DNA of 64,000 nucleotides, from positions 186,001 to 250,000 of the forward strand of contig CANRNJ010000002.1 in NCBI GenBank assembly GCA_947631955.1. The letters run 5' to 3'. A program made the translations under genes and the position numbers. The stretch is from an uncultured Lachnospiraceae bacterium. Its GTDB lineage: Bacteria; Bacillota; Clostridia; Lachnospirales; Lachnospiraceae. Positions within the stretch are counted from its first letter, which is position 1. Each line of letters begins with the position of its first letter. Of the stretch, positions 1 to 64,000 are shown in pieces. Below the pieces are notes generated by a model. It worked only from the letters and a program-made list of their open reading frames with translations, ran no database searches and was not told the origin of the DNA.

Positions 1-381
1 GGTAATGCGGCCTTCCACCGGCGCTTCGTAAATGATCCCGGCCTTTGACAGGCCATACTGCGGCATAGCCGGTCTGTTATTAGGGATCATTACCGCGACT
101 GGACGCCTTTTGGCCTGTTCAACGCTTGTCCACTGACCGGTCAGATAACTCTGGATCTCACCGTCCTTCTCGATCCGCTCTTCAATGACCGGATATGCAG
201 TAACAGGCTCAGGCTCCGGTTCCTCTTCGACAACCACTTCCGGTTCTTCCTCTGCAGGCTCTTCCACCACCTGTTCTTCCGGTTCCTCCTGAGGCGCCGG
301 CTCTTCTTTACCGCAGCCGGTCAGACACAGAAAAGCGCAGAAAACCGCTGCAAAAAATATTTTTTTCTTTTTTAAAGACAT
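1..381 (-). CDS. DUF3048 (YerB-like) lipoprotein, 5' part only
   Basis: The start and first 127 codons are visible; the gene runs off the left edge. The product opens with a basic stretch, a hydrophobic segment and a lipobox ending at Cys23 (LTGC), so it should be a lipid-anchored exported protein. Residues 24-60 are a Glu/Pro-rich linker. From about residue 92 the sequence reads RPVAVMIPNN...YGLSKAGIIYE, which matches the start of the DUF3048 domain of YerB-type lipoproteins. The biochemical role of that family is not established. The ATG at 381 is preceded by a GGGAGAG ribosome binding site. It lies downstream of dnaJ on the same strand but is separated from it by a terminator, so it is probably its own unit. 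Confidence 0.8.
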   Translation of the reverse strand, partial: MSLKKKKIFFAAVFCAFLCLTGCGKEEPAPQEEPEEQVVEEPAEEEPEVVVEEEPEPEPVTAYPVIEERIEKDGEIQSYLTGQWTSVEQAKRRPVAVMIPNNRPAMPQYGLSKAGIIYEAPVEGRIT

Positions 382-499
382 GATTCTCTCCCCCGCATAG
401 TATTTCGTTTTCGTCTATTATACCCGAAAACGGAAGGGATGTACACTTCAATTTGAAAACGGCCGCTCCTGCCCGCCGGGATCCTTTTACTCTGTCCGC

Positions 500-539
500 A
501 AAAAAAGGCGGACCTTCGTGCATATCATGAAAGTCCGTC
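500..539 (-). terminator. Intrinsic terminator after dnaJ
   Basis: On the minus strand the arms GGACTTTC and GAAGGTCC form a stem, followed by CGCC and a run of seven T. It sits about 40 bp past the dnaJ stop codon and would end the hrcA-grpE-dnaK-dnaJ transcript. Confidence 0.75.
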
Positions 540-576
540 CCGTGCATAACCGTATGATATTTCTGTTTGTAAATAT

Positions 577-1746
577 CTATTTCCTGAATTTCTTTTTTCC
601 TTTGCCGCTGGGCTCTTCCGCGTTTCCCGCAGATACATTCTTCGCGGCGTTAAGCGTATCGCCCGTCTGCTCGTCGAACTTTTTCAGCAGCTCCCTCGCC
701 TCATGAGAAAGTTTGTCGGGCACCTGAACTACCAGAGTGACATAGTGGTCGCCCCTGACGTTTTTATTCCGCAGCGAGGGAACGCCTTTGCCCCGCAGAC
801 GCACTTTCGTGTCCGTCGGAGTGCCTGCCTTGACGTCGTATATGACCTTGCCGTCCACCGTGTCCACCACGATCTCACCGCCCAGAGCGGCTACCGCAAA
901 GGACATCGGCACGGTGGAGTATATGTTTTCATCCTGCCTCTGGAAAATGGGATGTCTGCCGACTACAACTTCTACCAACAGGTCGCCTCTGGGACCGCCG
1001 TTCGTTCCCGGCTCCCCTTTGTCGCGGATACGGACGCACTGTCCGTTATCGATACCGGCCGGGATCGACACTTCGATCTTCTTCTTGTTCGTGATGTAAC
1101 CCGTACCCCGGCAATCGGGACATTTATCTTTGATCACTTTGCCCGTTCCATGACAGTCCGGACATGTCTGTACGTTTCTGACCGTTCCGAAGAAAGACTG
1201 CTGTGTGAAAACCACCTGTCCCTTACCGCCGCACTTTGGACAGGTTTCGGGACTGGTGCCGGGTTTGGCGCCGGTTCCGCGGCACGAAGCGCACTCGTCC
1301 TTGAACATCAGTTCAATCTCTTTGTCCACGCCGAACACGGCTTCCTCAAACGTGATGCGCACGCTCGTACGGAGGTTCGCTCCCTTCATGGGGCCGCTGC
1401 TTCTGCCGCTGCGGCGGCTGCCGCCGAATATATCACTGAATATATCGCTGAATATATCGCTGAAATCGGCGCTGTTGAAGTCGAATCCGCCGAAACCTCC
1501 CGCGCCGCCTGCGCCGTCGAAAGCAGCATGACCATACTGGTCATACTGCCTCCTTTTTTCGGGATCACTCAAAATCGCATAGGCCTCGGATGCTTCCTTG
1601 AATTTCTTCTCCGCCTCCGCGTCGCCCGGATTCATGTCGGGATGATACTTCTTCGCAAGAACTCTGTATGCTTTTTTAATCGCGGCGTCGTCGGCATTTT
1701 TATCGATGCCGAGCACCTCATAGTAATCACGTTTCTGCTCTGCCAT
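577..1746 (-). CDS. dnaJ: Chaperone DnaJ
   Basis: Hsp40 co-chaperone that delivers unfolded proteins to DnaK and stimulates its ATPase. The 389-residue length is normal for a type I DnaJ. The J domain spans residues 1-70 with the HPD motif at 35-37. A Gly/Phe-rich stretch follows (about 75-110). Four zinc-finger repeats are clear ([32 protein letters not shown]), then the C-terminal substrate-binding domain and a Lys-rich tail. It is last in the hrcA-grpE-dnaK-dnaJ series but is separated from dnaK by an unusually long, repeat-filled 421-bp gap. The ATG at 1746 has a GGAAGGAATAG ribosome binding site. Confidence 0.97.
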
Positions 1747-1815
1747 ACTCTATTCCTTCCCTGAGAATCGCTCAACCGCTCCCGCTGCCTCAGCTTCAGC
1801 GATTCGGCTGCTTCC

Positions 1816-2080
1816 TCGCTCAGCCGCAGCCTCTCTATGCGCAAAACGCGCTTTCAGCGCTCTCCGCTGCTTCGCAGCTTCTTTTGCTCACATCGAGGGC
1901 GTTCCCTCTATCGCTCAGCCGCAGCCTCTCTATGCGCAAAACGCGCTTTCAGCGCTCTCCGCTGCTTCGCAGCTTCTTTTGCTCACATCGAGGGCGTTCC
2001 CTCTATCGCTCAGCCGCAGCCTCTCTATGCGCAAAACGCGCTTTCAGCGCTCTCCGCTGCTTCGCAGCTTCTTTTGCTTA
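1816..2080. repeat. 95-bp tandem repeat, about 2.8 copies, between dnaK and dnaJ
   Basis: The same 95-bp unit starts at 1816, 1911 and 2006 with exact 95-bp spacing. The first two copies are full and almost identical; the third diverges after about 2078. Each unit has small hairpins, including GCTGC-TTC-GCAGC and GAGGG-CGTT-CCCTC. Because 95 is not a multiple of three and no ribosome-bound ORF fits, I read this as non-coding. It fills most of the 421-bp gap (1747-2167) inside the chaperone operon. There are no spacers, so it is not a CRISPR array. Confidence 0.9.
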
Positions 2081-2183
2081 CAGAGAGGCCGCTCCCTCAG
2101 ACCATCACCTGCAAGGCAAATTCGTGCAAGCACGATTTCCCCTGCAGGTGCGGTCTGGCTGAGCTCTTTAGACCTCTCTGTAA
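2078..2183 (-). other. Long imperfect inverted repeat spanning the dnaK stop codon
   Basis: Nested arms pair over about 106 nt: TTACAGAGAGG (2078) with CCTCTCTGTAA (2173); CAGACC (2098) with GGTCTG (2152); CACCTGCA (2106) with TGCAGGTG (2143); and TTCGTGC (2121) with GCACGA (2130). One outer arm lies inside the last dnaK codons and the structure includes the stop at 2168-2170. There is no T-run, so it is more likely an mRNA processing or stability element, or a partial attenuator lowering dnaJ relative to dnaK, than a terminator. Confidence 0.7.
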
Positions 2184-4051
2184 TCTCCGTCTACTACATC
2201 GTCAGCCGCATCAGACGACTGCGCGTCGCTGCCGCCTGCCGCCGCGCCGCCCATATTGCTCATATCAGGGCCGCCCTGCTGTGTCTGCTGCATATTCTCA
2301 TACATCTTTGTAAAAAGCGTCTGTGCGGAATTGGTCAGTTTTTCTTTTGCCGCCTTCAGTTCATCAAGCTGGCTGTCGGACATCTCCTGATCTTTCGTTT
2401 TCTCCAGAATATCCTTGACCGCCTGCAGATCGGCTTCCACGCCGGACTTCTCGGATGCGTCGATCTTGTCGCCCACTTCGCTCAAAGCCTTCTCGGTCTG
2501 GAACACAAAAGCGTCCGCGTCGTTTCTGGCATCGATCGCTTCCTTGCGCTTCTTATCCTGCGCCTCATACTCTGCGGCTTCTTTTACCGCTCTGTCGATC
2601 TCGTCGTCCGACATATTGGAACCCGCCGTGATGGTGATATGCTGTTCTTTGCCGGTACCCAGATCTTTAGCGGATACGTTGACGATACCGTTGGCATCGA
2701 TATCAAAAGTAACCTCGATCTGCGGAACGCCGCGCATTGCGGGCGGGATACCGTCCAGTCTGAACTGTCCGAGGGACTTATTGTCCTTGGCGAACTGTCT
2801 TTCACCCTGTACGACGTTGATATCGACCGCCGTCTGATTATCCGCCGCCGTGGAGAAGATCTGGCTCTTCTTCGTCGGAATCGTCGTGTTTCTCTCGATC
2901 AGTCTTGTCGCAACGCCGCCCATGGTTTCAATGGACAAAGACAGAGGCGTTACATCCAAAAGCAGGATCTCGCCCGCACCGGCGTCGCCCGCCAGTTTAC
3001 CGCCCTGAATGGAAGCGCCAAGCGCCACGCACTCGTCGGGATTCAGATTCTTGCTGGGCTCTTTGCCGGTAAGCTGTCTTACCTTATCCTGTACCGCAGG
3101 AATACGCGTAGAACCGCCTACCAAAAGCACCTGTCCAAGATCGGAATTGGTCAGTCCCGCATCTTTCATCGCATTTTGTACGGGAATCGCCGTCTTCTCA
3201 ACAAGGTCACGGGTCAATTCATCAAACTTTGCTCTGGAAAGGTTCATATCCAAATGCTTGGGGCCTTCCGCCGTCGCCGTGATGAAAGGCATATTGATAT
3301 TGGTTGTCGTCGCGGAAGACAATTCTTTCTTTGCCTTCTCGGCAGCCTCTTTTAATCTCTGCATCGCCATCTTATCATTGGACAGGTCCACGCCTTCCTG
3401 CGATTTGAATTCGGACAGCATCCAGTCGATGATCTTCTGGTCAAAATCATCACCGCCAAGGTGTGTATCGCCGTTGGTCGCAAGCACTTCGATAACGCCG
3501 TCACCGATCTCAATGATGGAAACATCGAATGTACCGCCGCCCAGATCGTATACCATGATCTTCTGCTCTTTTTCGTTATCAAGGCCGTAAGCAAGCGCCG
3601 CCGCGGTAGGCTCGTTGATGATACGCTTTACATCCAAGCCCGCGATCTTACCCGCATCCTTGGTCGCCTGACGCTGTGCGTCATTGAAGTATGCAGGAAC
3701 CGTGATAACCGCTTCCGTCACTTTCTCACCCAGATAACTTTCCGCGTCCGCTTTCAGTTTCTGTAAGATCATAGCCGAAATCTGCTGCGGAGAATATTTC
3801 TTGCCGTCGATGGTGCGTCCTCTGTCCGTACCCATATCTCTCTTGATGGAAGAGATCGTTTTCTCTGCATTGGTGACTGCCTGACGTTTCGCCGGCTCAC
3901 CGACAAGTCTTTCTCCCGTCTTGGTGAACGCTACGACTGAAGGTGTCGTTCTGGCGCCTTCCGTATTCGCGATAACGGTGGGCTTGCCGCCTTCCATGAC
4001 TGCCACGCAGCTGTTTGTTGTTCCTAAGTCGATTCCGATAATTTTACTCAT
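2168..4051 (-). CDS. dnaK: Chaperone DnaK (Hsp70)
   Basis: Cytosolic ATP-dependent Hsp70 chaperone, 627 residues. The nucleotide-binding domain begins [13 protein letters not shown] and carries the Hsp70 signatures [10 protein letters not shown] (about residue 175) and [11 protein letters not shown] (about 310). The substrate-binding domain follows, then a helical lid and a Gly/Ala/Ser-rich tail ending [10 protein letters not shown]. It lies 38 bp downstream of grpE and is under hrcA/CIRCE control from 5834-5903. The start at 4051 has an AGGAGGAATC ribosome binding site. The end of the gene is embedded in a large inverted repeat. Confidence 0.98.
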
Positions 4052-4089
4052 GTCTGATTCCTCCTACTCTATATCTATTGTTTTGTTTT

Positions 4090-4779
4090 TTATCCAACCA
4101 CCGCTACCATGCTGTGTCTTACGACACTGTCGCGGTAGGTGTAACCTTTCTGCAGTTCCTGAGCGATCATGCCCGTTTCCAGTTCGTCGCTCTCCACCTG
4201 TAGCACCGCATTGTGGAAATCCGGATCAAACTCCTCTCCGACTGCCGGGATCGGTTTGACATCCATATTTTCAAGCTCCGTCATAAGCTGCTTGTAGACC
4301 TTCTCCATGCCCTGAACGAAAGCGCTCTCTTTCTCTTCTTCGGATACCGCCGCCAGTCCCCGCTCGAAATTATCCACTACCGGAAGGATCTTCTCGATCA
4401 CGCTCTTGGCTCCCGTTTCAAACATCATGGTCTTCTCTTTGTCCGTCCGTTTGCGGAAATTCTCGAACTCGGCCATCTGGCGTTTTACCCGGTCTTCCAG
4501 TTCCTCGATCCTCTCTTTGAGAGCATCCTGCTTTTTATCCGTCTTTTCCTTTTTCTTTTTTTCTTTTTTTTCATCCTTGGCCTTTTCGGCGGTCTGCTCT
4601 GCATCAGACTCCTCTGCGGCTTCCCCTGTGTTTTCGGCCGTATCGGCACATTCCGCGTCAGCGGCGTCCGCCGGATCTTTGGATGTGTGTGAATCTGTTT
4701 CCTCGGCTGTCTGTGACGCCGTTTCTTCCGCCGGGTCTTCCACCCGGATCTTATCCTTTTCCTCTGCCACGCTTTTCAT
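4090..4779 (-). CDS. grpE: Nucleotide exchange factor GrpE
   Basis: Homodimeric exchange factor that releases ADP from DnaK. At 229 residues it is on the long side: residues 1-85 are a low-complexity acidic and Lys-rich extension. The GrpE coiled coil starts near KERIEELEDRVKRQMAEFENFRKR, and the C-terminal beta domain ends with the typical YTYRDSVVRHSMVAV. It lies 12 bp after hrcA and 38 bp before dnaK, in one operon. The disordered acidic N-terminus is common in Clostridia and not diagnostic of function. Confidence 0.96.
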   Translation of the reverse strand: MKSVAEEKDKIRVEDPAEETASQTAEETDSHTSKDPADAADAECADTAENTGEAAEESDAEQTAEKAKDEKKEKKKKEKTDKKQDALKERIEELEDRVKRQMAEFENFRKRTDKEKTMMFETGAKSVIEKILPVVDNFERGLAAVSEEEKESAFVQGMEKVYKQLMTELENMDVKPIPAVGEEFDPDFHNAVLQVESDELETGMIAQELQKGYTYRDSVVRHSMVAVVG

Positions 4780-4791
4780 CCCTTTCCGTCC

Positions 4792-5817
4792 TTACTTCTT
4801 ATATAAATCGTCCAGCTGGTTCTTAAGCAGCTTCAGATTCTTAACAACTTTTTCGTAATCCATCCTCTTCGGACCGATGATACCGATCGTTCCCTTCATC
4901 CCTTCGTCCAGTTCGTAAGTCGCGGTAACGATGCTGCAGTCCTTCATGCCCTGAACCGGCGTTTCGCTTCCGATATAGACCTGTATCCCGGTGCTGTTTC
5001 CGTCCGCCAGATTATCCTGGACCAGTTCGCTCAGAAGCTGTTTTTCTTCAAAAGTAGTGATCAGCTCGCTGGCTCTCTCATGATCCGCCAGTTCCGGATA
5101 CTTGAAGAAATTCTTCGTCCCGCTGGTGTAGATCTCAAGATCCTCGTCCGCCTTGATCGCTTCGGCGACCGCATCGATCACTCCCGCTACGATACCGCTG
5201 TGGATACCCGCCTGCTGCTTCAGCGCCGATATCATTCCGAGATTGATCTCGTCAAGCGACAGTCCGTTCAGATGCGTATTCAGCAGAATGTTCAGCTTAA
5301 GAAGCGTTTCGTCGCTCAGTTCCTCCTCCACCGTAAGCATGGTGTTCTTTATGACATTTCCCTCCACAACGATGACCGCCAGTATCTGATTGGCCTCGAC
5401 GCGGGATAACTGAATGAATTTCAGTTTGTTGCGGTGATACTGCGGCGCCGATACCATCGCCGCGTATTCTGTGTTGGCCGCAAGCACCTTGGCCGCCTGC
5501 TTCAGGAGATGATCCATCTTGTCTTCTTTTTCAAGAAGCATCCCCTTCATCTCTTCCACTTCCCGCTCTTTCTCTTCCATCATCCTGTCAACATATAAGC
5601 GGTAGCCCTTATCGGACGGAATACGTCCGGCGGAAGTATGCGGCTGCACGATATAGCCCAGCTCCTCCAGATCCGCCATCTCATTGCGAATGGTTGCAGA
5701 ACTCAGATTCAGATCCGTATACTTGGAGATCGTTCTGCTGCCTACCGGCTCTCCCGTTTCCAAATAATTACGGATGATGGCTTGCAATATGGTATATTTT
5801 CTTTCGTCTAACTGCAT
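4792..5817 (-). CDS. hrcA: Heat-inducible transcription repressor HrcA
   Basis: Represses class I heat-shock genes by binding CIRCE, and needs GroEL for activity. The 341-residue length is normal. The N-terminal winged helix (residues 1-75) has TGEPVGSRTISK and LSSATIRNEMADLEELGYI, typical of HrcA; the inserted GAF-like domain follows. It is the first gene of the operon, and its own promoter region carries a perfect CIRCE 17 bp upstream, so it is autoregulated. The ATG at 5817 has a GGGAGAAATGGT ribosome binding site. Confidence 0.97.
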   Translation of the reverse strand: MQLDERKYTILQAIIRNYLETGEPVGSRTISKYTDLNLSSATIRNEMADLEELGYIVQPHTSAGRIPSDKGYRLYVDRMMEEKEREVEEMKGMLLEKEDKMDHLLKQAAKVLAANTEYAAMVSAPQYHRNKLKFIQLSRVEANQILAVIVVEGNVIKNTMLTVEEELSDETLLKLNILLNTHLNGLSLDEINLGMISALKQQAGIHSGIVAGVIDAVAEAIKADEDLEIYTSGTKNFFKYPELADHERASELITTFEEKQLLSELVQDNLADGNSTGIQVYIGSETPVQGMKDCSIVTATYELDEGMKGTIGIIGPKRMDYEKVVKNLKLLKNQLDDLYKK

Positions 5818-5833
5818 ACCATTTCTCCCGTTA

Positions 5834-5860
5834 TTAGCACTCGACCAAATAGAGTGCTAA
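5834..5860 (-). promoter_or_regulatory. CIRCE operator
   Basis: A perfect inverted repeat, TTAGCACTC - 9 bp - GAGTGCTAA, matching the CIRCE consensus. It lies between the hrcA promoter and its start codon, where bound HrcA would block transcription of the whole chaperone operon. Confidence 0.97.
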
Positions 5861-5874
5861 CATGTTCTAGTAGT

Positions 5875-5903
5875 AAGTTATCACTTAAGGTTTTTATTGT
5901 CAA
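5875..5903 (-). promoter_or_regulatory. Sigma-A promoter of hrcA-grpE-dnaK-dnaJ
   Basis: A perfect -35 TTGACA (5898-5903) is followed after 17 bp by a weak -10, TAACTT (5875-5880), on the minus strand. CIRCE begins 14 bp further downstream, as in other class I heat-shock promoters. The -10 assignment is less certain than the -35. Confidence 0.65.
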
Positions 5904-5973
5904 CATTTCCACTCAAAAAAAATATAAAAAAAATATTAAGAAGAAATGCCTTTTCGATTTTTAGTATCTACAG

Positions 5974-6014
5974 AAAAAAACAGCCGATTCGAGATTCTTT
6001 CTCGAACCGGCCGT
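5974..6014 (-). terminator. Intrinsic terminator of the DUF6465 gene
   Basis: On the minus strand CGGCCGGTTCGAG pairs with CTCGAATCGGCTG across a 6-nt loop, followed by seven T. It lies just past the stop codon at 6043. Confidence 0.85.
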
Positions 6015-6042
6015 CCTGTCGTCCGTCTGATATGTAATTCGA

Positions 6043-6492
6043 TCAAAGATCAAAGCTGCCTGTCATGTCGCCGTTTACTACAAAGTATACTTTGTTCTCT
6101 TCCGGTTTAACATACAGTTCAACGGATTTGAAATCGCCGACTTTCTGCTTCATGTCGTATTTCCATACGTCCTTGGCGATCTTAACGAGTTCATCCGTTG
6201 TCTGGGATCTGCCCTTATACTCCAAATGAAGGGTCGCTTTGACCGCTTTCTTAGCCGGAACTTTCTCCGCTTTGGAAGCTGCCTTAGCCGTTGTCTTCTT
6301 TGCTGCTGCCTTCTTAGCCGAAGGTTTTCTTCCCGGCTTCTTGGGCTCTGCTTTCTTAGGTTCCGCTTTCTTGACCTCTGCCACAGATGCTGCCGGAGCT
6401 GCCTTTACTTCTTCTGTCTTTGTATCTGCGTTCTTAACTGCCAATTTGCCAGCATCGGTTGCACTGACTGTCGTTTTCTTTGTTTCTGCCAT
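6043..6492 (-). CDS. DUF6465 family protein with Lys/Ala/Pro-rich N-terminus
   Basis: A 149-residue protein of no known biochemical function. Residues 1-90 are low complexity, with histone-H1-like runs of AAKK, PKK and PAKK (for example KKPGRKPSAKKAAAKK). The C-terminal 60 residues form a compact segment starting LHLEYKGRSQTTDELVKIAKD and ending GSFDL, which I recognise as the DUF6465 domain common in Lachnospiraceae. I chose the ATG at 6492 because AAGGAG sits six bases upstream; an upstream in-frame ATG at 6510 would give six more residues but lacks a site. The basic tail suggests nucleic-acid or envelope-polymer binding, which is inference only. The gene is monocistronic. Confidence 0.8.
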   Translation of the reverse strand: MAETKKTTVSATDAGKLAVKNADTKTEEVKAAPAASVAEVKKAEPKKAEPKKPGRKPSAKKAAAKKTTAKAASKAEKVPAKKAVKATLHLEYKGRSQTTDELVKIAKDVWKYDMKQKVGDFKSVELYVKPEENKVYFVVNGDMTGSFDL

Positions 6493-6595
6493 ACTTTTCT
6501 CCTTCCACACATCCGATTCATCGGATACTAAATGTAATGTGACGGTAACTGCTTTTTCATAATCCCTAATCCACCTGCTTATGGACTATATGGGC

Positions 6596-6624
6596 ATTTT
6601 AACGCAATACCGGCAGACTGTCAA
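6596..6624 (-). promoter_or_regulatory. Sigma-A promoter of the DUF6465 gene
   Basis: TTGACA (6619-6624), 17 bp, TAAAAT (6596-6601), giving an untranslated leader of roughly 95 nt. The rest of the 6493-6796 gap, between the DUF6465 gene and the uppP stop codon, is AT-rich. I saw no gene and no clear terminator for uppP in it. Confidence 0.8.
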
Positions 6625-6796
6625 TCAACAATCTGTAACAAATAGTTGCCTGTTCTTTTCCTTATTTTATGCGAAATCAACCAAAAAAAGCCGCTGCATC
6701 CATGAAAATGCCATCATTTTTTCTTTCTTTTGCACATGACTCACATACCATTTCGCACTTCATCCTGCCTGTTATCTCCGCAGATCATCCCGCGCT

Positions 6797-7624
6797 TTAT
6801 CCCACAGCCGCAAAGTAGATCAAAACCGCCGCGCCAAGCAGGATACGATACCACCCGAACACTTTAAAATCATGTTTTTTGATGTAACTCATCAAAAACC
6901 GGATAACGAATACGGACACCACAAACGCGGAGATCATTCCCGTCAGCAGGACAGCCGTTTCCATAGCGGTGAAATCCGTTCCAAATTTTACGATCTTAAG
7001 AAGACTGGCGCCGAACATCACAGGGATCGCAAGAAAAAAGGTGAACTCCGCGGCGACGGTCCTCGACACTCCGATCATCAGAGCCCCCACGATCGTGGCG
7101 CCGGACCGGGACGTCCCCGGAAAGACCGCTGCAATAAGTTGGAAAACACCGATCAGGAAAGCCGCCTGATATGTGATCCCGCTCAGTTGATCGATCTTGG
7201 GGCTTACGTTTTGATTCCGATTCTCAATGACGATAAACGCAACGCCAAAAACGATAAGCGCCACGGCGACGCACCACGGATTATAAAACAGGGCGTCCAG
7301 CACGTCGTCAAAGGCAAGCCCGACCACCGCCGCCGGGATACATGCCGTCAGGATCTTGAACCAGAGCGAAAAAACGTCTTTCCGTATCACCGATCCCTTT
7401 TGGAACCGGAAAGGAAAGATCTTGTTCCAGAACAGGATCACTACGGCCAGTATTGCGCCAAGCTGTATCACCACGAGGAACATTTCCCAAAAATCCGTGG
7501 AAACGTTCAGGGTCACAAATTCGTTTAACAGGATCATATGGCCCGTGCTGCTGATCGGGAGCCATTCGGTGATCCCTTCCACAATACCGAATAAGACCGC
7601 TTTCAGGATTTCTATTACGCTCAT
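6797..7624 (-). CDS. uppP: Undecaprenyl-diphosphatase UppP (BacA)
   Basis: Integral membrane phosphatase that recycles undecaprenyl pyrophosphate to the lipid carrier used for cell-wall synthesis; extra copies give bacitracin tolerance. The 275-residue length is standard, with about eight hydrophobic segments. Both family motifs are present: EGITEWLPISSTGHM near residue 16 and FPGTSRSGATI near residue 169. It stands alone between a 304-bp gap downstream and the aminotransferase gene upstream on the same strand. Confidence 0.95.
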   Translation of the reverse strand: MSVIEILKAVLFGIVEGITEWLPISSTGHMILLNEFVTLNVSTDFWEMFLVVIQLGAILAVVILFWNKIFPFRFQKGSVIRKDVFSLWFKILTACIPAAVVGLAFDDVLDALFYNPWCVAVALIVFGVAFIVIENRNQNVSPKIDQLSGITYQAAFLIGVFQLIAAVFPGTSRSGATIVGALMIGVSRTVAAEFTFFLAIPVMFGASLLKIVKFGTDFTAMETAVLLTGMISAFVVSVFVIRFLMSYIKKHDFKVFGWYRILLGAAVLIYFAAVG

Positions 7625-7693
7625 TGTTTCTTCTACCTCATATTTATCATTCTATTTTTGTCTTAAATATATTATGACGGATCTTGCGCAAAA

Positions 7694-8878
7694 CTAATAT
7701 TCGTTACGCACAAATCTGCGGAGCGCCTCCAGCGACCGCTCCACCTTCTCCGTGTCGATGCAGTAAGCCAGCCGGACATATCCTTTGACCCCAAAGGTAT
7801 CACTCGGAACAAGGATCAGATCATATTTCTTCGCCTTCTGGCTGAATGTGACCGCATCCTCTTCCAGCGCCTTCGGGAAAATATAGAACGTCCCGCCCGG
7901 CTTGACGCACTCAAATCCAAGATCGATCAATTCTTTATATAAAATGTTCATGTTCGTTTCATAGACCGACAGATCGGCGGTCAGATCAAGCGCTTCCGCC
8001 ACCGCAAGCTGGATGATGGACGGAGGACAGTTGTGTCCCGTTCCTCTGGAGATCTGACTGCACATCGCACTGATCAGTTCCGCATCCGTACATTTCGGAT
8101 TGACCGCCACATACCCGATACGCTCGCCCGGCAGGGATAAGGATTTGGAAAAAGAATAGCAGGACAAGGTATTGTCATAAAACTTGGAAGGATAGGGCGA
8201 ATCCACTCCCTCAAACACGATCTCCCTGTACGGTTCGTCCGAGATCAGGAAGATGTCATGCCCGTACTCTTCCTGTTTCTTAGTCATGACCGCGGCAAGG
8301 GTGCGGATCGTTTCCGTGGAGTATACGACGCCGGAAGGATTGTTCGGCGTATTGATCAGGACCGCGGCCACCTTATCGGTCAGCATCCGCTCGAACGCGT
8401 CAAAATCGATCTGGAAGCTGTTCGTATCCGCAGGCACCACTTTGAGCGACGCGCCGGTCAGATCGATATAAGGCCCGTACTCCGGAAAATAAGGGGCAAA
8501 CGTAAGGATCTCGTCCCCCGGCTCACTCACGCAGCGCACCGCATGGGCGATCGCGCCCGCCGCTCCCGTCGTCATGAAAATATGATTGCCGGTATAGTTC
8601 ATGCCGAATCTTTTATTTAACGATGCCGCCACTTTGTCCCGCACGGCCGGTATTCCCAGACTCTGGCTGTAACCGTGCAGCTCCATCGGATTTTTATGCT
8701 GCAGCATGTCGATCATGATATCCGTAAAACGCTGCGGCACCGGAACGGAAGGATTGCCCAGACTGTAATCGAACACGTTCTCATAGCCGATCTCCTTTCC
8801 TCTCGCTGTGGCAAATTCCGAAAGCTGGCGGATCACCGATTTGCCCTGAAGCATATCTTTATATTTCTGTACGATCAT
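7694..8878 (-). CDS. PLP-dependent aminotransferase (class I/II)
   Basis: Fold-type I aminotransferase of 394 residues. The expected residues are visible: NTPNNPSG near 176-183, SDEPYRE with the pyridine-binding Asp at about 214, and SFSKSLSLPGERIGY with the Schiff-base lysine at about 245. The C-terminal Arg region (YVRLAYC) should bind the substrate carboxylate. The family covers aspartate and aromatic or branched-chain amino-acid transaminases, and the sequence does not settle the substrate. No metabolic partner is adjacent, since the neighbours are uppP and an alpha-galactosidase gene. Confidence 0.9.
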   Translation of the reverse strand: MIVQKYKDMLQGKSVIRQLSEFATARGKEIGYENVFDYSLGNPSVPVPQRFTDIMIDMLQHKNPMELHGYSQSLGIPAVRDKVAASLNKRFGMNYTGNHIFMTTGAAGAIAHAVRCVSEPGDEILTFAPYFPEYGPYIDLTGASLKVVPADTNSFQIDFDAFERMLTDKVAAVLINTPNNPSGVVYSTETIRTLAAVMTKKQEEYGHDIFLISDEPYREIVFEGVDSPYPSKFYDNTLSCYSFSKSLSLPGERIGYVAVNPKCTDAELISAMCSQISRGTGHNCPPSIIQLAVAEALDLTADLSVYETNMNILYKELIDLGFECVKPGGTFYIFPKALEEDAVTFSQKAKKYDLILVPSDTFGVKGYVRLAYCIDTEKVERSLEALRRFVRNEY

Positions 8879-8926
8879 GATAACAAAACCCTGCCTTTCT
8901 TTTGAAAGATCTAATCCGCCGCCTGT

Positions 8927-11137
8927 CTACTTACTTGTCAGGTGCATCAGCCTTCCCTGAAAATCGCCCCATAACGGCGGAATATTGATGCCCGCATAGT
9001 GCAGCGTATCGCCTTTGTATTCGGTCTGACGGATCTCCGGCCATTCGTCAGCGTTCTCGATCACATATGTCCTGTCCGGATCCAGTCCCGGTATATGGAT
9101 ACGCCTGCTGTGATAATTGGGCCTGTTCAATACCTGAACATAAGTGACGAGCGCCTCGCTCTTATCCTTGGCCGCCACTACATAGCAATCATACAGCCCG
9201 TTGTCCGCATAATTCGCGATCCGGTAGTAATCCCCTCTCCTGATCAGATCGTTATATTTATGATACATGGCGATCTGCTCCGGGATCATGTCACGGTCCT
9301 CCTGCGGTATTTTGGTCACGTCCAGTTCATAGCCGAACGTTCCCGCAAGCGCCACATACCCTCTGGTCTTAAAAGGCGTCACCCTTCCGATGGCGTGATT
9401 CGGGCAGTCCGATACATGCGCGCCCATAACGGACAGCGGATACACCATCGCCGTGCCGGACTGAATGGAAAGCCGCTCTATCGCATCCGTGTCGTCGGAG
9501 CACCAGATCTGCGGACTGTAATACAGCATACCCGCATCAAATCTGGCGCCGCCGCCCGAACAGTTCTCCAGCAGCAGATGCGGAAATTCGCTTGTAAGCC
9601 TCTCCTGAAGTTCATAGACGGCGAGCACCTGCCGGTGGTACAGTTCGCCCTGTCTGTCCGCCGGAAGTCCGTAACTGCCCAGATCGCTCAGCTGTCTGTT
9701 CATGTCCCATTTGACATATTCGATATTGGCGCTCCGTAAGACGGAAGCGACCATTTCATATACATGGTCCCGCACTTCTTTTCTGGTCAGATCAAGCACA
9801 TACTGATTGCGGGCAAGGCTTCCCGTCCGGCCCGGTACGGCGATCGCCCAGTCGGGGTGCGCACGGTACAGATCGGAATCGGGCGAGATCATCTCCGGCT
9901 CGAACCAGATACCGAACTTCATTCCCAGTTTATTGACCTCATCCACCAGATGTTTAAGGCCGCCTTTCAGCTTGTTCTCATTGACCTTCCAGTCCCCCAG
10001 ACTCGTGTTATCATCGTTCCTGCACCCGAACCAGCCGTCGTCCATGACCAGCATCTCGATCCCCAGTGCAGAGGCCTGTCTGGCGATGCTCAACAGTTTA
10101 TCCGTATCGAAATCAAAATAGGTCGCTTCCCAGTTGTTGATCAGGATCGGCCGTTTCTTGTCCCGGTATTCGCCGCGGATCAGATGGCCGCGGTAAAGAT
10201 CATGAAAACACCTGCTCATGCCGCCGATGCCTTCCGACGAGTAGACGCAGATCACTTCCGGCGCCTGAAAAGAATCTCCCGGCTCCAGTTTCCAACAGAA
10301 ATTATAGGGATGGATCCCCATCATGGCGCGGATGCTGCCGAACTGGTTCTCCTCGATCTGCGCAAGGAAATTGCCGGAGTAGACAAAATTCATGGCATAG
10401 ATATCACCGCTCTCCTCTGTCGTCGATCTCTTCTTCCACGCCATAAACGGATGCTCCTGATGGCTGGACTCGCCGCGGGTTGAAGAAACGCCCTGTTTTC
10501 CCTTCATGATCGTTCTCGTCTGGACCGCGCGTTCCCTCGCCCACGAACCGTGCAGCGTGATCATCTCGTAATCTTCGTTATCCATATCGATGCACGCGGA
10601 CAGCGCCTTGGTCAGATAGATCGATCCCTCACCGTTATTGATGATCCTGACGCTCCTTGCGACAGCGTCATTGTCCGCAAAAATACTGTATGACAGAAGC
10701 ACCTGCAGTCCCAGCAGCTTATCCTCCAGCGTAAGCTCCAAGGTCATACATTCCTCTTCATTTCCGAACGTGGCGGGAAGCCCCTCCAGTTTTTCTTTGC
10801 CCCGATAGATCCTGTGCGACAAATATGACAGGCAGACGGCCGTGTGTCCGCCCTCCGTTCTGACCGTCAGAGCGCCTTCCCTGTAGTCGCCTATGTCATT
10901 GCCCGTGTACTCCGTCGGAAAAGCATCCCAAAAAGAAGTCCTGTCCCTGTTGTTCTTAGAGGGCACAAAAGGAGGTTCCTGCGTACGCATCAGGTATGCC
11001 AGATCGTCGTCCGCCAGTTTCCTTCCGTAATAGATATGTCCGACGAAATTCTCTTCATCCACGATGCCGATACAATAACTTGTATGCGCCGTGTCCAGTT
11101 TAAATACTCTGTTCCGTTCGTTGTAAGTGATATTCAT
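8927..11137 (-). CDS. Alpha-galactosidase, GH36
   Basis: Retaining glycosidase that removes terminal alpha-1,6-galactose from oligosaccharides such as raffinose and melibiose. The 736 residues fit the full-length GH36 architecture: N-terminal beta-supersandwich (to about 330), TIM barrel, and C-terminal beta domain. The nucleophile motif is YVKWDMNR and the acid/base motif is IWCSDDTDAIERL. There is no signal peptide, so it is cytoplasmic and acts on imported sugars. A single gene with its own promoter; no transporter is adjacent. The ATG at 11137 has an AAGGAGCAGG ribosome binding site. Confidence 0.93.
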   Translation of the reverse strand: MNITYNERNRVFKLDTAHTSYCIGIVDEENFVGHIYYGRKLADDDLAYLMRTQEPPFVPSKNNRDRTSFWDAFPTEYTGNDIGDYREGALTVRTEGGHTAVCLSYLSHRIYRGKEKLEGLPATFGNEEECMTLELTLEDKLLGLQVLLSYSIFADNDAVARSVRIINNGEGSIYLTKALSACIDMDNEDYEMITLHGSWARERAVQTRTIMKGKQGVSSTRGESSHQEHPFMAWKKRSTTEESGDIYAMNFVYSGNFLAQIEENQFGSIRAMMGIHPYNFCWKLEPGDSFQAPEVICVYSSEGIGGMSRCFHDLYRGHLIRGEYRDKKRPILINNWEATYFDFDTDKLLSIARQASALGIEMLVMDDGWFGCRNDDNTSLGDWKVNENKLKGGLKHLVDEVNKLGMKFGIWFEPEMISPDSDLYRAHPDWAIAVPGRTGSLARNQYVLDLTRKEVRDHVYEMVASVLRSANIEYVKWDMNRQLSDLGSYGLPADRQGELYHRQVLAVYELQERLTSEFPHLLLENCSGGGARFDAGMLYYSPQIWCSDDTDAIERLSIQSGTAMVYPLSVMGAHVSDCPNHAIGRVTPFKTRGYVALAGTFGYELDVTKIPQEDRDMIPEQIAMYHKYNDLIRRGDYYRIANYADNGLYDCYVVAAKDKSEALVTYVQVLNRPNYHSRRIHIPGLDPDRTYVIENADEWPEIRQTEYKGDTLHYAGINIPPLWGDFQGRLMHLTSK

Positions 11138-11214
11138 GTCCTGCTCCTTCGCAAAAAATATGCATGGCCGCGCCGCGCGGTGATCTGACAGCCAGACCGT
11201 TGACTTTTGACTCC

Positions 11215-11243
11215 ATTATAGCAATATCTGTCCGGAATGGGAA
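11215..11243 (-). promoter_or_regulatory. Extended -10 promoter of the alpha-galactosidase gene
   Basis: On the minus strand TGCTATAAT gives a perfect -10 (TATAAT, 11215-11220) with an extended TGN element. The -35 position (TTCCCA, 11238-11243) is poor, so it probably relies on the extended -10 or an activator. The leader is about 70 nt. Confidence 0.6.
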
Positions 11244-11276
11244 GAAAAATGTACGCGGTTCAGCGCAAGGTTATTA

Positions 11277-11304
11277 TTGAAAGATGATGGGATTGTGATA
11301 AAAT
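11277..11304 (+). promoter_or_regulatory. Promoter of the AEC transporter gene
   Basis: TTGAAA (11277-11282), 16 bp, TAAAAT (11299-11304), about 55 bp before the ATG at 11367. It is back-to-back with the alpha-galactosidase promoter. Confidence 0.6.
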
Positions 11305-11366
11305 AGAGAGAATGGAACGGCCGCCAAAGGCCGCCATGTGCGGATCCGCACGGAAACGGAGCATCC

Positions 11367-12329
11367 ATGAGTATTACAGTTGTATTACAGCAGATGATCA
11401 TGATCTTTTTACTGATCGGGACCGGAATGTTATTATATAAGAAACAGATCCTGACCGAACCGGCTTCCAGACAGATCTCCGGTATCATCGTCAACGTGAC
11501 CAATCCGGCGCTGCTGATCTGTTCCGCCCTGTCGGACGGCCCCAAGGCGTCGCTGGCGGATCTGGGAAAAGCTTTCTGCGCATATGCCGTCATATTTGCC
11601 CTGCTGATCGCGGTCGGCTTCCTGATCCCCCGCATCCTCCGCGTGCCGGTCCATGAGCATTATTCCTATCAGCTGCTGACCGTATTCGGCAATGTGGGAT
11701 TTATCGGGATCCCTCTTGCATCGGCCGTGCTGGGGACGGGATCGCTGATCTTTGTATCCATTTTCAATCTTATTTTTAATATACTGATCTATACGTTCGG
11801 CATTTCTCTTTTGTCGCACGCAAAAATGCGCCGGGCGGATCCTGCCGCCGACGCGTCCGGTCTTGAAAGATCTTCTGTCTGGGAGCGCTCCAGGAAACTG
11901 ATCAACGTCGGCACGATCTCCGCGGCTGCGACGATCATACTCTACTTAAGCGACGTCCAAGTGCCGAAGATCGTTTCTTCTACCCTCACTTATATGGGGC
12001 AGTCCACAACGTTTCTGTCCATGATCGTACTGGGTGTTTCCGTAGCGCAGATGTCCCCGAAAGACATCTTCACACACCCCAGACTGTACGGCTTTACCCT
12101 GCTTCGCCAGATACTGGTCCCCATCGGATTTATCCTGTTAGCGAGACCTTTTATCTCCAATACGCTGATATTGAACACGCTCGCCCTGATGCTGGCAGTT
12201 CCCGCGGCCAACATGCCGCTGATGCTCTCCAAACAGATGCAGATGGAAACCGACACGATCTCGCAGGGGATCATATTGACCACGATACTGAGCCTGCTGA
12301 CCATCCCCATTGTGAGTCTGGCGCTGTAG
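11367..12329 (+). CDS. AEC family transporter (auxin efflux carrier fold)
   Basis: Predicted ten-helix membrane permease of 320 residues. The N-terminus places hydrophobic helices around GTGMLLYKK and NPALLICSAL; a central polar loop lies at about 150-180, and a second set of helices ends with AVPAANMPLMLSKQMQ. Bacterial AEC proteins export or exchange organic acids such as malate, but the substrate cannot be read here. It is convergent with the Rrf2 gene, only 8 bp between stop codons, so the long minus-strand operon and this gene have little room for a terminator. Functional linkage to the sulfur operon is possible but unproven. Confidence 0.85.
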   Translation: MSITVVLQQMIMIFLLIGTGMLLYKKQILTEPASRQISGIIVNVTNPALLICSALSDGPKASLADLGKAFCAYAVIFALLIAVGFLIPRILRVPVHEHYSYQLLTVFGNVGFIGIPLASAVLGTGSLIFVSIFNLIFNILIYTFGISLLSHAKMRRADPAADASGLERSSVWERSRKLINVGTISAAATIILYLSDVQVPKIVSSTLTYMGQSTTFLSMIVLGVSVAQMSPKDIFTHPRLYGFTLLRQILVPIGFILLARPFISNTLILNTLALMLAVPAANMPLMLSKQMQMETDTISQGIILTTILSLLTIPIVSLAL

Positions 12330-12337
12330 CCTGTGTT

Positions 12338-12775
12338 TTATATCACATAATAATCCGTCTGCAGCTCCTCCTGCCATTCCTGCATATCCTGCAGGGTAAT
12401 GCTTTCCAATACTTCCTGCACGGCCTCGTCCAGCCTCTGCCACAGGATGTAGCTGACGCAGGCGCTCTTATTCTCGCACGGGATGCCGTTTACTCCGACG
12501 CAGTCCGTAGGCGACAGATCCCCTTCCACCGCCCTCAGGATCTTCCCAACCGTATATTTCTCCGGCCGGTCGGTAAGAACATATCCGCCGTGCGGTCCCC
12601 TGACGCTTTTTACCAGAGAAGCCTTATTCAATACGCCGATGATCTGCTCCAGATATTTTTCCGATATATTCTGTCTTTTGGCGATATCTCTGACGCTCAC
12701 CGGTTCTCCGTTATCGTAAGTCGCCAGATCCAGCATTATTTTGATGGCATATTTGCCTTTTGTAGATATTTTCAT
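12338..12775 (-). CDS. Rrf2 family regulator with NsrR-like cysteine triad
   Basis: A 145-residue winged-helix regulator. The N-terminus (MKISTKGKYAIKIMLDLA), the helix ISEKYLEQIIGVLNKASLVKS and the wing VRGPHGGYVL are typical of Rrf2. Cysteines at 92, 100 and 106 (C-X7-C-X5-C) match the spacing of [Fe-S]-binding NsrR-type members, unlike the cluster-free sulfur regulator CymR. It is the last gene of the nitrogenase-like/cysK operon, 13 bp after the ABC ATPase gene, so it probably controls that operon in response to Fe-S status, redox state or sulfur supply. That role is inferred from position. Confidence 0.9.
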   Translation of the reverse strand: MKISTKGKYAIKIMLDLATYDNGEPVSVRDIAKRQNISEKYLEQIIGVLNKASLVKSVRGPHGGYVLTDRPEKYTVGKILRAVEGDLSPTDCVGVNGIPCENKSACVSYILWQRLDEAVQEVLESITLQDMQEWQEELQTDYYVI

Positions 12776-12788
12776 TGATTCCCCTGTT

Positions 12789-13541
12789 TTAAATCACATA
12801 ATCAAAATCCTGAATAAACCTTGCCAGAAATTTTCGGGTCCTTTCCTCCCGCGGCTTTGTAAAAATCACGTCCGGCGGACCCTGCTCCACGATCACACCG
12901 CCGTCCATATAGATCACCTTTGTGGAAACGTCCCGCGCAAACGCCATTTCATGCGTTATGATAACCATCGTCGTACCTTCTTTGGCCAGAGCCTTGATGG
13001 TATCCAAGACCTCCCCGACCAGTTCCGGGTCCAGCGCGGACGTCGGTTCGTCGAAGAAAATGACATCCGGGTTGACGGCCACCGCTCTGGCAATACCGAT
13101 CCTCTGCTGCTGTCCGCCGGAAAGTTCGCACGGATAATAGTCCGCCCGATCCGACAGCCCTACTCTTTCCAACGCCGCGGCCGCGATTTTTTCCGCTTCT
13201 TTCTTGGACAGTCCATGCCCTGCCGTCAGACCCAGCGATATATTTTCCAAAGCCGTCTTATTTTCAAAAAGGTTATAATTCTGAAAAACAAACGCCGTCT
13301 TCTGCCTGATCTGACGCGCTGTTTTCTTGGAATGGACATGAAGATCCACGCTCAGATCTCCCAATTCCATATGACCGGAATCGGCCCTTTCAAAAAACTC
13401 CAGACATCTGAGCAGCGTTGTTTTGCCCGACCCGCTCGCGCCTAAAACGGCGACCACATCCCCTTTGTCCACTTCAAAGCTGACGCCCTTCAACACTTCA
13501 TTTGTTCCAAACGACTTTTTGACATTCTGTACTTTCAGCAC
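12789..13541 (-). CDS. Amino-acid ABC transporter ATP-binding protein
   Basis: A 250-residue polar amino-acid type ATPase of the GlnQ/TcyC/TcyN class. Walker A is GASGSGKTT (about residue 34), the signature is LSGGQQQR, and Walker B is [14 protein letters not shown], followed by the switch His in VIITHEM. It energises the two permeases encoded upstream in the same operon. It lies 43 bp after the second permease gene. Linkage to cysK and the Rrf2 gene suggests a sulfur-containing amino acid as cargo. Confidence 0.93.
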
Positions 13542-13584
13542 TTTCTTGTCCTCCCCGAATCTGTCGGTCTTTTTTTCTGTCTGG

Positions 13585-14301
13585 TTATGTAGAAGAATGA
13601 ACTCCCCTTCTGTACACGGACATTCTGTTTTCCAACAGATGCATCATTTTCTCCACAACCGCGATCACAACGATGTAAATGACGAATACGCATAGATAAG
13701 CCTCAAAATATCTGAGCACATCTCCGCCTAAGATCTTGGCTTCTCCGGTGATTTCCGTCACGGACATCATAAAGGCCAGCGATGTCGCCTTGATCAGATC
13801 GACTACGATATTTCCTATAACGGGCATTGCGGCGCAGATCACCTGCGGAAAGAGGATATGGATGAATACCGCCGATTCACTCATCCCCATCGACAGACCG
13901 GCCTCCCGCTGTCCCTGATGTACGCTCTGCATCCCGGCTCTGACCGCCTCCGCAACGGATACCGACGCCGTAAGCGACAGCGCGATGTATGCGTACCAGA
14001 CCGGATCGATATCGTATACGTTGATATCCAGTCCGGCTTTCTCGATAAAAGCAGCCGCCGCATACGGCGCCAGATTATAAATCACATAGATCTGAAGAAG
14101 CATCGGCGTCCCCCGGATCAGCGACATATAGATCCGGCACAGCGGGCTCAGCACTTTGATGCGCCTGTTGATTGCCAGCGCCATCAAAAGTCCCGCAGCG
14201 AACGCAACAGCAAACGCCACCACGGTCAGCTTAAGCGTGACCGGAAGAAATGCCGCGATCTTCGGAAGCGCGCTTACAATAAAAGAATAATCGATATTCA
14301 T
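13585..14301 (-). CDS. Amino-acid ABC transporter permease (2)
   Basis: A 238-residue polar amino-acid permease of the HisM/GlnP class with about five membrane segments. The EAA loop, [23 protein letters not shown], is well conserved and contacts the ATPase. It overlaps the preceding permease gene by 4 bp (ATGA), implying translational coupling. The two permeases differ in sequence, so the transporter is probably a heterodimer, as in the B. subtilis TcyLM system. Confidence 0.92.
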
Positions 14302-15026
14302 GCGACACCTCCCGATAACTTCCGCAGACTGCGGCGCGCTTTAGCCGGGTCCATTTTTTTCTCAAGGATATGAAATAACTTTTCTATGGCAAGCGAAACC
14401 GGCCAATAGATCAACGTAAGCGCAAGATACATATCCACGGCGTATACGTTGATGCTTCTCGCCGAGAGATAATAAGCCTGTCCCAACACATCCCTGAGCC
14501 CGATCGTGTATGCAAGCGCTCCCTCTTTCATGAGAAAGATGATCATGTTGCCGATGTTTGGGATCGCTCTTTTAACCATCTGCGGGAGCAGTATAAACCA
14601 AAAGGTCTGCAGTTCCGTCATTCCGACGGAAAGTCCCGCCTCGCGCTGCCCCGCCCGGAGCGACTCATACGCCGACCGGATCACTTCCGAGGAGGACGCC
14701 CCAATAAAAAGCGAAAACGTGATACAGACAAAAAATACCGGCGACATCCTGTTAAGAGCATCTCCCACCCGGCCTCCCAGCATGGCCGGCAGTCCGTAAT
14801 ATACCAAAAACAAAAGTACGATGGACGGCGTGCACCTGAGCACCGTAACATACAAAGATGCAATGGCGGCAAGTATTTTGATCCTGCTCTTCCGAAGACA
14901 TACGATGCCTGCTCCGATCATAAATCCTATTACGAGCGACACTGTCACATACAACAGTGTCACCCGCAGGTAAGGGAGGGATTCTATAAAAAAGTATTTT
15001 ACTTTTTCGACTTCGACCGTCCTCAT
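14298..15026 (-). CDS. Amino-acid ABC transporter permease (1)
   Basis: A 242-residue permease paired with the next gene. Membrane segments are evident from about residue 15, and the EAA-type loop reads [26 protein letters not shown]. It overlaps the solute-binding protein gene by 4 bp upstream and the second permease gene by 4 bp downstream. This tight coupling makes the four ABC genes one module inside the larger nitrogenase-like operon. Confidence 0.92.
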   Translation of the reverse strand: MRTVEVEKVKYFFIESLPYLRVTLLYVTVSLVIGFMIGAGIVCLRKSRIKILAAIASLYVTVLRCTPSIVLLFLVYYGLPAMLGGRVGDALNRMSPVFFVCITFSLFIGASSSEVIRSAYESLRAGQREAGLSVGMTELQTFWFILLPQMVKRAIPNIGNMIIFLMKEGALAYTIGLRDVLGQAYYLSARSINVYAVDMYLALTLIYWPVSLAIEKLFHILEKKMDPAKARRSLRKLSGGVA

Positions 15027-15880
15027 TCAAGTACCTCAAAAACATTGAATCCGTAAAATTCAACTGACAGTTCTTCCAGTGTGCCGTCATCTTTCAGGGT
15101 CTTCAAAGCGCCGCTGACCTTTTCCGTCAGATCGTCTTCTCCCTTGGCAATGATCGGATAGGTGTCTACCGGAATGGTCCTTTTGTAGGAAAGCGTATCG
15201 TTGAGCATATGCAGATCTCCATCCTCGGCGACTACCAGCGCGTCATAATAATTGCCGGGAAAGAAAGCAAAGTCATATCTTCCTTCCGCCACTAAACTCA
15301 GACAGTCCACAAAAACATTGGGATCGGAAGAATACGTAAGTTCAAATCCGGCATCCGGATGCTCCGCGATATACTGCTCCAGCTGATACGCCAATCCGTC
15401 GCCCGGCATGACCGGCGCAGGACTCATCTTGAGCTCGGAGGCCTGATCCAGCGTGGTAACGTCCGCCCTGTCTTTGGTCACTACGAGTCCGCAGGGCGAA
15501 GCGCCCATAGGATTCTCAGGTATATTGTAGTTTTCCGCCCGCTCCTCTGTATAAAAGGAGTTGGTGATCGCGATCTGGTATTTGCCTGTGGAAAGACCGG
15601 TAAACGCCGCGTCCTGTTCCGCCTCGTTAAATACAAACGTATACTCCGGAAGCAGTTCATCCACTTTTCTCATGACCTCGATCTCGTATCCGGTGCGGTT
15701 GCCTTCATCGTCCGTGTAAGCCAGCGGATAATTGTTGGGCGGCGCCACTACCTGAATCACGGCCGCGCCGTCATCGGCCTGCGACGAAGCGCTCTGCTGC
15801 GCATCCGTGCCGCATCCTGCAAGGATTCCTGTCAGGCTGCTTACAATCAATACTGTTGATATCACTTTATTCCATTTCAT
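15023..15880 (-). CDS. Amino-acid solute-binding lipoprotein (SBP family 3)
   Basis: Membrane-anchored substrate receptor of 285 residues. The signal peptide ends in a lipobox, ILAGC, near residue 22. The mature region has the family 3 pattern: PLAYTDDEGNRTGYEIEVMRKVDE, then AITNSFYTEERAENY. I chose ATG 15880, which has GAGGAG eight bases upstream, over an upstream TTG. It lies 45 bp after the nifX-like gene. Family 3 receptors bind polar amino acids. The context (cysK, Rrf2, nitrogenase-like reductase) suggests a thioether or disulfide amino acid such as cystine or S-methylcysteine; that specificity is inference. Confidence 0.9.
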   Translation of the reverse strand: MKWNKVISTVLIVSSLTGILAGCGTDAQQSASSQADDGAAVIQVVAPPNNYPLAYTDDEGNRTGYEIEVMRKVDELLPEYTFVFNEAEQDAAFTGLSTGKYQIAITNSFYTEERAENYNIPENPMGASPCGLVVTKDRADVTTLDQASELKMSPAPVMPGDGLAYQLEQYIAEHPDAGFELTYSSDPNVFVDCLSLVAEGRYDFAFFPGNYYDALVVAEDGDLHMLNDTLSYKRTIPVDTYPIIAKGEDDLTEKVSGALKTLKDDGTLEELSVEFYGFNVFEVLE

Positions 15881-15925
15881 AATTTTTCTCCTCTGCAAAG
15901 GCTGGCTGCCTTTGTCTTTACCGTT

Positions 15926-16306
15926 TTACTTGTCCCGATTTCTGTTGATATAATCATAAAGAACCGACAAAAGTTCACGGACTTCTCCCTCTTGCTCCAA
16001 TACTTCGATCCCGCTGCGGAGCAAGATCCTTGACGGAAACGGGCCGATCTTGACTACGAGCAAATATTGACAGTCCCGCAGGATCTGGCACACTTCCTGT
16101 AAAAACTCTTCGTTTCTGGCATGGCAGCCGCCCCCGCAGCCCTCATAACCGCTTGTATCTGGAAACGCACGCTGTCCTTCGATACGGAAATTGCCGCTGC
16201 CGTCTTCCAACACATAAACCGTCACGTTCTTTGCCGCTCCGAAATGCAGATCGCAATGGATCCCGTCGCTGGTAGCCACCGCTGCTTTCACTGTCTTATC
16301 GCTCAT
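15926..16306 (-). CDS. NifX/NifB C-terminal-like cofactor-binding protein
   Basis: A 126-residue stand-alone domain of the dinitrogenase iron-molybdenum cofactor-binding family. It shows the family features VAVATSDG, HFGAAKNVTVYVLED, a central Cys-rich loop with CGGGCH, and VVKIGPFPSRILLRSGIEV near the C-terminus. Such proteins carry cofactor precursors between NifB and the catalytic subunits. The neighbouring NifB-like protein lacks this domain, so the two may do separately what a fused NifB does. ATG 16306 has GGAGG about seven bases upstream; 16318 is an alternative. It lies 27 bp after the nifK-like gene. Confidence 0.85.
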   Translation of the reverse strand: MSDKTVKAAVATSDGIHCDLHFGAAKNVTVYVLEDGSGNFRIEGQRAFPDTSGYEGCGGGCHARNEEFLQEVCQILRDCQYLLVVKIGPFPSRILLRSGIEVLEQEGEVRELLSVLYDYINRNRDK

Positions 16307-16345
16307 CATATCCTCCATTCTTCATACAGACCCCGGCCCGGTGCG

Positions 16346-17713
16346 CTAAATGGCATCGTCCTCGCCATGGGTCGTATTGGTAATCATACCTTTGCGGAAC
16401 AATCCGGTATAAATGTCTTCGATCAGGGTAAGGGCGCCGGCATAACCGATATAGGTCTTTGACAGCACCACCTGATCCGTGATCGGGATTCCGTAGTATA
16501 CCAGAATACTGTTGGTCTGTTCCGCCAATTCCTTATCCCAGCTGCTGCCCAATATCAGGGATTTGTTTTTTCTCTCCGCTATTTTTTCTGCGATGTCCGC
16601 TCTGATCAACGCGTTATCTCCTTCTACGACCAGAGTTTGCGCCAGTCCTTCTCCTGCCGCGGACAACGCCTGTTCCACAAGCTGTTTTGCCGAAGCGTCC
16701 GGTTCGTCGAACTCATAAAATGAAACCACGTTCATTCCCAGTTCTTTCGTCAGAAAATCCGCCGCGCCCACACCGTATTCCGCGTCCGATACGATATAGG
16801 CATCATAGGGCAGATAGCTTGCAAAATCGGAGAAAAGATCTCCCAGCGAAACAAAATATTTCTTGTACCGCGCTTCCTCTTGCGCTATAAAATCTTCCAC
16901 AGCCGCTTCGTCCATATGAAGCGCCGCGGCAACTCTTCTCAAAAAAGCGCTCGTTGCCTTCAGCCCGATGGGAAGGACCGGTTCGTGGATATAAGGCGTC
17001 TGATATTTTTTCTCACACAGTTTCGCCGCATCAAGCCCGACCCACGGGGACAGTACGATATTCAGCTCCGCATTGGGAATATCCTGCCATTCCGAAACGC
17101 CGCCGCTTTCATAGCCAAACAAAACGTTTACTTCCAGTCCAAGTCCGGTCAGCAGACGTTTGATCTCATGCAGATCGCCCCGCCATCTGGGATTTTGGTA
17201 CGGTATCACGGAAAAAACGTTGACCAGTCCTTTCCTGACTTCCGGCTCGCGGTCACCTACATACTGGTCGATAAGCGCCTCTATCACCAATTCATGCCCG
17301 ACATAGTTATTGCCGCGGAAACCCGCCGTGTCCACTCCGATTACCGGCTTGCCCTCCGCCGCATGGTTCCTGGCGGTCTGTTTGACATCGTCGCCCACGA
17401 TTCCGGCGGTACATCCCGCAAGGACTACATACAGATCGGCATCCATCACCTGAAGCGCAGCGTCTATCAGCTGCCCAAGCTTCTTCTCTCCGCCGAACAC
17501 CACCTCGTTCTGGGAAGAATTCGTGCAGGGGATCTGGCCGCCTCCGGTATAGCCCTCGCCCTGATATCCGGAACCCGGACCCATATATGCAAACTGTCTT
17601 GAGGAACATCCCGGACCGGCATGGATAACAGGCACGGCTCTCTCGATACCCAGTACGGTCTGTTGTGCGCCCAGCGCACAAGTATATTTTGCTTCCTGTA
17701 CAATACGGCCCAT
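16346..17713 (-). CDS. Nitrogenase-like component 1, beta (NifK-like) subunit
   Basis: A 455-residue nitrogenase component 1 protein. Three cysteines match the P-cluster ligands of NifK: Cys12 (KYTCALGA), Cys36 (VIHAGPGC) and Cys101 (VLAGCTAGIVGDDV). It lacks the long N-terminal extension of true NifK. It lies 22 bp after the nifD-like gene, and together they should form an alpha2beta2 reductase fed by NifH. NifEN scaffolds share this fold, but there is no second D/K pair in the window, so this pair is more likely catalytic. It is inferred to act on a sulfur compound rather than N2. Confidence 0.88.
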   Translation of the reverse strand: MGRIVQEAKYTCALGAQQTVLGIERAVPVIHAGPGCSSRQFAYMGPGSGYQGEGYTGGGQIPCTNSSQNEVVFGGEKKLGQLIDAALQVMDADLYVVLAGCTAGIVGDDVKQTARNHAAEGKPVIGVDTAGFRGNNYVGHELVIEALIDQYVGDREPEVRKGLVNVFSVIPYQNPRWRGDLHEIKRLLTGLGLEVNVLFGYESGGVSEWQDIPNAELNIVLSPWVGLDAAKLCEKKYQTPYIHEPVLPIGLKATSAFLRRVAAALHMDEAAVEDFIAQEEARYKKYFVSLGDLFSDFASYLPYDAYIVSDAEYGVGAADFLTKELGMNVVSFYEFDEPDASAKQLVEQALSAAGEGLAQTLVVEGDNALIRADIAEKIAERKNKSLILGSSWDKELAEQTNSILVYYGIPITDQVVLSKTYIGYAGALTLIEDIYTGLFRKGMITNTTHGEDDAI

Positions 17714-17735
17714 TGTCTATCTCTCCTATCCTTTT

Positions 17736-19184
17736 CTATATATATTCCTCTTCCTGCTCCATCCACCAGTCGGTATAGGGAAAGGTGTTGTATTCTTTCA
17801 GGGTGGACAGGATTCCTTTTGCTTTCAGCAGATCCCTTATTCTTCTGCCCATGAGCAGCAATCCGTCATACCCTGCGCTGATGTTGATCTCCCCCTCCAA
17901 CAGGCAGGGGATTCCCAGTTTGCCGCCGAGTATCGTCATATTCATATGCCGCACGATCATAAAGTCCGGGGAAGTCCGCCTGATCAGTTTGATCACTTCA
18001 TAGGGCTGTTTGTTGCAGACGGTAAAATTCTCCACATCGCCCGCCACGCGGATCATCTCGTTCAGCGTACTTTTTTTCACATCTTTACCGTCTGTCCGCA
18101 TGTCATGGTGAAGCGTGGTGATCCCGCAGATCTCCATTCCCAGATCGGTCACAAGGCTCGCCATGTTGTGCGCGTAAGAATCGCCCGCATAGATGTATAC
18201 CTTTTTCCCGGAAAGGTCTTTTTTCAATTCTTCCAGCTCCGGCCGGATCCGCTCATGTTCGTCACGAATCAGCTGCTCTGCCATTTCGGATCTTCCGGTA
18301 ACTCTCGCCACTTCCCTATACCACTGATCGGTCCAATCGATCCCATACGGCGCCGGCGCATGGATCTTGGGCACACCGTACTCTTTTTCCAGCACATCCA
18401 CAATATAGGTGCCCAAGGTTTCGCATATCTGCGTGCTGCATGCCGCTTCGCTCATCCTTGCTATCGTATCGATATCTGCCAGCGGAACAAGATAATTCGG
18501 TCTTAAGCCAAGTTTCTTAAGTATCGGCGTAAAAGTATCCGAACCCAGAAAGTTAAAGATATTGACCAGATCCTCCTGCTTTTTCTCCGGTTTTCTGACT
18601 ACCTTGCGCAGCAGTCCATGGTATGCCGCATCAAACCCTGACGACCATATCTTGGATTTGAATCCCTCGCAGAACACCGGGATGATGGGTATTCCCAGTT
18701 CCTGCGCCATCTCGTCCGCCAGACTTTCGATATCGTCGCCCACGATACCGGCCGCGCAGGAAGACTGAATAAAGACAGCCGAAGGATGAAATCTCTCCTG
18801 CGCGGTTTCAATCGCTTCTCTTAGTTTTTTCAGTCCGCCGTATATGGTTTCTTTTTCCGATATATTGCCGCATATGATCTGCGCCTTGAAGGCTTCGACT
18901 CCTCTCCCCGCGGCAGAATTTTTGATCTGCTCATGGATCTGGGGAGTGTTGGCAAAACACCCCATGGGCGAGTGTACCACGACCGCCGCACCCCTTACGT
19001 TATAGCAGACGGTCGCGGCGCACCCCTGCGCACAGTCGCTGCACTGGCTGAAACACCGGTCTTTATCGGGTTTTTTCAGCTGCTCCGAATATTCCTGCAA
19101 TTCGCTGGCTTTTCCCTGAAAGGAAATGATAGACTTAAGCCTTCTATCTCTTATCTCTACTTCCGCATTGGCTATTCCGCTCAT
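17736..19184 (-). CDS. Nitrogenase-like component 1, alpha (NifD-like) subunit
   Basis: A 482-residue component 1 protein. P-cluster-type cysteines are Cys60, Cys76 (VVHSPMGC) and Cys143 (IQSSCAAGIVGDDI). Cys254 (ICETLGTYI, upstream of EKEYGVP) aligns with the FeMo-cofactor cysteine of NifD (Cys275). The region equivalent to NifD His442 reads LLEGEINISAGYDG and has no histidine, so the cofactor environment differs. An extra cysteine group at 44, 48, 51 and 55 precedes the P-cluster set. It lies 23 bp after nifH. The pattern suits a nitrogenase-like reductase using a NifB-derived cluster without homocitrate. Confidence 0.88.
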   Translation of the reverse strand: MSGIANAEVEIRDRRLKSIISFQGKASELQEYSEQLKKPDKDRCFSQCSDCAQGCAATVCYNVRGAAVVVHSPMGCFANTPQIHEQIKNSAAGRGVEAFKAQIICGNISEKETIYGGLKKLREAIETAQERFHPSAVFIQSSCAAGIVGDDIESLADEMAQELGIPIIPVFCEGFKSKIWSSGFDAAYHGLLRKVVRKPEKKQEDLVNIFNFLGSDTFTPILKKLGLRPNYLVPLADIDTIARMSEAACSTQICETLGTYIVDVLEKEYGVPKIHAPAPYGIDWTDQWYREVARVTGRSEMAEQLIRDEHERIRPELEELKKDLSGKKVYIYAGDSYAHNMASLVTDLGMEICGITTLHHDMRTDGKDVKKSTLNEMIRVAGDVENFTVCNKQPYEVIKLIRRTSPDFMIVRHMNMTILGGKLGIPCLLEGEINISAGYDGLLLMGRRIRDLLKAKGILSTLKEYNTFPYTDWWMEQEEEYI

Positions 19185-19207
19185 ATTCCGATCTTCTCCT
19201 TTATCCG

Positions 19208-20975
<1,768 letters not shown>

Positions 20976-20995
20976 GCAGCACCTTCTTTCGACAT

Positions 20996-21049
20996 AAAAA
21001 AACGGAGGTATGCCGATCATGATCCGTCATGCGATCGACAAAACCTCCG
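20996..21049 (-). terminator. Terminator or attenuator between DUF2292 and the nifB-like gene
   Basis: On the minus strand CGGAGGT pairs with ACCTCCG, with inner pairs CGATC/GATCG and ATGA/TCAT, followed directly by seven T (20996-21002). Only about 20 bp remain before the nifB-like start codon, which leaves no room for a promoter after it. It should therefore reduce or regulate read-through from the cysK promoter into the nitrogenase-like genes. Confidence 0.75.
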
Positions 21050-21065
21050 GTTTTTCCAGTCAGTT

Positions 21066-21218
21066 TTAGAATCTATGCTTTTCCGTTTTATCTATTTGGA
21101 TGATTTTCCCGTCCTGGACAATGAGCGTGACATTGCCGTATTTCATACCCCGCAGCATCTCCTCGATCTTATCGATCTGGGAAGGATCCAAAACATGCTC
21201 CCTTTCGGTATCTTTCAT
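21066..21218 (-). CDS. DUF2292 (YezD-like) small protein
   Basis: A 50-residue protein with the DUF2292 pattern: a helical N-terminus (SQIDKIEEMLRGMKYGNVTL) followed by a short strand (IVQDGKIIQIDKTEK). B. subtilis YezD belongs to this family, whose members are often encoded near sulfur assimilation genes; function unknown. The ATG at 21218 has a GGAGGCGG ribosome binding site. It lies 40 bp after cysK and before the attenuator hairpin, so it is expressed with cysK. Confidence 0.8.
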   Translation of the reverse strand: MKDTEREHVLDPSQIDKIEEMLRGMKYGNVTLIVQDGKIIQIDKTEKHRF

Positions 21219-21258
21219 GCACACCGCCTCCAAACCTGACTATTGCACAGCGTGCCGT

Positions 21259-22197
21259 CTAGTTGTTGTTAAACAGCGGCGTGGACAGATATCTGTCGCC
21301 GGAATCGGGAAGCAGCGCAACGATCGTTTTTCCCTTATTCTCCGGTCTGCCCGCCAGAATGACAGCCGCCTTAAGAGCCGCGCCGGAGGAGATGCCGACC
21401 AGTATTCCCTCGCTCACCGCAAATGCCTTTCCTTCCGCAAACGCATCGTCATTCTCGATGGGGATGATCTCGTCATAGATCTTGGTGTTGAGGACTTCCG
21501 GGACGAATCCTGCGCCGATTCCCTGAATCTTATGGGCTCCCGGCGTTCCCGTCGAAAGCACGGGGCTTCCCGCAGGTTCCACCGCAACGACCTTGATATC
21601 CGGATTCTTCTCTTTCAGATATTCTCCGACGCCTGTGATCGTACCGCCCGTTCCTACGCCTGCGACAAAAATATCCACCTTGCCGTCCGTCTGTTCCCAG
21701 ATCTCCGGTCCCGTCGTCGCCTTATGGACCGCCGGGTTCGCCGGATTGACAAACTGCCCTAAGATCACGGAGCCTTCTATCTCCTCTTTCAGTTCATCGG
21801 CCTTGGCAATGGCGCCCTTCATACCTTTTGCTCCCTCGGTAAGCACCAGTTCCGCGCCGTATGCTTTCAGCAGATTTCTTCTCTCAACGCTCATCGTATC
21901 GGGAAGGGTAAGGATCGCCCGATATCCCTTGGCCGCTGCCACCGCCGCAAGACCGATCCCGGTATTGCCGCTTGTAGGCTCGATGATCGTTGCTCCCGGT
22001 TTCAGGATCCCCTTCTTTTCCGCATCTTCGATCATCGCCAGTGCGATACGGTCTTTTACCGATCCGGCCGGATTCAGATACTCCAGTTTTGCAAGAATGG
22101 TCGCATCCGTAACGCCCGCTTTCTTGGCATAAGAATTCAGCTTCAGTATGGGAGTGTTCCCAATCAGTTCCAGTGCGCTTTCTTTAATCTGACTCAT
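21259..22197 (-). CDS. cysK: Cysteine synthase (O-acetylserine sulfhydrylase)
   Basis: PLP enzyme that makes cysteine from O-acetylserine and sulfide, 312 residues. The PLP lysine is Lys48 in NPAGSVKDR, the substrate loop is PTSGNTGIG, the phosphate cup is [10 protein letters not shown], and the C-terminal SSG motif is GISSGAAL. It is first in the operon with its own strong promoter, and the nitrogenase-like genes follow on the same strand. This suggests the reductase liberates sulfide or a thiol that CysK fixes. The ATG at 22197 has an AGGAGG ribosome binding site. Confidence 0.96.
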
Positions 22198-22264
22198 AAT
22201 GTTTTCCTCCTCTTTTTCATTTCATACTATTTCTATAGGGTTTATATGTTATTTGTTATATTGG

Positions 22265-22293
22265 ATTATATGACGGATAAATCATCTTGTCAA
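22265..22293 (-). promoter_or_regulatory. Consensus sigma-A promoter of the cysK/nitrogenase-like operon
   Basis: TTGACA (22288-22293), exactly 17 bp, TATAAT (22265-22270): a full consensus match on the minus strand, so control is probably by repression. A short dyad, CTAT-TTCT-ATAG (22227-22238), lies about 30 bp past the -10 in the leader and is a candidate site for the operon-encoded Rrf2 protein. The site assignment is weak. Confidence 0.85.
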
Positions 22294-22371
22294 TACATTT
22301 TTTACAAAAGAAAAATATCCGCCGCAAAGCAAAAGGGAAAGGCCGAAGATAAAAGAAAAACGCCGCAGCAT

Positions 22372-22412
22372 AAAACGAGTCCCCAGTGGTGGAAGCACCG
22401 GGGACCCGTTTT
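22372..22412. terminator. Bidirectional terminator between amt and the cysK promoter
   Basis: GAGTCCCC(AG)TG pairs with CACCGGGGACCC, with A-runs and T-runs on both sides. It ends the amt-glnB transcript on the minus strand. The 22198-22470 gap otherwise holds only the cysK promoter and leader. Confidence 0.85.
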
Positions 22413-22470
22413 ATATATACAAACTAAGGGATATAGGTATACGCTTATTTCATTGATTTCTTTGATACAA

Positions 22471-24270
22471 TTATTCCACATCCTGCAATGCGGCAAAGTC
22501 TTCCTCGCCCGTGCGGACTTTAACGACCTTGTCAACATTGTATACGAAAATCTTGCCGTCGCCGATATGACCGGTGTACAGCGCTTTCTTGGCAGCCGTG
22601 ATCACATCCTCTACAGGGATCTTGCTGACAACGACTTCCACTTTAACCTTCGGAAGCAGCGTAGCATCTACCTCGACACCACGATATCTCTCTCCGGCTC
22701 CCTTCTGGATGCCGCAGCCCATGACCTGCGTCACCGTCATGCCGGTTACGCCGAGATCGTTCATGGCTTTACGCAGCTGATCGTATCTGGACAGTTTCGC
22801 AATGATGGAAACTTTATACATACCCGTAGCGGATACCATAGGCGCCTGTGCGACCTTGACCGCCGCATTTCTCTGTGCTTCGGAAGCCTGATCGTAATCC
22901 GTTGCATCCAAGCTTGTGTTTTCGTTGACTTCCATCATCATCGTATTGGAGATATCCATGATGCTGAAGCCTGAGTATGCGGATGCCAGACCGTGTTCGC
23001 GTGCATCCAGACCGATGATCTCCTCTTCTTCGGTGACACGCAGGCCGACCAACGCTTTAATCACAAGGAACGTGATGGTAATGGTCACAGTCGTCCAGAG
23101 GATCGTCGCGCCCATGCCCAGAAACTGGAGTCCAAGCTGTTTGAATCCGCCGCCGTAGAACAGGCCCTCGCCTGCGATCTGGTTAGCGCCGAAAGTCACG
23201 CCGTCGCCGTAGCCTCTTGCGAAAGCGGGCGCCGTATCAGTTGCAAACAGACCAACTGCAAGAGTACCCCAGATACCGTTTAAACAGTGAACCGCTACCG
23301 CGCCCACCGGGTCGTCGATATGCAGCACATTATCCAAAAACCATACGCCGAACACTACCAGAAGACCTGCTACCGCGCCGATCACGATCGCGCCGAAAGC
23401 GTCGCACACATCGCAGGGAGCCGTGATCGCTACCAGACCTGCCAGTGATGCGTTCAGACACATGGACACATCGGGCTTGCCGTATCTTACCCAAGTAAAA
23501 ATCATGCACACCACTGTCGCCACCGCGGGAGCAATGGTCGTGGTAACAAAGATGGAACCCATCTCCGCAACGGACGTTGCCGCTGCGCCGTTGAATCCGT
23601 ACCAGCCGAGCCACAGGATGAACACACCCAGACAGCCGATCGGAAGGTTATGTCCGGGGAACGCATTTACTTTCGTAACTTTACCGGACTTATCTTTAAC
23701 GAACTTACCGATACGGGGACCTAAGATCGCCGCGCCAACCAGAGCGCTGATGCCGCCTACCATATGGATACAGTTGGAACCTGCAAAATCATGGAAGCCC
23801 ATCTGTGCAAGGAAGCCGCCGCCCCATGTCCAGTGCGCTTCGATCGGATAGATCACCGCCGAGATCACACCGGAGTAGATACAATAGGATAAAAACTTGG
23901 TCCTCTCAGCCATTGCTCCGGATACGATCGTCGCCGTCGTCGCACAGAACACAAGGTTGAATACGAAGTTGGACCAGTCAAAATCCGCATAATTGGTAAA
24001 AATGTCAAATCCGGGTCTGCCGATGAAACCCATCATATCCTCGCCGAGCAACAGTCCAAAACCGATCAGGATGAATACCACTGTACCGATACAGAAGTCC
24101 ATCAGGTTTTTCATCAGGATGTTACCCGCATTTTTCGCTCTGGTGAATCCGGTTTCGACCATGGCAAAACCTGCCTGCATCCAGAACACCAGCGCCGCGC
24201 CGATCAGGAACCAGACGCCCCACAGTTCGCCGCTCACACCGCTTACGGCATTCATAATCTCCTCTGTCAT
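22471..24270 (-). CDS. Ammonium transporter fused to a PII (GlnB/GlnK) domain
   Basis: A 599-residue fusion. Residues 1-430 are an Amt/MEP channel with about eleven membrane helices, including the family motif HMVGGISALVGA. After a linker, residues 484-599 form a complete PII protein: MYKVSIIAKLSRYDQLRKAM, the T-loop GAGERYRGVE with its tyrosine, and the B-loop TGHIGDGKIFV. PII normally plugs Amt according to 2-oxoglutarate and ADP/ATP; here sensor and channel are one chain, as seen in some Clostridia. It is next to, but divergent in role from, the nitrogenase-like operon and is separated from it by a terminator. Confidence 0.95.
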   Translation of the reverse strand: MTEEIMNAVSGVSGELWGVWFLIGAALVFWMQAGFAMVETGFTRAKNAGNILMKNLMDFCIGTVVFILIGFGLLLGEDMMGFIGRPGFDIFTNYADFDWSNFVFNLVFCATTATIVSGAMAERTKFLSYCIYSGVISAVIYPIEAHWTWGGGFLAQMGFHDFAGSNCIHMVGGISALVGAAILGPRIGKFVKDKSGKVTKVNAFPGHNLPIGCLGVFILWLGWYGFNGAAATSVAEMGSIFVTTTIAPAVATVVCMIFTWVRYGKPDVSMCLNASLAGLVAITAPCDVCDAFGAIVIGAVAGLLVVFGVWFLDNVLHIDDPVGAVAVHCLNGIWGTLAVGLFATDTAPAFARGYGDGVTFGANQIAGEGLFYGGGFKQLGLQFLGMGATILWTTVTITITFLVIKALVGLRVTEEEEIIGLDAREHGLASAYSGFSIMDISNTMMMEVNENTSLDATDYDQASEAQRNAAVKVAQAPMVSATGMYKVSIIAKLSRYDQLRKAMNDLGVTGMTVTQVMGCGIQKGAGERYRGVEVDATLLPKVKVEVVVSKIPVEDVITAAKKALYTGHIGDGKIFVYNVDKVVKVRTGEEDFAALQDVE

Positions 24271-24353
24271 AACATTTCCTCCTCACATAAAAAATACGGA
24301 TACAATGCGCCTGCGTCAAAGCCCCATTGCTCCGTACCTTTTATAATATATTC

Positions 24354-24396
24354 CGAGAACAAAAAAAGATGCCGCGAATGAATCACAGCATCTTTG
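24354..24396 (-). terminator. Terminator after the DUF4190 gene
   Basis: On the minus strand AAAGATGC pairs with GCATCTTT followed by a T-run. It lies between the DUF4190 gene and amt, so amt must have its own promoter in the remaining AT-rich stretch. Confidence 0.75.
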
Positions 24397-24517
24397 CTCT
24401 CTTTCTGAAAGCGATTCTATCACCGTCAGAGTCGGATGTCAATATCTTTTTTCAAAATAACAGATAAAAATCTGTCGTACTCCGCGGGCGATGTTCCGCC
24501 GGGCGGGCTCCATACCG

Positions 24518-25138
24518 CTACGCCATCAAAACGGCAATAAAAAGGATCGTAAACAAAAAGCCCACGATATTTAAGATAATACCGGCTATGGCCATGCCTT
24601 TATTCGGATTGTCCTGCGCGTTATTAACGGCGCCCAACACCACTCCCACGATCGCAAGGATCAGGGTGACGAATGACCAAAAACCGATAATGCATATGAT
24701 ACCGCATACCAGACTCCCTACTGCAAGTCCGCCCGTCTTCTGCGGCGCGGCATTGGATACCATGATAGGGCCGCCATAATTATTCGGCGAATAGCTGTTG
24801 TAACCGCCGTTTCCGTTGGCATAACCGTTCGGATTGGGCTGATTCATGTTGGGATTCGGCCAGCCCTGCGGATTCATATTCGGATTCTGCCAATTCTGTG
24901 GATTCCCATTCGGGTTCTGCCAGCCCTGTGGATTCCCATTCGGGCCCTGCCAATTCTGCTGCTCCGGCCGATTCCCATAAGGATCCTGCCAACCCTGCGG
25001 GTTCTGCTGATCCGGCCGGTTCATATAAGGATTCTGCCAACCCTGCGGGTTCGCGCCCGGATCCTGCTGTGCGTTATAGTTCTGCGGATTCTGTCCGAAA
25101 TCCTGCGGGTTCTGATTCTGTCCGTAATTGCCGTCCAT
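24518..25138 (-). CDS. DUF4190 membrane protein with Asn/Gln/Pro/Trp repeats
   Basis: A 206-residue protein of unknown function. Residues 1-115 are a low-complexity region of repeats such as NPQGWQNPN and NRPEQQN. The C-terminal 80 residues hold two membrane helices in the DUF4190 pattern (GLAVGSLVCGIICIIGFWSF and the ending GMAIAGIILNIVGFLFTILF). The repeat tail should lie on one side of the membrane and may be a protein-binding region. It lies 46 bp after another two-helix protein gene on the same strand. The ATG at 25138 has a GGAGGAAAAG site. Confidence 0.8.
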   Translation of the reverse strand: MDGNYGQNQNPQDFGQNPQNYNAQQDPGANPQGWQNPYMNRPDQQNPQGWQDPYGNRPEQQNWQGPNGNPQGWQNPNGNPQNWQNPNMNPQGWPNPNMNQPNPNGYANGNGGYNSYSPNNYGGPIMVSNAAPQKTGGLAVGSLVCGIICIIGFWSFVTLILAIVGVVLGAVNNAQDNPNKGMAIAGIILNIVGFLFTILFIAVLMA

Positions 25139-25184
25139 CTTTTCCTCCGTTCATAAAAATCAGGCTGTCTGCCGACGCCGCTTA

Positions 25185-25661
25185 CTAGAGCAGCAAAAGC
25201 TGCAGTCCGAAGAACAACAGAATGATCACAAGGAAAATAACAAACATCGTAATGACCTTGCCCGTCTTCTTCTGTAAAGCCGCCGAGATATAAACCGTGC
25301 TGAACGCCACACCGATGGCCGCGCAGAGCAGTCCGCCGAAAAACCAGCCGCCGATGATGCTTAAACCTACCAATACCCATATCCATGCCGGAACGGAAGC
25401 AACCGGTTCATAAGGGGTCCCGTCGTCATTATAGGTACCGTTTACCACCAGTCTTGCCTTGCCGCCTATCATGACGATATGGCAGTTTGCACCGGGAAAA
25501 TCTACCGAATAATCGATTACATTTACAAGCCAGTTACTGGATTTTACCCTGTACAGATTGCCGTCCACCGTGATCTGCGGACCGCCAAAAGTTTTGATCT
25601 GAATACCGAGTTGATGGGTCATGCCATTGCTGTCCGTGATCGTCCAATTGTTCCCTTTCAT
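25185..25661 (-). CDS. Hypothetical membrane protein
   Basis: I do not recognise this 158-residue protein. Residues 1-85 look like a small soluble beta-rich domain (for example TVDGNLYRVKSSNWLVNV and IVMIGGKARLVVNG). Two hydrophobic helices follow, at about 90-122 (WIWVLVGLSIIGGWFFGG) and 138-158 (VITMFVIFLVIILLF), and the chain ends immediately after the second. It probably forms a unit with the downstream DUF4190 gene, which has the same two-helix end. The ATG at 25661 has a GGAGACAAAAG site. Confidence 0.7.
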   Translation of the reverse strand: MKGNNWTITDSNGMTHQLGIQIKTFGGPQITVDGNLYRVKSSNWLVNVIDYSVDFPGANCHIVMIGGKARLVVNGTYNDDGTPYEPVASVPAWIWVLVGLSIIGGWFFGGLLCAAIGVAFSTVYISAALQKKTGKVITMFVIFLVIILLFFGLQLLLL

Positions 25662-25766
25662 TCTTTTGTCTCCTTTTCCCTCATAAGTTAATAGTAAAGT
25701 GTGCCTGAAATCTTACACATATAAAATGATATCATCGTTTGGCCGAAAAAACAATAGACAAGTGTT

Positions 25767-26639
25767 TCAGATGTCCCGGACAAACTGCCGGTATCTGCCG
25801 CCGTCGATCGCCGCGTCCCGGACATACTGAAAACCCAGTTTCACGCATAGACATTCGGACTTACCGTTTCCTTCCATGACCAGTGCCTGAAGCTTCCTCA
25901 TACCCAGTTCCCGCCCGGCATATCCGATAATGGCGCTGCACACCTCGTATGCGTATCCCTGCCTCTGCCATGGAACGCCGATCACAAATCCCAGTTCCGG
26001 CAGATCAAACCCCTCCCGCCAGCTGATGCCCGCCCGGCCGATCACATCTCCGTCTTTCGTGAGAACGGTCCACATACCGTAGCCGTAGAAGCCGTATACT
26101 TTTTCCCTATAGTCCCTGATATAGGCCAGTTCTTCATCCCTGTCCGCATACAGATCTTCCATATAAGCCGTGATATCCGGTTCCGCGTAGATCCGGTAAA
26201 AACTGTCAATATCCGCTTCGACCGTTTCGCGGATGATACAACGTTTTGTTGTAAGAATCTCCCACGGCAGACCTGCCAGACGCCGGTATGCCATATCGAT
26301 CTCTTCATAGCCGAGCTCCTCTATCTGCTCGATCACATACGGCGCGTCTGCAAAATCCGCATCGCGGTTCCGGTCATGCCGACAGGGGAGCACATACCTT
26401 CCGCGCTCTTTCAGTTCACGGTACACAGTTTCATCGTCTGTGATATACAGACAGCTGCCGTATCCAGAAATTTCATCGGTCGGCAGCAGATCGGCGGTAT
26501 CTGCACGACCTGCCCGGACCACCCGGACCCCATGGGCTTCCAGATTATCCGCCAGACACTGAAGCGCCGGAAAAATATTCTGCTTCATCAATATGACCGC
26601 TGTTTGAAACATGCTCTGGATCCGACCTTTCTCAACCAT
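25767..26639 (-). CDS. GNAT family N-acetyltransferase with an extra N-terminal domain
   Basis: A 290-residue protein. The C-terminal half (from about residue 130) is a GNAT domain: LTTKRCIIRETVEADIDSFYRIY, a central GRAGISWREG, the acetyl-CoA loop VPWQRQGYAYEVCSAI, and KLGFQYV. The first 120 residues resemble a small alpha/beta domain with a possible HAD- or receiver-like fold (TAVILMKQNIFPALQCLADNL); its identity is uncertain. Start choice is weak, since neither 26639 nor 26612 has a strong ribosome site. It is divergent from the cyclophilin gene, with an AT-rich dyad (about 26665-26695) between them. Confidence 0.8.
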   Translation of the reverse strand: MVEKGRIQSMFQTAVILMKQNIFPALQCLADNLEAHGVRVVRAGRADTADLLPTDEISGYGSCLYITDDETVYRELKERGRYVLPCRHDRNRDADFADAPYVIEQIEELGYEEIDMAYRRLAGLPWEILTTKRCIIRETVEADIDSFYRIYAEPDITAYMEDLYADRDEELAYIRDYREKVYGFYGYGMWTVLTKDGDVIGRAGISWREGFDLPELGFVIGVPWQRQGYAYEVCSAIIGYAGRELGMRKLQALVMEGNGKSECLCVKLGFQYVRDAAIDGGRYRQFVRDI

Positions 26640-26785
26640 TTTTCCATATTTGAATTTTTCCTCATAATATTATAATATGAATATTGTTATGGCTATTTTA
26701 GCATGTCAGCCAAAATACCGCATTATCAATTTTAAACAGGATTCTACCCGCGCCCTGTTCGCGGGTGTTTCGGAACGGAGGCAAA

Positions 26786-27313
26786 ATGGCACAAAATCCT
26801 ATTGTAACTTTCACGATGGAAAACGGCGATATCATCAAGGCGGAACTTTACCCCGATATCGCACCTATATCCGTCAACAACTTTATCAGTCTGATCAACA
26901 AAAAATTCTACGACGGGCTGATCTTTCACAGAGTCATCAAAGGTTTCATGATCCAAGGCGGCGACCCCGAAGGAACGGGCATGGGCGGTCCAGGCTATTC
27001 CATACGGGGAGAATTTGCCCAAAACGGTTACCCCAATGACTTAAAGCATACGGCAGGCGTTCTTTCCATGGCGCGCAGCATGCATCCCAATTCCGCGGGC
27101 AGCCAGTTCTTTATCATGCACAAGAACGCCCCTCATTTAGACGGCTCCTATGCGGCTTTCGGCAAAGTGACGGAAGGCATGGAAAATGTTGACAAGATCG
27201 CCGAAACGGCAACCGACTATGAAGACCGGCCGCTGGAAGAACAGAAGATCAAAACGGTTACGGTGGAAACGTTCGGTACAGACTATCCCGAACCGGATAA
27301 GATCCTGATGTAG
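26786..27313 (+). CDS. Peptidyl-prolyl cis-trans isomerase, cyclophilin type
   Basis: Cytosolic prolyl isomerase of 175 residues. Active-site sequences are conserved: FHRVIKGFMIQGGDPEGTG (with the catalytic Arg), SMARSMHPNSAGSQFFI, and HLDGSYAAFGKVTEGM. I chose the ATG at 26786 because GGAGG is six bases upstream; the longer frame from 26765 lacks a site. It precedes the macrodomain/sirtuin pair by 84 bp on the same strand and may be co-transcribed. Confidence 0.94.
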   Translation: MAQNPIVTFTMENGDIIKAELYPDIAPISVNNFISLINKKFYDGLIFHRVIKGFMIQGGDPEGTGMGGPGYSIRGEFAQNGYPNDLKHTAGVLSMARSMHPNSAGSQFFIMHKNAPHLDGSYAAFGKVTEGMENVDKIAETATDYEDRPLEEQKIKTVTVETFGTDYPEPDKILM

Positions 27314-27397
27314 GGCAATGTAAACCGCAGACACGGGCGGGCGGCGCGGGAAGCCTGTATGGGAACGCGGATCATACGGTCACGCAGAGGTGATTTG

Positions 27398-28177
27398 ATG
27401 GAGCATGCGGAACAGAGAAAATATTTAATACAGGAATTGCAAAAAGAGAATCCCCGGTATCGGGACATGGAGATCCCTGCGGAAGAAACGGCGCAGCGGC
27501 TGCTTCTGCGCAGCCTGATGAATATGCGTATGCCCGGAAAGATCAGCGCCGGTTTTATGAAAGTACAGGACGAATATTTGCAGGCGGTGCGGGACCAGAA
27601 GGGCGTTGTGCGGCTCAGCGATTTAAAGCCAATAAGTGACGGCATCTATCTTTGGCGGGGTGACATTACAAGACTGGAGTGCGGTGCCATCGTCAACGCC
27701 GCCAACAGCGGCATGACCGGCTGCTATGTGCCCTGCCACAACTGTATCGACAACTGTATTCACACCTACGCAGGCATCCAGTTAAGACTGGCCTGCGCCG
27801 AGATCATGGAAAAGCAGGGTCATGAAGAACCCTGCGGGCAGGCAAAGATCACTCCCGCTTTCAATCTGCCCTGCCGGTATGTGATCCATACCGTCGGCCC
27901 TGCCGTTCAGGGACAGCTGACGCAGCGTCATTGCGATCTGCTCGCCTCCTGCTATCAGTCTTGTCTGGAACTCGCCGATGCAAACGATGCGCGCAGCATT
28001 GCGTTCTGCTGCATCTCGACCGGCGTATTCCTTTTTCCAAATGAAAAAGCGGCCGAGATCGCCGTACAAACGGTAAAGCAGTACAAGGCAAAGACCGCGA
28101 GCCGGATCGAGGTGATATTTAATGTCTTCAAAGAGCAGGACGAACAAATCTACCGAAAACTTCTCGAACAAAATTGA
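27398..28177 (+). CDS. Zinc-type macrodomain protein-ADP-ribose hydrolase
   Basis: A 259-residue macrodomain that should remove mono-ADP-ribose from proteins. Macro motifs are GDITRLECGAIVNAANSGMTG and CCISTGVFLFPNEKAAEIA. The Cys/His-rich CYVPCHNCIDNCIHTYAG insertion is the zinc site seen in macrodomains that pair with class M sirtuins. The ATG at 27398 has AGGTGA upstream. It overlaps the sirtuin gene by 56 bp in a different frame, so the two are translationally coupled as an add/remove ADP-ribosylation pair. In staphylococci and streptococci the pair lies with a lipoylated GcvH-like carrier and a lipoate ligase; neither is visible here. Confidence 0.92.
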   Translation: MEHAEQRKYLIQELQKENPRYRDMEIPAEETAQRLLLRSLMNMRMPGKISAGFMKVQDEYLQAVRDQKGVVRLSDLKPISDGIYLWRGDITRLECGAIVNAANSGMTGCYVPCHNCIDNCIHTYAGIQLRLACAEIMEKQGHEEPCGQAKITPAFNLPCRYVIHTVGPAVQGQLTQRHCDLLASCYQSCLELADANDARSIAFCCISTGVFLFPNEKAAEIAVQTVKQYKAKTASRIEVIFNVFKEQDEQIYRKLLEQN

Positions 28178-29018
28178 ACGATTATATACGGCAATCCAAA
28201 ATGCCGACGCCATCCTGATCGGCGCAGGAGCCGGGCTGTCTACATCCGCCGGGCTGACCTATTCCGGCAGACGGTTTGAAGAACATTTTGCGGATTTTAT
28301 CGAAAAATACCATATTCCCGATATGTACTCCGGCGGATTCTATCCCTTCACCGATCCGGAAGAATACTGGGCATGGTGGTCAAGGCACATTTACTGGAAT
28401 CGTTATGTGGATGCACCGAATCCGGTATACCCGGCGCTCCGCAGACTGGTGGAAGGCAGGGACTACTTTGTATTGACCACCAATGTGGACCATCAGTTTC
28501 AACGGGCCGGCTTCGATAAGAAGCGTTTGTTTTACACGCAGGGCGACTACGGGCTGTTCCAATGCAGCGAGCCGTGCTGCCGGGAAACTTACGACAATGA
28601 AACTGTGATCCGGCAAATGTTGGCGCGGCAAAAAGATATGCGGATCCCCTCCGAACTTCTGCCCGTCTGTCCGCATTGCGGAAAACCCATGACAATGAAC
28701 CTGCGTTCTGATAATCGATTCGTGGAGGACGAAGGATGGCAAAGGGCAGCGGAGCGCTATGAGGATTTTGTATGGTCAAACCAGAACCGCCGGATCCTTT
28801 TGATGGAATTGGGCGTCGGCTGCAACACGCCGGGCATTATCAAATATCCGTTCTGGCAGATGGCGGCGGAAAATCCAAAGGCGGTATATGCATGTGTGAA
28901 TTACGGAGAGGCGGTCTGTCCGAAGGAGATCGCGGACAGAAGTATCATAGTCAATGCGGATATCGGGGAAGTTGTAAGCGCATTGCTCGGTGAAGCAGAC
29001 TGTTCGGATGAACTGTAA
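28122..29018 (+). CDS. Class M sirtuin (SirTM), protein ADP-ribosyltransferase
   Basis: A 298-residue Sir2-fold protein. The NAD loop is GAGAGLSTSAGLTYSG and the nicotinamide site is TTNVDHQF. The canonical catalytic His position reads YTQGDYG with Gln, the hallmark of SirTM enzymes that transfer ADP-ribose rather than deacetylate. Zinc cysteines are in QCSEPCC and CPHCG. The ATG at 28122 lies inside the macrodomain gene with GAGGTGA upstream. Its last 65 codons are the parent of two downstream partial copies (31146 and 33060), so this 3' end marks an insertion hotspot. Confidence 0.92.
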   Translation: MSSKSRTNKSTENFSNKIERLYTAIQNADAILIGAGAGLSTSAGLTYSGRRFEEHFADFIEKYHIPDMYSGGFYPFTDPEEYWAWWSRHIYWNRYVDAPNPVYPALRRLVEGRDYFVLTTNVDHQFQRAGFDKKRLFYTQGDYGLFQCSEPCCRETYDNETVIRQMLARQKDMRIPSELLPVCPHCGKPMTMNLRSDNRFVEDEGWQRAAERYEDFVWSNQNRRILLMELGVGCNTPGIIKYPFWQMAAENPKAVYACVNYGEAVCPKEIADRSIIVNADIGEVVSALLGEADCSDEL

Positions 29019-29180
29019 TATCGAAAGCATGTAAGCAAGAATATCGAAGACAGGTAAGCAACTAAAATATGCAGATGAGCTGCCATTGCGCAAGGTACAA
29101 CTTCGGTGTGGCAGTTCGTTTTGCAGATTAAAGTATAAAAAACAATAGTACATATTGAAATCTCTCTTCTTTAAACAAAA

Positions 29181-29210
29181 TGCAACGGAAAACATATATA
29201 ATTCGTTGCA
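29181..29210 (+). promoter_or_regulatory. Relic of an AbiE-type promoter/operator
   Basis: A 30-bp imperfect palindrome with arms TGCAACG and CGTTGCA, about 25 of 30 positions identical to the operator at 29463-29492, and also containing TATAAT. No gene follows before the hairpin at 29245. It may be a second AbiEi binding site, or the remains of a lost abiE-like cassette. Confidence 0.6.
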
Positions 29211-29244
29211 AATATAAGGCTTGGTATTTTGCGATGTAGGTGAA

Positions 29245-29276
29245 TTGTCCCGAATTTTATATGGAATTCGGGACAA
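29245..29276 (+). terminator. R1 hairpin terminator
   Basis: A perfect 12-bp stem (TTGTCCCGAATT with AATTCGGGACAA), 8-nt loop, followed by AATTTTT. It probably insulates the sirtuin operon from the abiE cassette. Confidence 0.75.
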
Positions 29277-29453
29277 AATTTTTATCAATGAAGGTATTTA
29301 AAAATATTGGATTTAGATAATGTGCATTTTCAAATTCACACAAAACAGATGCCATGACTATTGTTTTGTGTGTTTCTAAAAATAAAAGGACTTGGTTCTG
29401 TGTATAGTAGAGAAATTTTTAGAAAATAACAGAAATGATATTTTCTAGGTGAC

Positions 29454-29492
29454 TTGAAAAAATGCAACGAATAATATATAATATTCGTTGCA
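29454..29492 (+). promoter_or_regulatory. abiE promoter with overlapping palindromic operator
   Basis: TTGAAA (29454-29459), 17 bp, TATAAT (29477-29482). A perfect 11-bp inverted repeat, TGCAACGAATA / TATTCGTTGCA (29463-29492, 8-bp centre), covers the spacer and -10. AbiEi antitoxins repress their own promoter through inverted repeats, so this is the expected autoregulatory site. Confidence 0.85.
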
Positions 29493-29508
29493 AAGGAGGT
29501 GCAAGATA

Positions 29509-30126
29509 ATGGCGGAAGGATACATGCAGGAGATTCGGAAGCGCGTTTTAACTGCAGAAGATGGAACTCTTTTTATCGCTTCTGATTTTGCAGACATTGC
29601 GGATACAGGCACTGTGCGATCTGCCTTATATCGGCTCGTTCAGAATGGAAATCTGCGGCGGATCCTGAATGGGATTTTTGAAAAACCCAAATTCAGCAAG
29701 TTTTTGAATGAATATGTTGCGGCGGATCCGGATGCTGTCGCAAAGGCATTAGCACGAAGCTATCATTGGACGATTGCTCCTTGCGGCAATACTGCTTTGA
29801 ATTTGTTAGGCTTGTCCACGCAGGTCACGGCGGTGTGGTCTTACATCAGCGACGGGCCCTATAAGATGTATAGCTGGAACAATACAAAACTGGAGTTCAA
29901 ACACCGGACCAATAAGGAGATCACAGGACTTTCCTACATGACGATTCTTGTCATTCAGGCATTGAAAACCTTGGGAAAGGAAAATGTCACTTCCGGGACA
30001 ATCAGGGTTCTCCGTTCCCGGTTAAGTGAGGATGATAAAGCTGCCATGCTGGTCGAAGCGGCAGAAAGCACGGACTGGGTCTATGATACAATACGCCAGA
30101 TTTGTGGAGGTGTGAAAAAGAAATGA
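29509..30126 (+). CDS. AbiEi-type antitoxin (DUF6088-like)
   Basis: A 205-residue antitoxin and repressor. The N-terminal third is a winged-helix region (FIASDFADIADTGTVRSALYRLVQNGNLRRILNGIF). The rest is the conserved C-terminal domain with YHWTIAPCGNTALNLLGLSTQV. In type IV AbiE systems this protein represses the operon and counters the toxin without direct binding. The ATG at 29509 follows a strong AAAGGAGGTG site. Its stop overlaps the toxin start by 4 bp (ATGA). Together they form a phage-abortive-infection cassette placed after sirtuin-tail repeat R1. Confidence 0.9.
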   Translation: MAEGYMQEIRKRVLTAEDGTLFIASDFADIADTGTVRSALYRLVQNGNLRRILNGIFEKPKFSKFLNEYVAADPDAVAKALARSYHWTIAPCGNTALNLLGLSTQVTAVWSYISDGPYKMYSWNNTKLEFKHRTNKEITGLSYMTILVIQALKTLGKENVTSGTIRVLRSRLSEDDKAAMLVEAAESTDWVYDTIRQICGGVKKK

Positions 30127-31121
30127 GGAATATAGCGAAACTTCCTGATAATGATCGATTAGAGTTGTTTAGGAATACAGCCGATAAGATGGGTATGAAT
30201 GACGCTATTGTGGAAAAGGATTTTTGGGTGTGCTTTACTCTGGATTACCTGTTCCACCGTTCGCCCTGGAAAGAAGCGATCACATTTAAGGGCGGCACCA
30301 GCCTCTCAAAAGCCTTCCACCTGATCAGCCGGTTTTCTGAGGACATCGACCTGATCCTGGACTGGCGGGTATTAGGGTATGGCAAAGACGAGCCCTGGGA
30401 GAAACGCTCCAACACGAAGCAGGACGCCTTCAATAAAGAGGCCAATGCCCGTGCGGAGGTCTTTCTGGCGGAAACCTTCTGCCCTGCCATCAAGGAAGGA
30501 TTATCCGAAGCAATCGGCCGCGAGGCCGACATCCACATGGATGAAGAAGAAAAACAGACCGTTATTTTTGCTTATCCCAAGCTGTTCACGAACCCGGCCA
30601 CGCTGCAGGTGATCCGCCTGGAGATTGGCGCACTGGCCGCATGGACACCGGCTACGACCGCAGAGATCACGCCCTATGCCGCCGAACAATACCCGGCTGC
30701 TTTCGGGCAGCCGTCTACGCCGGTCCTGACTGTGGCGCCGGAACGGACGTTTTGGGAAAAGGCCACGATCCTTCACCATGAGGCCAACCGGCCGGAACAC
30801 CTGACAATGCCAAACCGGTATTCCAGACATTATTACGACCTGTACCGTATGGCGCAGACTCCCGTAAAGGACGCCGCCTTTGCCCAGCTGGATCTGCTGA
30901 AAAAGGTGGTGGATTTCAAAATGAAATTTTATCCGAGGGCGTGGGCCAAATATGCCGAGGCTGTCCCCGGCACCCTAAAGCTGACGCCGCCAGAATACCG
31001 ACTGGATGCGCTGGCGGCAGATTATAATGCAATGAAGGATATGTTATACGGCGATATCCCGTCTTTTGATTCTGTGATGTACGGTATCAAGATGTTGGAA
31101 CAGCAGATCAATGAACTTTAA
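30123..31121 (+). CDS. AbiEii-type nucleotidyltransferase toxin
   Basis: A 332-residue toxin of the AbiEii/AbiGii DNA polymerase-beta-like nucleotidyltransferase family. The active-site motifs are FKGGTSLSKAFHLI and FSEDIDLIL; a later conserved helix reads RTFWEKATILHHEANRP. Related enzymes modify tRNA acceptor ends and stop growth when phage disturb the antitoxin. The ATG at 30123 lies in the 4-bp overlap with abiEi, after GGAGGTG. The sirtuin-tail copy R2 begins three bases past the stop codon, so this gene is the right end of its cassette. Confidence 0.92.
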   Translation: MRNIAKLPDNDRLELFRNTADKMGMNDAIVEKDFWVCFTLDYLFHRSPWKEAITFKGGTSLSKAFHLISRFSEDIDLILDWRVLGYGKDEPWEKRSNTKQDAFNKEANARAEVFLAETFCPAIKEGLSEAIGREADIHMDEEEKQTVIFAYPKLFTNPATLQVIRLEIGALAAWTPATTAEITPYAAEQYPAAFGQPSTPVLTVAPERTFWEKATILHHEANRPEHLTMPNRYSRHYYDLYRMAQTPVKDAAFAQLDLLKKVVDFKMKFYPRAWAKYAEAVPGTLKLTPPEYRLDALAADYNAMKDMLYGDIPSFDSVMYGIKMLEQQINEL

Positions 31122-31123
31122 TT

Positions 31124-31473
31124 ACATAAAGTGGTGCGCAATAGCTGCAACACGCCGGGCATTATCAAATATCCGTTCTGGCAGATGGCGGCGGAAAATC
31201 CAAAGGCCGTATATGCATGTGTAAATTACGGAGAGGCGGTCTGTCCGAAAGAGATCGCGGACAGAAGTATCATAGTCAATGCGGATATCGGGGAAGTCGT
31301 AAGCGCATTGCTCGGTGAAACAGATGATTCAGATGAACTGTAACGTCAAAGGCATGTAGATTGTCCCGGATTTTATATAGAATTCGGGACAATAACTTTT
31401 TCAATGAAGGCGGTAAACAATATTGGATTTAGAGAATGTGATCTTTCAAATTTACACAAAATAGATGTCATGT
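31124..31473 (+). repeat. Sirtuin-tail repeat, copy R2
   Basis: Starts with the junction ACATAAAGTGGTGCGCAATAGCT region (31124-31146), then 198 bp matching sirtuin codons 234-298 plus stop, a very short spacer, the hairpin (31361-31392, one G-T pair), and the conserved flank with ATATTGGATTTAGAGAATG. The 220-bp spacer of R1 is missing; the edges share ATGTA, consistent with a microhomology deletion. It occupies most of the 31122-31671 gap. Confidence 0.85.
31146..31343 (+). pseudogene. Duplicated C-terminal fragment of the sirtuin gene
   Basis: An in-frame 65-codon copy of the sirtuin C-terminus (CNTPGIIKYPFW... to SDEL and stop), differing at only two residues (Ala to Thr, Cys to Asp near the end) and with no indels. 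It has no start codon of its own in context and no catalytic part, so it is not a functional gene. Its conservation suggests recent duplication or gene conversion with the parent. Confidence 0.9.
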
Positions 31474-31538
31474 CACAGCAAAATATGTACGGTAAGCAGT
31501 CTTGCCGCGCCGTCGAAGATGATGCATAGAATATGAAT

Positions 31539-31634
31539 ATCAAAAACGCAAAATTATATACATCAAAAAAATAAAACAAAATACATCAAAAACACAAAAT
31601 AAATGTTGACGGGATCTGCCTTAAATACTATAAT
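31539..31634 (+). promoter_or_regulatory. Iterons and promoter of the DUF4143 ATPase gene
   Basis: Promoter TTGACG (31606-31611), 17 bp, TATAAT (31629-31634). Immediately upstream are three direct repeats with core ATCAAAAACGCAAAAT at 31539, 31562 and 31585, exactly 23 bp apart (the middle one is degenerate). Their spacing of about two helical turns suggests an operator for an unknown regulator or an UP-like element. Confidence 0.7.
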
Positions 31635-31671
31635 TTGGATAAAATAAGTGGTTATGTTGGGAGCGTGTATT

Positions 31672-32964
31672 ATGGGAGAATATTTACCAAGAGTGGTAGA
31701 TGAAGAACTTGATTTGCGTATGGCAGCTTTTGGGGCTGCTCTGATCATAGGTCCTAAGTGGTGTGGAAAAACTACTACAGGTGAACAAAAGGCAAAAAGC
31801 ATTCTTCGTATGCAGGATCCGGACAGACGAGAAGGATACCTTGCTACGGCTTCTGCAAAACCATCGCTCCTCTTAAAAGGCGATAATCCCCGACTGATTG
31901 ATGAATGGCAAGTGGCGCCTGTTTTGTGGGATGCCATAAGGACCGCAGTAGATCAGCGACAGGAGGAAGGATTATTTATTTTGACCGAATCCACTTCCGT
32001 AGATAACGATCATATTATGCATTCCGGTACAGGACGGATTTCCAGAATGAAAATGTATCCGATGAGCCTGTTTGAGTCGCAAGAATCGAATGGGGCGATT
32101 TCTCTGAAAAAATTATTTGATGATCCATATATGGATATTGATGGAATCATTTCTGAGCTTACCGTTGAGGAATTGATTTTTTCTGCCTGCCGCGGAGGGT
32201 GGCCGGCTTCGCTGAAGCGAAAGAATGATACTGCAAAACTTCTGATTGCAAAAGATTATTTGAATAATATCTGTGAATCGGATATATCAACGGTAGATGG
32301 CGTGCAGCGTAATCCGGTATGGACGAATTTGATTTTACGCTCTTATGCCCGCAATGTTTCCACACTGGCAAAAAAAGCAAATATTTATAAGGATGTGGCA
32401 GCCAATGCGGACAGTATGACGCTTGTGACAATGAATGCATACCTGAATGCATTGGAAAAACTGTTTGTAATCGAAGATATTGACGCATGGTGTCCGGCTA
32501 TAAGATCGGCAACAACTATCCGTGCAGGGAAAAAAAGATGTTTTACCGATCCATCTATCCCGGCAGCTGCAATGGGATTGTCGCCGGAGTATTTGCAGAC
32601 GGATTTAAAAACATTTGGTTTTATTTTTGAAAATCTTTGTATCCGGGATTTGCGAGTTTATTCTCAGGCTTTAGGCGGAAAGTTATCATACTACCATGAT
32701 CGTTACGGTCTGGAAGCAGATGCCGTCCTTCATTTAAATGACGGCAGATATGCGCTGATTGAATTCAAACTGGGAAGCCGTGAAATTGAGGAGGGCGCAA
32801 GACATTTATTGGAAATTTCAAATTTGATTAAAAAATATAACGAAAAGGAAAAGCAGGTTCCGCTTAGAGAACCGGATTTGCTTATCATTATTACCGGTGG
32901 CGAGATGGCTTATTGCCGTGCAGACGGAGTCAAAGTTATACCAATTGGTACTTTAAGGAATTGA
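31672..32964 (+). CDS. AAA-type ATP-binding protein with DUF4143 domain
   Basis: A 430-residue protein of a family common in gut anaerobes with no settled function. Walker A is IIGPKWCGKTTTGEQ, Walker B is RLIDEWQVAP, and a possible sensor is LTESTS. The C-terminal half has the DUF4143 features, including FENLCIRDLRVYSQ and DAVLHLNDGRYALIEFKLG, the latter resembling a PD-(D/E)XK nuclease-like core (D, E, K). I chose the ATG at 31672, which has GGGAG eight bases upstream, over 31648. Its base use is more AT-rich than the housekeeping genes nearby. It forms the second cassette, between tail copies R2 and R3; a defence role is inferred from position. Confidence 0.85.
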   Translation: MGEYLPRVVDEELDLRMAAFGAALIIGPKWCGKTTTGEQKAKSILRMQDPDRREGYLATASAKPSLLLKGDNPRLIDEWQVAPVLWDAIRTAVDQRQEEGLFILTESTSVDNDHIMHSGTGRISRMKMYPMSLFESQESNGAISLKKLFDDPYMDIDGIISELTVEELIFSACRGGWPASLKRKNDTAKLLIAKDYLNNICESDISTVDGVQRNPVWTNLILRSYARNVSTLAKKANIYKDVAANADSMTLVTMNAYLNALEKLFVIEDIDAWCPAIRSATTIRAGKKRCFTDPSIPAAAMGLSPEYLQTDLKTFGFIFENLCIRDLRVYSQALGGKLSYYHDRYGLEADAVLHLNDGRYALIEFKLGSREIEEGARHLLEISNLIKKYNEKEKQVPLREPDLLIIITGGEMAYCRADGVKVIPIGTLRN

Positions 32965-32970
32965 TAGGAA

Positions 32971-33039
32971 TACGCTCAAATTCACGAAGCCGTTTATCAG
33001 ATAAAACAGCTGGGAGATGAGGACGATGCGGATGAATAA
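32971..33039 (+). pseudogene. Possible 3' remnant of an unknown gene
   Basis: A 22-codon open frame with no start (YAQIHEAVYQIKQLGDEDD...) ending in a stop just before junction R3. It reads like a helical, acidic protein C-terminus and may be debris of a lost cassette gene. It is too short to identify. Confidence 0.3.
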
Positions 33040-33040
33040 A

Positions 33041-33259
33041 ACATAATGATGCGCAATAGCTATAGCACTCCGGGCATTATCAAATATCCGTTCTGGCGGA
33101 TGGCGGCGGAAAACATCTACAATTTGCTGCAAATATAAGATCTTGCTTTTGGCGGGGTATGTGGATTGTCCCGAATTTTATATAGGATTCGGGACAAATT
33201 TTTTATCAATAAAAGGGGTAAAAATATCGGATTGAGAGAATGTGGCATTTTCAAAATGC
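33041..33259 (+). repeat. Sirtuin-tail repeat, copy R3 (internally deleted)
   Basis: Junction ACATAATGATGCGCAATAGCT (33041-33061 region) as in R2, then about 53 bp of sirtuin codons, then a jump to sequence like R1 from 29191 on, the hairpin (33166-33197) and the flank. Both deletion edges in R1 carry CGGAAAA, so R3 looks like an R1-type copy that lost about 320 bp by microhomology. The hairpin is followed by ATTTTTT and can act as a terminator. It fills the 32965-33351 gap together with the next promoter. Confidence 0.8.
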
Positions 33260-33293
33260 TTATTTCTAAACTTCTTTATTTCCGTCCATATCG

Positions 33294-33322
33294 TTGACAA
33301 GTATCTGTGCTAAATATATTAT
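33294..33322 (+). promoter_or_regulatory. Promoter of the two-component system
   Basis: TTGACA (33294-33299), 17 bp, TATTAT (33317-33322), about 24 bp before the ribosome binding site of the response regulator gene. Confidence 0.8.
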
Positions 33323-33351
33323 TTTAAGAAAAATATCCACGGAGGATAAGT

Positions 33352-33999
33352 ATGGAAAAGATACTAATTGTGGAAGATGATAAAAGTTTGAACAGCGGAA
33401 TAGCCTTATCCCTCAATACTTATAAATGCGAGCAAGCGTATTCTTTAGCGGAAGCCCGTTCCTTTTTGGATAATTCCGTTTCTCTTATCATTCTCGATAT
33501 AAATCTGCCCGACGGCAACGGGCTTGATTTTTGCCGCGAAGTACGTCAAACTTTCAAAACGCCCGTCATTTTCCTGACGGCAAACGATATGGAGTATGAT
33601 ATTGTTGCAGGGTTGGAGCTTGGAGCGGACGACTATATTACCAAACCATTTTCACTTGCGGTCCTTAGGGCAAGGGTTCATGCGGTTCTGCGGCGCGGCA
33701 CGAATGAGAGCGGCGTTTTTCGGATAAGCAAACTGGTATTCGACTTTGACAGGCTGGAATTTTTCTCGGACGGGCGGCAGATCGAACTCAGCAAAACAGA
33801 GCAGAAGCTGCTCAAATTATTTGTGAAAAATATCGGCGTGACGTTATCCCGCGAAATGCTGATTGACCGCGTATGGTCTGACGGAGCGGAATTTGTAGAG
33901 AGCAACGCTCTTTCCGTAACAATAAAGCGTCTGCGCGAGAAACTGCCTGACGCGCCAATTAAAACGGTTTACGGAATAGGCTATGTATGGGAGAAATAA
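33352..33999 (+). CDS. OmpR-family response regulator
   Basis: A 215-residue regulator. The receiver domain has IVEDDK at 6-11, the phospho-acceptor Asp in LIILDINLPDGNG, FLTAND and the Lys in YITKPFS. The C-terminal winged helix has ELSKTEQKLLKLF and ESNALSVTIKRLREKL. It precedes the kinase gene by one base and the ABC exporter genes, an arrangement typical of antimicrobial-peptide or envelope-stress modules in Firmicutes. Candidate binding repeats lie at 34917-34936. The ATG at 33352 has GGAGGATAAGT. Confidence 0.94.
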   Translation: MEKILIVEDDKSLNSGIALSLNTYKCEQAYSLAEARSFLDNSVSLIILDINLPDGNGLDFCREVRQTFKTPVIFLTANDMEYDIVAGLELGADDYITKPFSLAVLRARVHAVLRRGTNESGVFRISKLVFDFDRLEFFSDGRQIELSKTEQKLLKLFVKNIGVTLSREMLIDRVWSDGAEFVESNALSVTIKRLREKLPDAPIKTVYGIGYVWEK

Positions 34000-34000
34000 A

Positions 34001-34909
34001 ATGGTCGCTGTTTTAATTTCAATCATAATTTTACTGATATGTTTTGCGATTTTTATATATTTCCGCACGTCACAGATAATAAAAAGCATTGATAAAATGC
34101 TTGATTCGGCAATCGACGGAACATTCCGTGAAAATGATTTCAGCGAAACGCAGCTGTCGAAGCTCGAATCGAAAATGCGGCGGTATCTATCGGCAGGAAA
34201 AACGGCGCGCGGCAAAATCGAGGACGAGCGAAATTCAGTAAAATCACTTGTAAGCGACATATCGCACCAGACAAAAACGCCGCTTGCAAATATATCTCTT
34301 TACACAGAATTATTGAGCGAAAAGCCGCTTGACACGGAATCGCAGAAGCTGCTCAAAAACATTAAAAACCAAGCGGACAAGCTGAATTTTTTGATACAGT
34401 CGCTCGTAAAGATCTCACGGCTTGAAAGCGGAATCATAACCACTGAGCCGAAGGAAAATAACATAAAGGATCTGTTGGAAAGCATCGACTTTACCGACGC
34501 GGCAGAAGAAAAGGGCGTGGCTTTAACATTTGCGGATATTCCTGATATAACCACAGTGTTTGACCTCAAATGGACTGCCGAAGCGATTTCAAACATAATA
34601 GACAATGCGATAAAATATACGCCGACCGGCGGCGCGGTGGCGGTTTCGGCAGCAGAATACGAAATGTTCGCAAAAATCGATATATCGGACACAGGGATAG
34701 GTATGACGGAAGAAGAAACGGCAAAAGTATTCACAAGGTTTTATCGCTCCCCTCGCGTTCACGATGATCGCGGCGTCGGAATTGGATTATATCTTGCGCG
34801 CGAAATCCTGTCACGTCAGGGCGGATATATTAAAGCGGAATCCGAAATAGGACACGGCTCAACCTTTTCTGTTTTTTTACCAAAAACAGCAAATCTTTCT
34901 AAACTGTAA
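34001..34909 (+). CDS. Sensor histidine kinase
   Basis: A 302-residue membrane kinase with one clear N-terminal helix (AVLISIIILLICFAIFIYF) and almost no external domain, so it probably senses through the membrane or its partner transporter. The H-box is SDISHQTKTPLANIS, the N-box is NIIDNAIKYTP, and the G-boxes are DTGIGM and GVGIGLYLAREIL. I chose the ATG at 34001, with GGGAGA upstream, over the 33983 ATG inside the regulator gene. It is paired with the preceding response regulator. Confidence 0.92.
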   Translation: MVAVLISIIILLICFAIFIYFRTSQIIKSIDKMLDSAIDGTFRENDFSETQLSKLESKMRRYLSAGKTARGKIEDERNSVKSLVSDISHQTKTPLANISLYTELLSEKPLDTESQKLLKNIKNQADKLNFLIQSLVKISRLESGIITTEPKENNIKDLLESIDFTDAAEEKGVALTFADIPDITTVFDLKWTAEAISNIIDNAIKYTPTGGAVAVSAAEYEMFAKIDISDTGIGMTEEETAKVFTRFYRSPRVHDDRGVGIGLYLAREILSRQGGYIKAESEIGHGSTFSVFLPKTANLSKL

Positions 34910-34916
34910 GATTCTC

Positions 34917-34992
34917 GAAAGATTTGAGAAAGATTTATATTGTAAAACAAAATCGAAGATAAACTGTTCTTTGTCTTCGATTTTATTTTTTT
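34917..34992 (+). promoter_or_regulatory. Tandem regulator boxes and terminator before the ABC genes
   Basis: Two 9-bp direct repeats, GAAAGATTT (34917-34925 and 34928-34936), lie 11 bp apart, one helical turn, as expected for an OmpR-type dimer; an inverted match lies at about 34890. Next is a hairpin, AAAATCGAAGA / TCTTCGATTTT (34949-34984), with a T-run, 12 nt before the exporter ribosome site. It may end the kinase transcript or act as an attenuator for the exporter. Confidence 0.65.
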
Positions 34993-35007
34993 ACAAGAGG
35001 TGTAATG

Positions 35008-35685
35008 ATGGAAATTTTGAAAACGATCGATTTAAAAAAATACTACGGCAGCGGCGACACGACCGTAAAGGCACTCGACGGGGTAAATTTGACCGTTGCG
35101 GACGGCGAATTTACCGCGATCGTGGGAACATCGGGCAGCGGGAAATCAACGCTTCTGCATATGCTCGGCGGGCTTGACCGTCCGACGAGCGGGAAGGCTC
35201 TGGTGGATGGCAAGGATATTTTTTCGCTCAAGGACGACGCGCTTACGATTTTCCGCCGCCGAAAGATCGGATTTGTTTTTCAAAGCTATAACCTTGTTCC
35301 TGTACTAAACGTATATGAAAATATTGTATTGCCGATTGAGCTTGACGGCAATAAAATCGACAAACAGCATATTGACAATATCATAGAAACGCTCGGTCTT
35401 GCCGAAAAGATGAACAGCCTGCCGAATCAATTATCCGGCGGACAGCAGCAGCGCGCGGCGATTGCGCGCGCTCTTGCTTCAAAACCGGCAATCCTTCTTG
35501 CGGACGAGCCGACAGGAAACCTTGACAGCAAAACAAGCCTTGACGTTATGGGACTTTTGAAAATCACAAGCGAGCGCTTTTCCCAAACGATCGTCATGAT
35601 TACGCATAATGAGGAAATCGCGCAGACGGCCGACAGAATTATCCGCATCGAGGACGGAAGAATCGCAGGTGGCGCAAATGTTTAA
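35008..35685 (+). CDS. ABC exporter ATP-binding protein (MacB/BceA type)
   Basis: A 225-residue ATPase: Walker A GTSGSGKST, a Q-loop in GFVFQSYNLVPVL, the signature LSGGQQQR, and Walker B ILLADEPTGNLDSKT. It pairs with the FtsX-type permease that follows with an 8-bp overlap. The first of two adjacent ATGs (35005) is only two bases from AGAGGTG, so 35008 is slightly better placed; either is possible. Such pairs next to a two-component system usually expel or sense peptide antibiotics. Confidence 0.93.
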   Translation: MEILKTIDLKKYYGSGDTTVKALDGVNLTVADGEFTAIVGTSGSGKSTLLHMLGGLDRPTSGKALVDGKDIFSLKDDALTIFRRRKIGFVFQSYNLVPVLNVYENIVLPIELDGNKIDKQHIDNIIETLGLAEKMNSLPNQLSGGQQQRAAIARALASKPAILLADEPTGNLDSKTSLDVMGLLKITSERFSQTIVMITHNEEIAQTADRIIRIEDGRIAGGANV

Positions 35686-38203
35686 GGTGAAAAATTCAAA
35701 AGTAATTACAAAGCTTTCGCGCCGTTCGCTGAAAGCGGGAAAAGCGCGGAATATTATCGTGGTCGCCGCAATCGTTCTCACGTCGGTTATGTTCACGGCG
35801 CTTTTCTCTGTCGGGACAAGTATGATCGAATCGTTTCAGCTTGAAACAATGCGAATGGTCGGTACAAAGGCGCACGGCGGATATAAGTTTATCAGTATGC
35901 CAAAATATGAGAAGATTGCAGCCGACCCGGAGGTTAAGGACATTTCCTACAATATTATAATTGGAATTGCCGAAAATCCGGAGCTTGCCAAAACACCCAC
36001 CCAAATACGTTATACCGAGGAAAAAGCGGCGGAGTGGTCGTTTTCTGTGCCGACTACGGGAACATTACCGAAAGAACGGCTTGACATAGCGACTACGACC
36101 GACGTGCTTGACGCTTTGGGCGTTCCTCATGAGCTTGGCGCGGCAGTTCCGCTCGAATTTACGGTAAACGGTGAGAAGTACAGAGAGGATTTTACGCTTT
36201 GCGGCTTTTGGGAAAACGAGCTTGTGCTTGACGAGAACGAAGCGTATTTATCCCGCGAATATTCGGACGCAGTTGCTCCCGTATGTCAGGACGGGCAGGA
36301 AACGGATGCATTTCCGCAATCCGGCAGCGTAAACGTATCACTGTGGTTTCGCTCCGCATGGAATATAGAGAAACAAATGTCGGATTTGAGTAAGCGCTGC
36401 GGCTTCGGCCCGGAGGTAAACGAGGGCGTAAACTGGGCGTATATGTCGGACACCGTGGATATGTTTACGATCGCATTGATCGTCGGGCTTCTCGCGCTCA
36501 TCATGCTTTCGGGTTATCTCGTTATTTATAACATATTCTATATTTCCGTAAACGGAAAAATAAAGTTTTACGGGCTTCTGAAAACGGTGGGAACAACAAA
36601 CAGACAATTAAAAAAGCTGGTCCACCGTGAAGCGCTGCTTTTATCCGTAATCGGAATACCGATTGGACTTCTTATCGGGTATGCGCTGTCCGCGCTCCTT
36701 GTTCCGGCGCTTGTAGGCATAACCGACACAGAGGTTTATACCATATCCGTAAATCCTTTCATTTTCGTCGGAAGCGGAATCTTTACGCTGATTACCGTAT
36801 GGATAAGCTGCCTGAAACCGTGCAGATTGGTATGCCGCATATCGCCAGTGGAAGCGGCAAGGTATAATGACAAATCTTCCGTCAGGAAAAAGCGTAAACG
36901 TACCCGCAGAGTTACGCCGCTGTCAATGGCGGTCGCAAATTTAAGCAGGACAAAAAAGAAAACCGCCGCGGCAGCGTCCTCACTTTCCTTAGCGCTCATT
37001 CTGCTGAACGCCACGTTTTCGTTTGCACACGGCTTTGATATGGACAAATATCTGCAGGATAACATTATATCCGATTTTTACGTTACGGACGCTGCCATTC
37101 TCAGCAGCTTCAGCGGCGCAGGTAATTTCAAAAGCATTACGCCGGATGTGCAATACGCCTTGGAAACGCTTGACGGAATCACCGAAACCAGTCATGTGTA
37201 TATGCGTGAGTATCAGCATATATTGAACGATAACGAACGGCAAAAGGCAAAGGAACTTTTAGACGAGTGTGCGGCGAACGGTGCTGACGCAATGCACCTG
37301 CTGCAATCGAATCATTATCTTGATCAGGGGCAGATGTGTTCCCATATTTACGGCACAGACGGATTTGCGGAAAGTAAAATGAAAATTATCGAGGGGAATT
37401 TCGAGCGCGAAAAATTTGAAAGCGGACGCTATATCGTTGCCGCTTTGGGCGGCAGACTTGCAACCGGCAGAAAAATTTGGGAGATCGGCGACAAAGTTAC
37501 CCTTATAGAGCAAGACAGACAGCCAAAGGAATATGAAGTTATGGCGCTTGGGTGTATTCCCGACGCTCTCAGTCCCGGTCACAGTCACGGATTTGACGCG
37601 TATTTCACTCTGCCTTCTTCGGAATTTATCTCTCTCACGGGTGAAACGGGCGCTATGAATCTTGCCTTCAACGTCGAGCCGGATAAGATCGACGCTGTTG
37701 ACGCGCAGCTTAAAAATTATTGCGGGAGCGTCAATACCGCCCTTGACTATCGTTCAAAGCAGTCCTATATTGACGAATTTAACGGCACGCAAAGCACCTT
37801 TTTGCTTGTGGGCGGTCTGCTCAGCTTTATTCTTGGGCTGATTGGAATATTAAACTTTATCAACGCAATTATTACGTCTATCAGGTCACGGCGGCAGGAG
37901 CTTGCGATTTTGCAGTCTGTGGGCATGACGGGAAAACAGCTAAAACAAATGCTGATGGGCGAAGGCGCGTTCTACATTCTTTTTACCGCCCTGCTCACGC
38001 TTACATTCGGCAGTCTGCTCACTTATGCGCTGATGCACACATTAGAAAATGTAAGCGGATATTTCAGCTATCACTTCATTATCGCGCCGATCCTGATCGT
38101 CATACCGATACTGTTTGTGCTTGCGGCGGTTATTCCTGTCATAAGCTATATGCAAATGTGCAGACACAGCGTAGTGGACAGGCTGAGGGAGGTAAACGAG
38201 TGA
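35678..38203 (+). CDS. FtsX-like ABC permease
   Basis: An 841-residue permease. A helix near residue 25 is followed by a large external domain to about 270, then three helices forming the first FtsX core (IALIVGLLALIMLSGYLVIYNIF...). A second external region spans about 460-700 and the second FtsX core closes the chain (FLLVGGLLSFILGLIGILNF). RRQELAILQSVGMTGKQLKQML is the usual coupling region. The ATG at 35678 has AGGTGG and overlaps the ATPase gene by 8 bp. Two large external domains suggest substrate capture outside the cell; the cargo is unknown. Confidence 0.92.
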   Translation: MFKVKNSKVITKLSRRSLKAGKARNIIVVAAIVLTSVMFTALFSVGTSMIESFQLETMRMVGTKAHGGYKFISMPKYEKIAADPEVKDISYNIIIGIAENPELAKTPTQIRYTEEKAAEWSFSVPTTGTLPKERLDIATTTDVLDALGVPHELGAAVPLEFTVNGEKYREDFTLCGFWENELVLDENEAYLSREYSDAVAPVCQDGQETDAFPQSGSVNVSLWFRSAWNIEKQMSDLSKRCGFGPEVNEGVNWAYMSDTVDMFTIALIVGLLALIMLSGYLVIYNIFYISVNGKIKFYGLLKTVGTTNRQLKKLVHREALLLSVIGIPIGLLIGYALSALLVPALVGITDTEVYTISVNPFIFVGSGIFTLITVWISCLKPCRLVCRISPVEAARYNDKSSVRKKRKRTRRVTPLSMAVANLSRTKKKTAAAASSLSLALILLNATFSFAHGFDMDKYLQDNIISDFYVTDAAILSSFSGAGNFKSITPDVQYALETLDGITETSHVYMREYQHILNDNERQKAKELLDECAANGADAMHLLQSNHYLDQGQMCSHIYGTDGFAESKMKIIEGNFEREKFESGRYIVAALGGRLATGRKIWEIGDKVTLIEQDRQPKEYEVMALGCIPDALSPGHSHGFDAYFTLPSSEFISLTGETGAMNLAFNVEPDKIDAVDAQLKNYCGSVNTALDYRSKQSYIDEFNGTQSTFLLVGGLLSFILGLIGILNFINAIITSIRSRRQELAILQSVGMTGKQLKQMLMGEGAFYILFTALLTLTFGSLLTYALMHTLENVSGYFSYHFIIAPILIVIPILFVLAAVIPVISYMQMCRHSVVDRLREVNE

Positions 38204-38345
38204 GATTTCTTCGGGTAAACGACGACCGACAGCATACAGATGGCTCCGTCCTTTTCAAAAATATCCAGCTTGTCCCCCTTCCGTCCCCTCTCTGTTCTAT
38301 ACGCATCGCCTCGGCTTCGTCCGCGTCACAGATCCGCATGCACCG
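38200..38345 (-). pseudogene. Possible decayed coding fragment
   Basis: On the minus strand a start-less frame gives GDKLDIFEKDGAICMLSVVV, reminiscent of AbrB-type swapped-hairpin proteins, with the neighbouring upstream text in a different frame. If real it is a frameshifted remnant. It overlaps the end of the permease gene slightly. Little else is seen in 38204-38480. Confidence 0.2.
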
Positions 38346-38483
38346 TCGTTCATAATTTGTTCATATTTAATTTAAAAAAACTTCATGTGAGAATCATTTT
38401 TTAGACATTTCTCTTACATATACTTATATTACAGCAAAGATGAAAATCAAGTTTACTGATTAATTAAAACTTTTTCATAATAA

Positions 38484-38515
38484 ATGCCAAGTAAAGATTA
38501 TTCTTTACTTGGCAT
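38484..38515. repeat. Perfect 13-bp inverted repeat
   Basis: ATGCCAAGTAAAG pairs with CTTTACTTGGCAT across a 6-nt loop. No T-run follows on either strand, so it is a weak terminator candidate for the exporter operon, or a protein site. Confidence 0.6.
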
Positions 38516-38573
38516 CCTCCCTTTTATGGGGTAATTTCCCATTTATCCAAATATCCATGTATACAATTTATTC

Positions 38574-38689
38574 TTGCCATCCTGCTGCATGTATGTTATA
38601 CTTTACGCAATGTAACATACATATTAAAGAAGAAATAATGTTTTCCGAATGTCAGCGTAGACATATTTTTTGTGTGTCTGCGCTTTTTT
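38574..38689 (+). promoter_or_regulatory. Alanine symporter promoter, operator and leader terminator
   Basis: TTGCCA (38574-38579), 17 bp, TATACT (38597-38602). An inverted repeat, ATGTATGTTA (38589-38598) / TAACATACAT (38613-38622), covers the -10 and start point and should be a repressor site. About 45 nt into the leader, AGCGTAGACA (38654) pairs with TGTCTGCGCT (38675), followed by six T: a complete intrinsic terminator ahead of the gene. The arrangement implies attenuation. Confidence 0.7.
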
Positions 38690-38716
38690 ACGGAACAGAA
38701 AAAGGAGGAAACTATT

Positions 38717-40201
38717 ATGAGCGGACTCGTGGATCTTATCACGAAAGTCAACAGTGCGGTCAACGGTTTCGTATGGGGCATCCCCATGCTGATCCTGCTT
38801 GTAGGCACAGGCATCCTGATGACCATACTGACCAGATTCTTCCAGTTGTCCCACATCGGACACTGGTGGAAAAATACGATCGGCGGTATCTTCAGTGACA
38901 AACATATCACCAAACATACCGGCAAAAACGACAAGGCGATATCGCAGTTTCAGTCCCTGTGTACGGCACTGGCTGCTACCATCGGCACAGGCAATATCGT
39001 AGGCGTTGCCAGCGCGCTGATCGCGGGCGGACCGGGCGCCATCTTCTGGATGTGGGTTGTAGCTTTCTTCGGCATGATGACAAACTACTCCGAAAACGTG
39101 CTCGGTATCTACTATCGCCGTAAGAATTCCAAGGGCGAATGGTGCGGAGGCGCTATGTACTACTTAAAGGACGGCCTCGGTTCCTACAAGGGCTGTAAAC
39201 AGATCGGCGCGGTTCTGGCGGTTCTGTTTTCCGTCTTCTGTCTGCTTGCATCCTTCGGTATCGGCAATATGAGCCAAGTCAATTCCATTGCTGCCAATAT
39301 GAAAGCGGCATTTACGATCTCTCCTGCCATAACCGGCGTAGTGCTGATGATCCTCGCGGCTCTGGTCATTCTGGGCGGCCTTAAAAGAATCGCATCCGTT
39401 ACCGAGAAACTGGTCCCTTTTATGGCGATTGCATATATCATCGGCGCACTCGTAATCTTCTTTGTTAATATCGGTCATGCAGGCGCGGTATTCGGCGCGA
39501 TCTTCAAGGGCGCGTTCGGACTGCGTGCGGTCGGCGGCGGTATCGTCGGTTCCGGCATCAGGATGGCGCTTACATGGGGTATGAAGCGAGGCGTATTCTC
39601 CAATGAGGCCGGCCTTGGTTCTTCCGTTATGGTACATTCAAACTCCAATGTAAAAGAGCCTGTACGTCAGGGTATGTGGGGTATCTTTGAAGTGTTTGCG
39701 GACACGATGGTCGTATGTACGCTGACAGCGTTTGCGGTTCTTTCTTCCGGGCTGATCGACTTGGAAACCGGCGCGGTATTAAGTGAATCGGCGGACTCGG
39801 CGCTGGTAGGAGAAGCGTTTGCCACCGTATTCGGTTCCTTTGGTCCGATGTTCATTGCGATCGCTATCCTGCTGTTTGCATTTTCCACGGTACTGGGCTG
39901 GAGCCACTACGGCACAAAAGCATGGGAGTACCTGTTCGGCACGAAATCCATTATCGCGTACCGCCTTGTGTTCATCGTAATGATCTTTATCGGCGCTACC
40001 ATGAAACTGAGTCTTGCGTGGGATCTGTCCGATACCTTCAACGGGCTGATGGCAATGCCGAACTTGATCGGCGTTCTGTGTCTGTCACCCCTCGTCATGA
40101 AGATCACGAAGAACTATGTGGCCCGCGTGATCCACAAGAAGACAGATGTGAAACCGATGCTCTCTGTTTTTCCGGATATCAACGAGGAACACGCAGAATA
40201 A
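38717..40201 (+). CDS. Sodium:alanine symporter (AGCS family)
   Basis: Sodium- or proton-coupled uptake of alanine or glycine, 494 residues with about ten to eleven helices. AGCS features are clear: SQFQSLCTALAATIGTGNIVGVASALIAGGPGAIFWMW near the start, MTNYSENVLGIYYR, and SNEAGLGSSVMVHS. The ATG at 38717 has AAAGGAGGAA. A terminator lies between its promoter and the ribosome site, so expression probably depends on antitermination. It has its own downstream terminator. Confidence 0.94.
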   Translation: MSGLVDLITKVNSAVNGFVWGIPMLILLVGTGILMTILTRFFQLSHIGHWWKNTIGGIFSDKHITKHTGKNDKAISQFQSLCTALAATIGTGNIVGVASALIAGGPGAIFWMWVVAFFGMMTNYSENVLGIYYRRKNSKGEWCGGAMYYLKDGLGSYKGCKQIGAVLAVLFSVFCLLASFGIGNMSQVNSIAANMKAAFTISPAITGVVLMILAALVILGGLKRIASVTEKLVPFMAIAYIIGALVIFFVNIGHAGAVFGAIFKGAFGLRAVGGGIVGSGIRMALTWGMKRGVFSNEAGLGSSVMVHSNSNVKEPVRQGMWGIFEVFADTMVVCTLTAFAVLSSGLIDLETGAVLSESADSALVGEAFATVFGSFGPMFIAIAILLFAFSTVLGWSHYGTKAWEYLFGTKSIIAYRLVFIVMIFIGATMKLSLAWDLSDTFNGLMAMPNLIGVLCLSPLVMKITKNYVARVIHKKTDVKPMLSVFPDINEEHAE

Positions 40202-40275
40202 CTGCTGTAACCTCACAGGAAAGGCTGCGGGGAGCGCTGCTGATAACGCTTCTGGCAGCTGACCGTTTCAGATGC

Positions 40276-40321
40276 AAAAATCCACCTCTGATTTCATTAG
40301 GATCAAAGGTGGATTTTTTAT
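40276..40321 (+). terminator. Terminator of the alanine symporter gene
   Basis: AAAAATCCACC pairs with GGTGGATTTTTT. It is A-rich upstream and T-rich downstream, so it may also serve the convergent ABC-2 permease gene ending at 40326. Confidence 0.85.
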
Positions 40322-40325
40322 GGGA

Positions 40326-41114
40326 TCATCCGTGAATATCCTTCGCAGCATAACGGATGTACGCTGCCGCGATGCCTATACCCGCAAACGACATCCCGAT
40401 CAGGACAAGTCTTATGTCCAGACATCCGTCGGATAGGATGTCGGCGCCTTCGCAATATGCAAAAGGTGTGATATATTTCAGAAATTCTGCCTGTTTTGAT
40501 ATATTTGCCACCAGATTCAAAAAATACATCACGGCGGCAAGTCCTAAGCCGATCCCCATGCTGCCCCGGCAGAGAAAAGCGGAGAGTCCAAAGCAGATAC
40601 CCGCAAGTTCAAGCCAAAGAAGGTAATATGCCCCATGCAGCAGTAAAATTTCTTTCCACGGGACATCCTCCCCAATCGATCTTATCGACAGCACCGACAG
40701 AATGAAAATGATAACGTCCATCGCCGCAGCCTGCGTCAGAACCGCCGCCAGTTTTTCCGTGATGACATGTATTCTTGAAACAGGATGTGTCAGCAAAAAC
40801 TCCGCCGTTTTGTCCTTTTCCTCTTTTGAGATGATGGATGCGCCGGTCAGCGAGGCAAAAAATGCGCCGCCGAGTCCGAGAATGTTTCCACACTCAATGG
40901 AATAGAATCCGGTCAGCGTTCCAATGTTTAAGCGTTCCATTCCAAACGCGGCCGTAAAACTGCCCATGGAAGCGAACATATTGCCCACGGTTCCCATTTC
41001 GTCTTTTATTTCCGGAAACAAGAAAATACAAATGACAAGCAGGAAGGCAATCGAGGCCGTCCAGATTACAAAGGCGGTCCTGCCCTGCCGAAGCTCGTGC
41101 CAAAAAACAGTCAT
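40326..41114 (-). CDS. ABC-2 type permease
   Basis: A 262-residue integral membrane protein with about six helices: an N-terminal helix (FVIWTASIAFLLVICIFLF), a central ISKEEKDKTAEFLLTHPVSR loop typical of ABC-2 permeases, and a C-terminal helix near SFAGIGIAAAYIRY. It overlaps the ATPase gene by 4 bp (ATGA). It is the exporter of a TetR-ATPase-permease operon; the cargo is not evident, but drugs or lipids are common for this type. Confidence 0.88.
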   Translation of the reverse strand: MTVFWHELRQGRTAFVIWTASIAFLLVICIFLFPEIKDEMGTVGNMFASMGSFTAAFGMERLNIGTLTGFYSIECGNILGLGGAFFASLTGASIISKEEKDKTAEFLLTHPVSRIHVITEKLAAVLTQAAAMDVIIFILSVLSIRSIGEDVPWKEILLLHGAYYLLWLELAGICFGLSAFLCRGSMGIGLGLAAVMYFLNLVANISKQAEFLKYITPFAYCEGADILSDGCLDIRLVLIGMSFAGIGIAAAYIRYAAKDIHG

Positions 41115-41992
41115 TCTTCATCGCCCCCTTTTCCGTAATAATGCAGAAATACCTCTTCCAGATCCGGCTCGGTAATGGAGATATCCTGAATATCGCCTAG
41201 CGCCGCAGTTTGAAGCAGACTCTGCATATTTCCGCTATAGAGAAAATCCGTGTGCCCCTGCGATATCTGCAGATCCCTGACGCCGGAAAGAGCGCTGCAG
41301 TCCAGAGTCCCGCGGACGCTGACCCGCTTCGTACCGGTGCGCGAAAGTTCCTCTACGCTGCCGGAAGCAATGATCCTGCCCTCCCGGATAATGGCAGCGT
41401 CAGAACAATTATGCTGTACCTCCGATAGGATATGGCTCGACAAAAATATCGTCGCTCCCGCCTGATTACGTTCCCGCAGGATAGCAAAAAACTCCCTCTG
41501 CATCAAAGGGTCAAGTCCGCCGGTGGGTTCGTCAAGGATCAGAAGGTCCGGCTCATGCTGTAACGCGCACACAATAGCGGCTTTCTTTCGATTGCCGAAA
41601 GAGAGTTCGTCTATCCTGCGTCCCACATCAAGATGCAGGCGTTCACACAGCCGGTCTGCCTCCTTCCGGCAGTCCTGCCTGTGCAGATCAGCGGAAAACT
41701 TCAGTGCCTCCCGCACACTCATCCGAGGATAAAAAGCCGTTTCCGACGGCAGATATCCTACCCGTTTCAGAATCTCTTCCCTTTCCTTCACAACGTCCAG
41801 TCCCATGATCTGCGCCCTGCCTGCGCTCGGCCTGATCAGCCCCAGCAGCGTGCGGATTGTAGTGGATTTGCCCGCGCCGTTGGGACCGATGAATCCGAAG
41901 AAACCGCCCTGTGGGACAATCAGATCGATCTGTTCAATGCCCCGCGCTTTACCGTAATATTTTGTCAGTCCGTCTGTTCTGATGGCATCCAC
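41111..41992 (-). CDS. ABC transporter ATP-binding protein (CcmA/drug type)
   Basis: A 293-residue ATPase: Walker A GPNGAGKST, a signature-like LSFGNRKK, Walker B LLILDEPTGGLDP, and the C-terminal extension usual for ABC-2 ATPases. I start it at the GTG at 41992, since AAGGAG is about eight bases upstream; an in-frame ATG further up lies inside the TetR gene. The non-standard signature (LSFGNRKK rather than LSGGQ) occurs in some ABC-2 exporters. It is co-transcribed with the TetR and permease genes. Confidence 0.9.
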   Translation of the reverse strand: MDAIRTDGLTKYYGKARGIEQIDLIVPQGGFFGFIGPNGAGKSTTIRTLLGLIRPSAGRAQIMGLDVVKEREEILKRVGYLPSETAFYPRMSVREALKFSADLHRQDCRKEADRLCERLHLDVGRRIDELSFGNRKKAAIVCALQHEPDLLILDEPTGGLDPLMQREFFAILRERNQAGATIFLSSHILSEVQHNCSDAAIIREGRIIASGSVEELSRTGTKRVSVRGTLDCSALSGVRDLQISQGHTDFLYSGNMQSLLQTAALGDIQDISITEPDLEEVFLHYYGKGGDEE

Positions 41993-41997
41993 GTTCC

Positions 41998-42609
41998 TTA
42001 CTCCTTCCGCAGATATATACTTTTCCAAAATGCCAAAAGCTTCGTAAAATCCTTCTCCATCCGCTTCATGTCAACGTCCCCGCGCTGCACCATTTCCCAG
42101 AGGTATCCCTCCGAGGCCCAGTACATTTCTTGGTACATCTGCGGGATATCCAGTCCGGGGATAAACTGCTCCGGATCGAGATTTACCCGGACTTCGTCCG
42201 CTTTGAAGTTAAAATACCGGTGATAACTCTCCTGAATGGCTGCGCTTATCTCCGGATCTTTTTCATAAAACGCCTTGATGGTAAAATCCGCCATGTGGGG
42301 ATATCGGCGGATGATCTCCATCTTTGCCCGCATCCCCCGCTCCATACTTTCAAACAGTTCCGCCCGCTCATAACAGCCGTACTGCGTCAGGATCTCGATG
42401 GTCATTTCAGCGCACTTGTCCCATAGAAAAAAATACAGTTCTTTCTTATTCTGAAAATAGTGGAACAACAGCGATTTGCTGATACCCGCCTCCGCTGCGA
42501 TCTCGCTCATGGGGCTGTTTTTATAGGAGTTTTGTGAAAATACGCGGTATCCCGCATTGATGATCGCCTGCTGCTTTTCCTGCGGCAGGGAAAAGAACTT
42601 TTCGTTCAT
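41998..42609 (-). CDS. TetR family transcriptional regulator
   Basis: A 203-residue regulator. The N-terminal helix-turn-helix is clear: NSYKNSPMSEIAAEAGISKSLLFHYFQNKKELYFFLW. The C-terminal 140 residues form the ligand domain, without recognised specificity. It heads the ABC-2 exporter operon and probably represses it until a drug or metabolite binds. Candidate operators lie at 42619-42660 just upstream. Confidence 0.92.
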   Translation of the reverse strand: MNEKFFSLPQEKQQAIINAGYRVFSQNSYKNSPMSEIAAEAGISKSLLFHYFQNKKELYFFLWDKCAEMTIEILTQYGCYERAELFESMERGMRAKMEIIRRYPHMADFTIKAFYEKDPEISAAIQESYHRYFNFKADEVRVNLDPEQFIPGLDIPQMYQEMYWASEGYLWEMVQRGDVDMKRMEKDFTKLLAFWKSIYLRKE

Positions 42610-42618
42610 TTCTGTCCT

Positions 42619-42660
42619 CCGTTGACCGCTTAGTCAAGCACATTGTATATCCGTTGACCG
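42619..42660 (-). promoter_or_regulatory. Candidate TetR operators
   Basis: The 10-bp sequence CCGTTGACCG occurs at 42619-42628 and again at 42651-42660, 32 bp apart. The first also forms the dyad TTGAC-CGCTTA-GTCAA. Both lie within 55 bp of the TetR start codon, where autorepression would act. Confidence 0.55.
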
Positions 42661-42709
42661 ATTTTGAGAAGACCCCTGAGAAAAAAGGTTTGGCACAATG
42701 TTAATTTAT

Positions 42710-42750
42710 ATTATCATTTTGATAATGTAATGTCATTTTGACCATAATAT
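42710..42750 (+). promoter_or_regulatory. XRE gene promoter with paired operators
   Basis: A perfect 17-bp palindrome, ATTATCA-TTT-TGATAAT (42710-42726), and a second TCATTTTGA half-unit 19 bp further on (42733-42741). They overlap a likely promoter (TGATAA/TTGATA, then CATAAT at 42743). The same pair with the same 19-bp offset lies upstream of the methyltransferase gene at 43923-43954. Confidence 0.75.
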
Positions 42751-42772
42751 GATTGGTTAAAGAGGATAAATC

Positions 42773-43066
42773 ATGGTATCGGAAAGAATAAAACAATTAC
42801 GCGAAAAAAATAATCTTACACAGTCTTCGCTGGCAAAAAAGCTTAACGTGACAAGAAGTTCCGTTAATGCGTGGGAGATGGGGATTTCCGTCCCGTCAAC
42901 ATCCCTGATCGTTGATCTGGCCAGACTCTTTCATGTTTCTACGGATTATTTACTGGGAATGAATGAAAATGTTTCTTTGGACATCTCGTCACTGAGTGAA
43001 AAAGAAATCATGATCTTATATGAATTGATCGAATATTTTAAATCTCTGAAAAAGAGTCAGATATAA
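42773..43066 (+). CDS. XRE/Cro-CI type helix-turn-helix regulator
   Basis: A 97-residue regulator. Residues 5-58 are the HTH domain (IKQLREKNNLTQSSLAKKLNVTRSSVNAWEMGISVPS), followed by VSTDYLLGM as in SinR/Xre-like proteins, and a C-terminal helix for dimerisation. It is preceded by its own likely operator, shared with the methyltransferase gene 850 bp away. The ATG at 42773 has an AGAGGATAAATC site. Confidence 0.92.
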   Translation: MVSERIKQLREKNNLTQSSLAKKLNVTRSSVNAWEMGISVPSTSLIVDLARLFHVSTDYLLGMNENVSLDISSLSEKEIMILYELIEYFKSLKKSQI

Positions 43067-43160
43067 ATTTATTCCCCGGATATCGATAGGGAACACATCC
43101 AAAGGCTGCTCCCCGGCCGTGATGGCTTATGCGCAATACCGCAAATGCGCCCGCGCCGAT

Positions 43161-43778
43161 TTATCTCTTTTCCCAGATCTCAACACAGCGGCCGCCCAAA
43201 AACGGCCCCATACATTCTATTTTAACATAGTTGGAGGGCAGTATTTTCGCATAATCAAGATAATGGCTGCTGCCGTCTTCCGGCACGGTATCGACCACAA
43301 AATGCCGCACATCATTTTTTTGCGCAATCTTATGATAAGGCTCCACCCATGTGGTTTCTCTTCCTCCGTGTGTAAATCCAAGCGTTATCACATAATCAAT
43401 ACGGCCTTCATCGATCACATGATCAAAGGTGCCGACCCGGTATGTAATGGAAATATCCCGTCTTCGTCTGGATGCCAATTTTCTTGCCGCCAAGATCACA
43501 TCCTCGTGGATGTCCATCCCAATCCGCTGTTGTGCATTGAGATGTCTTAACAGCCCGCCAAGCCCGCAGCCGATATCTACAACTTTTTCCGCTCCATGCT
43601 CATTGATATAAGCTGCCGTTTTCTGGAGATATTCTCTCCACTGATATGGACTGTAATGCCATTTTGCAAATCCATACTGTTTCTGCAATATGATATACCC
43701 GCTCTTTATAAACATACCTTCCAGACAATTAACAGCGCCCACTTCTTCTGTCTTTTTATGTATTCTTCCTATAATCAT
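43161..43778 (-). CDS. Class I SAM-dependent methyltransferase
   Basis: A 205-residue Rossmann-fold methyltransferase. Motif I is VVDIGCGLGGLLRHL, preceded by KTAAYINEHGAEK; motif II has GMDIHEDVI; a later strand has IDYVITLGFTHGG. The substrate is unknown. It converges on the XRE gene, and its promoter carries the same paired operator, so the regulator probably controls it. No other pathway gene is adjacent. Confidence 0.85.
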   Translation of the reverse strand: MIIGRIHKKTEEVGAVNCLEGMFIKSGYIILQKQYGFAKWHYSPYQWREYLQKTAAYINEHGAEKVVDIGCGLGGLLRHLNAQQRIGMDIHEDVILAARKLASRRRRDISITYRVGTFDHVIDEGRIDYVITLGFTHGGRETTWVEPYHKIAQKNDVRHFVVDTVPEDGSSHYLDYAKILPSNYVKIECMGPFLGGRCVEIWEKR

Positions 43779-43888
43779 GATGAAATCTCCTCAGTATCCC
43801 AAAGCCTCTTCCTATTTGCATTTTTACGGCTGCTGTTCCATTCATTACAGCAAATTTTTCGGTGTAAAAAAACTATCAAACCTTTTTC

Positions 43889-43954
43889 ATCATATTATAA
43901 TTATTTTAACTTGTCAATTTATATTATCATTTTGATAATATAATATCACATTGA
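43889..43954 (-). promoter_or_regulatory. Methyltransferase promoter with XRE-type operator
   Basis: TTGACA (43912-43917), 17 bp, TATGAT (43889-43894) on the minus strand. The palindrome ATTATCA-TTT-TGATAAT (43923-43939) and a TCACATTGA half-unit (43946-43954) sit just upstream of the -35. The layout matches the XRE gene's operator. The rest of the 43779-44119 gap shows no gene, only an AT-rich leader for the hydrolase gene. Confidence 0.8.
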
Positions 43955-44119
43955 TTATCATGCATTATCCGTGTGATTTTTCACACTATCTTTCCCGCGG
44001 AAGACACCGGCCTTCAGAATAAGCGGCCTGAGAAAAAATTCCATAACTGACAATACAATACGACTGGCTAAAAGGAGTGCGGTATAGTAAAATAGAAAAA
44101 GAGAGATCGTACAAAGGAA

Positions 44120-45178
44120 ATGGTAAGATTGAAGCAAAAACGCAGAGTCTTTAGGATACTGGCTGTTGTAGTCTTACTGGCGGCCATATTTTATATCGTT
44201 CTGGTGAATTTTCTTGTGAGCGCCGCACTGGTGCCTTCTTTTATGCGCAGACTGGAATCGTTTCAGCGCATCACCGATGAAAGCTACGCCGCACAGGTGC
44301 AGACCTCCGATATCCAGATAAACCGGCAGCTTGCCTTAAACCACACAAACGAATGGCTTAAGACCGTAAGATTGCAGAAGCTCACCGCCGTTACCGGCGA
44401 TGGCTATACGCTGACAGCCGTAGAATTTTTCCCCGATAGGGCAGACGAGCAGAATACGGCAGAGTCAGGTGCGTCCGCCGGGCAAAAATCCCCGGAAAAC
44501 AGCGCCGGGTCCCATAAGTGGGCGCTCGTACTGCACGGCTACACGGGATGGAAAGAGGAGATGTACCCTTTTGCCTGTTGGTATGCAGAGCAGGGATTTC
44601 ATGTGATCGTCCCCGACATGCGCTGTCAGGGCGAGAGCGAAGGGGATTTTATCGGAATGGGGTGGACAGACCATTTTGACTGTGAGCTGTGGATCGATTA
44701 CATAGTCAGTCAGGATCCGGATACCGAGATCGTGCTCCACGGCCAGTCCATGGGAGCCGCCGCCGCGCTGATGATGACGGGTGAGGAAAACATATCGCCG
44801 CATATCAGCGCCGTCATCTCGGACAGCGCCTACACGGATGCTTATTCCATGTTTGGCGATAAGATCAAGGAATGGTTCCATCTGCCTGCTTTTCCGCTGG
44901 TGGATTCCGCGCGGATCGCGCTGCTTGCGCGCGGCGGATATGATCTGATGGATGCCTCGGCGCTCGACGCCGTCAGAAAAAGCCATACGCCGACGCTTTT
45001 CATCCACGGCTCCGCCGACGCCATGATATCCGTACAGATGTCGAAGGACTTATACGATGCCGCATCCTGCCCCAAGGAACTGCTGATCATCGAAGGGGCA
45101 GGCCACGGACAGCCGCAGGATAAAGACCCGGAGGCGTATTACGGCGCGATCAGGGAATTTTTGGAATCCGCCACATAG
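44120..45178 (+). CDS. Membrane-anchored alpha/beta hydrolase
   Basis: A 352-residue serine hydrolase. An N-terminal helix (ILAVVVLLAAIFYIVLVNFLV) anchors it with the catalytic domain probably outside. The oxyanion strand is VLHGYTGWKEEM, the nucleophile elbow is LHGQSMGAAAAL, the acid lies in FIHGSADAMI, and the His in GAGHGQP. Similar proteins are annotated as esterases or peptidases of the cell surface; the substrate is unknown. Its last 40 bp overlap the convergent phosphatase gene. Confidence 0.88.
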   Translation: MVRLKQKRRVFRILAVVVLLAAIFYIVLVNFLVSAALVPSFMRRLESFQRITDESYAAQVQTSDIQINRQLALNHTNEWLKTVRLQKLTAVTGDGYTLTAVEFFPDRADEQNTAESGASAGQKSPENSAGSHKWALVLHGYTGWKEEMYPFACWYAEQGFHVIVPDMRCQGESEGDFIGMGWTDHFDCELWIDYIVSQDPDTEIVLHGQSMGAAAALMMTGEENISPHISAVISDSAYTDAYSMFGDKIKEWFHLPAFPLVDSARIALLARGGYDLMDASALDAVRKSHTPTLFIHGSADAMISVQMSKDLYDAASCPKELLIIEGAGHGQPQDKDPEAYYGAIREFLESAT

Positions 45179-45780
45179 CGCCACGCGGCTTCTTCTCCGC
45201 TATACTCCGCAGCTTCCACCACTCCCTCCTGGTATCTGAGCAGATGGATATTGCCCTGTTTCAGCGTGATCTGATCGCCCCAATAGACGATCTTTCCATC
45301 CGTAGCGGCGGACATGATCGCAAACAGGATCGCGCCGTGGCAGACCGCAAGCACATTCTTTTTATCATGATATGTTTCCGTGATCTTATCAAAAACCTTT
45401 CGCGCCCGCGCCAACAGCTCTTCCACGGTTTCCATGCCGGGATAAAGATGGCCCTGCGGAGAATCGGGATATTTTTGGTGCCGTTCTTTTTCCGTCAGAC
45501 CTTCTCCCTCACCAAAACTGCGCTCTATCAAAAGCGGCTCCACAATGATATCCTCTGCCGGATAACCCAGTCTGTCTGCGGCGATCCGGGCGCTCTCACA
45601 GGCTCTTGACAGCGGACTTGTCAGAATAACCTCTATATCCTCCGAAAACGATGCAAGCGCCTCTGACGCACGGCGGATCTGCTCTCGGCCTTTTTCATTC
45701 ATGCCGATATCGGTACGCCCCTGAATACGCCCTTCGCGGTTCCAATCCGTTTCTCCGTGGCGCAGCAAATAGATGTTCAT
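45139..45780 (-). CDS. Histidine phosphatase family protein
   Basis: A 213-residue protein of the phosphoglycerate-mutase-like phosphatases. The catalytic RHGET sits at 8-12 (LLRHGETDWNREGRIQG), the second Arg in LTSPLSRACESA, and the C-terminal His in LAVCHGAI. Members act on diverse phosphomonoesters such as alpha-ribazole-P or sugars. It converges on the hydrolase gene with a 40-bp overlap. Confidence 0.9.
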   Translation of the reverse strand: MNIYLLRHGETDWNREGRIQGRTDIGMNEKGREQIRRASEALASFSEDIEVILTSPLSRACESARIAADRLGYPAEDIIVEPLLIERSFGEGEGLTEKERHQKYPDSPQGHLYPGMETVEELLARARKVFDKITETYHDKKNVLAVCHGAILFAIMSAATDGKIVYWGDQITLKQGNIHLLRYQEGVVEAAEYSGEEAAWRYVADSKNSLIAP

Positions 45781-45833
45781 TCCCTTTCCTCCCTCTCCGA
45801 TCCCTGCCGGTTTTGATCCGTAATCTTTTTTGG

Positions 45834-45866
45834 AAAAAAGACCCCTTCCGTCCGGAAGGGGTCCTT
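45834..45866 (-). terminator. Terminator of the aldolase gene
   Basis: On the minus strand GACCCCTTCC pairs with GGAAGGGGTC across GGAC, followed by six T. Confidence 0.92.
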
Positions 45867-45882
45867 ACCGATCTTAGAATAT

Positions 45883-46851
45883 TTAAGCTTTACCGTCAGA
45901 ACCAAGTACATTCTTGATCTTATGAGCAACCATATCCTTAACGGCCTGACGAGCCGGTTTCAGATACTGGCGGGGATCGAAGTGATCCGGATGCTCTGCA
46001 AAGTATTTACGGATATTACCTGTCATTGCAAGACGGATATCGGAATCGATATTGATCTTACATACGGCAAGTTCCGCAGCTTTACGAAGCTGCTCTTCCG
46101 GAATACCTACCGCATCAGGCATATTGCCGCCGTACTGGTTCACCATCTTGACAAACTCCTGCGGAACGGAAGACGAACCGTGAAGAACGATCGGGAAACC
46201 GGGAAGGCGCTTGATGCACTCCTCTAATACGTCGAAACGAAGCGGGGGCGGAACAAGAACGCCGTCCGCGTTTCTCGTGCACTGTGCAGCCGTAAACTTA
46301 TATGCGCCGTGGGAAGTACCGATAGCGATCGCAAGAGAATCACATCCGGTTCTGGATACGAACTCCTCAACTTCCTCAGGACGGGTATACATCTCTTTGC
46401 CGGCCTCTACTTTTACTTCATCTTCCACACCTGCCAGTGTACCAAGCTCTGCCTCTACTACTACGCCGTTTGCATGGGCATACTCTACGACCTGTTTTGT
46501 CAGTGCGATGTTGTCCTCGAAGGACTTGGAGGACGCGTCGATCATAACGGAAGTAAAACCGCCGTCGATACAGGATTTACACAGTTCAAACGTATCGCCG
46601 TGGTCCAGATGAAGAGCGATCGGGATCTGAGGGTTCTCAGCAACCGCTGCTTCTACAAGCTTCACCAGATAAGTATGGTTCGCATAAGCGCGCGCGCCTT
46701 TGGAAACCTGAAGGATAACAGGGCTGTTCAATTCGCCTGCCGCCTCTGTGATACCCTGAACGATCTCCATGTTGTTGACATTGAACGCACCAACGGCATA
46801 ACCGCCATTGTATGCCTTCTTGAACATTTCAGTAGTTGTTACTAATGGCAT
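45883..46851 (-). CDS. fba: Class II fructose-bisphosphate aldolase
   Basis: Zinc-dependent aldolase of glycolysis, 322 residues. The zinc and substrate sites are visible: LHLDHGDTFELCKSCIDGGFTSVMIDAS, VEAELGTLAGVEDE, AIAIGTSHGAYKF and VLHGSSSVPQEF. I chose the ATG at 46851 (MPLVTTTEMF), with GGTGG upstream. It is a single gene with its own terminator. Confidence 0.96.
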   Translation of the reverse strand: MPLVTTTEMFKKAYNGGYAVGAFNVNNMEIVQGITEAAGELNSPVILQVSKGARAYANHTYLVKLVEAAVAENPQIPIALHLDHGDTFELCKSCIDGGFTSVMIDASSKSFEDNIALTKQVVEYAHANGVVVEAELGTLAGVEDEVKVEAGKEMYTRPEEVEEFVSRTGCDSLAIAIGTSHGAYKFTAAQCTRNADGVLVPPPLRFDVLEECIKRLPGFPIVLHGSSSVPQEFVKMVNQYGGNMPDAVGIPEEQLRKAAELAVCKINIDSDIRLAMTGNIRKYFAEHPDHFDPRQYLKPARQAVKDMVAHKIKNVLGSDGKA

Positions 46852-46998
46852 TGTTCTTACCACCTTTCTTAATTTATGATTATTTTGACCGGATCACTGT
46901 CCGGTTAATAACTTTCGATTTTTATTATACCGCAAAGCTTGGCCTTACGCAAACATATTCTCAGAAAATAATATCAGCCGGGCGCACAGGAAATAATA

Positions 46999-47898
46999 TC
47001 AGGCTGGACCGGACGGGATCTTGATATGCAGTACCCGGTTCCGGTTTTGGATCACGGCCTTTGTGTGATCCCCGCCAAACTCTCCGTCCAAAGTCCATGC
47101 GACGGGCTCTTCGCTCTCCACGACCAGATGCGATGTCTTAAAGGTATAGATATGTTCCGACTTGACACGTTTATCCACCAGCGCCCGGATGATATTGTTC
47201 AGATCAAGCGGATTGTTGGGCTTGCGCACCATCATCACTTCAAACAGGCCGTCATCCAAGAGCACGTCCTTCCCGGTGAGCCCTCTGAATCCCCCGACGG
47301 AATAGGAGTTCGTGACCATGCCGTACAGGAACTCTCCCTCGATCACTCTGTCGTCATATGAGATCCTGAGCGCGTAAGAGCGCACGGCCGGAAGTCTTCG
47401 GACGCCTTCCAGAAGATACGCCGCATGTCCTAGAACATTTTTGATATCCTGATTCGTTTCGTAGGATACGTCTGTAAAAAGTCCAAACGCCGCCACATAA
47501 ATAAAACTTTTATTGTTAAAAGAACCTATATCGCAGGCGAAATCATCTCCGTTCACGACTACATCCGCCGCCTTGATCATGCCTTTGGGGATACCCAGAC
47601 TGTTTGCGAAATCGTTTGTGCTTCCCGCAGGCACATAACCGATGGGCAGTATTTCATCGCAGCGCATCATGCCGGTCACTACTTCGTCAAGCGTACCGTC
47701 ACCGCCGCTGCACACTACGATATCGTATCCGCTGCGCCGTTCTTCGACCGCCTTGATGGCATCGCCCGCCGCCTGCGTGGGGTATGCGGTCACTTCATAA
47801 CCGGCTTTCACAAATATATCTATGATATCTAACAGGTTGCTTCTGATCTGTGCCTTTCCCGCTCTCGGATTATAGATAAACAACATCCTTTGTCCCAT
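46999..47898 (-). CDS. YegS/BmrU-type diacylglycerol/lipid kinase
   Basis: A 299-residue kinase. It begins with FIYNPRAGKA and has the nucleotide motif CSGGDGTLDEVVTG followed by PAGSTNDFANSLGIP, diagnostic of the DAGK catalytic fold. The lower domain carries LLDDGLFEVMMV. It phosphorylates diacylglycerol or a related lipid in membrane turnover. It stands alone between the aldolase gene and the end of the crh-like operon. Confidence 0.9.
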   Translation of the reverse strand: MGQRMLFIYNPRAGKAQIRSNLLDIIDIFVKAGYEVTAYPTQAAGDAIKAVEERRSGYDIVVCSGGDGTLDEVVTGMMRCDEILPIGYVPAGSTNDFANSLGIPKGMIKAADVVVNGDDFACDIGSFNNKSFIYVAAFGLFTDVSYETNQDIKNVLGHAAYLLEGVRRLPAVRSYALRISYDDRVIEGEFLYGMVTNSYSVGGFRGLTGKDVLLDDGLFEVMMVRKPNNPLDLNNIIRALVDKRVKSEHIYTFKTSHLVVESEEPVAWTLDGEFGGDHTKAVIQNRNRVLHIKIPSGPA

Positions 47899-48012
47899 GT
47901 CCGCCTCCGATCATATGTACCAAACCGCTTTTCCGGCGCCGCAGCGCCGCATGTACGGATCTGCTGTGGCGCAAGAACATTTTATCACTCTGCGCCTAAG
48001 GAAGCAATAAAT

Positions 48013-48041
48013 AAAAAAGAGATCTCCGCGCGGAAATCTCC
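48013..48041 (-). terminator. Terminator after the crh-like gene
   Basis: On the minus strand GAGATTTCCGC pairs with GCGGAGATCTC followed by six T. It ends the hprK to crh-like transcript. Confidence 0.85.
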
Positions 48042-48085
48042 TTTGTTTTCTGCCTTATCCGATTGTCATGCCGCGGGCTGCCGGT

Positions 48086-48340
48086 CTATCTGCCGCTTAA
48101 AAATTTCTCGATCTCCGCAACTGCCGCTTCCTCGTCTTTTCCGTCGGCGGCCACCGTTACTGCCTCGCCGCTGTCCAATCCAAGACTCATCATGCCCATG
48201 ATACTTTTTGCGTTGACTTTTCTGTCGCCCGCATTAATGTACACACTACTCTCAAACTGACTGGCCACCTGAACCAGCATCGCAACCGGTCTGGCCTCCA
48301 ACCCGGTTTCCAGTTTGATCCGGATAGATTTTTGTATCAT
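48086..48340 (-). CDS. Crh-like HPr homolog with Glu at position 15
   Basis: An 84-residue HPr-fold protein. The phosphotransfer His15 of HPr is replaced by Glu (TGLEARPVA), so it cannot carry phosphate in the sugar PTS. The regulatory Ser46 is kept (KSIMGM), the site phosphorylated by HprK. That matches Crh (Gln15 in B. subtilis), which acts only in carbon catabolite control. The location after whiA mirrors the yvcJKL-crh order of Bacillus, and hprK lies upstream in the same cluster. It lies 15 bp after whiA with an AGGAGG site. Confidence 0.85.
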   Translation of the reverse strand: MIQKSIRIKLETGLEARPVAMLVQVASQFESSVYINAGDRKVNAKSIMGMMSLGLDSGEAVTVAADGKDEEAAVAEIEKFLSGR

Positions 48341-48355
48341 AATATTCTCCTCCTT

Positions 48356-49261
48356 TTATGACCTGATCCTATCAGCAATTTCGCTCAGCCTGCGCAATCT
48401 ATGATTCACACCCGATTTCCCAACGGCAGGTTCCAGATACCCGCCCAGTTCCTTCAGCGCGGCATCCGGATATTCCAGCCGGATCTCCGCCATCTGCCGT
48501 AGATTATCCGGTAAATTGTCAAATCCGTATTTCTCTCTGATCAAGAGGATATCTTCGATCTGTTTCGACGCGGCATTGACGGTCTTGGAGATATTCGCCG
48601 TTTCACAGTTGACGCGCCTGTTAATGGAATTGCGCATTTCCTTGACGATCCTGAGATTCTCCAGATTCATCAGGGCTACATGCGCACCCATCACGTTGAG
48701 AAGATCAACGATACCGGTACCCTCTTTAATATATACCACATAATAACGCTTACGCCTGATACTCTTGGCGTCTATCTGAAACTCCCTGATGATCCTGATA
48801 AGCTGCTCCGCCTGAGCCCTGCGGCTGCAGACAAATTCCAGATGATAACTCTTCTCAGGATCGCTCATGGAACCGATGCTCAAAAAGGCCCCTCTAAGAT
48901 ACGCCCGCGCACAGCAGGAGTTTTTAATAAGGAGAGAACTGACCGGTTCCCCGACCGTTATCGTCCCCGTGTCCTTTTCCACCAGATGCAGAGCCTGCAG
49001 CACTTTCGCCTCCGCTTCATCATCCGGCAGGAGCCGACTCTTTGCTCCCATTACAACATTATCTATATTAAATGTTTTTCTGAATATTGTAAAGCTTTTT
49101 TTCGCAACCGCCTCATTTTCCGTATCAAGGCACAGGTGTCTTCCCTCCTCGACGGTGCTTCCGCAGAAATGCAGCAGCGCCGCCAGTTCCGCCAGCTGAC
49201 AGTGCCGGGCCGGACTGATCTGGGTCGCAAGTTCTTCTTTCACTGATCCGGAAAACGACAT
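48356..49261 (-). CDS. whiA: DNA-binding protein WhiA
   Basis: A 301-residue protein with an N-terminal LAGLIDADG-like domain (SGSVKEELATQI, and ARAYLRGAFLSIGSMSDPEKSYHLEF) and a C-terminal HTH (LAEIRLEYPDAALKELGGYL, NHRLRRLSEIA). In Gram-positives it acts in cell division and chromosome segregation or sporulation. It lies 6 bp after rapZ, in the conserved rapZ-whiA-crh order. Confidence 0.96.
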   Translation of the reverse strand: MSFSGSVKEELATQISPARHCQLAELAALLHFCGSTVEEGRHLCLDTENEAVAKKSFTIFRKTFNIDNVVMGAKSRLLPDDEAEAKVLQALHLVEKDTGTITVGEPVSSLLIKNSCCARAYLRGAFLSIGSMSDPEKSYHLEFVCSRRAQAEQLIRIIREFQIDAKSIRRKRYYVVYIKEGTGIVDLLNVMGAHVALMNLENLRIVKEMRNSINRRVNCETANISKTVNAASKQIEDILLIREKYGFDNLPDNLRQMAEIRLEYPDAALKELGGYLEPAVGKSGVNHRLRRLSEIADRIRS

Positions 49262-49267
49262 GGCACA

Positions 49268-50131
49268 CTATACTCCCTGTTTGATATCCCTATGATACAG
49301 CTTCGTACCATAGTTCCCGTGATCCTTCATCTTGGCGTAAAGTTCATTGGCAAGCGTGACGCTTCTGTGCTTGCCGCCGGTACACCCTATGCCGATGACC
49401 AGCTGATGTTTTCCTTCCTTGACATAGTTGGGGATTAGGAAGCCGAGCATATCCGTCAATTTATCCAGAAACAGCGACGCCTCCGCAAAATTCATCACAT
49501 ACTCCTGAACCTCTTTATCGTTGCCGGTCTTATGTTTCAGTTCGTCGATATAGAACGGATTGGGCAGGAACCTGACATCAAATACCAGATCGGCATCCGC
49601 CGGGATTCCATATTTGAACCCGAAGGACACAACGGAAACCATCAGCGAATTATATTCTTCATTCCGTACAAAGATATGATCGATCTCTTCTTTTAATTCC
49701 CTTGTCAAAAGATTGGACGTATCAATGACATAATCCGCTTTTTTCTTGATGCCCTGCAGGATCTCCCGCTCCTTATGCACGCCTTCTTCCACTCTTCCGT
49801 CCGGCGATAAGGGGTGCATACGCCTTGTTTCTTTATACCGTTTGAGAAGAACGGGATCACTGGCTTCCATAAACAGGATCTCAAACATATATCCGTTTTC
49901 CCGCAGCTTGTCCAGAATAAGCTGCGCGTCGCCGAACGGCTGATCGGCGCGCACGTCCAGACCCAGTGCAACTTTATTGATCTCCCCGTTGGGCGTGGCG
50001 ACCAGTTCCACAAACTTTTCTATCAGGGGGACCGGAAGATTGTCTACACAGTAGAATCCCACATCCTCCAACATCTTCATGGCGGTCCTTTTGCCGGATC
50101 CGCTCATACCGGTTACAACAACAAATCTCAT
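49268..50131 (-). CDS. rapZ: RNase adapter / nucleotide-binding protein RapZ (YvcJ)
   Basis: A 287-residue protein. The P-loop is GMSGSGKRTAM (residues 7-17), with Arg in the place of the usual Ser/Thr after Lys. The C-terminal domain has the conserved FKYGIPADADLVFDVRFLPNPFY and IGIGCTGGKHRSV. In E. coli it controls GlcN6P synthase mRNA decay; in Firmicutes its role is unclear (GTPase, competence). It lies 12 bp after murB. Confidence 0.95.
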   Translation of the reverse strand: MRFVVVTGMSGSGKRTAMKMLEDVGFYCVDNLPVPLIEKFVELVATPNGEINKVALGLDVRADQPFGDAQLILDKLRENGYMFEILFMEASDPVLLKRYKETRRMHPLSPDGRVEEGVHKEREILQGIKKKADYVIDTSNLLTRELKEEIDHIFVRNEEYNSLMVSVVSFGFKYGIPADADLVFDVRFLPNPFYIDELKHKTGNDKEVQEYVMNFAEASLFLDKLTDMLGFLIPNYVKEGKHQLVIGIGCTGGKHRSVTLANELYAKMKDHGNYGTKLYHRDIKQGV

Positions 50132-50143
50132 AGCTGATCACTC

Positions 50144-51076
50144 CTAAAAATCACCCAAGAAGACCACTTCCGGCTCCAGTGCAACATGAAATTTCTCTTT
50201 TACCCGTTCCTGAACTTCCTCGATCACTTCTCTGATATCCGCCGCCGTGGCATGACCGGCGTTGATCACAAATCCGCAATGTTTCTCCGACACCTGCGCA
50301 CCGCCTATGCGGAATCCGCGGAGCCCCGCGTCCATGATCAGTTTGCCCGCATAATGACCTTCCGGGCGTTTAAAAGTACTACCCGCACTGGGGTATTCAA
50401 GCGGCTGTTTACTCTTGCGCAGCTGCATCAATTCTTCCATTCTGGCAGCGATCTGTTCACGGTTTCCCGGCGCCAGACCGAGAACGACTTCCAAAACGAT
50501 ATAGGGCCTGTTCCGGATAATACTCGTACGGTATCCAAACTCCATGGTATCGTTATCCAGCGTCGTGACCTGCCCGGCGCTGTCCATCACGCGGACGGCT
50601 TCCACGACCTGTTTCATCTCGCCTTCATAGGCGCCTGCGTTCATCACGACACCGCCGCCGATGCTGCCCGGTATGCCCGCGGCAAACTCCAGACCGGTCA
50701 GGCCGTGCTCTCTGGCCGTGACGGCCACGCGGGAAAGCAGCGCCCCTGCTTTGGCAATGACCCGCGTCCCTTCCACCGTGATCTGCTCCATCGGACCGTT
50801 CAGTTTCAGCACTACGCCCTGATAGCCCTTGTCGCCCACCAAAAGATTGCTGCCGTTTCCGAGAATAAAATAATCCTGCTCGATCTGATTCAGATAGTAG
50901 ATCAGCTTGGCCAGTTCCTCTTCCCGCTGTACAAGGATCAGGCACTCCGCCTCGCCCCCGACGCGAAAAGTAGTGTAGTCTTTCATGTTTTCATGAAATA
51001 AGATCCTTTCTTCCGGAATCAACGTTTGAATATAATCATACTTTGATGCGCCCAATTTCCATACCATCCGTTTCAC
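50144..51076 (-). CDS. murB: UDP-N-acetylenolpyruvoylglucosamine reductase MurB
   Basis: FAD enzyme of peptidoglycan precursor synthesis, 310 residues. The FAD domain has TTFRVGGEAECL, GNGSNLLVGD and GIPGSIGGGVVMNAGAY; catalytic residues fall in YRTSIIR, the Ser of SAGSTFKRP, and the terminal Glu of EPEVVFLG. The 51076 start is a GTG with a weak ribosome site, so the true start may be a few residues inside (51067). It lies between the glucokinase and rapZ genes. Confidence 0.95.
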   Translation of the reverse strand: MKRMVWKLGASKYDYIQTLIPEERILFHENMKDYTTFRVGGEAECLILVQREEELAKLIYYLNQIEQDYFILGNGSNLLVGDKGYQGVVLKLNGPMEQITVEGTRVIAKAGALLSRVAVTAREHGLTGLEFAAGIPGSIGGGVVMNAGAYEGEMKQVVEAVRVMDSAGQVTTLDNDTMEFGYRTSIIRNRPYIVLEVVLGLAPGNREQIAARMEELMQLRKSKQPLEYPSAGSTFKRPEGHYAGKLIMDAGLRGFRIGGAQVSEKHCGFVINAGHATAADIREVIEEVQERVKEKFHVALEPEVVFLGDF

Positions 51077-51113
51077 AGATTACTGCTTATATTATATATG
51101 TATCATCACCTGT

Positions 51114-52052
51114 TTATTCCAGTACCATCTTGGCCGCTCCGTAGATGCCCGCATCGTTGCCGAGCGTGGCAAGCGCAAACTTGGTATCCCGGCAGCCATG
51201 AAACACCGTTCTGTCAAAGGACGGACGAATATAGTCAAACAGCACCTCTCCGGCTTTGGATACGCCGCCGCCGATCACGAAGATTTCCGGATTGACCACG
51301 CCCGCGATCACGGCAAGCCCTTTGCCCAGATACTCTCCGAATTGCTCCGCGATCTCCACCGCGAGTGCATCTCCGGCCTTCACCGCGTCGAACACGGCCT
51401 TAGCCGACAATTCGCCCTGCCGCAGAATACTGTCCTTATCGCTGGCCTGAAGTTTTCTGCGGGCAAGCCTCGTAATGCCCGTAGCGGAAGCATATTCTTC
51501 AAGGCACCCGTAATTGCCGCAGCCGCACGCTTCCGTTTCATGATCTTCCACATGGATATGTCCGATCTCGCCGCCCGATCCCGTCGCTCCTGTCATGATA
51601 CGGCCGTTTATGATGATACCGCCGCCGACGCCGGTTCCGAGCGTAACGGCTACCAGATCCTTATGTCCCTGTCCGCCGCCTTTCCACATTTCGCCGAGTG
51701 CCGCCACATTGGCATCGTTGCCGCCCTCTACATGTATGCCGTCCAGAAGCGCGGTAAGCTCTTTTTTCAGATCCATCTCACCCCAGCCCAGATTAACGGC
51801 CTTGTGGATGATCCCGTCGCCGTCAACCGGCCCCGGAGCGCCCACGCCCACACCTGCCACATCGGCCTTGCCGATGCCTTTCTCCGACATCTTGGCCTGA
51901 ATGGCCGCCGCGATATCGGGCAGGATATGAACTCCCCCGTTCTCGGTCCTTGTGGGGATCTCCCATTTATCCGACACGTTTCCTTCAACGTCAAACAATC
52001 CCATCTTTACGGTAGTACCGCCTATGTCCACCCCGAACACATACTTTGCCAT
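51114..52052 (-). CDS. ROK-family glucokinase
   Basis: A 312-residue cytosolic sugar kinase. The ATP site starts FGVDIGGTTVKMGLFD; the ROK sugar/zinc region reads GEIGHIHVEDHETEACGCGNYGCLEEYASA, with His and three Cys for zinc. This is the GlcK type that phosphorylates glucose. It lies 90 bp after hprK and 37 bp before murB. Its presence next to hprK and a Crh-like gene groups glycolytic entry with carbon catabolite control. Confidence 0.94.
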   Translation of the reverse strand: MAKYVFGVDIGGTTVKMGLFDVEGNVSDKWEIPTRTENGGVHILPDIAAAIQAKMSEKGIGKADVAGVGVGAPGPVDGDGIIHKAVNLGWGEMDLKKELTALLDGIHVEGGNDANVAALGEMWKGGGQGHKDLVAVTLGTGVGGGIIINGRIMTGATGSGGEIGHIHVEDHETEACGCGNYGCLEEYASATGITRLARRKLQASDKDSILRQGELSAKAVFDAVKAGDALAVEIAEQFGEYLGKGLAVIAGVVNPEIFVIGGGVSKAGEVLFDYIRPSFDRTVFHGCRDTKFALATLGNDAGIYGAAKMVLE

Positions 52053-52142
52053 CTTATTGATCCCATCCTCTCCTATTCCGTATTTGACCTGTCGTCCGCC
52101 GGTCCAACCGGTCTTCCCTTTGTCCGACCACCGGATCCCGGC

Positions 52143-53081
52143 CTAATCATCCTCTTCCCGTTTGTTCGCCAAAGACTCCTGAACCCGCTTATACAGTTCC
52201 TGCGCGGCGTTGTAGCCCATCTTCTTCTGACGGTGGTTGACCGCCGCCGACTCACAGATGATCGCCAGATTACGTCCCGGCCGGATCGGTATGCTGTGGC
52301 ACACTACCTTATTGCCCAGATACTCCGTATACTCCTCTTCCAGACCAAGTCTGTCATATTCTTTATCTTTATCCCAGTCTTCCAGACGGATGACCAGATC
52401 GATGTTCTGTGTATCCCTGACGCTGGATGCGCCAAACAGCGCTTTTACATCCACGATTCCAATACCGCGCAGTTCAATAAAGTGTTTGGTGATATCCGGA
52501 GCCGAACCGACCAGCGTGTCTTCGCTTACCCTTCTCAGCTCCACCACATCATCCGTCACAAGCCGGTGGCCTCTTTTGATCAGTTCCAAAGCCGCTTCCG
52601 ACTTACCGATCCCGCTCTCGCCGGTGATCAATACGCCTTCGCCGTATACGTCCACGAGAACGCCGTGTACCGAGATACAGGGAGCCAGCTGAACGTTCAG
52701 CCATCGGATGATCTCCGCCATGCAGGCCGACGTGGCCTTTTTTGTCATGAGAAGCGGCACACCGTATTTGACTGCGATCTCTTTGAACAGGTCGTTGGGA
52801 TGCAGTTCCCGGCAGAACACGATTCCGGGGATCGGATTGTTAAGCAGCTTCTCGAATATCTCTATCTGTCTTTCTCTGTCCAATCCGTTCATGTACGAAT
52901 ATTCCACAAACCCCACCACCTGTATGCGGGTCGCCTCAAAGTGCTCGAAATAACCCGCTATCTGAAGGGCGGGTCTGTTAATGTCGGGCTGGGTCACTTT
53001 GATCTTGGAGATATCGATCTCCGGTGTTAGATTTTCCCACTTAAACTTTTCAATAACCTTGGTTAAACTGATGCTCGCCAT
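52143..53081 (-). CDS. hprK: HPr kinase/phosphorylase
   Basis: Bifunctional kinase/phosphorylase that modifies Ser46 of HPr and Crh, the switch of carbon catabolite repression in Firmicutes; 312 residues. The P-loop is GESGIGKSE (about residue 155), followed by HRLVTDDVVE, and the phosphorylase signature ELRGIGIVDVKALFG. I chose the ATG at 53081 (MASISLTKV), with GGAGAGGGAT upstream, rather than the longer frame to 53171. Its likely substrate, the Crh-like protein, is encoded 4 kb downstream. Confidence 0.96.
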   Translation of the reverse strand: MASISLTKVIEKFKWENLTPEIDISKIKVTQPDINRPALQIAGYFEHFEATRIQVVGFVEYSYMNGLDRERQIEIFEKLLNNPIPGIVFCRELHPNDLFKEIAVKYGVPLLMTKKATSACMAEIIRWLNVQLAPCISVHGVLVDVYGEGVLITGESGIGKSEAALELIKRGHRLVTDDVVELRRVSEDTLVGSAPDITKHFIELRGIGIVDVKALFGASSVRDTQNIDLVIRLEDWDKDKEYDRLGLEEEYTEYLGNKVVCHSIPIRPGRNLAIICESAAVNHRQKKMGYNAAQELYKRVQESLANKREEDD

Positions 53082-53220
53082 ATCCCTCTCCTTATATTTT
53101 TGTATGTATCGCTTTGTTCTTGTATGCCGCGCCTTTGGACAGCCATTCCTTCGGCTTGTACCGTAAATCATTCTGAAGGACCGTTCGGTCCCTGCGGCGC
53201 AGATCGCTGAATCTTCGTCT

Positions 53221-53249
53221 ATTTTATCATATTAAAAAGCGGTTCGCAA
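53221..53249 (-). promoter_or_regulatory. hprK promoter embedded in the uvrC terminator
   Basis: TTGCGA (53244-53249), 17 bp, TAAAAT (53221-53226) on the minus strand. The -35 lies inside the right arm of the uvrC terminator, so one sequence ends a transcript and starts the next. Confidence 0.55.
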
Positions 53250-53304
53250 TAAGCGGGTATCCGCCCTGACACGGGTGACCGCCTTTGCTCAACCGCTTTT
53301 ATCC
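53233..53304 (-). terminator. uvrC terminator overlapping the stop codon
   Basis: On the minus strand AAAAGCGGTT, which includes the uvrC stop, pairs with AACCGCTTTTT about 45 nt later, with inner GGCGG/CCGC pairs. The T-run follows directly. Confidence 0.7.
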
Positions 53305-55163
53305 TGTTCCGCAAAATATTCCCGTATCTGCTTAGCGATATGTTCCGGGATCTCCTTCACTCCGCACAGCTCCTCCACGGACGCTTCCCTGATCTCGTTG
53401 ATCGAGCCGAAATGCTTCATCAGCGCCTTGCGCCGCGCCGGTCCGACGCCCGGTATCTCGTCCAAGACCGATCTGACCTGCGCCTTGGAACGAAGGGAAC
53501 GGTGATACTCTATGGCAAACCTGTGGGCTTCGTCCTGTATTCTGGTAATCAGTTTAAATCCTTCCGAACGGGTATCGATAGGGATCTCCACGTTCCGGTA
53601 ATACAGCCCTCTGGTACGATGATTGTCGTCTTTCACCATGCCGCAGACGGGGATGTCCAGATGCAGTTCCTCCAATACCTGGAGCGCAATATTGACCTGC
53701 CCTTTGCCGCCGTCCATCAGCAGCAGGTCGGGGAACTTCGTAAAACTGCCGAGCGCATGGTCGATCTCTTTGCGGTCCAGTTCTTCCTTTTCTTCCATGC
53801 CATGAACAAACCGCCTCGTCAGCACTTCTTTCATGCAGGCATAATCATCCGGCCCCGATACGGACTGGATACGAAACTTTCGGTAATCGCTGTGCTTGGC
53901 CTTTCCTTTTTCAAATACGACCATAGAGCCGACATTGGCAAACCCGCTGATATTGGAGATATCATAGGCCTCCATCCGGCTGATATGATCCAGTTCCAGA
54001 AGCGCCGCGATCTCTTTGACCGCGCCGATGGTCCTGCCTTCCTCCCGCTTGATGCGCTCCTTATCCTGACTCAGGACAAGCCGGGCGTTCTGCGCAGCCA
54101 GTTCCACAAGCTTTTCCTTTGTGCCCTTCTTAGGCACGCGCAGATAGACCCTGCTGCCTTTGCGGCCGCTGAGCCACTTCTCCAACACCTCAATATCCGC
54201 GATCTCTTCCTGAAGCATCAATTCTCTGGGAATAAACGGAGTCCCCGAATAGAACTGTTTTACAAAATCAAGGAGGATCTGTGCAGAATCGCATCCCTGA
54301 ACATGGGTCATATAGAAATGTTCTCTGCCGATCAGCTTTCCGTCACGCACGAAGAAAACCTGAACCACGGCATCGGTTTCATCTTTTGCCAGCGCCAGAA
54401 TATCTTTGTCTTCCCCGCCGCTGTCCGTGATCTTCTGTTTCTGCGCCACACTTTTTACGCTGTTATACAGGTCGCGGCAGCGGATCGCTTCCTCAAAATC
54501 CATATTCTCGGACGCCTGCATCATCTTTTCTTCCAGAGTCTTCAAAACGGGCCGGTAATTGCCGTTCAAAAAATCCAACGCCTGCTCCACCCGCGCGCAG
54601 TACTCTTCTTTTGTGATACAGCCCTGACAGGGCGCCATGCACTGATGGATGTGATAGTTCAGACAGGGGCGCTCCAGTCCGATGTCCCGCGGAAGTTTCC
54701 GGCTGCATGTGCGGAGCTGATAGAGTTTATTCATCAGATCGATGGTATCCTTTACTGCCGCCGCACTGGTATACGGTCCAAAATATTTGGAACGGTCTTT
54801 TTTCATCTCTCTGGAAAAAAGGATCCGGGGATAGTCCTCACCCACCGTCACTTTGATATAAGGATACGTCTTATCATCCTTCAGCATGGTATTGTATTTC
54901 GGGCTGTATTCTTTGATAAGATTGTTCTCAAGCACCAAAGCTTCCAGCTCGGAATCCGTCACGATATATTCAAACCGGGCGATCTGCTGCACCATCTTGT
55001 CGATCTGCGGGCCGCGGCCCACTATCTTACGAAAATAAGAGCGGACGCGGTTATGCAGATTGACCGCCTTACCCACATAGATAATGGTATCGGCGGCATC
55101 ATGCATGAGATAGACTCCCGGCGATGCGGGAAGTTTTTTCAGTTCCTCGTCAAAGTCAAACAT
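53289..55163 (-). CDS. uvrC: Excinuclease ABC subunit C
   Basis: Endonuclease that makes both incisions in nucleotide excision repair, 624 residues. The GIY-YIG domain opens [20 protein letters not shown]; four cysteines in [19 protein letters not shown] and the UvrB-binding helix ([20 protein letters not shown]) follow. The RNase H-like domain has [16 protein letters not shown], and the C-terminal helix-hairpin-helix is [18 protein letters not shown]. It lies 9 bp after ftsH. Confidence 0.97.
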
Positions 55164-55172
55164 AGCGATCCC

Positions 55173-57650
55173 TTAATCCGTGCTGCCGGTCGGACCCGGC
55201 TCCCCCTGCGTCATCGGCTGCGCAGTCTGCGGACCGTTCTGCTGCATGGGCTGTTCGGTCTGCTGCCCGTTCTGCGGCACAGACTGTGCGGCCTGCGGGC
55301 CGTTCTGCGTCGTCGGCTGTGCGGACTGCGATCCGTTCTGCGGCACAGACTGTGCGGCCTGCGGGCCGTTCTGCGTCGTTACAGGCGGCTTTACGTCCTG
55401 AGGCGGCTGCGTATACGGAAACTGCGCAGGCTGCTGATAAGGCTGTGTCCACTGTTGCTGCGGCTGCGCGGTCTGCTGCCAGCCCCATTGCGGATTCGGC
55501 ATTGCCTGCTGCCCCCACGGCTGCGGGGACGGATTCTGCGGCGGCTGCGGCATCCACGGCTGACCGCTGCCCGGCTGCGGCTGTGGTACCGGCTGCTGCC
55601 ATGCAGCCTGTCCCGTTTCCGGCGCTGCGGCTTTGTCCTGCGCTTTTTCATCCGCTTTCACAGGCCCGCTCTTCCCGTCTTCCGGCGTTTCTTCCGGATC
55701 CGGCAGTCCTTTTTCCCGGCGGAAGATCTTCATGAATTCCTTGCCGGTGATCGTTTCTTTCTCTATCAGATACGCCGCCAGTTTATCCATGATCTCGCGG
55801 TTCTCTTTCAACAGTTTCTTCGCCTGCTTATAACTGTCGCGAAGCATCTTCATGACTTCGGTATCGATATCCGCCGCCGTCACATCGGAACAGGTCAGCG
55901 ACGCGCGGCCTTCCAGATACTGGCTCTCCACGGTGGCAAGTCCCATCAGGCCAAATTTCTTACTCATACCGAAACGGGTGATCATGTTGCGGGCGATGCT
56001 CGTCGCCTGCTCGATATCGTTCGCCGCACCCGTGGTAACGGTATCAAACACGATCTCCTCCGCCGCCCGGCCGCCCAGCAGGCCGACCAGTCTGTCGCGG
56101 AGTTCCGCTTCCGTATCCAGATATTTCTCTTCCTCCGGCACATGCATGACATAACCGAGCGCTCCCATGGTTCTGGGCACAATGGTGATCTTCTGCACGG
56201 GTTCGGAATTTTTCTGCAGAGCGCTGATCAGCGCATGGCCTACCTCATGGTACGAAACGATCTTGCGTTCTTCTTTACTCATGATGCGGTCTTTTTTCTC
56301 TTTGCCGACAAGCACCTGTTCCACCGCGTCAAACAGATCTTTCTGGCTCACATATTCTCTGCCTGTCTTGACGGCGTTGATTGCCGCCTCGTTGATCATA
56401 TTCGCCAAATCGGATCCCACCGCGCCCGAAGTCGCCAGAGCGATCTCATTAAGATCCACCGTTTCATCCATCCGAACGTCTTTCGCATGGACTTTCAGGA
56501 TCTCCACACGCCCCTTCAGGTCGGGCTTATCCACAATGATCCTCCGGTCAAACCGGCCCGGCCGCAGCAGCGCCTTGTCCAGGATCTCCGGGCGGTTGGT
56601 CGCAGCTAAGATGATAATACCTTTTCTTCCGTCAAAACCATCCATCTCCGACAGCAGCTGATTGAGGGTCTGTTCTCTCTCCTCGTTGCCTCCGCCGTAC
56701 TTGGAATCCCTGCTTCGGCCGATGGCGTCGATCTCGTCTATAAAAACGATACAGGGCGCATTTTTCTCCGCCTCTTTAAACAGATCGCGCACACGCGAAG
56801 CGCCCACGCCTACATATAACTCTATGAAATCCGAACCGGATAACGAGAAGAACGGCACATGCGCCTCTCCCGCGACCGCTTTGGCCAACAGCGTCTTACC
56901 GGTGCCGGGCGGGCCGACAAGCAGCGCGCCTTTCGGCAGTCTGGCGCCGATCTTTGCGTATTTGCCCGGATTATGCAGGAAGTCCACGACCTCCACCAAA
57001 GACTCTTTCGCTTCATCCTCGCCCGCTACGTCCTGAAAAGTGATTCCGGTTTCCTTCTGGACATACGCTTTGGCGGTGCTTTTTCCCACGCCCATCGGGC
57101 CGCCCTTGCCGCCCATACGGCGGAACAGCAGACTTAAAAGCCCCCACATCAAAAGGATCGGAAGAACATAATAAAGCAGGACGGTCATAATGACGCTTGA
57201 ACTGTCGGATGTCTGCTTGTTCAGATCGACGTCGTGCTCCAAAAGACGCTGCGTCAGCGTATCATCGTCCTCCATTTTCCCTGTATAATAGGTCATCGTC
57301 CCGAAACCGTAACCGTATCCAAAAGGCGATACGGATTCCTGTTCCTTCGGATAGATGATGATCCGGTCAGACTCCACCGTAACGCTTTCCACTTCACCGT
57401 TTTCCACCATATCGACAAAAGCGTTGTAAGTGATCTCCTGATTGCTTGCGCCCGTGAACATCCTCATAAACATGCTGATGCAGAACAGGGTGACAAGAGC
57501 CGCTATGACAAGCATGATCAGGCTCTGGCGCCGCGGGTCACGGCCGCCGCCCGGTCCGCCGTTCTGATTATTGCCCGGCCCGTTCGGACCGCCGGAACCT
57601 CCCGGACCACGGCCGGGTCCGTTATCGTATGGATTATAATTGTCAGCCAT
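55173..57650 (-). CDS. ftsH: ATP-dependent zinc metalloprotease FtsH
   Basis: Membrane-bound AAA+ protease of 825 residues that degrades misfolded and regulatory membrane proteins. The N-terminal Gly/Pro/Asn-rich stretch (1-40) precedes helix 1; a small external domain and helix 2 follow (to about 170). Walker A is GPPGTGKT, Walker B is [12 protein letters not shown], and the zinc site is HEVGH. The last 170 residues are a Gln/Pro-rich tail with repeats of the type [11 protein letters not shown], unusual for FtsH, so the chain is longer than the normal 600-700. It lies 9 bp before uvrC. The ATG at 57650 has an AGGATGCC region site. Confidence 0.96.
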
Positions 57651-58001
57651 AAGGCATCCTCTCTTTCACTTTGTAATAATATCACCGCTGTTTCCGCCGG
57701 CCGTATATCCGGAGGAAACCTGTCGTTCTGAATAAATATGCCCGATAATATATTCTGCCGATCATATTTAATATATCGGCTATGTTTAGTATATATAAGG
57801 AAAAATCATAAATCAATATGGGATTTATGAATTTAAAGACACAAGTATTAAAGAAATATAAAGTTTTTTATATTTTTTAACGATAAGAGTAGATTTTTTC
57901 CTGCTTCCCATTGTATAATAAACCATATATTGTTTTTAATATGACCGCAAAACACAAGGTGTTGCGCAGTTACTTTCCATCAAAGAAAGGTATGGATAAA
58001 A
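57651..58001. other. Divergent control region between ftsH and pyrG
   Basis: A 351-bp AT-rich gap. A TATAAT at 57914-57919 lies 83 bp before pyrG but has no good -35. I saw no clear terminator hairpin in the pyrG leader, so the nucleotide-sensing attenuation known for B. subtilis pyrG is not supported. Nothing else could be identified. Confidence 0.5.
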
Positions 58002-59609
58002 ATGGCAGTAAAATACGTTTTTGTAACCGGCGGCGTCGTATCCGGCCTTGGCAAAGGCATCACGGCCGCATCTTTGGGAAGATTGCTCAAAGCGCGCGGC
58101 TACAAAGTCACGATGCAGAAATTCGACCCTTATATCAATATCGACCCCGGAACGATGAATCCGATCCAGCACGGCGAAGTATTTGTCACCGAAGACGGCA
58201 CGGAAACCGATCTGGATCTGGGGCATTACGAGCGGTTTATCGATGAAAACTTGGACAAGAACTCTAACGTTACCACGGGCAAAGTATACTGGTCCGTACT
58301 GCAGAAAGAGCGCCGCGGCGATTACGGCGGCGGCACCGTTCAGGTCATCCCGCATATCACCAACGAGATCAAGGGCCGTTTCTACCGCAATTTTACGGAT
58401 GAAGAGACCCGTATCGCCATCATCGAGGTGGGCGGCACGGTAGGCGATATCGAAAGCCAGCCGTTCCTGGAATCCATCCGTCAGTTTCAGCACGAAGTCG
58501 GCAGAGAAAACGCGATCCTGATCCATGTTACGCTGATCCCGTATCTGAGCGCATCGCAGGAGATGAAGACCAAACCCACGCAGGCAAGCGTCAAAGAACT
58601 GCAGGGCATGGGACTGCAGCCGGATATCATCGTATGCCGGAGCGAACGTCCTCTGGATCAGGGGATCAAAGACAAGATCGCCCTGTTCTGTAATGTTCCG
58701 AGTTACCGCGTACTGCAGAATCTCGACGTGGAGCACCTTTACGAGGCTCCGCTCGCAATGGAAAAAGAACATCTGGCGCAGGTTGCTTGCGACTGTCTGA
58801 AACTGGACTGTCCCGAACCGGATCTGACGGACTGGAAAGCCGTCGTGGAAGCGCTCCGCACGCCCTCCGATGAAGTGACCATTGCCCTTGTAGGTAAGTA
58901 TACCCAGCTTCACGACGCTTATATCAGCGTGGTGGAAGCTTTGAAGCACGGCGGCATATCCAATCACTGTGTCGTAAATATCCGGTGGGTGGATTCGGAA
59001 ACCGTGACGTCAGACAATGTAAATGAACTGCTTGCCGGTGTCAACGGCGTACTGGTGCCCGGCGGATTCGGCGACAGAGGGATCGACGGCAAGATCTTCG
59101 CCATCACTTATGCGAGAGAAAATCATATCCCGTTTCTGGGGCTCTGTCTTGGCATGCAGCTGGCGATCGTGGAATTTGCAAGAAACGTGATAGGATTTAA
59201 CGATGCGCACAGCATCGAACTGAACCCTTCCACAACGCATCCCGTGATCGCTTTGATGCCCGACCAGAACGGCGTGGAAGATATCGGCGGAACGCTCCGG
59301 CTCGGTTCCTATCCGTGCGTGCTGGACAAACATTCCAAAGCATATGAACTGTACGGCGAAGAAACCATCCACGAAAGACACAGACACCGCTACGAAGTCA
59401 ATAACGATTACCGCGCGGTACTGACCGAAAACGGCATGAAACTGTCCGGTCTGTCGCCCGACGGACGGATTGTAGAGATGTGCGAACTGCCGGATCATCC
59501 GTTCTTCGTGGCGACACAGGCCCATCCGGAACTGAAATCAAGACCCAACAGGCCGCACCCACTCTTTAAGGGATTTGTGAAGGCGGCATTGGATAACAAA
59601 AACAAATAA
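58002..59609 (+). CDS. pyrG: CTP synthase
   Basis: Makes CTP from UTP, ATP and glutamine; 535 residues. The N-terminal synthase domain begins [24 protein letters not shown]. The C-terminal class I glutaminase has the oxyanion PGGFGDRG, the nucleophile Cys in [13 protein letters not shown], and the His-Glu pair in [12 protein letters not shown]. The ATG at 58002 has an AAAGAAAGGTATGG context. It is monocistronic with a strong terminator. Confidence 0.97.
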
Positions 59610-59640
59610 GATATTTCATATTTCCATACATAGCAAAAGC

Positions 59641-59681
59641 AAAAGCGCCTTCGGCGGTCTGTATGCCGGAAGCGCTTTTTT
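59641..59681 (+). terminator. pyrG terminator
   Basis: AAAAGCGCCTTCGGC pairs with GCCGGAAGCGCTTTT across a short loop and is followed by a T-run. It lies between convergent pyrG and the GH3 gene and may serve both. Confidence 0.9.
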
Positions 59682-59763
59682 TCTTGATATTTTTTCGGTA
59701 TTTCTCAATATTTTCCTGTTCTTTCTGTATCTCTCGCACTTTTTCTTTCCGTGCGGCGCACCG

Positions 59764-62040
59764 TCACTCCTCCAGCGCGTTCAGTTTATCCACGATTGCC
59801 TGAATATCCGCCATGGATACCTCGCCGCCGAAGCTGACAGGTGCGCGCAGCGGCGTAAATTCCATAGAGGCGGCGTTCATTTCTTCCGTGAAGGCCTCAC
59901 TTTCCGCTGCACTCTTTTCTTCTTTTTCATCCTTGTGGAAATATTTCGGCAGGGCATCCTGAACGATCTTCCACGCTCTTGGATCTTTGCGCACATCGCC
60001 CAACGTTGTGTCTGTGGTATATACGACAGGCAATTTTACCGTGGATTCTATTTTGACTGTCTTAGTCAACACGATATCTCTCGACGATCTGCCGATCAGG
60101 ATATCAAAATCTCCCGTTTCCACATGCCAGTCATGGATCTTCACGCTATAGTAAGCGAAAGCGCGCTTATCCAGTGTAAACGCCACGGTCTTCGTTTCGC
60201 CCGGCCGCAGTTCGATCTTGGCGAAATCACGCAGTTCCTTGACGGGACGGATCACCGTGCTCTCTTTATCCGCCACATAAAGCTGCACCACTTCCTTGCC
60301 TGTCATGCTGCCGGTATTGGTTACTTTCACGGATACCCGGAGCGTGTCCGTATCCTTCATCTGTTCTTTATCCACGGTCAGGTCGGAATACTCAAATGTC
60401 GTGTAAGACAGGCCGTGTCCGAAGGGGAACCGCACATCCATCTGTTTCTTGTCATAATAACGGTAGCCTACAAAAATGCCTTCGCGGTACTCCACCACAT
60501 CGCCCTCGCCGAGATAAGACAGATAAGACGGATTATCCTCCAGTTTGATCGGAAACGTTTCCGGCAGCTTCGCGCTGGGGTTGACTCTGCCGAACAGAAT
60601 ATCGCAGACGGCGGCGCCCACCGCCTGACCGCCCAGATAAGCTTCTACAATGCCCTTGACCTTGTCTGCCCAAGGCATCTCCACCGGCGAACCGTTATGA
60701 AGAACGACCACGGTATTGGGCTGCACAGCCGCGATCTTCTCGATCAGTTCATTCTGATATGCGGGCATGGCCATATTGGGTCTGTCAAAACCTTCCGATT
60801 CGTACCGTTCCGGCAGACCTGCGAAGATGACTGCCGCCTGTGCGCTGCGGGCCGTTTCCACCGCTTCCGCCAGAAGCTTCTCATCTGTACAGTCCTTCGT
60901 ATCGTCAAATCCTCTTGCATAGACCACGTTGGGCATATCCGCCGCCGCTTCCAGTGCGGAAGTGACTTTAAAGCTGTTGATGTGGGAACTGCCGCCGCCC
61001 TGATAGCGGGGATATTCCGCATACTGGCCGATAAAAGCCGTCTTCTGTCCGTCCGACAGCGGAAGCACGCCGTCGTTTTTCAGCAGAACGATCGTTTCTT
61101 CCGCTATTCTTCTTGCAGTTTCATGATCTTTTTCTTTATCAAATACGGCCTTCGTGTCGCGGTGTTCCTCATAGCGGAATACGATATTTAAGATGTGCTC
61201 GACCGCCTCGTCCAGTACGCTCTCATCCAGTTCGCCGCTCAGGACCGCGCCCGCGATCAGTTTATCGTTCGTGCCGAGAGAAGACGGCATCTCCAGATCC
61301 AGTCCGGCTTTCAGATCTTCCACACGGTTGTTGACCGCGCCCCAGTCGCTCATGACATAACCTTCAAATCCCCACTGTTCTCTCAGCGTTTCTGTCAGAT
61401 ATTTTCGATTCTGTGCCGCATAGGTGCCGTTTATCTTATTATAGGAACACATCACCGTCCAAGGCTTCGCCTTTTTGACCGCGCCTTCAAACGCCGCCAG
61501 ATAGATCTCGTGCAACGTCCGCTCGTCCACGCGGGAATCGGACGAAAGTCTTCTCGTTTCCTGATTGTTCGCAAGGAAATGTTTGATGCTCGTGCCGACG
61601 TTTTTACTCTGCACGCCCTTGATCAAAGCGCACGCCATCTCCGACGCCACAAGCGGATCTTCCGAATAGTATTCAAAGTTGCGTCCGCACAGCGGCGACC
61701 GCTTGATGTTGACCGCGGGACCGAGGACGACGCTGATCCCCTCCGCCTGACATTCGTTTCCGAGCGTTTCTCCCATCTCGGTGATCAGTTCCCTGTTAAA
61801 AGAAGCCGCCGTACCGCAGCCCGCCGGGAAACACACCGCCTTGATGCTGTCGTTTACGCCCAGATGATCTGCCTCCTGATCCTGCTTCCTGAGTCCGTGA
61901 GGTCCGTCCGACACCATGCTGGCGGGGATCCCCAGACGTTCCACCGCTTCCGTATGCCAGAAATCTGCGCCCGAACACATCGCCGCCTTCTCCTCCAAAG
62001 TCATTTTTGCCACCAATTTTTTGATCTTATCAGCCGTCAT
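59764..62040 (-). CDS. Glycoside hydrolase family 3 (beta-glucosidase type)
   Basis: A 758-residue intracellular GH3 enzyme without a signal peptide. The N-terminal barrel has LGIPASMVSDGPHGLR, KHFLANNQE and the nucleophile Asp in GYVMSDWGAVN. The alpha/beta sandwich domain and a C-terminal fibronectin-like domain (about residues 560-640, VSVKVTNTGSMTGKEVVQLYV) follow. I chose the ATG at 62040 after AGGAGGG; 62058 is a longer option. It is divergent from a sugar ABC importer, which could supply beta-glucosides. Confidence 0.92.
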   Translation of the reverse strand: MTADKIKKLVAKMTLEEKAAMCSGADFWHTEAVERLGIPASMVSDGPHGLRKQDQEADHLGVNDSIKAVCFPAGCGTAASFNRELITEMGETLGNECQAEGISVVLGPAVNIKRSPLCGRNFEYYSEDPLVASEMACALIKGVQSKNVGTSIKHFLANNQETRRLSSDSRVDERTLHEIYLAAFEGAVKKAKPWTVMCSYNKINGTYAAQNRKYLTETLREQWGFEGYVMSDWGAVNNRVEDLKAGLDLEMPSSLGTNDKLIAGAVLSGELDESVLDEAVEHILNIVFRYEEHRDTKAVFDKEKDHETARRIAEETIVLLKNDGVLPLSDGQKTAFIGQYAEYPRYQGGGSSHINSFKVTSALEAAADMPNVVYARGFDDTKDCTDEKLLAEAVETARSAQAAVIFAGLPERYESEGFDRPNMAMPAYQNELIEKIAAVQPNTVVVLHNGSPVEMPWADKVKGIVEAYLGGQAVGAAVCDILFGRVNPSAKLPETFPIKLEDNPSYLSYLGEGDVVEYREGIFVGYRYYDKKQMDVRFPFGHGLSYTTFEYSDLTVDKEQMKDTDTLRVSVKVTNTGSMTGKEVVQLYVADKESTVIRPVKELRDFAKIELRPGETKTVAFTLDKRAFAYYSVKIHDWHVETGDFDILIGRSSRDIVLTKTVKIESTVKLPVVYTTDTTLGDVRKDPRAWKIVQDALPKYFHKDEKEEKSAAESEAFTEEMNAASMEFTPLRAPVSFGGEVSMADIQAIVDKLNALEE

Positions 62041-62321
62041 GCGATGCCCTCCTGCCATTCGTATGATATGATAATATTGATACGCGGAATACAGTCCGAT
62101 GCCGTATCATACAATTATGATGCTATAAGTTTAACATAGTGCGGCACCATTTACTATATATTTCCTTCTGATGATATTTATTGTAACGGTCCGGCTTGGT
62201 ACATAAAATGGGGCAAATTATATTATGGTGTCATTTTTTCATGCTCTTATACATCTCTGCTTCCATACAAAAACGCAGCGTTTTATATGCATGAGGTTTT
62301 ATGTGCGGGACTGTCTATATC

Positions 62322-62350
62322 TTGTCAAACAGGACGCTTGTTGATATAAT
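62322..62350 (+). promoter_or_regulatory. Promoter of the sugar ABC importer
   Basis: TTGTCA (62322-62327), 17 bp, TATAAT (62345-62350), about 70 bp before the start codon. The rest of the 62041-62418 gap holds the divergent GH3 leader and no gene. Confidence 0.75.
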
Positions 62351-62418
62351 AATTAAGTTCTTATATTTATAACGATTCATACTAAAATCATCTATATATA
62401 CGAAAGGAACAAGATCTG

Positions 62419-63888
62419 ATGATGAAATCATTTTTTCTGAAATTGACCGGACTGCTGTGCGTATCCTCCACCGTCCTGCTGCTCGGCGGATGCGGCAAAA
62501 AGGACGCGGGGAGCGTCCGTCTGGACCCCGATAATCCTACCCAGATCACGATATGGCATTATTACAACGGCTCTCAGCAGGCCGCTTTTGATCAGCTTGT
62601 AGAAGAATTCAACCGCACCGAAGGCAAAGAACTCGGTATCTATGTGACGGCCAACAGCCAAGGCAACGTGAGCGACTTGGAGAGCAGCGTGCTTGCTTCT
62701 TTTAACAAAGAAGTCGGCAGCAGCGAACCGCCGGATATCTTCTCTTCCTATGCGGACACCGCATATTCCATTGATCAGCTCGGCATGCTGGTGAATCTGG
62801 ACACTTATATGACGCCGGAAGAACAGGCCGCCTATGTGGACTCTTTTATAGAAGAGGGACGCATCGGTGCAGACGGGGAACTCCGCATTTTTCCCACGGC
62901 CAAGTCCAGTGAGATCTTTATGATGAGCAAGACCGACTGGGAACCTTTCGCGGAAGCGACCGGCGCTTCTTTGGACGATCTTGCCACTATGGAAGGCGTC
63001 GCAGATACCGCAAAGGCATATTATGAATGGACGGATGCGCAGACCCCGGATATAGAAGGCGACGGCAAGGCCTTTTACGGCAGGGATGCTCTTGCCAATC
63101 TGTTCCTGATCGGCTCTATGCAGCTTGGAACGGAATTGTTTCAGGTAGAAGACGGAAAGGTGACGATCCAAGCAGACAAAAGCATTATGCGCAGGATCTG
63201 GGACACCTACTATGTTCCGTATGTAAAAGGCTATTTCTCCTCTTACGGAAGATTCCGTTCGGATGATGTCAAGATCGGAGAGATCATCGCCTATACAGGC
63301 TCCACATCATCCGCCAACTATTTCCCGGACGAGATCGAAACAGCGGACGGAACGAAAGCCATCGACTACATTATCCTGCCCGCTCCCATTTTTGAGGGCG
63401 GCACGCCGTATGCGGTACAGCAGGGCGCCGGAATGGTCATTACCAAGAGCACGCCGGAAAGGGAATACGCAGCCGTCACGTTCTTAAAATGGTTTACTCA
63501 AGAAGAAAACAATCTTCTCTTCGGCTGCACGTCCGGCTATATGCCTGTAAAAAAAGACGCGCTCTCCCCTGAGATACTGGATAAGACCATTGCGGACAAC
63601 GATCTTCAGATTCCCGACAAGACTTACGAAACCCTGATCTCCTGCTTTGATACGGCGCAGACCACGGCCTTATACACGAACAAAGCCTTTGAACACGGTG
63701 CGGACGCCCGCAATGTGCTGGAATATGATCTGGCGGACAAGGCCGCCGCAGACCGCGAGACCGTCGCTGCCCGGATGGCTCAGGGAGAATCTCTGGAAGA
63801 CGCATGCGCCGATCTGATAAGCGATCAGGCTTTCGACGAGTGGTACGCTTCCTTTACAGCGGCGTTAAACGACGCAGTCGCACAGTAA
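62419..63888 (+). CDS. Sugar ABC transporter substrate-binding lipoprotein
   Basis: A 489-residue family 1 extracellular solute-binding protein. The signal peptide ends in the lipobox LLLGGC near residue 25. The N-lobe begins PTQITIWHYYNGSQQAAFDQLVEEFN, typical of carbohydrate receptors, and the C-lobe has AAVTFLKWFTQEENN. It precedes a permease gene by 31 bp, so it heads a sugar import operon continuing beyond the right edge. The ATG pair at 62419/62422 follows AAGGAAC. The sugar is unknown. Confidence 0.9.
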   Translation: MMKSFFLKLTGLLCVSSTVLLLGGCGKKDAGSVRLDPDNPTQITIWHYYNGSQQAAFDQLVEEFNRTEGKELGIYVTANSQGNVSDLESSVLASFNKEVGSSEPPDIFSSYADTAYSIDQLGMLVNLDTYMTPEEQAAYVDSFIEEGRIGADGELRIFPTAKSSEIFMMSKTDWEPFAEATGASLDDLATMEGVADTAKAYYEWTDAQTPDIEGDGKAFYGRDALANLFLIGSMQLGTELFQVEDGKVTIQADKSIMRRIWDTYYVPYVKGYFSSYGRFRSDDVKIGEIIAYTGSTSSANYFPDEIETADGTKAIDYIILPAPIFEGGTPYAVQQGAGMVITKSTPEREYAAVTFLKWFTQEENNLLFGCTSGYMPVKKDALSPEILDKTIADNDLQIPDKTYETLISCFDTAQTTALYTNKAFEHGADARNVLEYDLADKAAADRETVAARMAQGESLEDACADLISDQAFDEWYASFTAALNDAVAQ

Positions 63889-63919
63889 CTTAACAGAAAT
63901 CAAAAGGAGATTCTGCGAT

Positions 63920-64000
63920 TTGAACGCAAGACACACGCATACTGCAAAACCGAAACGCATTTTCTGGCTATTTTTGATTCCTCTGCTCTGTCTGATCATC
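63920..64000 (+). CDS. Sugar ABC transporter permease, 5' part only
   Basis: The first 27 codons are visible before the right edge: a basic N-terminus and then a hydrophobic helix (RIFWLFLIPLLCLII). The start is a TTG at 63920 with AGGAGA about 7 bases upstream. The position after a sugar-binding lipoprotein gene supports a MalF-type permease. Confidence 0.6.
   Translation, partial: MNARHTHTAKPKRIFWLFLIPLLCLII

Follow-up and report, generated by a model that had tools for sequence, protein, structure and literature searches.

An operon within a stretch of 64,000 nucleotides from an uncultured Lachnospiraceae bacterium (contig CANRNJ010000002.1; hereafter the window) encodes nitrogenase-like proteins next to a cysteine synthase, which raises the question of whether its reductase serves nitrogen fixation or sulfur supply. 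The genes occupy positions 12338..22293 on the minus strand in the order cysK, DUF2292, nifB-like, nifH, D, K, nifX-like, a four-gene ABC importer and an Rrf2 regulator, and are separated by short gaps or overlap. Every gene named here corresponds to an open reading frame in this place and on this strand; together with the family matches, these frames agree with the gene set, order, strand and spacing proposed in a first-pass annotation of the DNA; the sigma-70-like promoter reported there (TTGACA-17-TATAAT, 22265..22293, minus strand) matches the consensus at 12/12 positions. The first gene encodes cysteine synthase A (21259..22197; TIGR01139 448 bits, cut-off 351). A small DUF2292 protein of 50 amino acids (21066..21218) is shorter than the limit of the ORF list; it was identified from the sequence and confirmed by a PF10055 match (68 bits). 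These are followed by a NifB-like radical SAM protein, a putative L-cluster synthase (20103..20975), a NifH-like ATP-dependent reductase (19208..20050), the MarD-like catalytic subunit D (17736..19184), the MarK-like subunit K (16346..17713) and a NifX-like cluster-carrier protein (15926..16318; PF02579 42 bits). Judging from the sequence, the nifB start at 20975 is more likely than the ORF limit at 21020, and the nifH start at 20050 more likely than the limit at 20110. The importer is composed of a type-3 solute-binding lipoprotein (SBP, 15023..15898; PF00497) with a TTG start, an ATG at 15880 being possible, a cystine-type permease (14298..15026; NF011680 134 bits, below the cut-off of 300), a second permease (13585..14301; PF00528) and a TcyN-like ATPase (12789..13541; NF008428 314 bits, below the cut-off of 406). 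The Rrf2-family regulator (12338..12775; PF02082) scores equally with the IscR and CymR models (136 bits, below either cut-off) and has three cysteines (C92, C100 and C106). The genes for NifB, H, D, K, the NifX-like protein, the SBP and at least one permease occur together in 8/8 loci of the subclade to which the window belongs (L033-L040), therefore this grouping is not due to chance. An ammonium transporter-PII fusion (AmtB-PII) is encoded directly upstream of the operon; it was rejected as a part of the system because the Amt protein has no match in the best 80 of 568 related loci.

Profile searches of the whole genome find two PF00148 genes, one D and one K, and thus no NifEN, and a true nitrogenase with NifEN was rejected on this ground. 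The D protein shares 23-28% identity with NifD and NifE, and K shares 22-23% with NifK; scores with the nifD, vnfD, anfD and nifE models are far below their cut-offs. Each subunit is 43% identical to its counterpart in the methylthio-alkane reductase (Mar) of Rhodospirillum rubrum (group IV-C, PDB 9fmg and 9d9u), and the predicted model of D has a TM score of 0.91 to MarD (9fmg_A), with the nitrogenases listed at 0.73 or below. DPOR, COR and CfbD were rejected as identities, since the BchN, BchB, BchZ and CfbD models give 18-115 bits against cut-offs of 268-912. Sequence comparison, and for D the predicted fold, thus support the view that D and K are not a nitrogenase and are closest to MarDK, as the first-pass annotation had anticipated in placing them outside the true nitrogenases.

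The cofactor-binding residues are well conserved. In the window the P-cluster cysteines, said earlier to be complete, are present at six of six positions in D and K, and the [Fe8S9C] ligands (Cys270/His429) and Arg428 are kept as well. Among the best 80 of 568 loci, D proteins of what we call the third clade carry C91, C158, C270, R428, H429, W195, F199 and H375 in 54/54 cases and C66 in 53/54, the remaining one being a gap, while equivalents of C32, C56 and C121 are found in 54/54 K proteins, and in the window too. The P-cluster and cofactor ligands and Arg428 also occur in the Nfa-like clade (group IV-A, including NfaDK of Endomicrobium and NflDK1 of Heliophilum), therefore they are no Mar-specific marker. 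With Mo nitrogenase NifHDK and the scaffold NifEN the system shares the fold, the P-cluster cysteines, an Fe protein and the NifB motifs; it differs in its low identity, the absence of NifEN, its His ligand loop and the replacement of NifD Gln191 and His195 by Trp and Phe, which is also seen in Nfa-like rows. The NifB-like protein contains all six NifB motifs; the radical SAM motifs noticed earlier are thus present, though TIGR01290 scores below cut-off (264 bits, cut-off 344) and its match spans only profile positions 9-277 of 441. NifH (TIGR01287 465 bits, cut-off 394) is the only high-scoring PF00142 match in the genome (435 bits; four others have 23-41 bits).

We examined the phylogeny of D and K using the best 80 of 568 relatives, chosen by similarity to the window, so that near-copies among the loci inflate the counts given here. 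Relatives' genes were called with our own ORF picker and labeled by blastp, D and K candidates with fewer than 250 aligned residues were excluded from the alignment, and Isr sequences are absent from the tree. The large D tree (105 rows) is a quick tree; a careful tree was built from 49 of those 105 rows. The third clade was sampled with 54 D genes, mainly from Spirochaetota and Bacillota (best 80 of 568 loci), and forms a group (100/98) separate from the Nfa-like group (97/99) in the D tree. The AU test rejects a position of the window D within the Mar clade (p 1.9e-50) and of the window's subclade with Mar (p 5.7e-6), and Mar membership was rejected accordingly. In the K tree 13 Mar K and 54 third-clade K proteins stay apart as groups, and the Nfa-like K set is not one clade. 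The MarD pocket residues C73, Q74 and H194, each kept in 14/14 Mar rows (13 loci rows and the reference; a long-branched second L094 copy was left out), correspond to T, V and I in the window. Cys73 and His194 are replaced throughout the third clade, Cys73 being found in 0/53 ungapped third-clade D proteins versus 15/15 Nfa-like rows (best 80 of 568 loci). These sequence comparisons support the assignment of the window system to a third clade distinct from the described Mar. The distinction had been drawn before from the importer and a near-canonical NifH; it is borne out by the AU tests, and importers do lie close by. A NifH above the nifH cut-off is the rule of the clade (27/28 genomes). We found no published description of the system in the literature on nearby systems.

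It is probable that the system is a sulfur-scavenging L-cluster C-S bond reductase of the nitrogenase superfamily, Mar-like in its mode but from a separate clade. The NifB-like protein would make the [Fe8S9C] L-cluster, the NifX-like protein would carry it to D-K, and NifH would supply electrons with ATP via the P-cluster. The DK pocket, unlike that of MarD, would reductively cleave a small organosulfur compound that enters by the neighboring cystine/glutathione-type importer. The sulfur may be released as sulfide, or in a thiol that a PatB C-S lyase/cystathionine-type pair then processes, and CysK would fix it into cysteine, the whole presumably under sulfur- or Fe-S-responsive control; CysK could also serve only the cysteine supply for clusters. 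The earlier sulfur-scavenging interpretation is largely supported, though not proven, by the likeness to MarDK, the absence of NifEN, the cysteine genes and the importers.

The proximity of importer and reductase genes extends across the clade. An importer is encoded within 6 genes and in the same directon for 49/54 third-clade D genes (48/53 loci rows and, assigned by hand, the window), compared with 3/13 Mar loci rows and 10/15 Nfa-like rows (best 80 of 568 loci); a homology-based importer list gives 49/53, 3/13 and 10/15, respectively, and 51/186 for background genes. With importer classes defined as single-linkage clusters, of which representatives only were scanned with Pfam and NCBIfam, the D tree (49 labeled rows) shows 6 changes of importer type versus at least 11 in 300 shuffles, and D has importer genes to either side in 21/48 labeled loci rows (best 80 of 568 loci). 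The window importer has the SBP, two permeases and ATPase of the cystine/glutathione importers GshT-TcyBC and TcyJKLMN. It differs from them in being linked to a reductase and in having Pro at the position of the Asp that usually holds the ligand's amino group, therefore a plain amino acid is doubtful as its ligand. The SBP is closest to GshT by sequence and fold, its nearest solved structures being GshT (glutathione), YtmK and a putative L-cystine binder. These would also suit a reductase whose substrate is made inside the cell, with the importer, controlled by the same regulator, merely supplying cystine or glutathione. Such parallel import, unrelated to the reductase, could occur; the operon CysK requires sulfide only, and Rrf2 regulators such as CymR respond to cysteine, according to PMC5015018. 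We consider this alternative unlikely, if deserving of real weight, since the importer type follows the D clade, importer genes are found to either side of D, the SBP is without the usual Asp, and no gamma-glutamyl transpeptidase was found in the genome (control positive in 8/14), which makes glutathione less likely as the imported sulfur source.

Our preferred reading, imported organosulfur as the substrate, also draws on the sulfur genes of the genome and the clade. The operon cysK is the only cysKM match over the cut-off in the genome, and the PatB/cystathionine-type (PLP) pair is encoded ~47 kb away. A search of the window genome found no sulfite reductase domain (control positive in 11/14); 27/32 other third-clade genomes also miss it and 5/32 have one, versus 2/18 and 16/18 comparison genomes, respectively, counts in which draft genomes may miss the gene. 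Of the 8 loci of the window's subclade, 6 have cysK, 6 have PatB with the cystathionine-type enzyme and all 8 have at least one of the two; cysteine-synthesis genes thus accompany the cluster throughout this subclade (8/8), in support of the tie to cysteine synthesis proposed earlier. Sulfur genes are less constant beyond this subclade: any of cysK, CysMet, PatB and SDH_alpha is present in 30/51 fetched third-clade loci, and within six genes in 23/53 third-clade rows (best 80 of 568 loci). Sulfur enzymes are also present in 5/13 Mar and 8/15 Nfa-like fetched loci (best 80 of 568 loci), therefore the sulfur-gene link alone does not single out the third clade, and on these counts we gave nitrogen fixation slightly more weight and sulfur scavenging slightly less.

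The nitrogen-fixing alternative is an unusual, group IV-A-like (NfaDK) nitrogenase that works with an L-cluster and without NifEN, a mode claimed for Endomicrobium proavitum; 15N2 incorporation and a functional nitrogenase are reported for this organism in PMC9147875 and PMC11257099, the former also stating the absence of NifEN. Sulfur neighbors alone do not speak against N2 fixation, given those of the Nfa-like loci; in the careful D tree the Nfa-like clade, not Mar, is the nearer one to the third clade, with weak support (86/79), and the AmtB-PII fusion is perhaps what one would expect beside an N2-fixing system. Among the 15 Nfa-like rows (best 80 of 568 loci), NifB is near in 6, a NifX-like gene in 6 and cysK in 4, and a methionine-type importer is nearest in 7. 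Nevertheless, N2 fixation appears improbable here: the Amt protein is without a match in the 80 related loci, the genome lacks NifEN, Gln191 and His195 are replaced (though in Nfa-like rows too), the Nfa-like proteins form a separate supported clade that keeps the Cys73 missing from the third clade, and the missing sulfite reductase together with the subclade's sulfur partners suits sulfur supply better.

It is very doubtful that the system is a true methylthio-alkane reductase that uses volatile methyl thioethers (DMS, 2-methylthioethanol), passes methanethiol to MetY and releases hydrocarbons. The shared B-H-D-K set, the 43% identity, the common ligands with the Arg428-His429 loop and a radical SAM partner with NifB motifs would fit it, and the genome encodes a MetY-type enzyme (O-acetylhomoserine sulfhydrylase-type) over cut-off, therefore methanethiol capture elsewhere is possible. 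On the other hand, the three Mar-invariant pocket residues are changed, the AU tests are against it, and volatile thioethers would seem to need no dedicated importer, such as few Mar rows have. The window operon further differs from Mar in including cysK, a NifX-like gene and an importer of amino-acid type. MarB carries all NifB motifs according to PMC12552129, and PMC11423573 describes it as resembling NifB in the radical SAM motif only. An isethionate-type sulfonate reductase with sulfite as product is hardly credible and was rejected: IsrBHDK of Rhodobacter capsulatus has the same B-H-D-K order, a sulfur-assimilation role and an ABC importer nearby, and many Treponema third-clade members adjoin TauT/SsuA-like importers (best 80 of 568 loci), but IsrD, as described in PMC11423573, has one of three P-cluster cysteines and neither cofactor ligand, whereas the window D has three and Cys270/His429, IsrB is closest to BciD, whereas the window protein has NifB motifs, and the sulfite released would meet no sulfite reductase domain in this genome.

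For the third clade as a whole we tentatively suggest a gut-centered arrangement of cartridges, in which a single NifH/NifB factory might supply multiple DK pairs, with a separate ABC importer of amino-acid or taurine type for each. Different dietary organosulfur compounds might then be imported and stripped of sulfur for cysteine in bacteria mostly without sulfite reductase, and sulfide and small hydrocarbons, methane among them, might be given off in rumen, perhaps termite, guts with no need of methanogens. If the sulfur reading is true, many rumen-type bacteria without sulfite reductase acquire sulfur by nitrogenase-type chemistry, and nifH/nifD matches in gut surveys often do not represent N2 fixation. 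The identity of the importers would be a handle for the substrates of this third branch of the nitrogenase superfamily. PMC12552129 asks how the [Fe8S9C] cluster is tuned by the protein scaffold; with its changed pocket and kept ligands, the clade would serve as a natural experiment for this question.

Several sequence elements may bear on regulation. A palindrome, TTCCTAT-N7-ATAGGAA, occurs at the cysK or nifB promoter of the relatives L034 (0 mismatches, twice), L035 (1), L037 (2 each, at cysK and nifB) and L038 (3), and in a degenerate version only, with 4 mismatches by eye, in the window. Six sites have spacing 7 and no more than 2 mismatches; five of these belong to such promoters, the sixth being inside a K gene. 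A scan of all spacings with up to 3 mismatches allowed yielded 93 matches versus 61 in shuffles, and the evidence for a regulatory site is weak. No known Rfam RNA was found at positions 11000-26000, where one sub-threshold match was to the SMAD5-AS1 lncRNA model. Between DUF2292 and nifB lies a terminator-like hairpin with a U-run (20994..21060, minus strand; RNA fold z -4.43) that was equaled in stability by 0/200 shuffles; a search for a perfect stem plus T-run in the 300 bases before nifB was also positive in 1/8 nearest relatives (L035), and the hairpin is possibly an attenuator.

We searched the D and K subunits of the operon against solved structures using phmmer, and the methylthio-alkane reductase (Mar) of Rhodospirillum rubrum was the top match for both, with 430 bits for D (133 for the next) and 400 bits for K (86 for the next). 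Identity to the R. rubrum enzyme is 43% for each subunit, over 482 aligned columns in D and 441 in K; D is 23-28% identical to the nitrogenase-family references (two NifD, two NifE). The AlphaFold2 model of D (pLDDT 84.7, pTM 0.85) matches 9fmg_A with a TM-score of 0.91 at 2.2 Å, and nitrogenases reach a query-normalised TM-score of at most 0.73 among the 50 matches listed. The first-pass annotation, made from the sequence alone, reported all P-cluster cysteines and the NifB radical SAM motifs, and both observations hold: C66, C91 and C158 are kept in D (MarD residues numbered as in the available text of PMC12552129) and C32, C56 and C121 in K, while the NifB-like protein, which scores under the NifB profile cut-off, carries all six of the motifs sought. 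The cofactor ligands C270 and H429 are kept in D, as are R428, W195, F199 and H375. Everything expected of an [Fe8S9C] L-cluster enzyme is thus encoded, and we infer that this cluster is made in the window enzyme. For Mar, about 32 Fe per tetramer and a g 1.91 EPR signal have been reported. The window genome (3.11 Mb, 96% complete) contains one high-scoring NifH and two PF00148 genes, which are the operon D and K. The genome therefore has no nifEN, whose presence, together with nifV and growth on N2, the first-pass annotation had named as counting against its reading, and there is no route of the usual type to FeMoco.

Open reading frames and profile scans bear out the gene content and order proposed for the minus-strand operon at 22293-12338: cysK, DUF2292 (50 residues), a NifB-like radical SAM protein, NifH, D, K and a NifX-like protein, followed by a type-3 solute-binding lipoprotein (SBP), two permeases, an ATPase and an Rrf2 regulator. 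The consensus promoter noted earlier is a perfect TTGACA-17-TATAAT ahead of cysK. A terminator-like hairpin with a U-run in the DUF2292/nifB interval (20994-21060, minus strand; RNA fold z -4.43, 0/200 shuffles equally stable) may act as an attenuator of the nif part, splitting cysK from nif expression; a stem and T-run occur at the equivalent site in one of eight near relatives (locus L035). The palindrome TTCCTAT-N7-ATAGGAA lies at the cysK or nifB promoters of related loci (L034, 1351-1430; L035, 463; L037, 3015 and 11373; L038, 2314) and is plausibly the operator of the Rrf2 regulator.

In order to place the enzyme, relatives were scanned in genome_contigs (one genome per species, 84,980 species), and the best 80 of at least 568 were taken as loci. 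Trees of D (a quick tree of 105 rows and a careful one of 49) resolve three clades. One is Mar, containing R. rubrum MarD; another is Nfa-like and holds Endomicrobium and a Heliophilum D adjoining NifH, taken as NflDK1 from the available text of PMC9147875; the remaining one, hereafter the third clade, comprises 54 of the D genes sampled, window included. Support in the careful tree is 100/98 for the third clade (22 rows), 97/99 for the Nfa-like clade and 91/95 for Mar. The suspected separateness from the described mar genes was upheld by AU tests, which reject a placement of the window among Mar sequences (p 1.9e-50) and likewise a union of Mar and the window's subclade of nine members (p 5.7e-6). 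In the K tree the same 54 third-clade and 13 Mar members each regroup, and the Nfa-like group is not recovered. The 51 third-clade related loci come from Spirochaetota (26), Bacillota (23), Actinomycetota (1) and Planctomycetota (1), and nine have sample titles naming rumen, omasum or reticulum; the isolate codes of others resemble what we take to be rumen (RUG, RUI) or termite-gut series. Published group IV subgroups include IV-D to F, and the third clade may correspond to one of them.

Throughout the third clade, C91, C158, C270, R428, H429, W195, F199 and H375 occur in 54/54 D rows and C66 in 53/54, with one gap. MarD Cys73 is kept in 0/53 ungapped third-clade rows, 14/14 Mar and 15/15 Nfa-like; His194 in 0/54, 14/14 and 0/15, respectively. 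In the window D, Thr58 and Val59 take the places of MarD Cys73 and Gln74, which may open the site to a larger, charged substrate. The clade seems to have kept the chemistry but reshaped the pocket, and its substrate is therefore probably other than methylthio-alkanes.

ABC importer genes lie within six genes of D in the same directon for 49 of 54 third-clade D genes (48/53 loci rows, plus the window set by hand), 3/13 Mar rows and 10/15 Nfa-like rows. A homology-built importer list gives 49/53, 3/13 and 10/15, with 51/186 for other genes of the loci. Importer genes flank D on both sides in 21/48 labelled rows. Typed through scans of representatives, the third-clade importers are of amino-acid type in 29 cases (window included) and TauT/SsuA-like in 20. 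The type switches 6 times on the D tree, whereas none of 300 shuffles gave fewer than 11 switches; near-copies favour this figure. The nearest importer in the Nfa-like clade is of methionine type (NlpA) in 7/15.

By sequence and fold, the window SBP (model pLDDT 86.1) is closest to the glutathione binder GshT, then to YtmK and a putative L-cystine binder, with TM-scores of 0.56-0.59. Parallel import of cystine or glutathione is the strongest rival explanation; gamma-glutamyl transpeptidase was not found in the window genome. Arg120 is invariant in 20 SBPs and would hold a carboxylate. At another site an Asp usually binds the amino group, and by eye this site is Pro in the window SBP and in 8/8 subclade loci. 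Our preferred substrate is therefore a thioether or thiol that bears a carboxylate and has its amino group missing, modified or bound in another way; no other step of our reading is as weak.

The sulfur link was examined in the window's subclade, where conservation of the gene set with cysK, a check suggested by the first-pass annotation, stood for the NifB, H, D, K, NifX-like and SBP genes (8/8 loci) and in part for cysK itself (6/8). The complete four-gene importer is present in 7/8; a PatB C-S lyase paired with a PLP enzyme of cystathionine type occurs in 6/8, and cysK or that pair in 8/8. The link is looser across the third clade: any of cysK, CysMet, PatB or SDH_alpha is found in 30/51 fetched loci (Mar 5/13, Nfa-like 8/15), and within six genes in 23/53 rows (Mar 4/13, Nfa-like 7/15). 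A fused Fe-S serine-dehydratase-like protein (SDH_alpha) lies at most two genes after K in related loci L041, L042, L045, L046, L048 and L070, and is perhaps a mark of a different substrate. In the window genome the operon CysK is the sole cysKM match over cut-off, CysE is over cut-off, a MetY-type enzyme is present, and the PatB/PLP pair lies about 47 kb from the operon. Elsewhere in this genome (L129, C8:94000-102000) a second ABC importer, of amino-acid type as judged by eye, adjoins a protein resembling CysK (280 bits, under cut-off) and another that by eye resembles LanC. The sulfite reductase domain PF01077 was not found in the window genome, with a control search positive in 11/14; among 50 related genomes, out of 60 selected, it is present in 5/32 of the third clade compared with 16/18 others, Pectinatus, which holds both kinds of D, being counted among the latter. 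Most of the clade would thus gain little from a reaction that frees sulfite, which argues against sulfonate substrates even beside TauT-like importers; release of sulfide or thiol fits this scarcity.

N2 fixation by the operon enzyme is a reading of low probability. In its favour, Endomicrobium proavitum is said to fix N2 through a group IV enzyme without NifEN (available text of PMC9147875 and PMC11257099), Nfa-like loci also carry sulfur genes, and an ammonium transporter with a C-terminal P-II domain (22471-24270, minus strand) lies directly upstream of the cysK operon. This AmtB-PII gene has its own promoter (11/12 consensus), and the scan gave no minus-strand terminator-like site between it and the operon. 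However, it has no counterpart in any of the 80 loci taken as the best of at least 568 relatives, and the pocket differs. Isethionate reductase (Isr) identity is ruled out by the Isr residues as published in the available text of PMC11423573.

Both Mar and Isr have been described before, as has their C-S chemistry. The available text of PMC10418091 describes methyltransferase clusters that contain or adjoin MarHDK-like IV-A genes, methionine transporters and cysK, and that of PMC13067680 a single spirochete of the termite gut whose group IV nif genes are close to a cysteine synthase; our literature searches turned up no description of a clade like this one, with importers and a changed pocket. 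Distribution of the operon is patchy: in the window's family, 39/397 genomes (its own included) have a D that reaches E 1e-60, the D genes of the others being 29-64% identical with one alone at the window's level (64%), and two genomes of the same genus have no such D.

In 6/7 subclade genomes tested, a single NifH goes with just two PF00148 genes. One NifH accompanies four or six PF00148 genes in 8/28 genomes, and the complete genome of Treponema ruminis has six with one NifH. In Treponema saccharophilum a third-clade system is carried by the plasmid pTS2 (382 kb), where region L115 (329265-360695) has two nitrogenase component 1 gene pairs, in company with an ABC importer and with cysK, radical SAM, NifH and NifX-like genes; about 5 kb away lies a type I-C CRISPR locus. 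A deep-branching D/K pair (about 28% identity) in loci of Treponema-type MAGs (L054, 12510-13985; L071, 3693-5168) may be a further uncharted branch; it lies directly behind an amino-acid-type importer and is followed by a MatE transporter.
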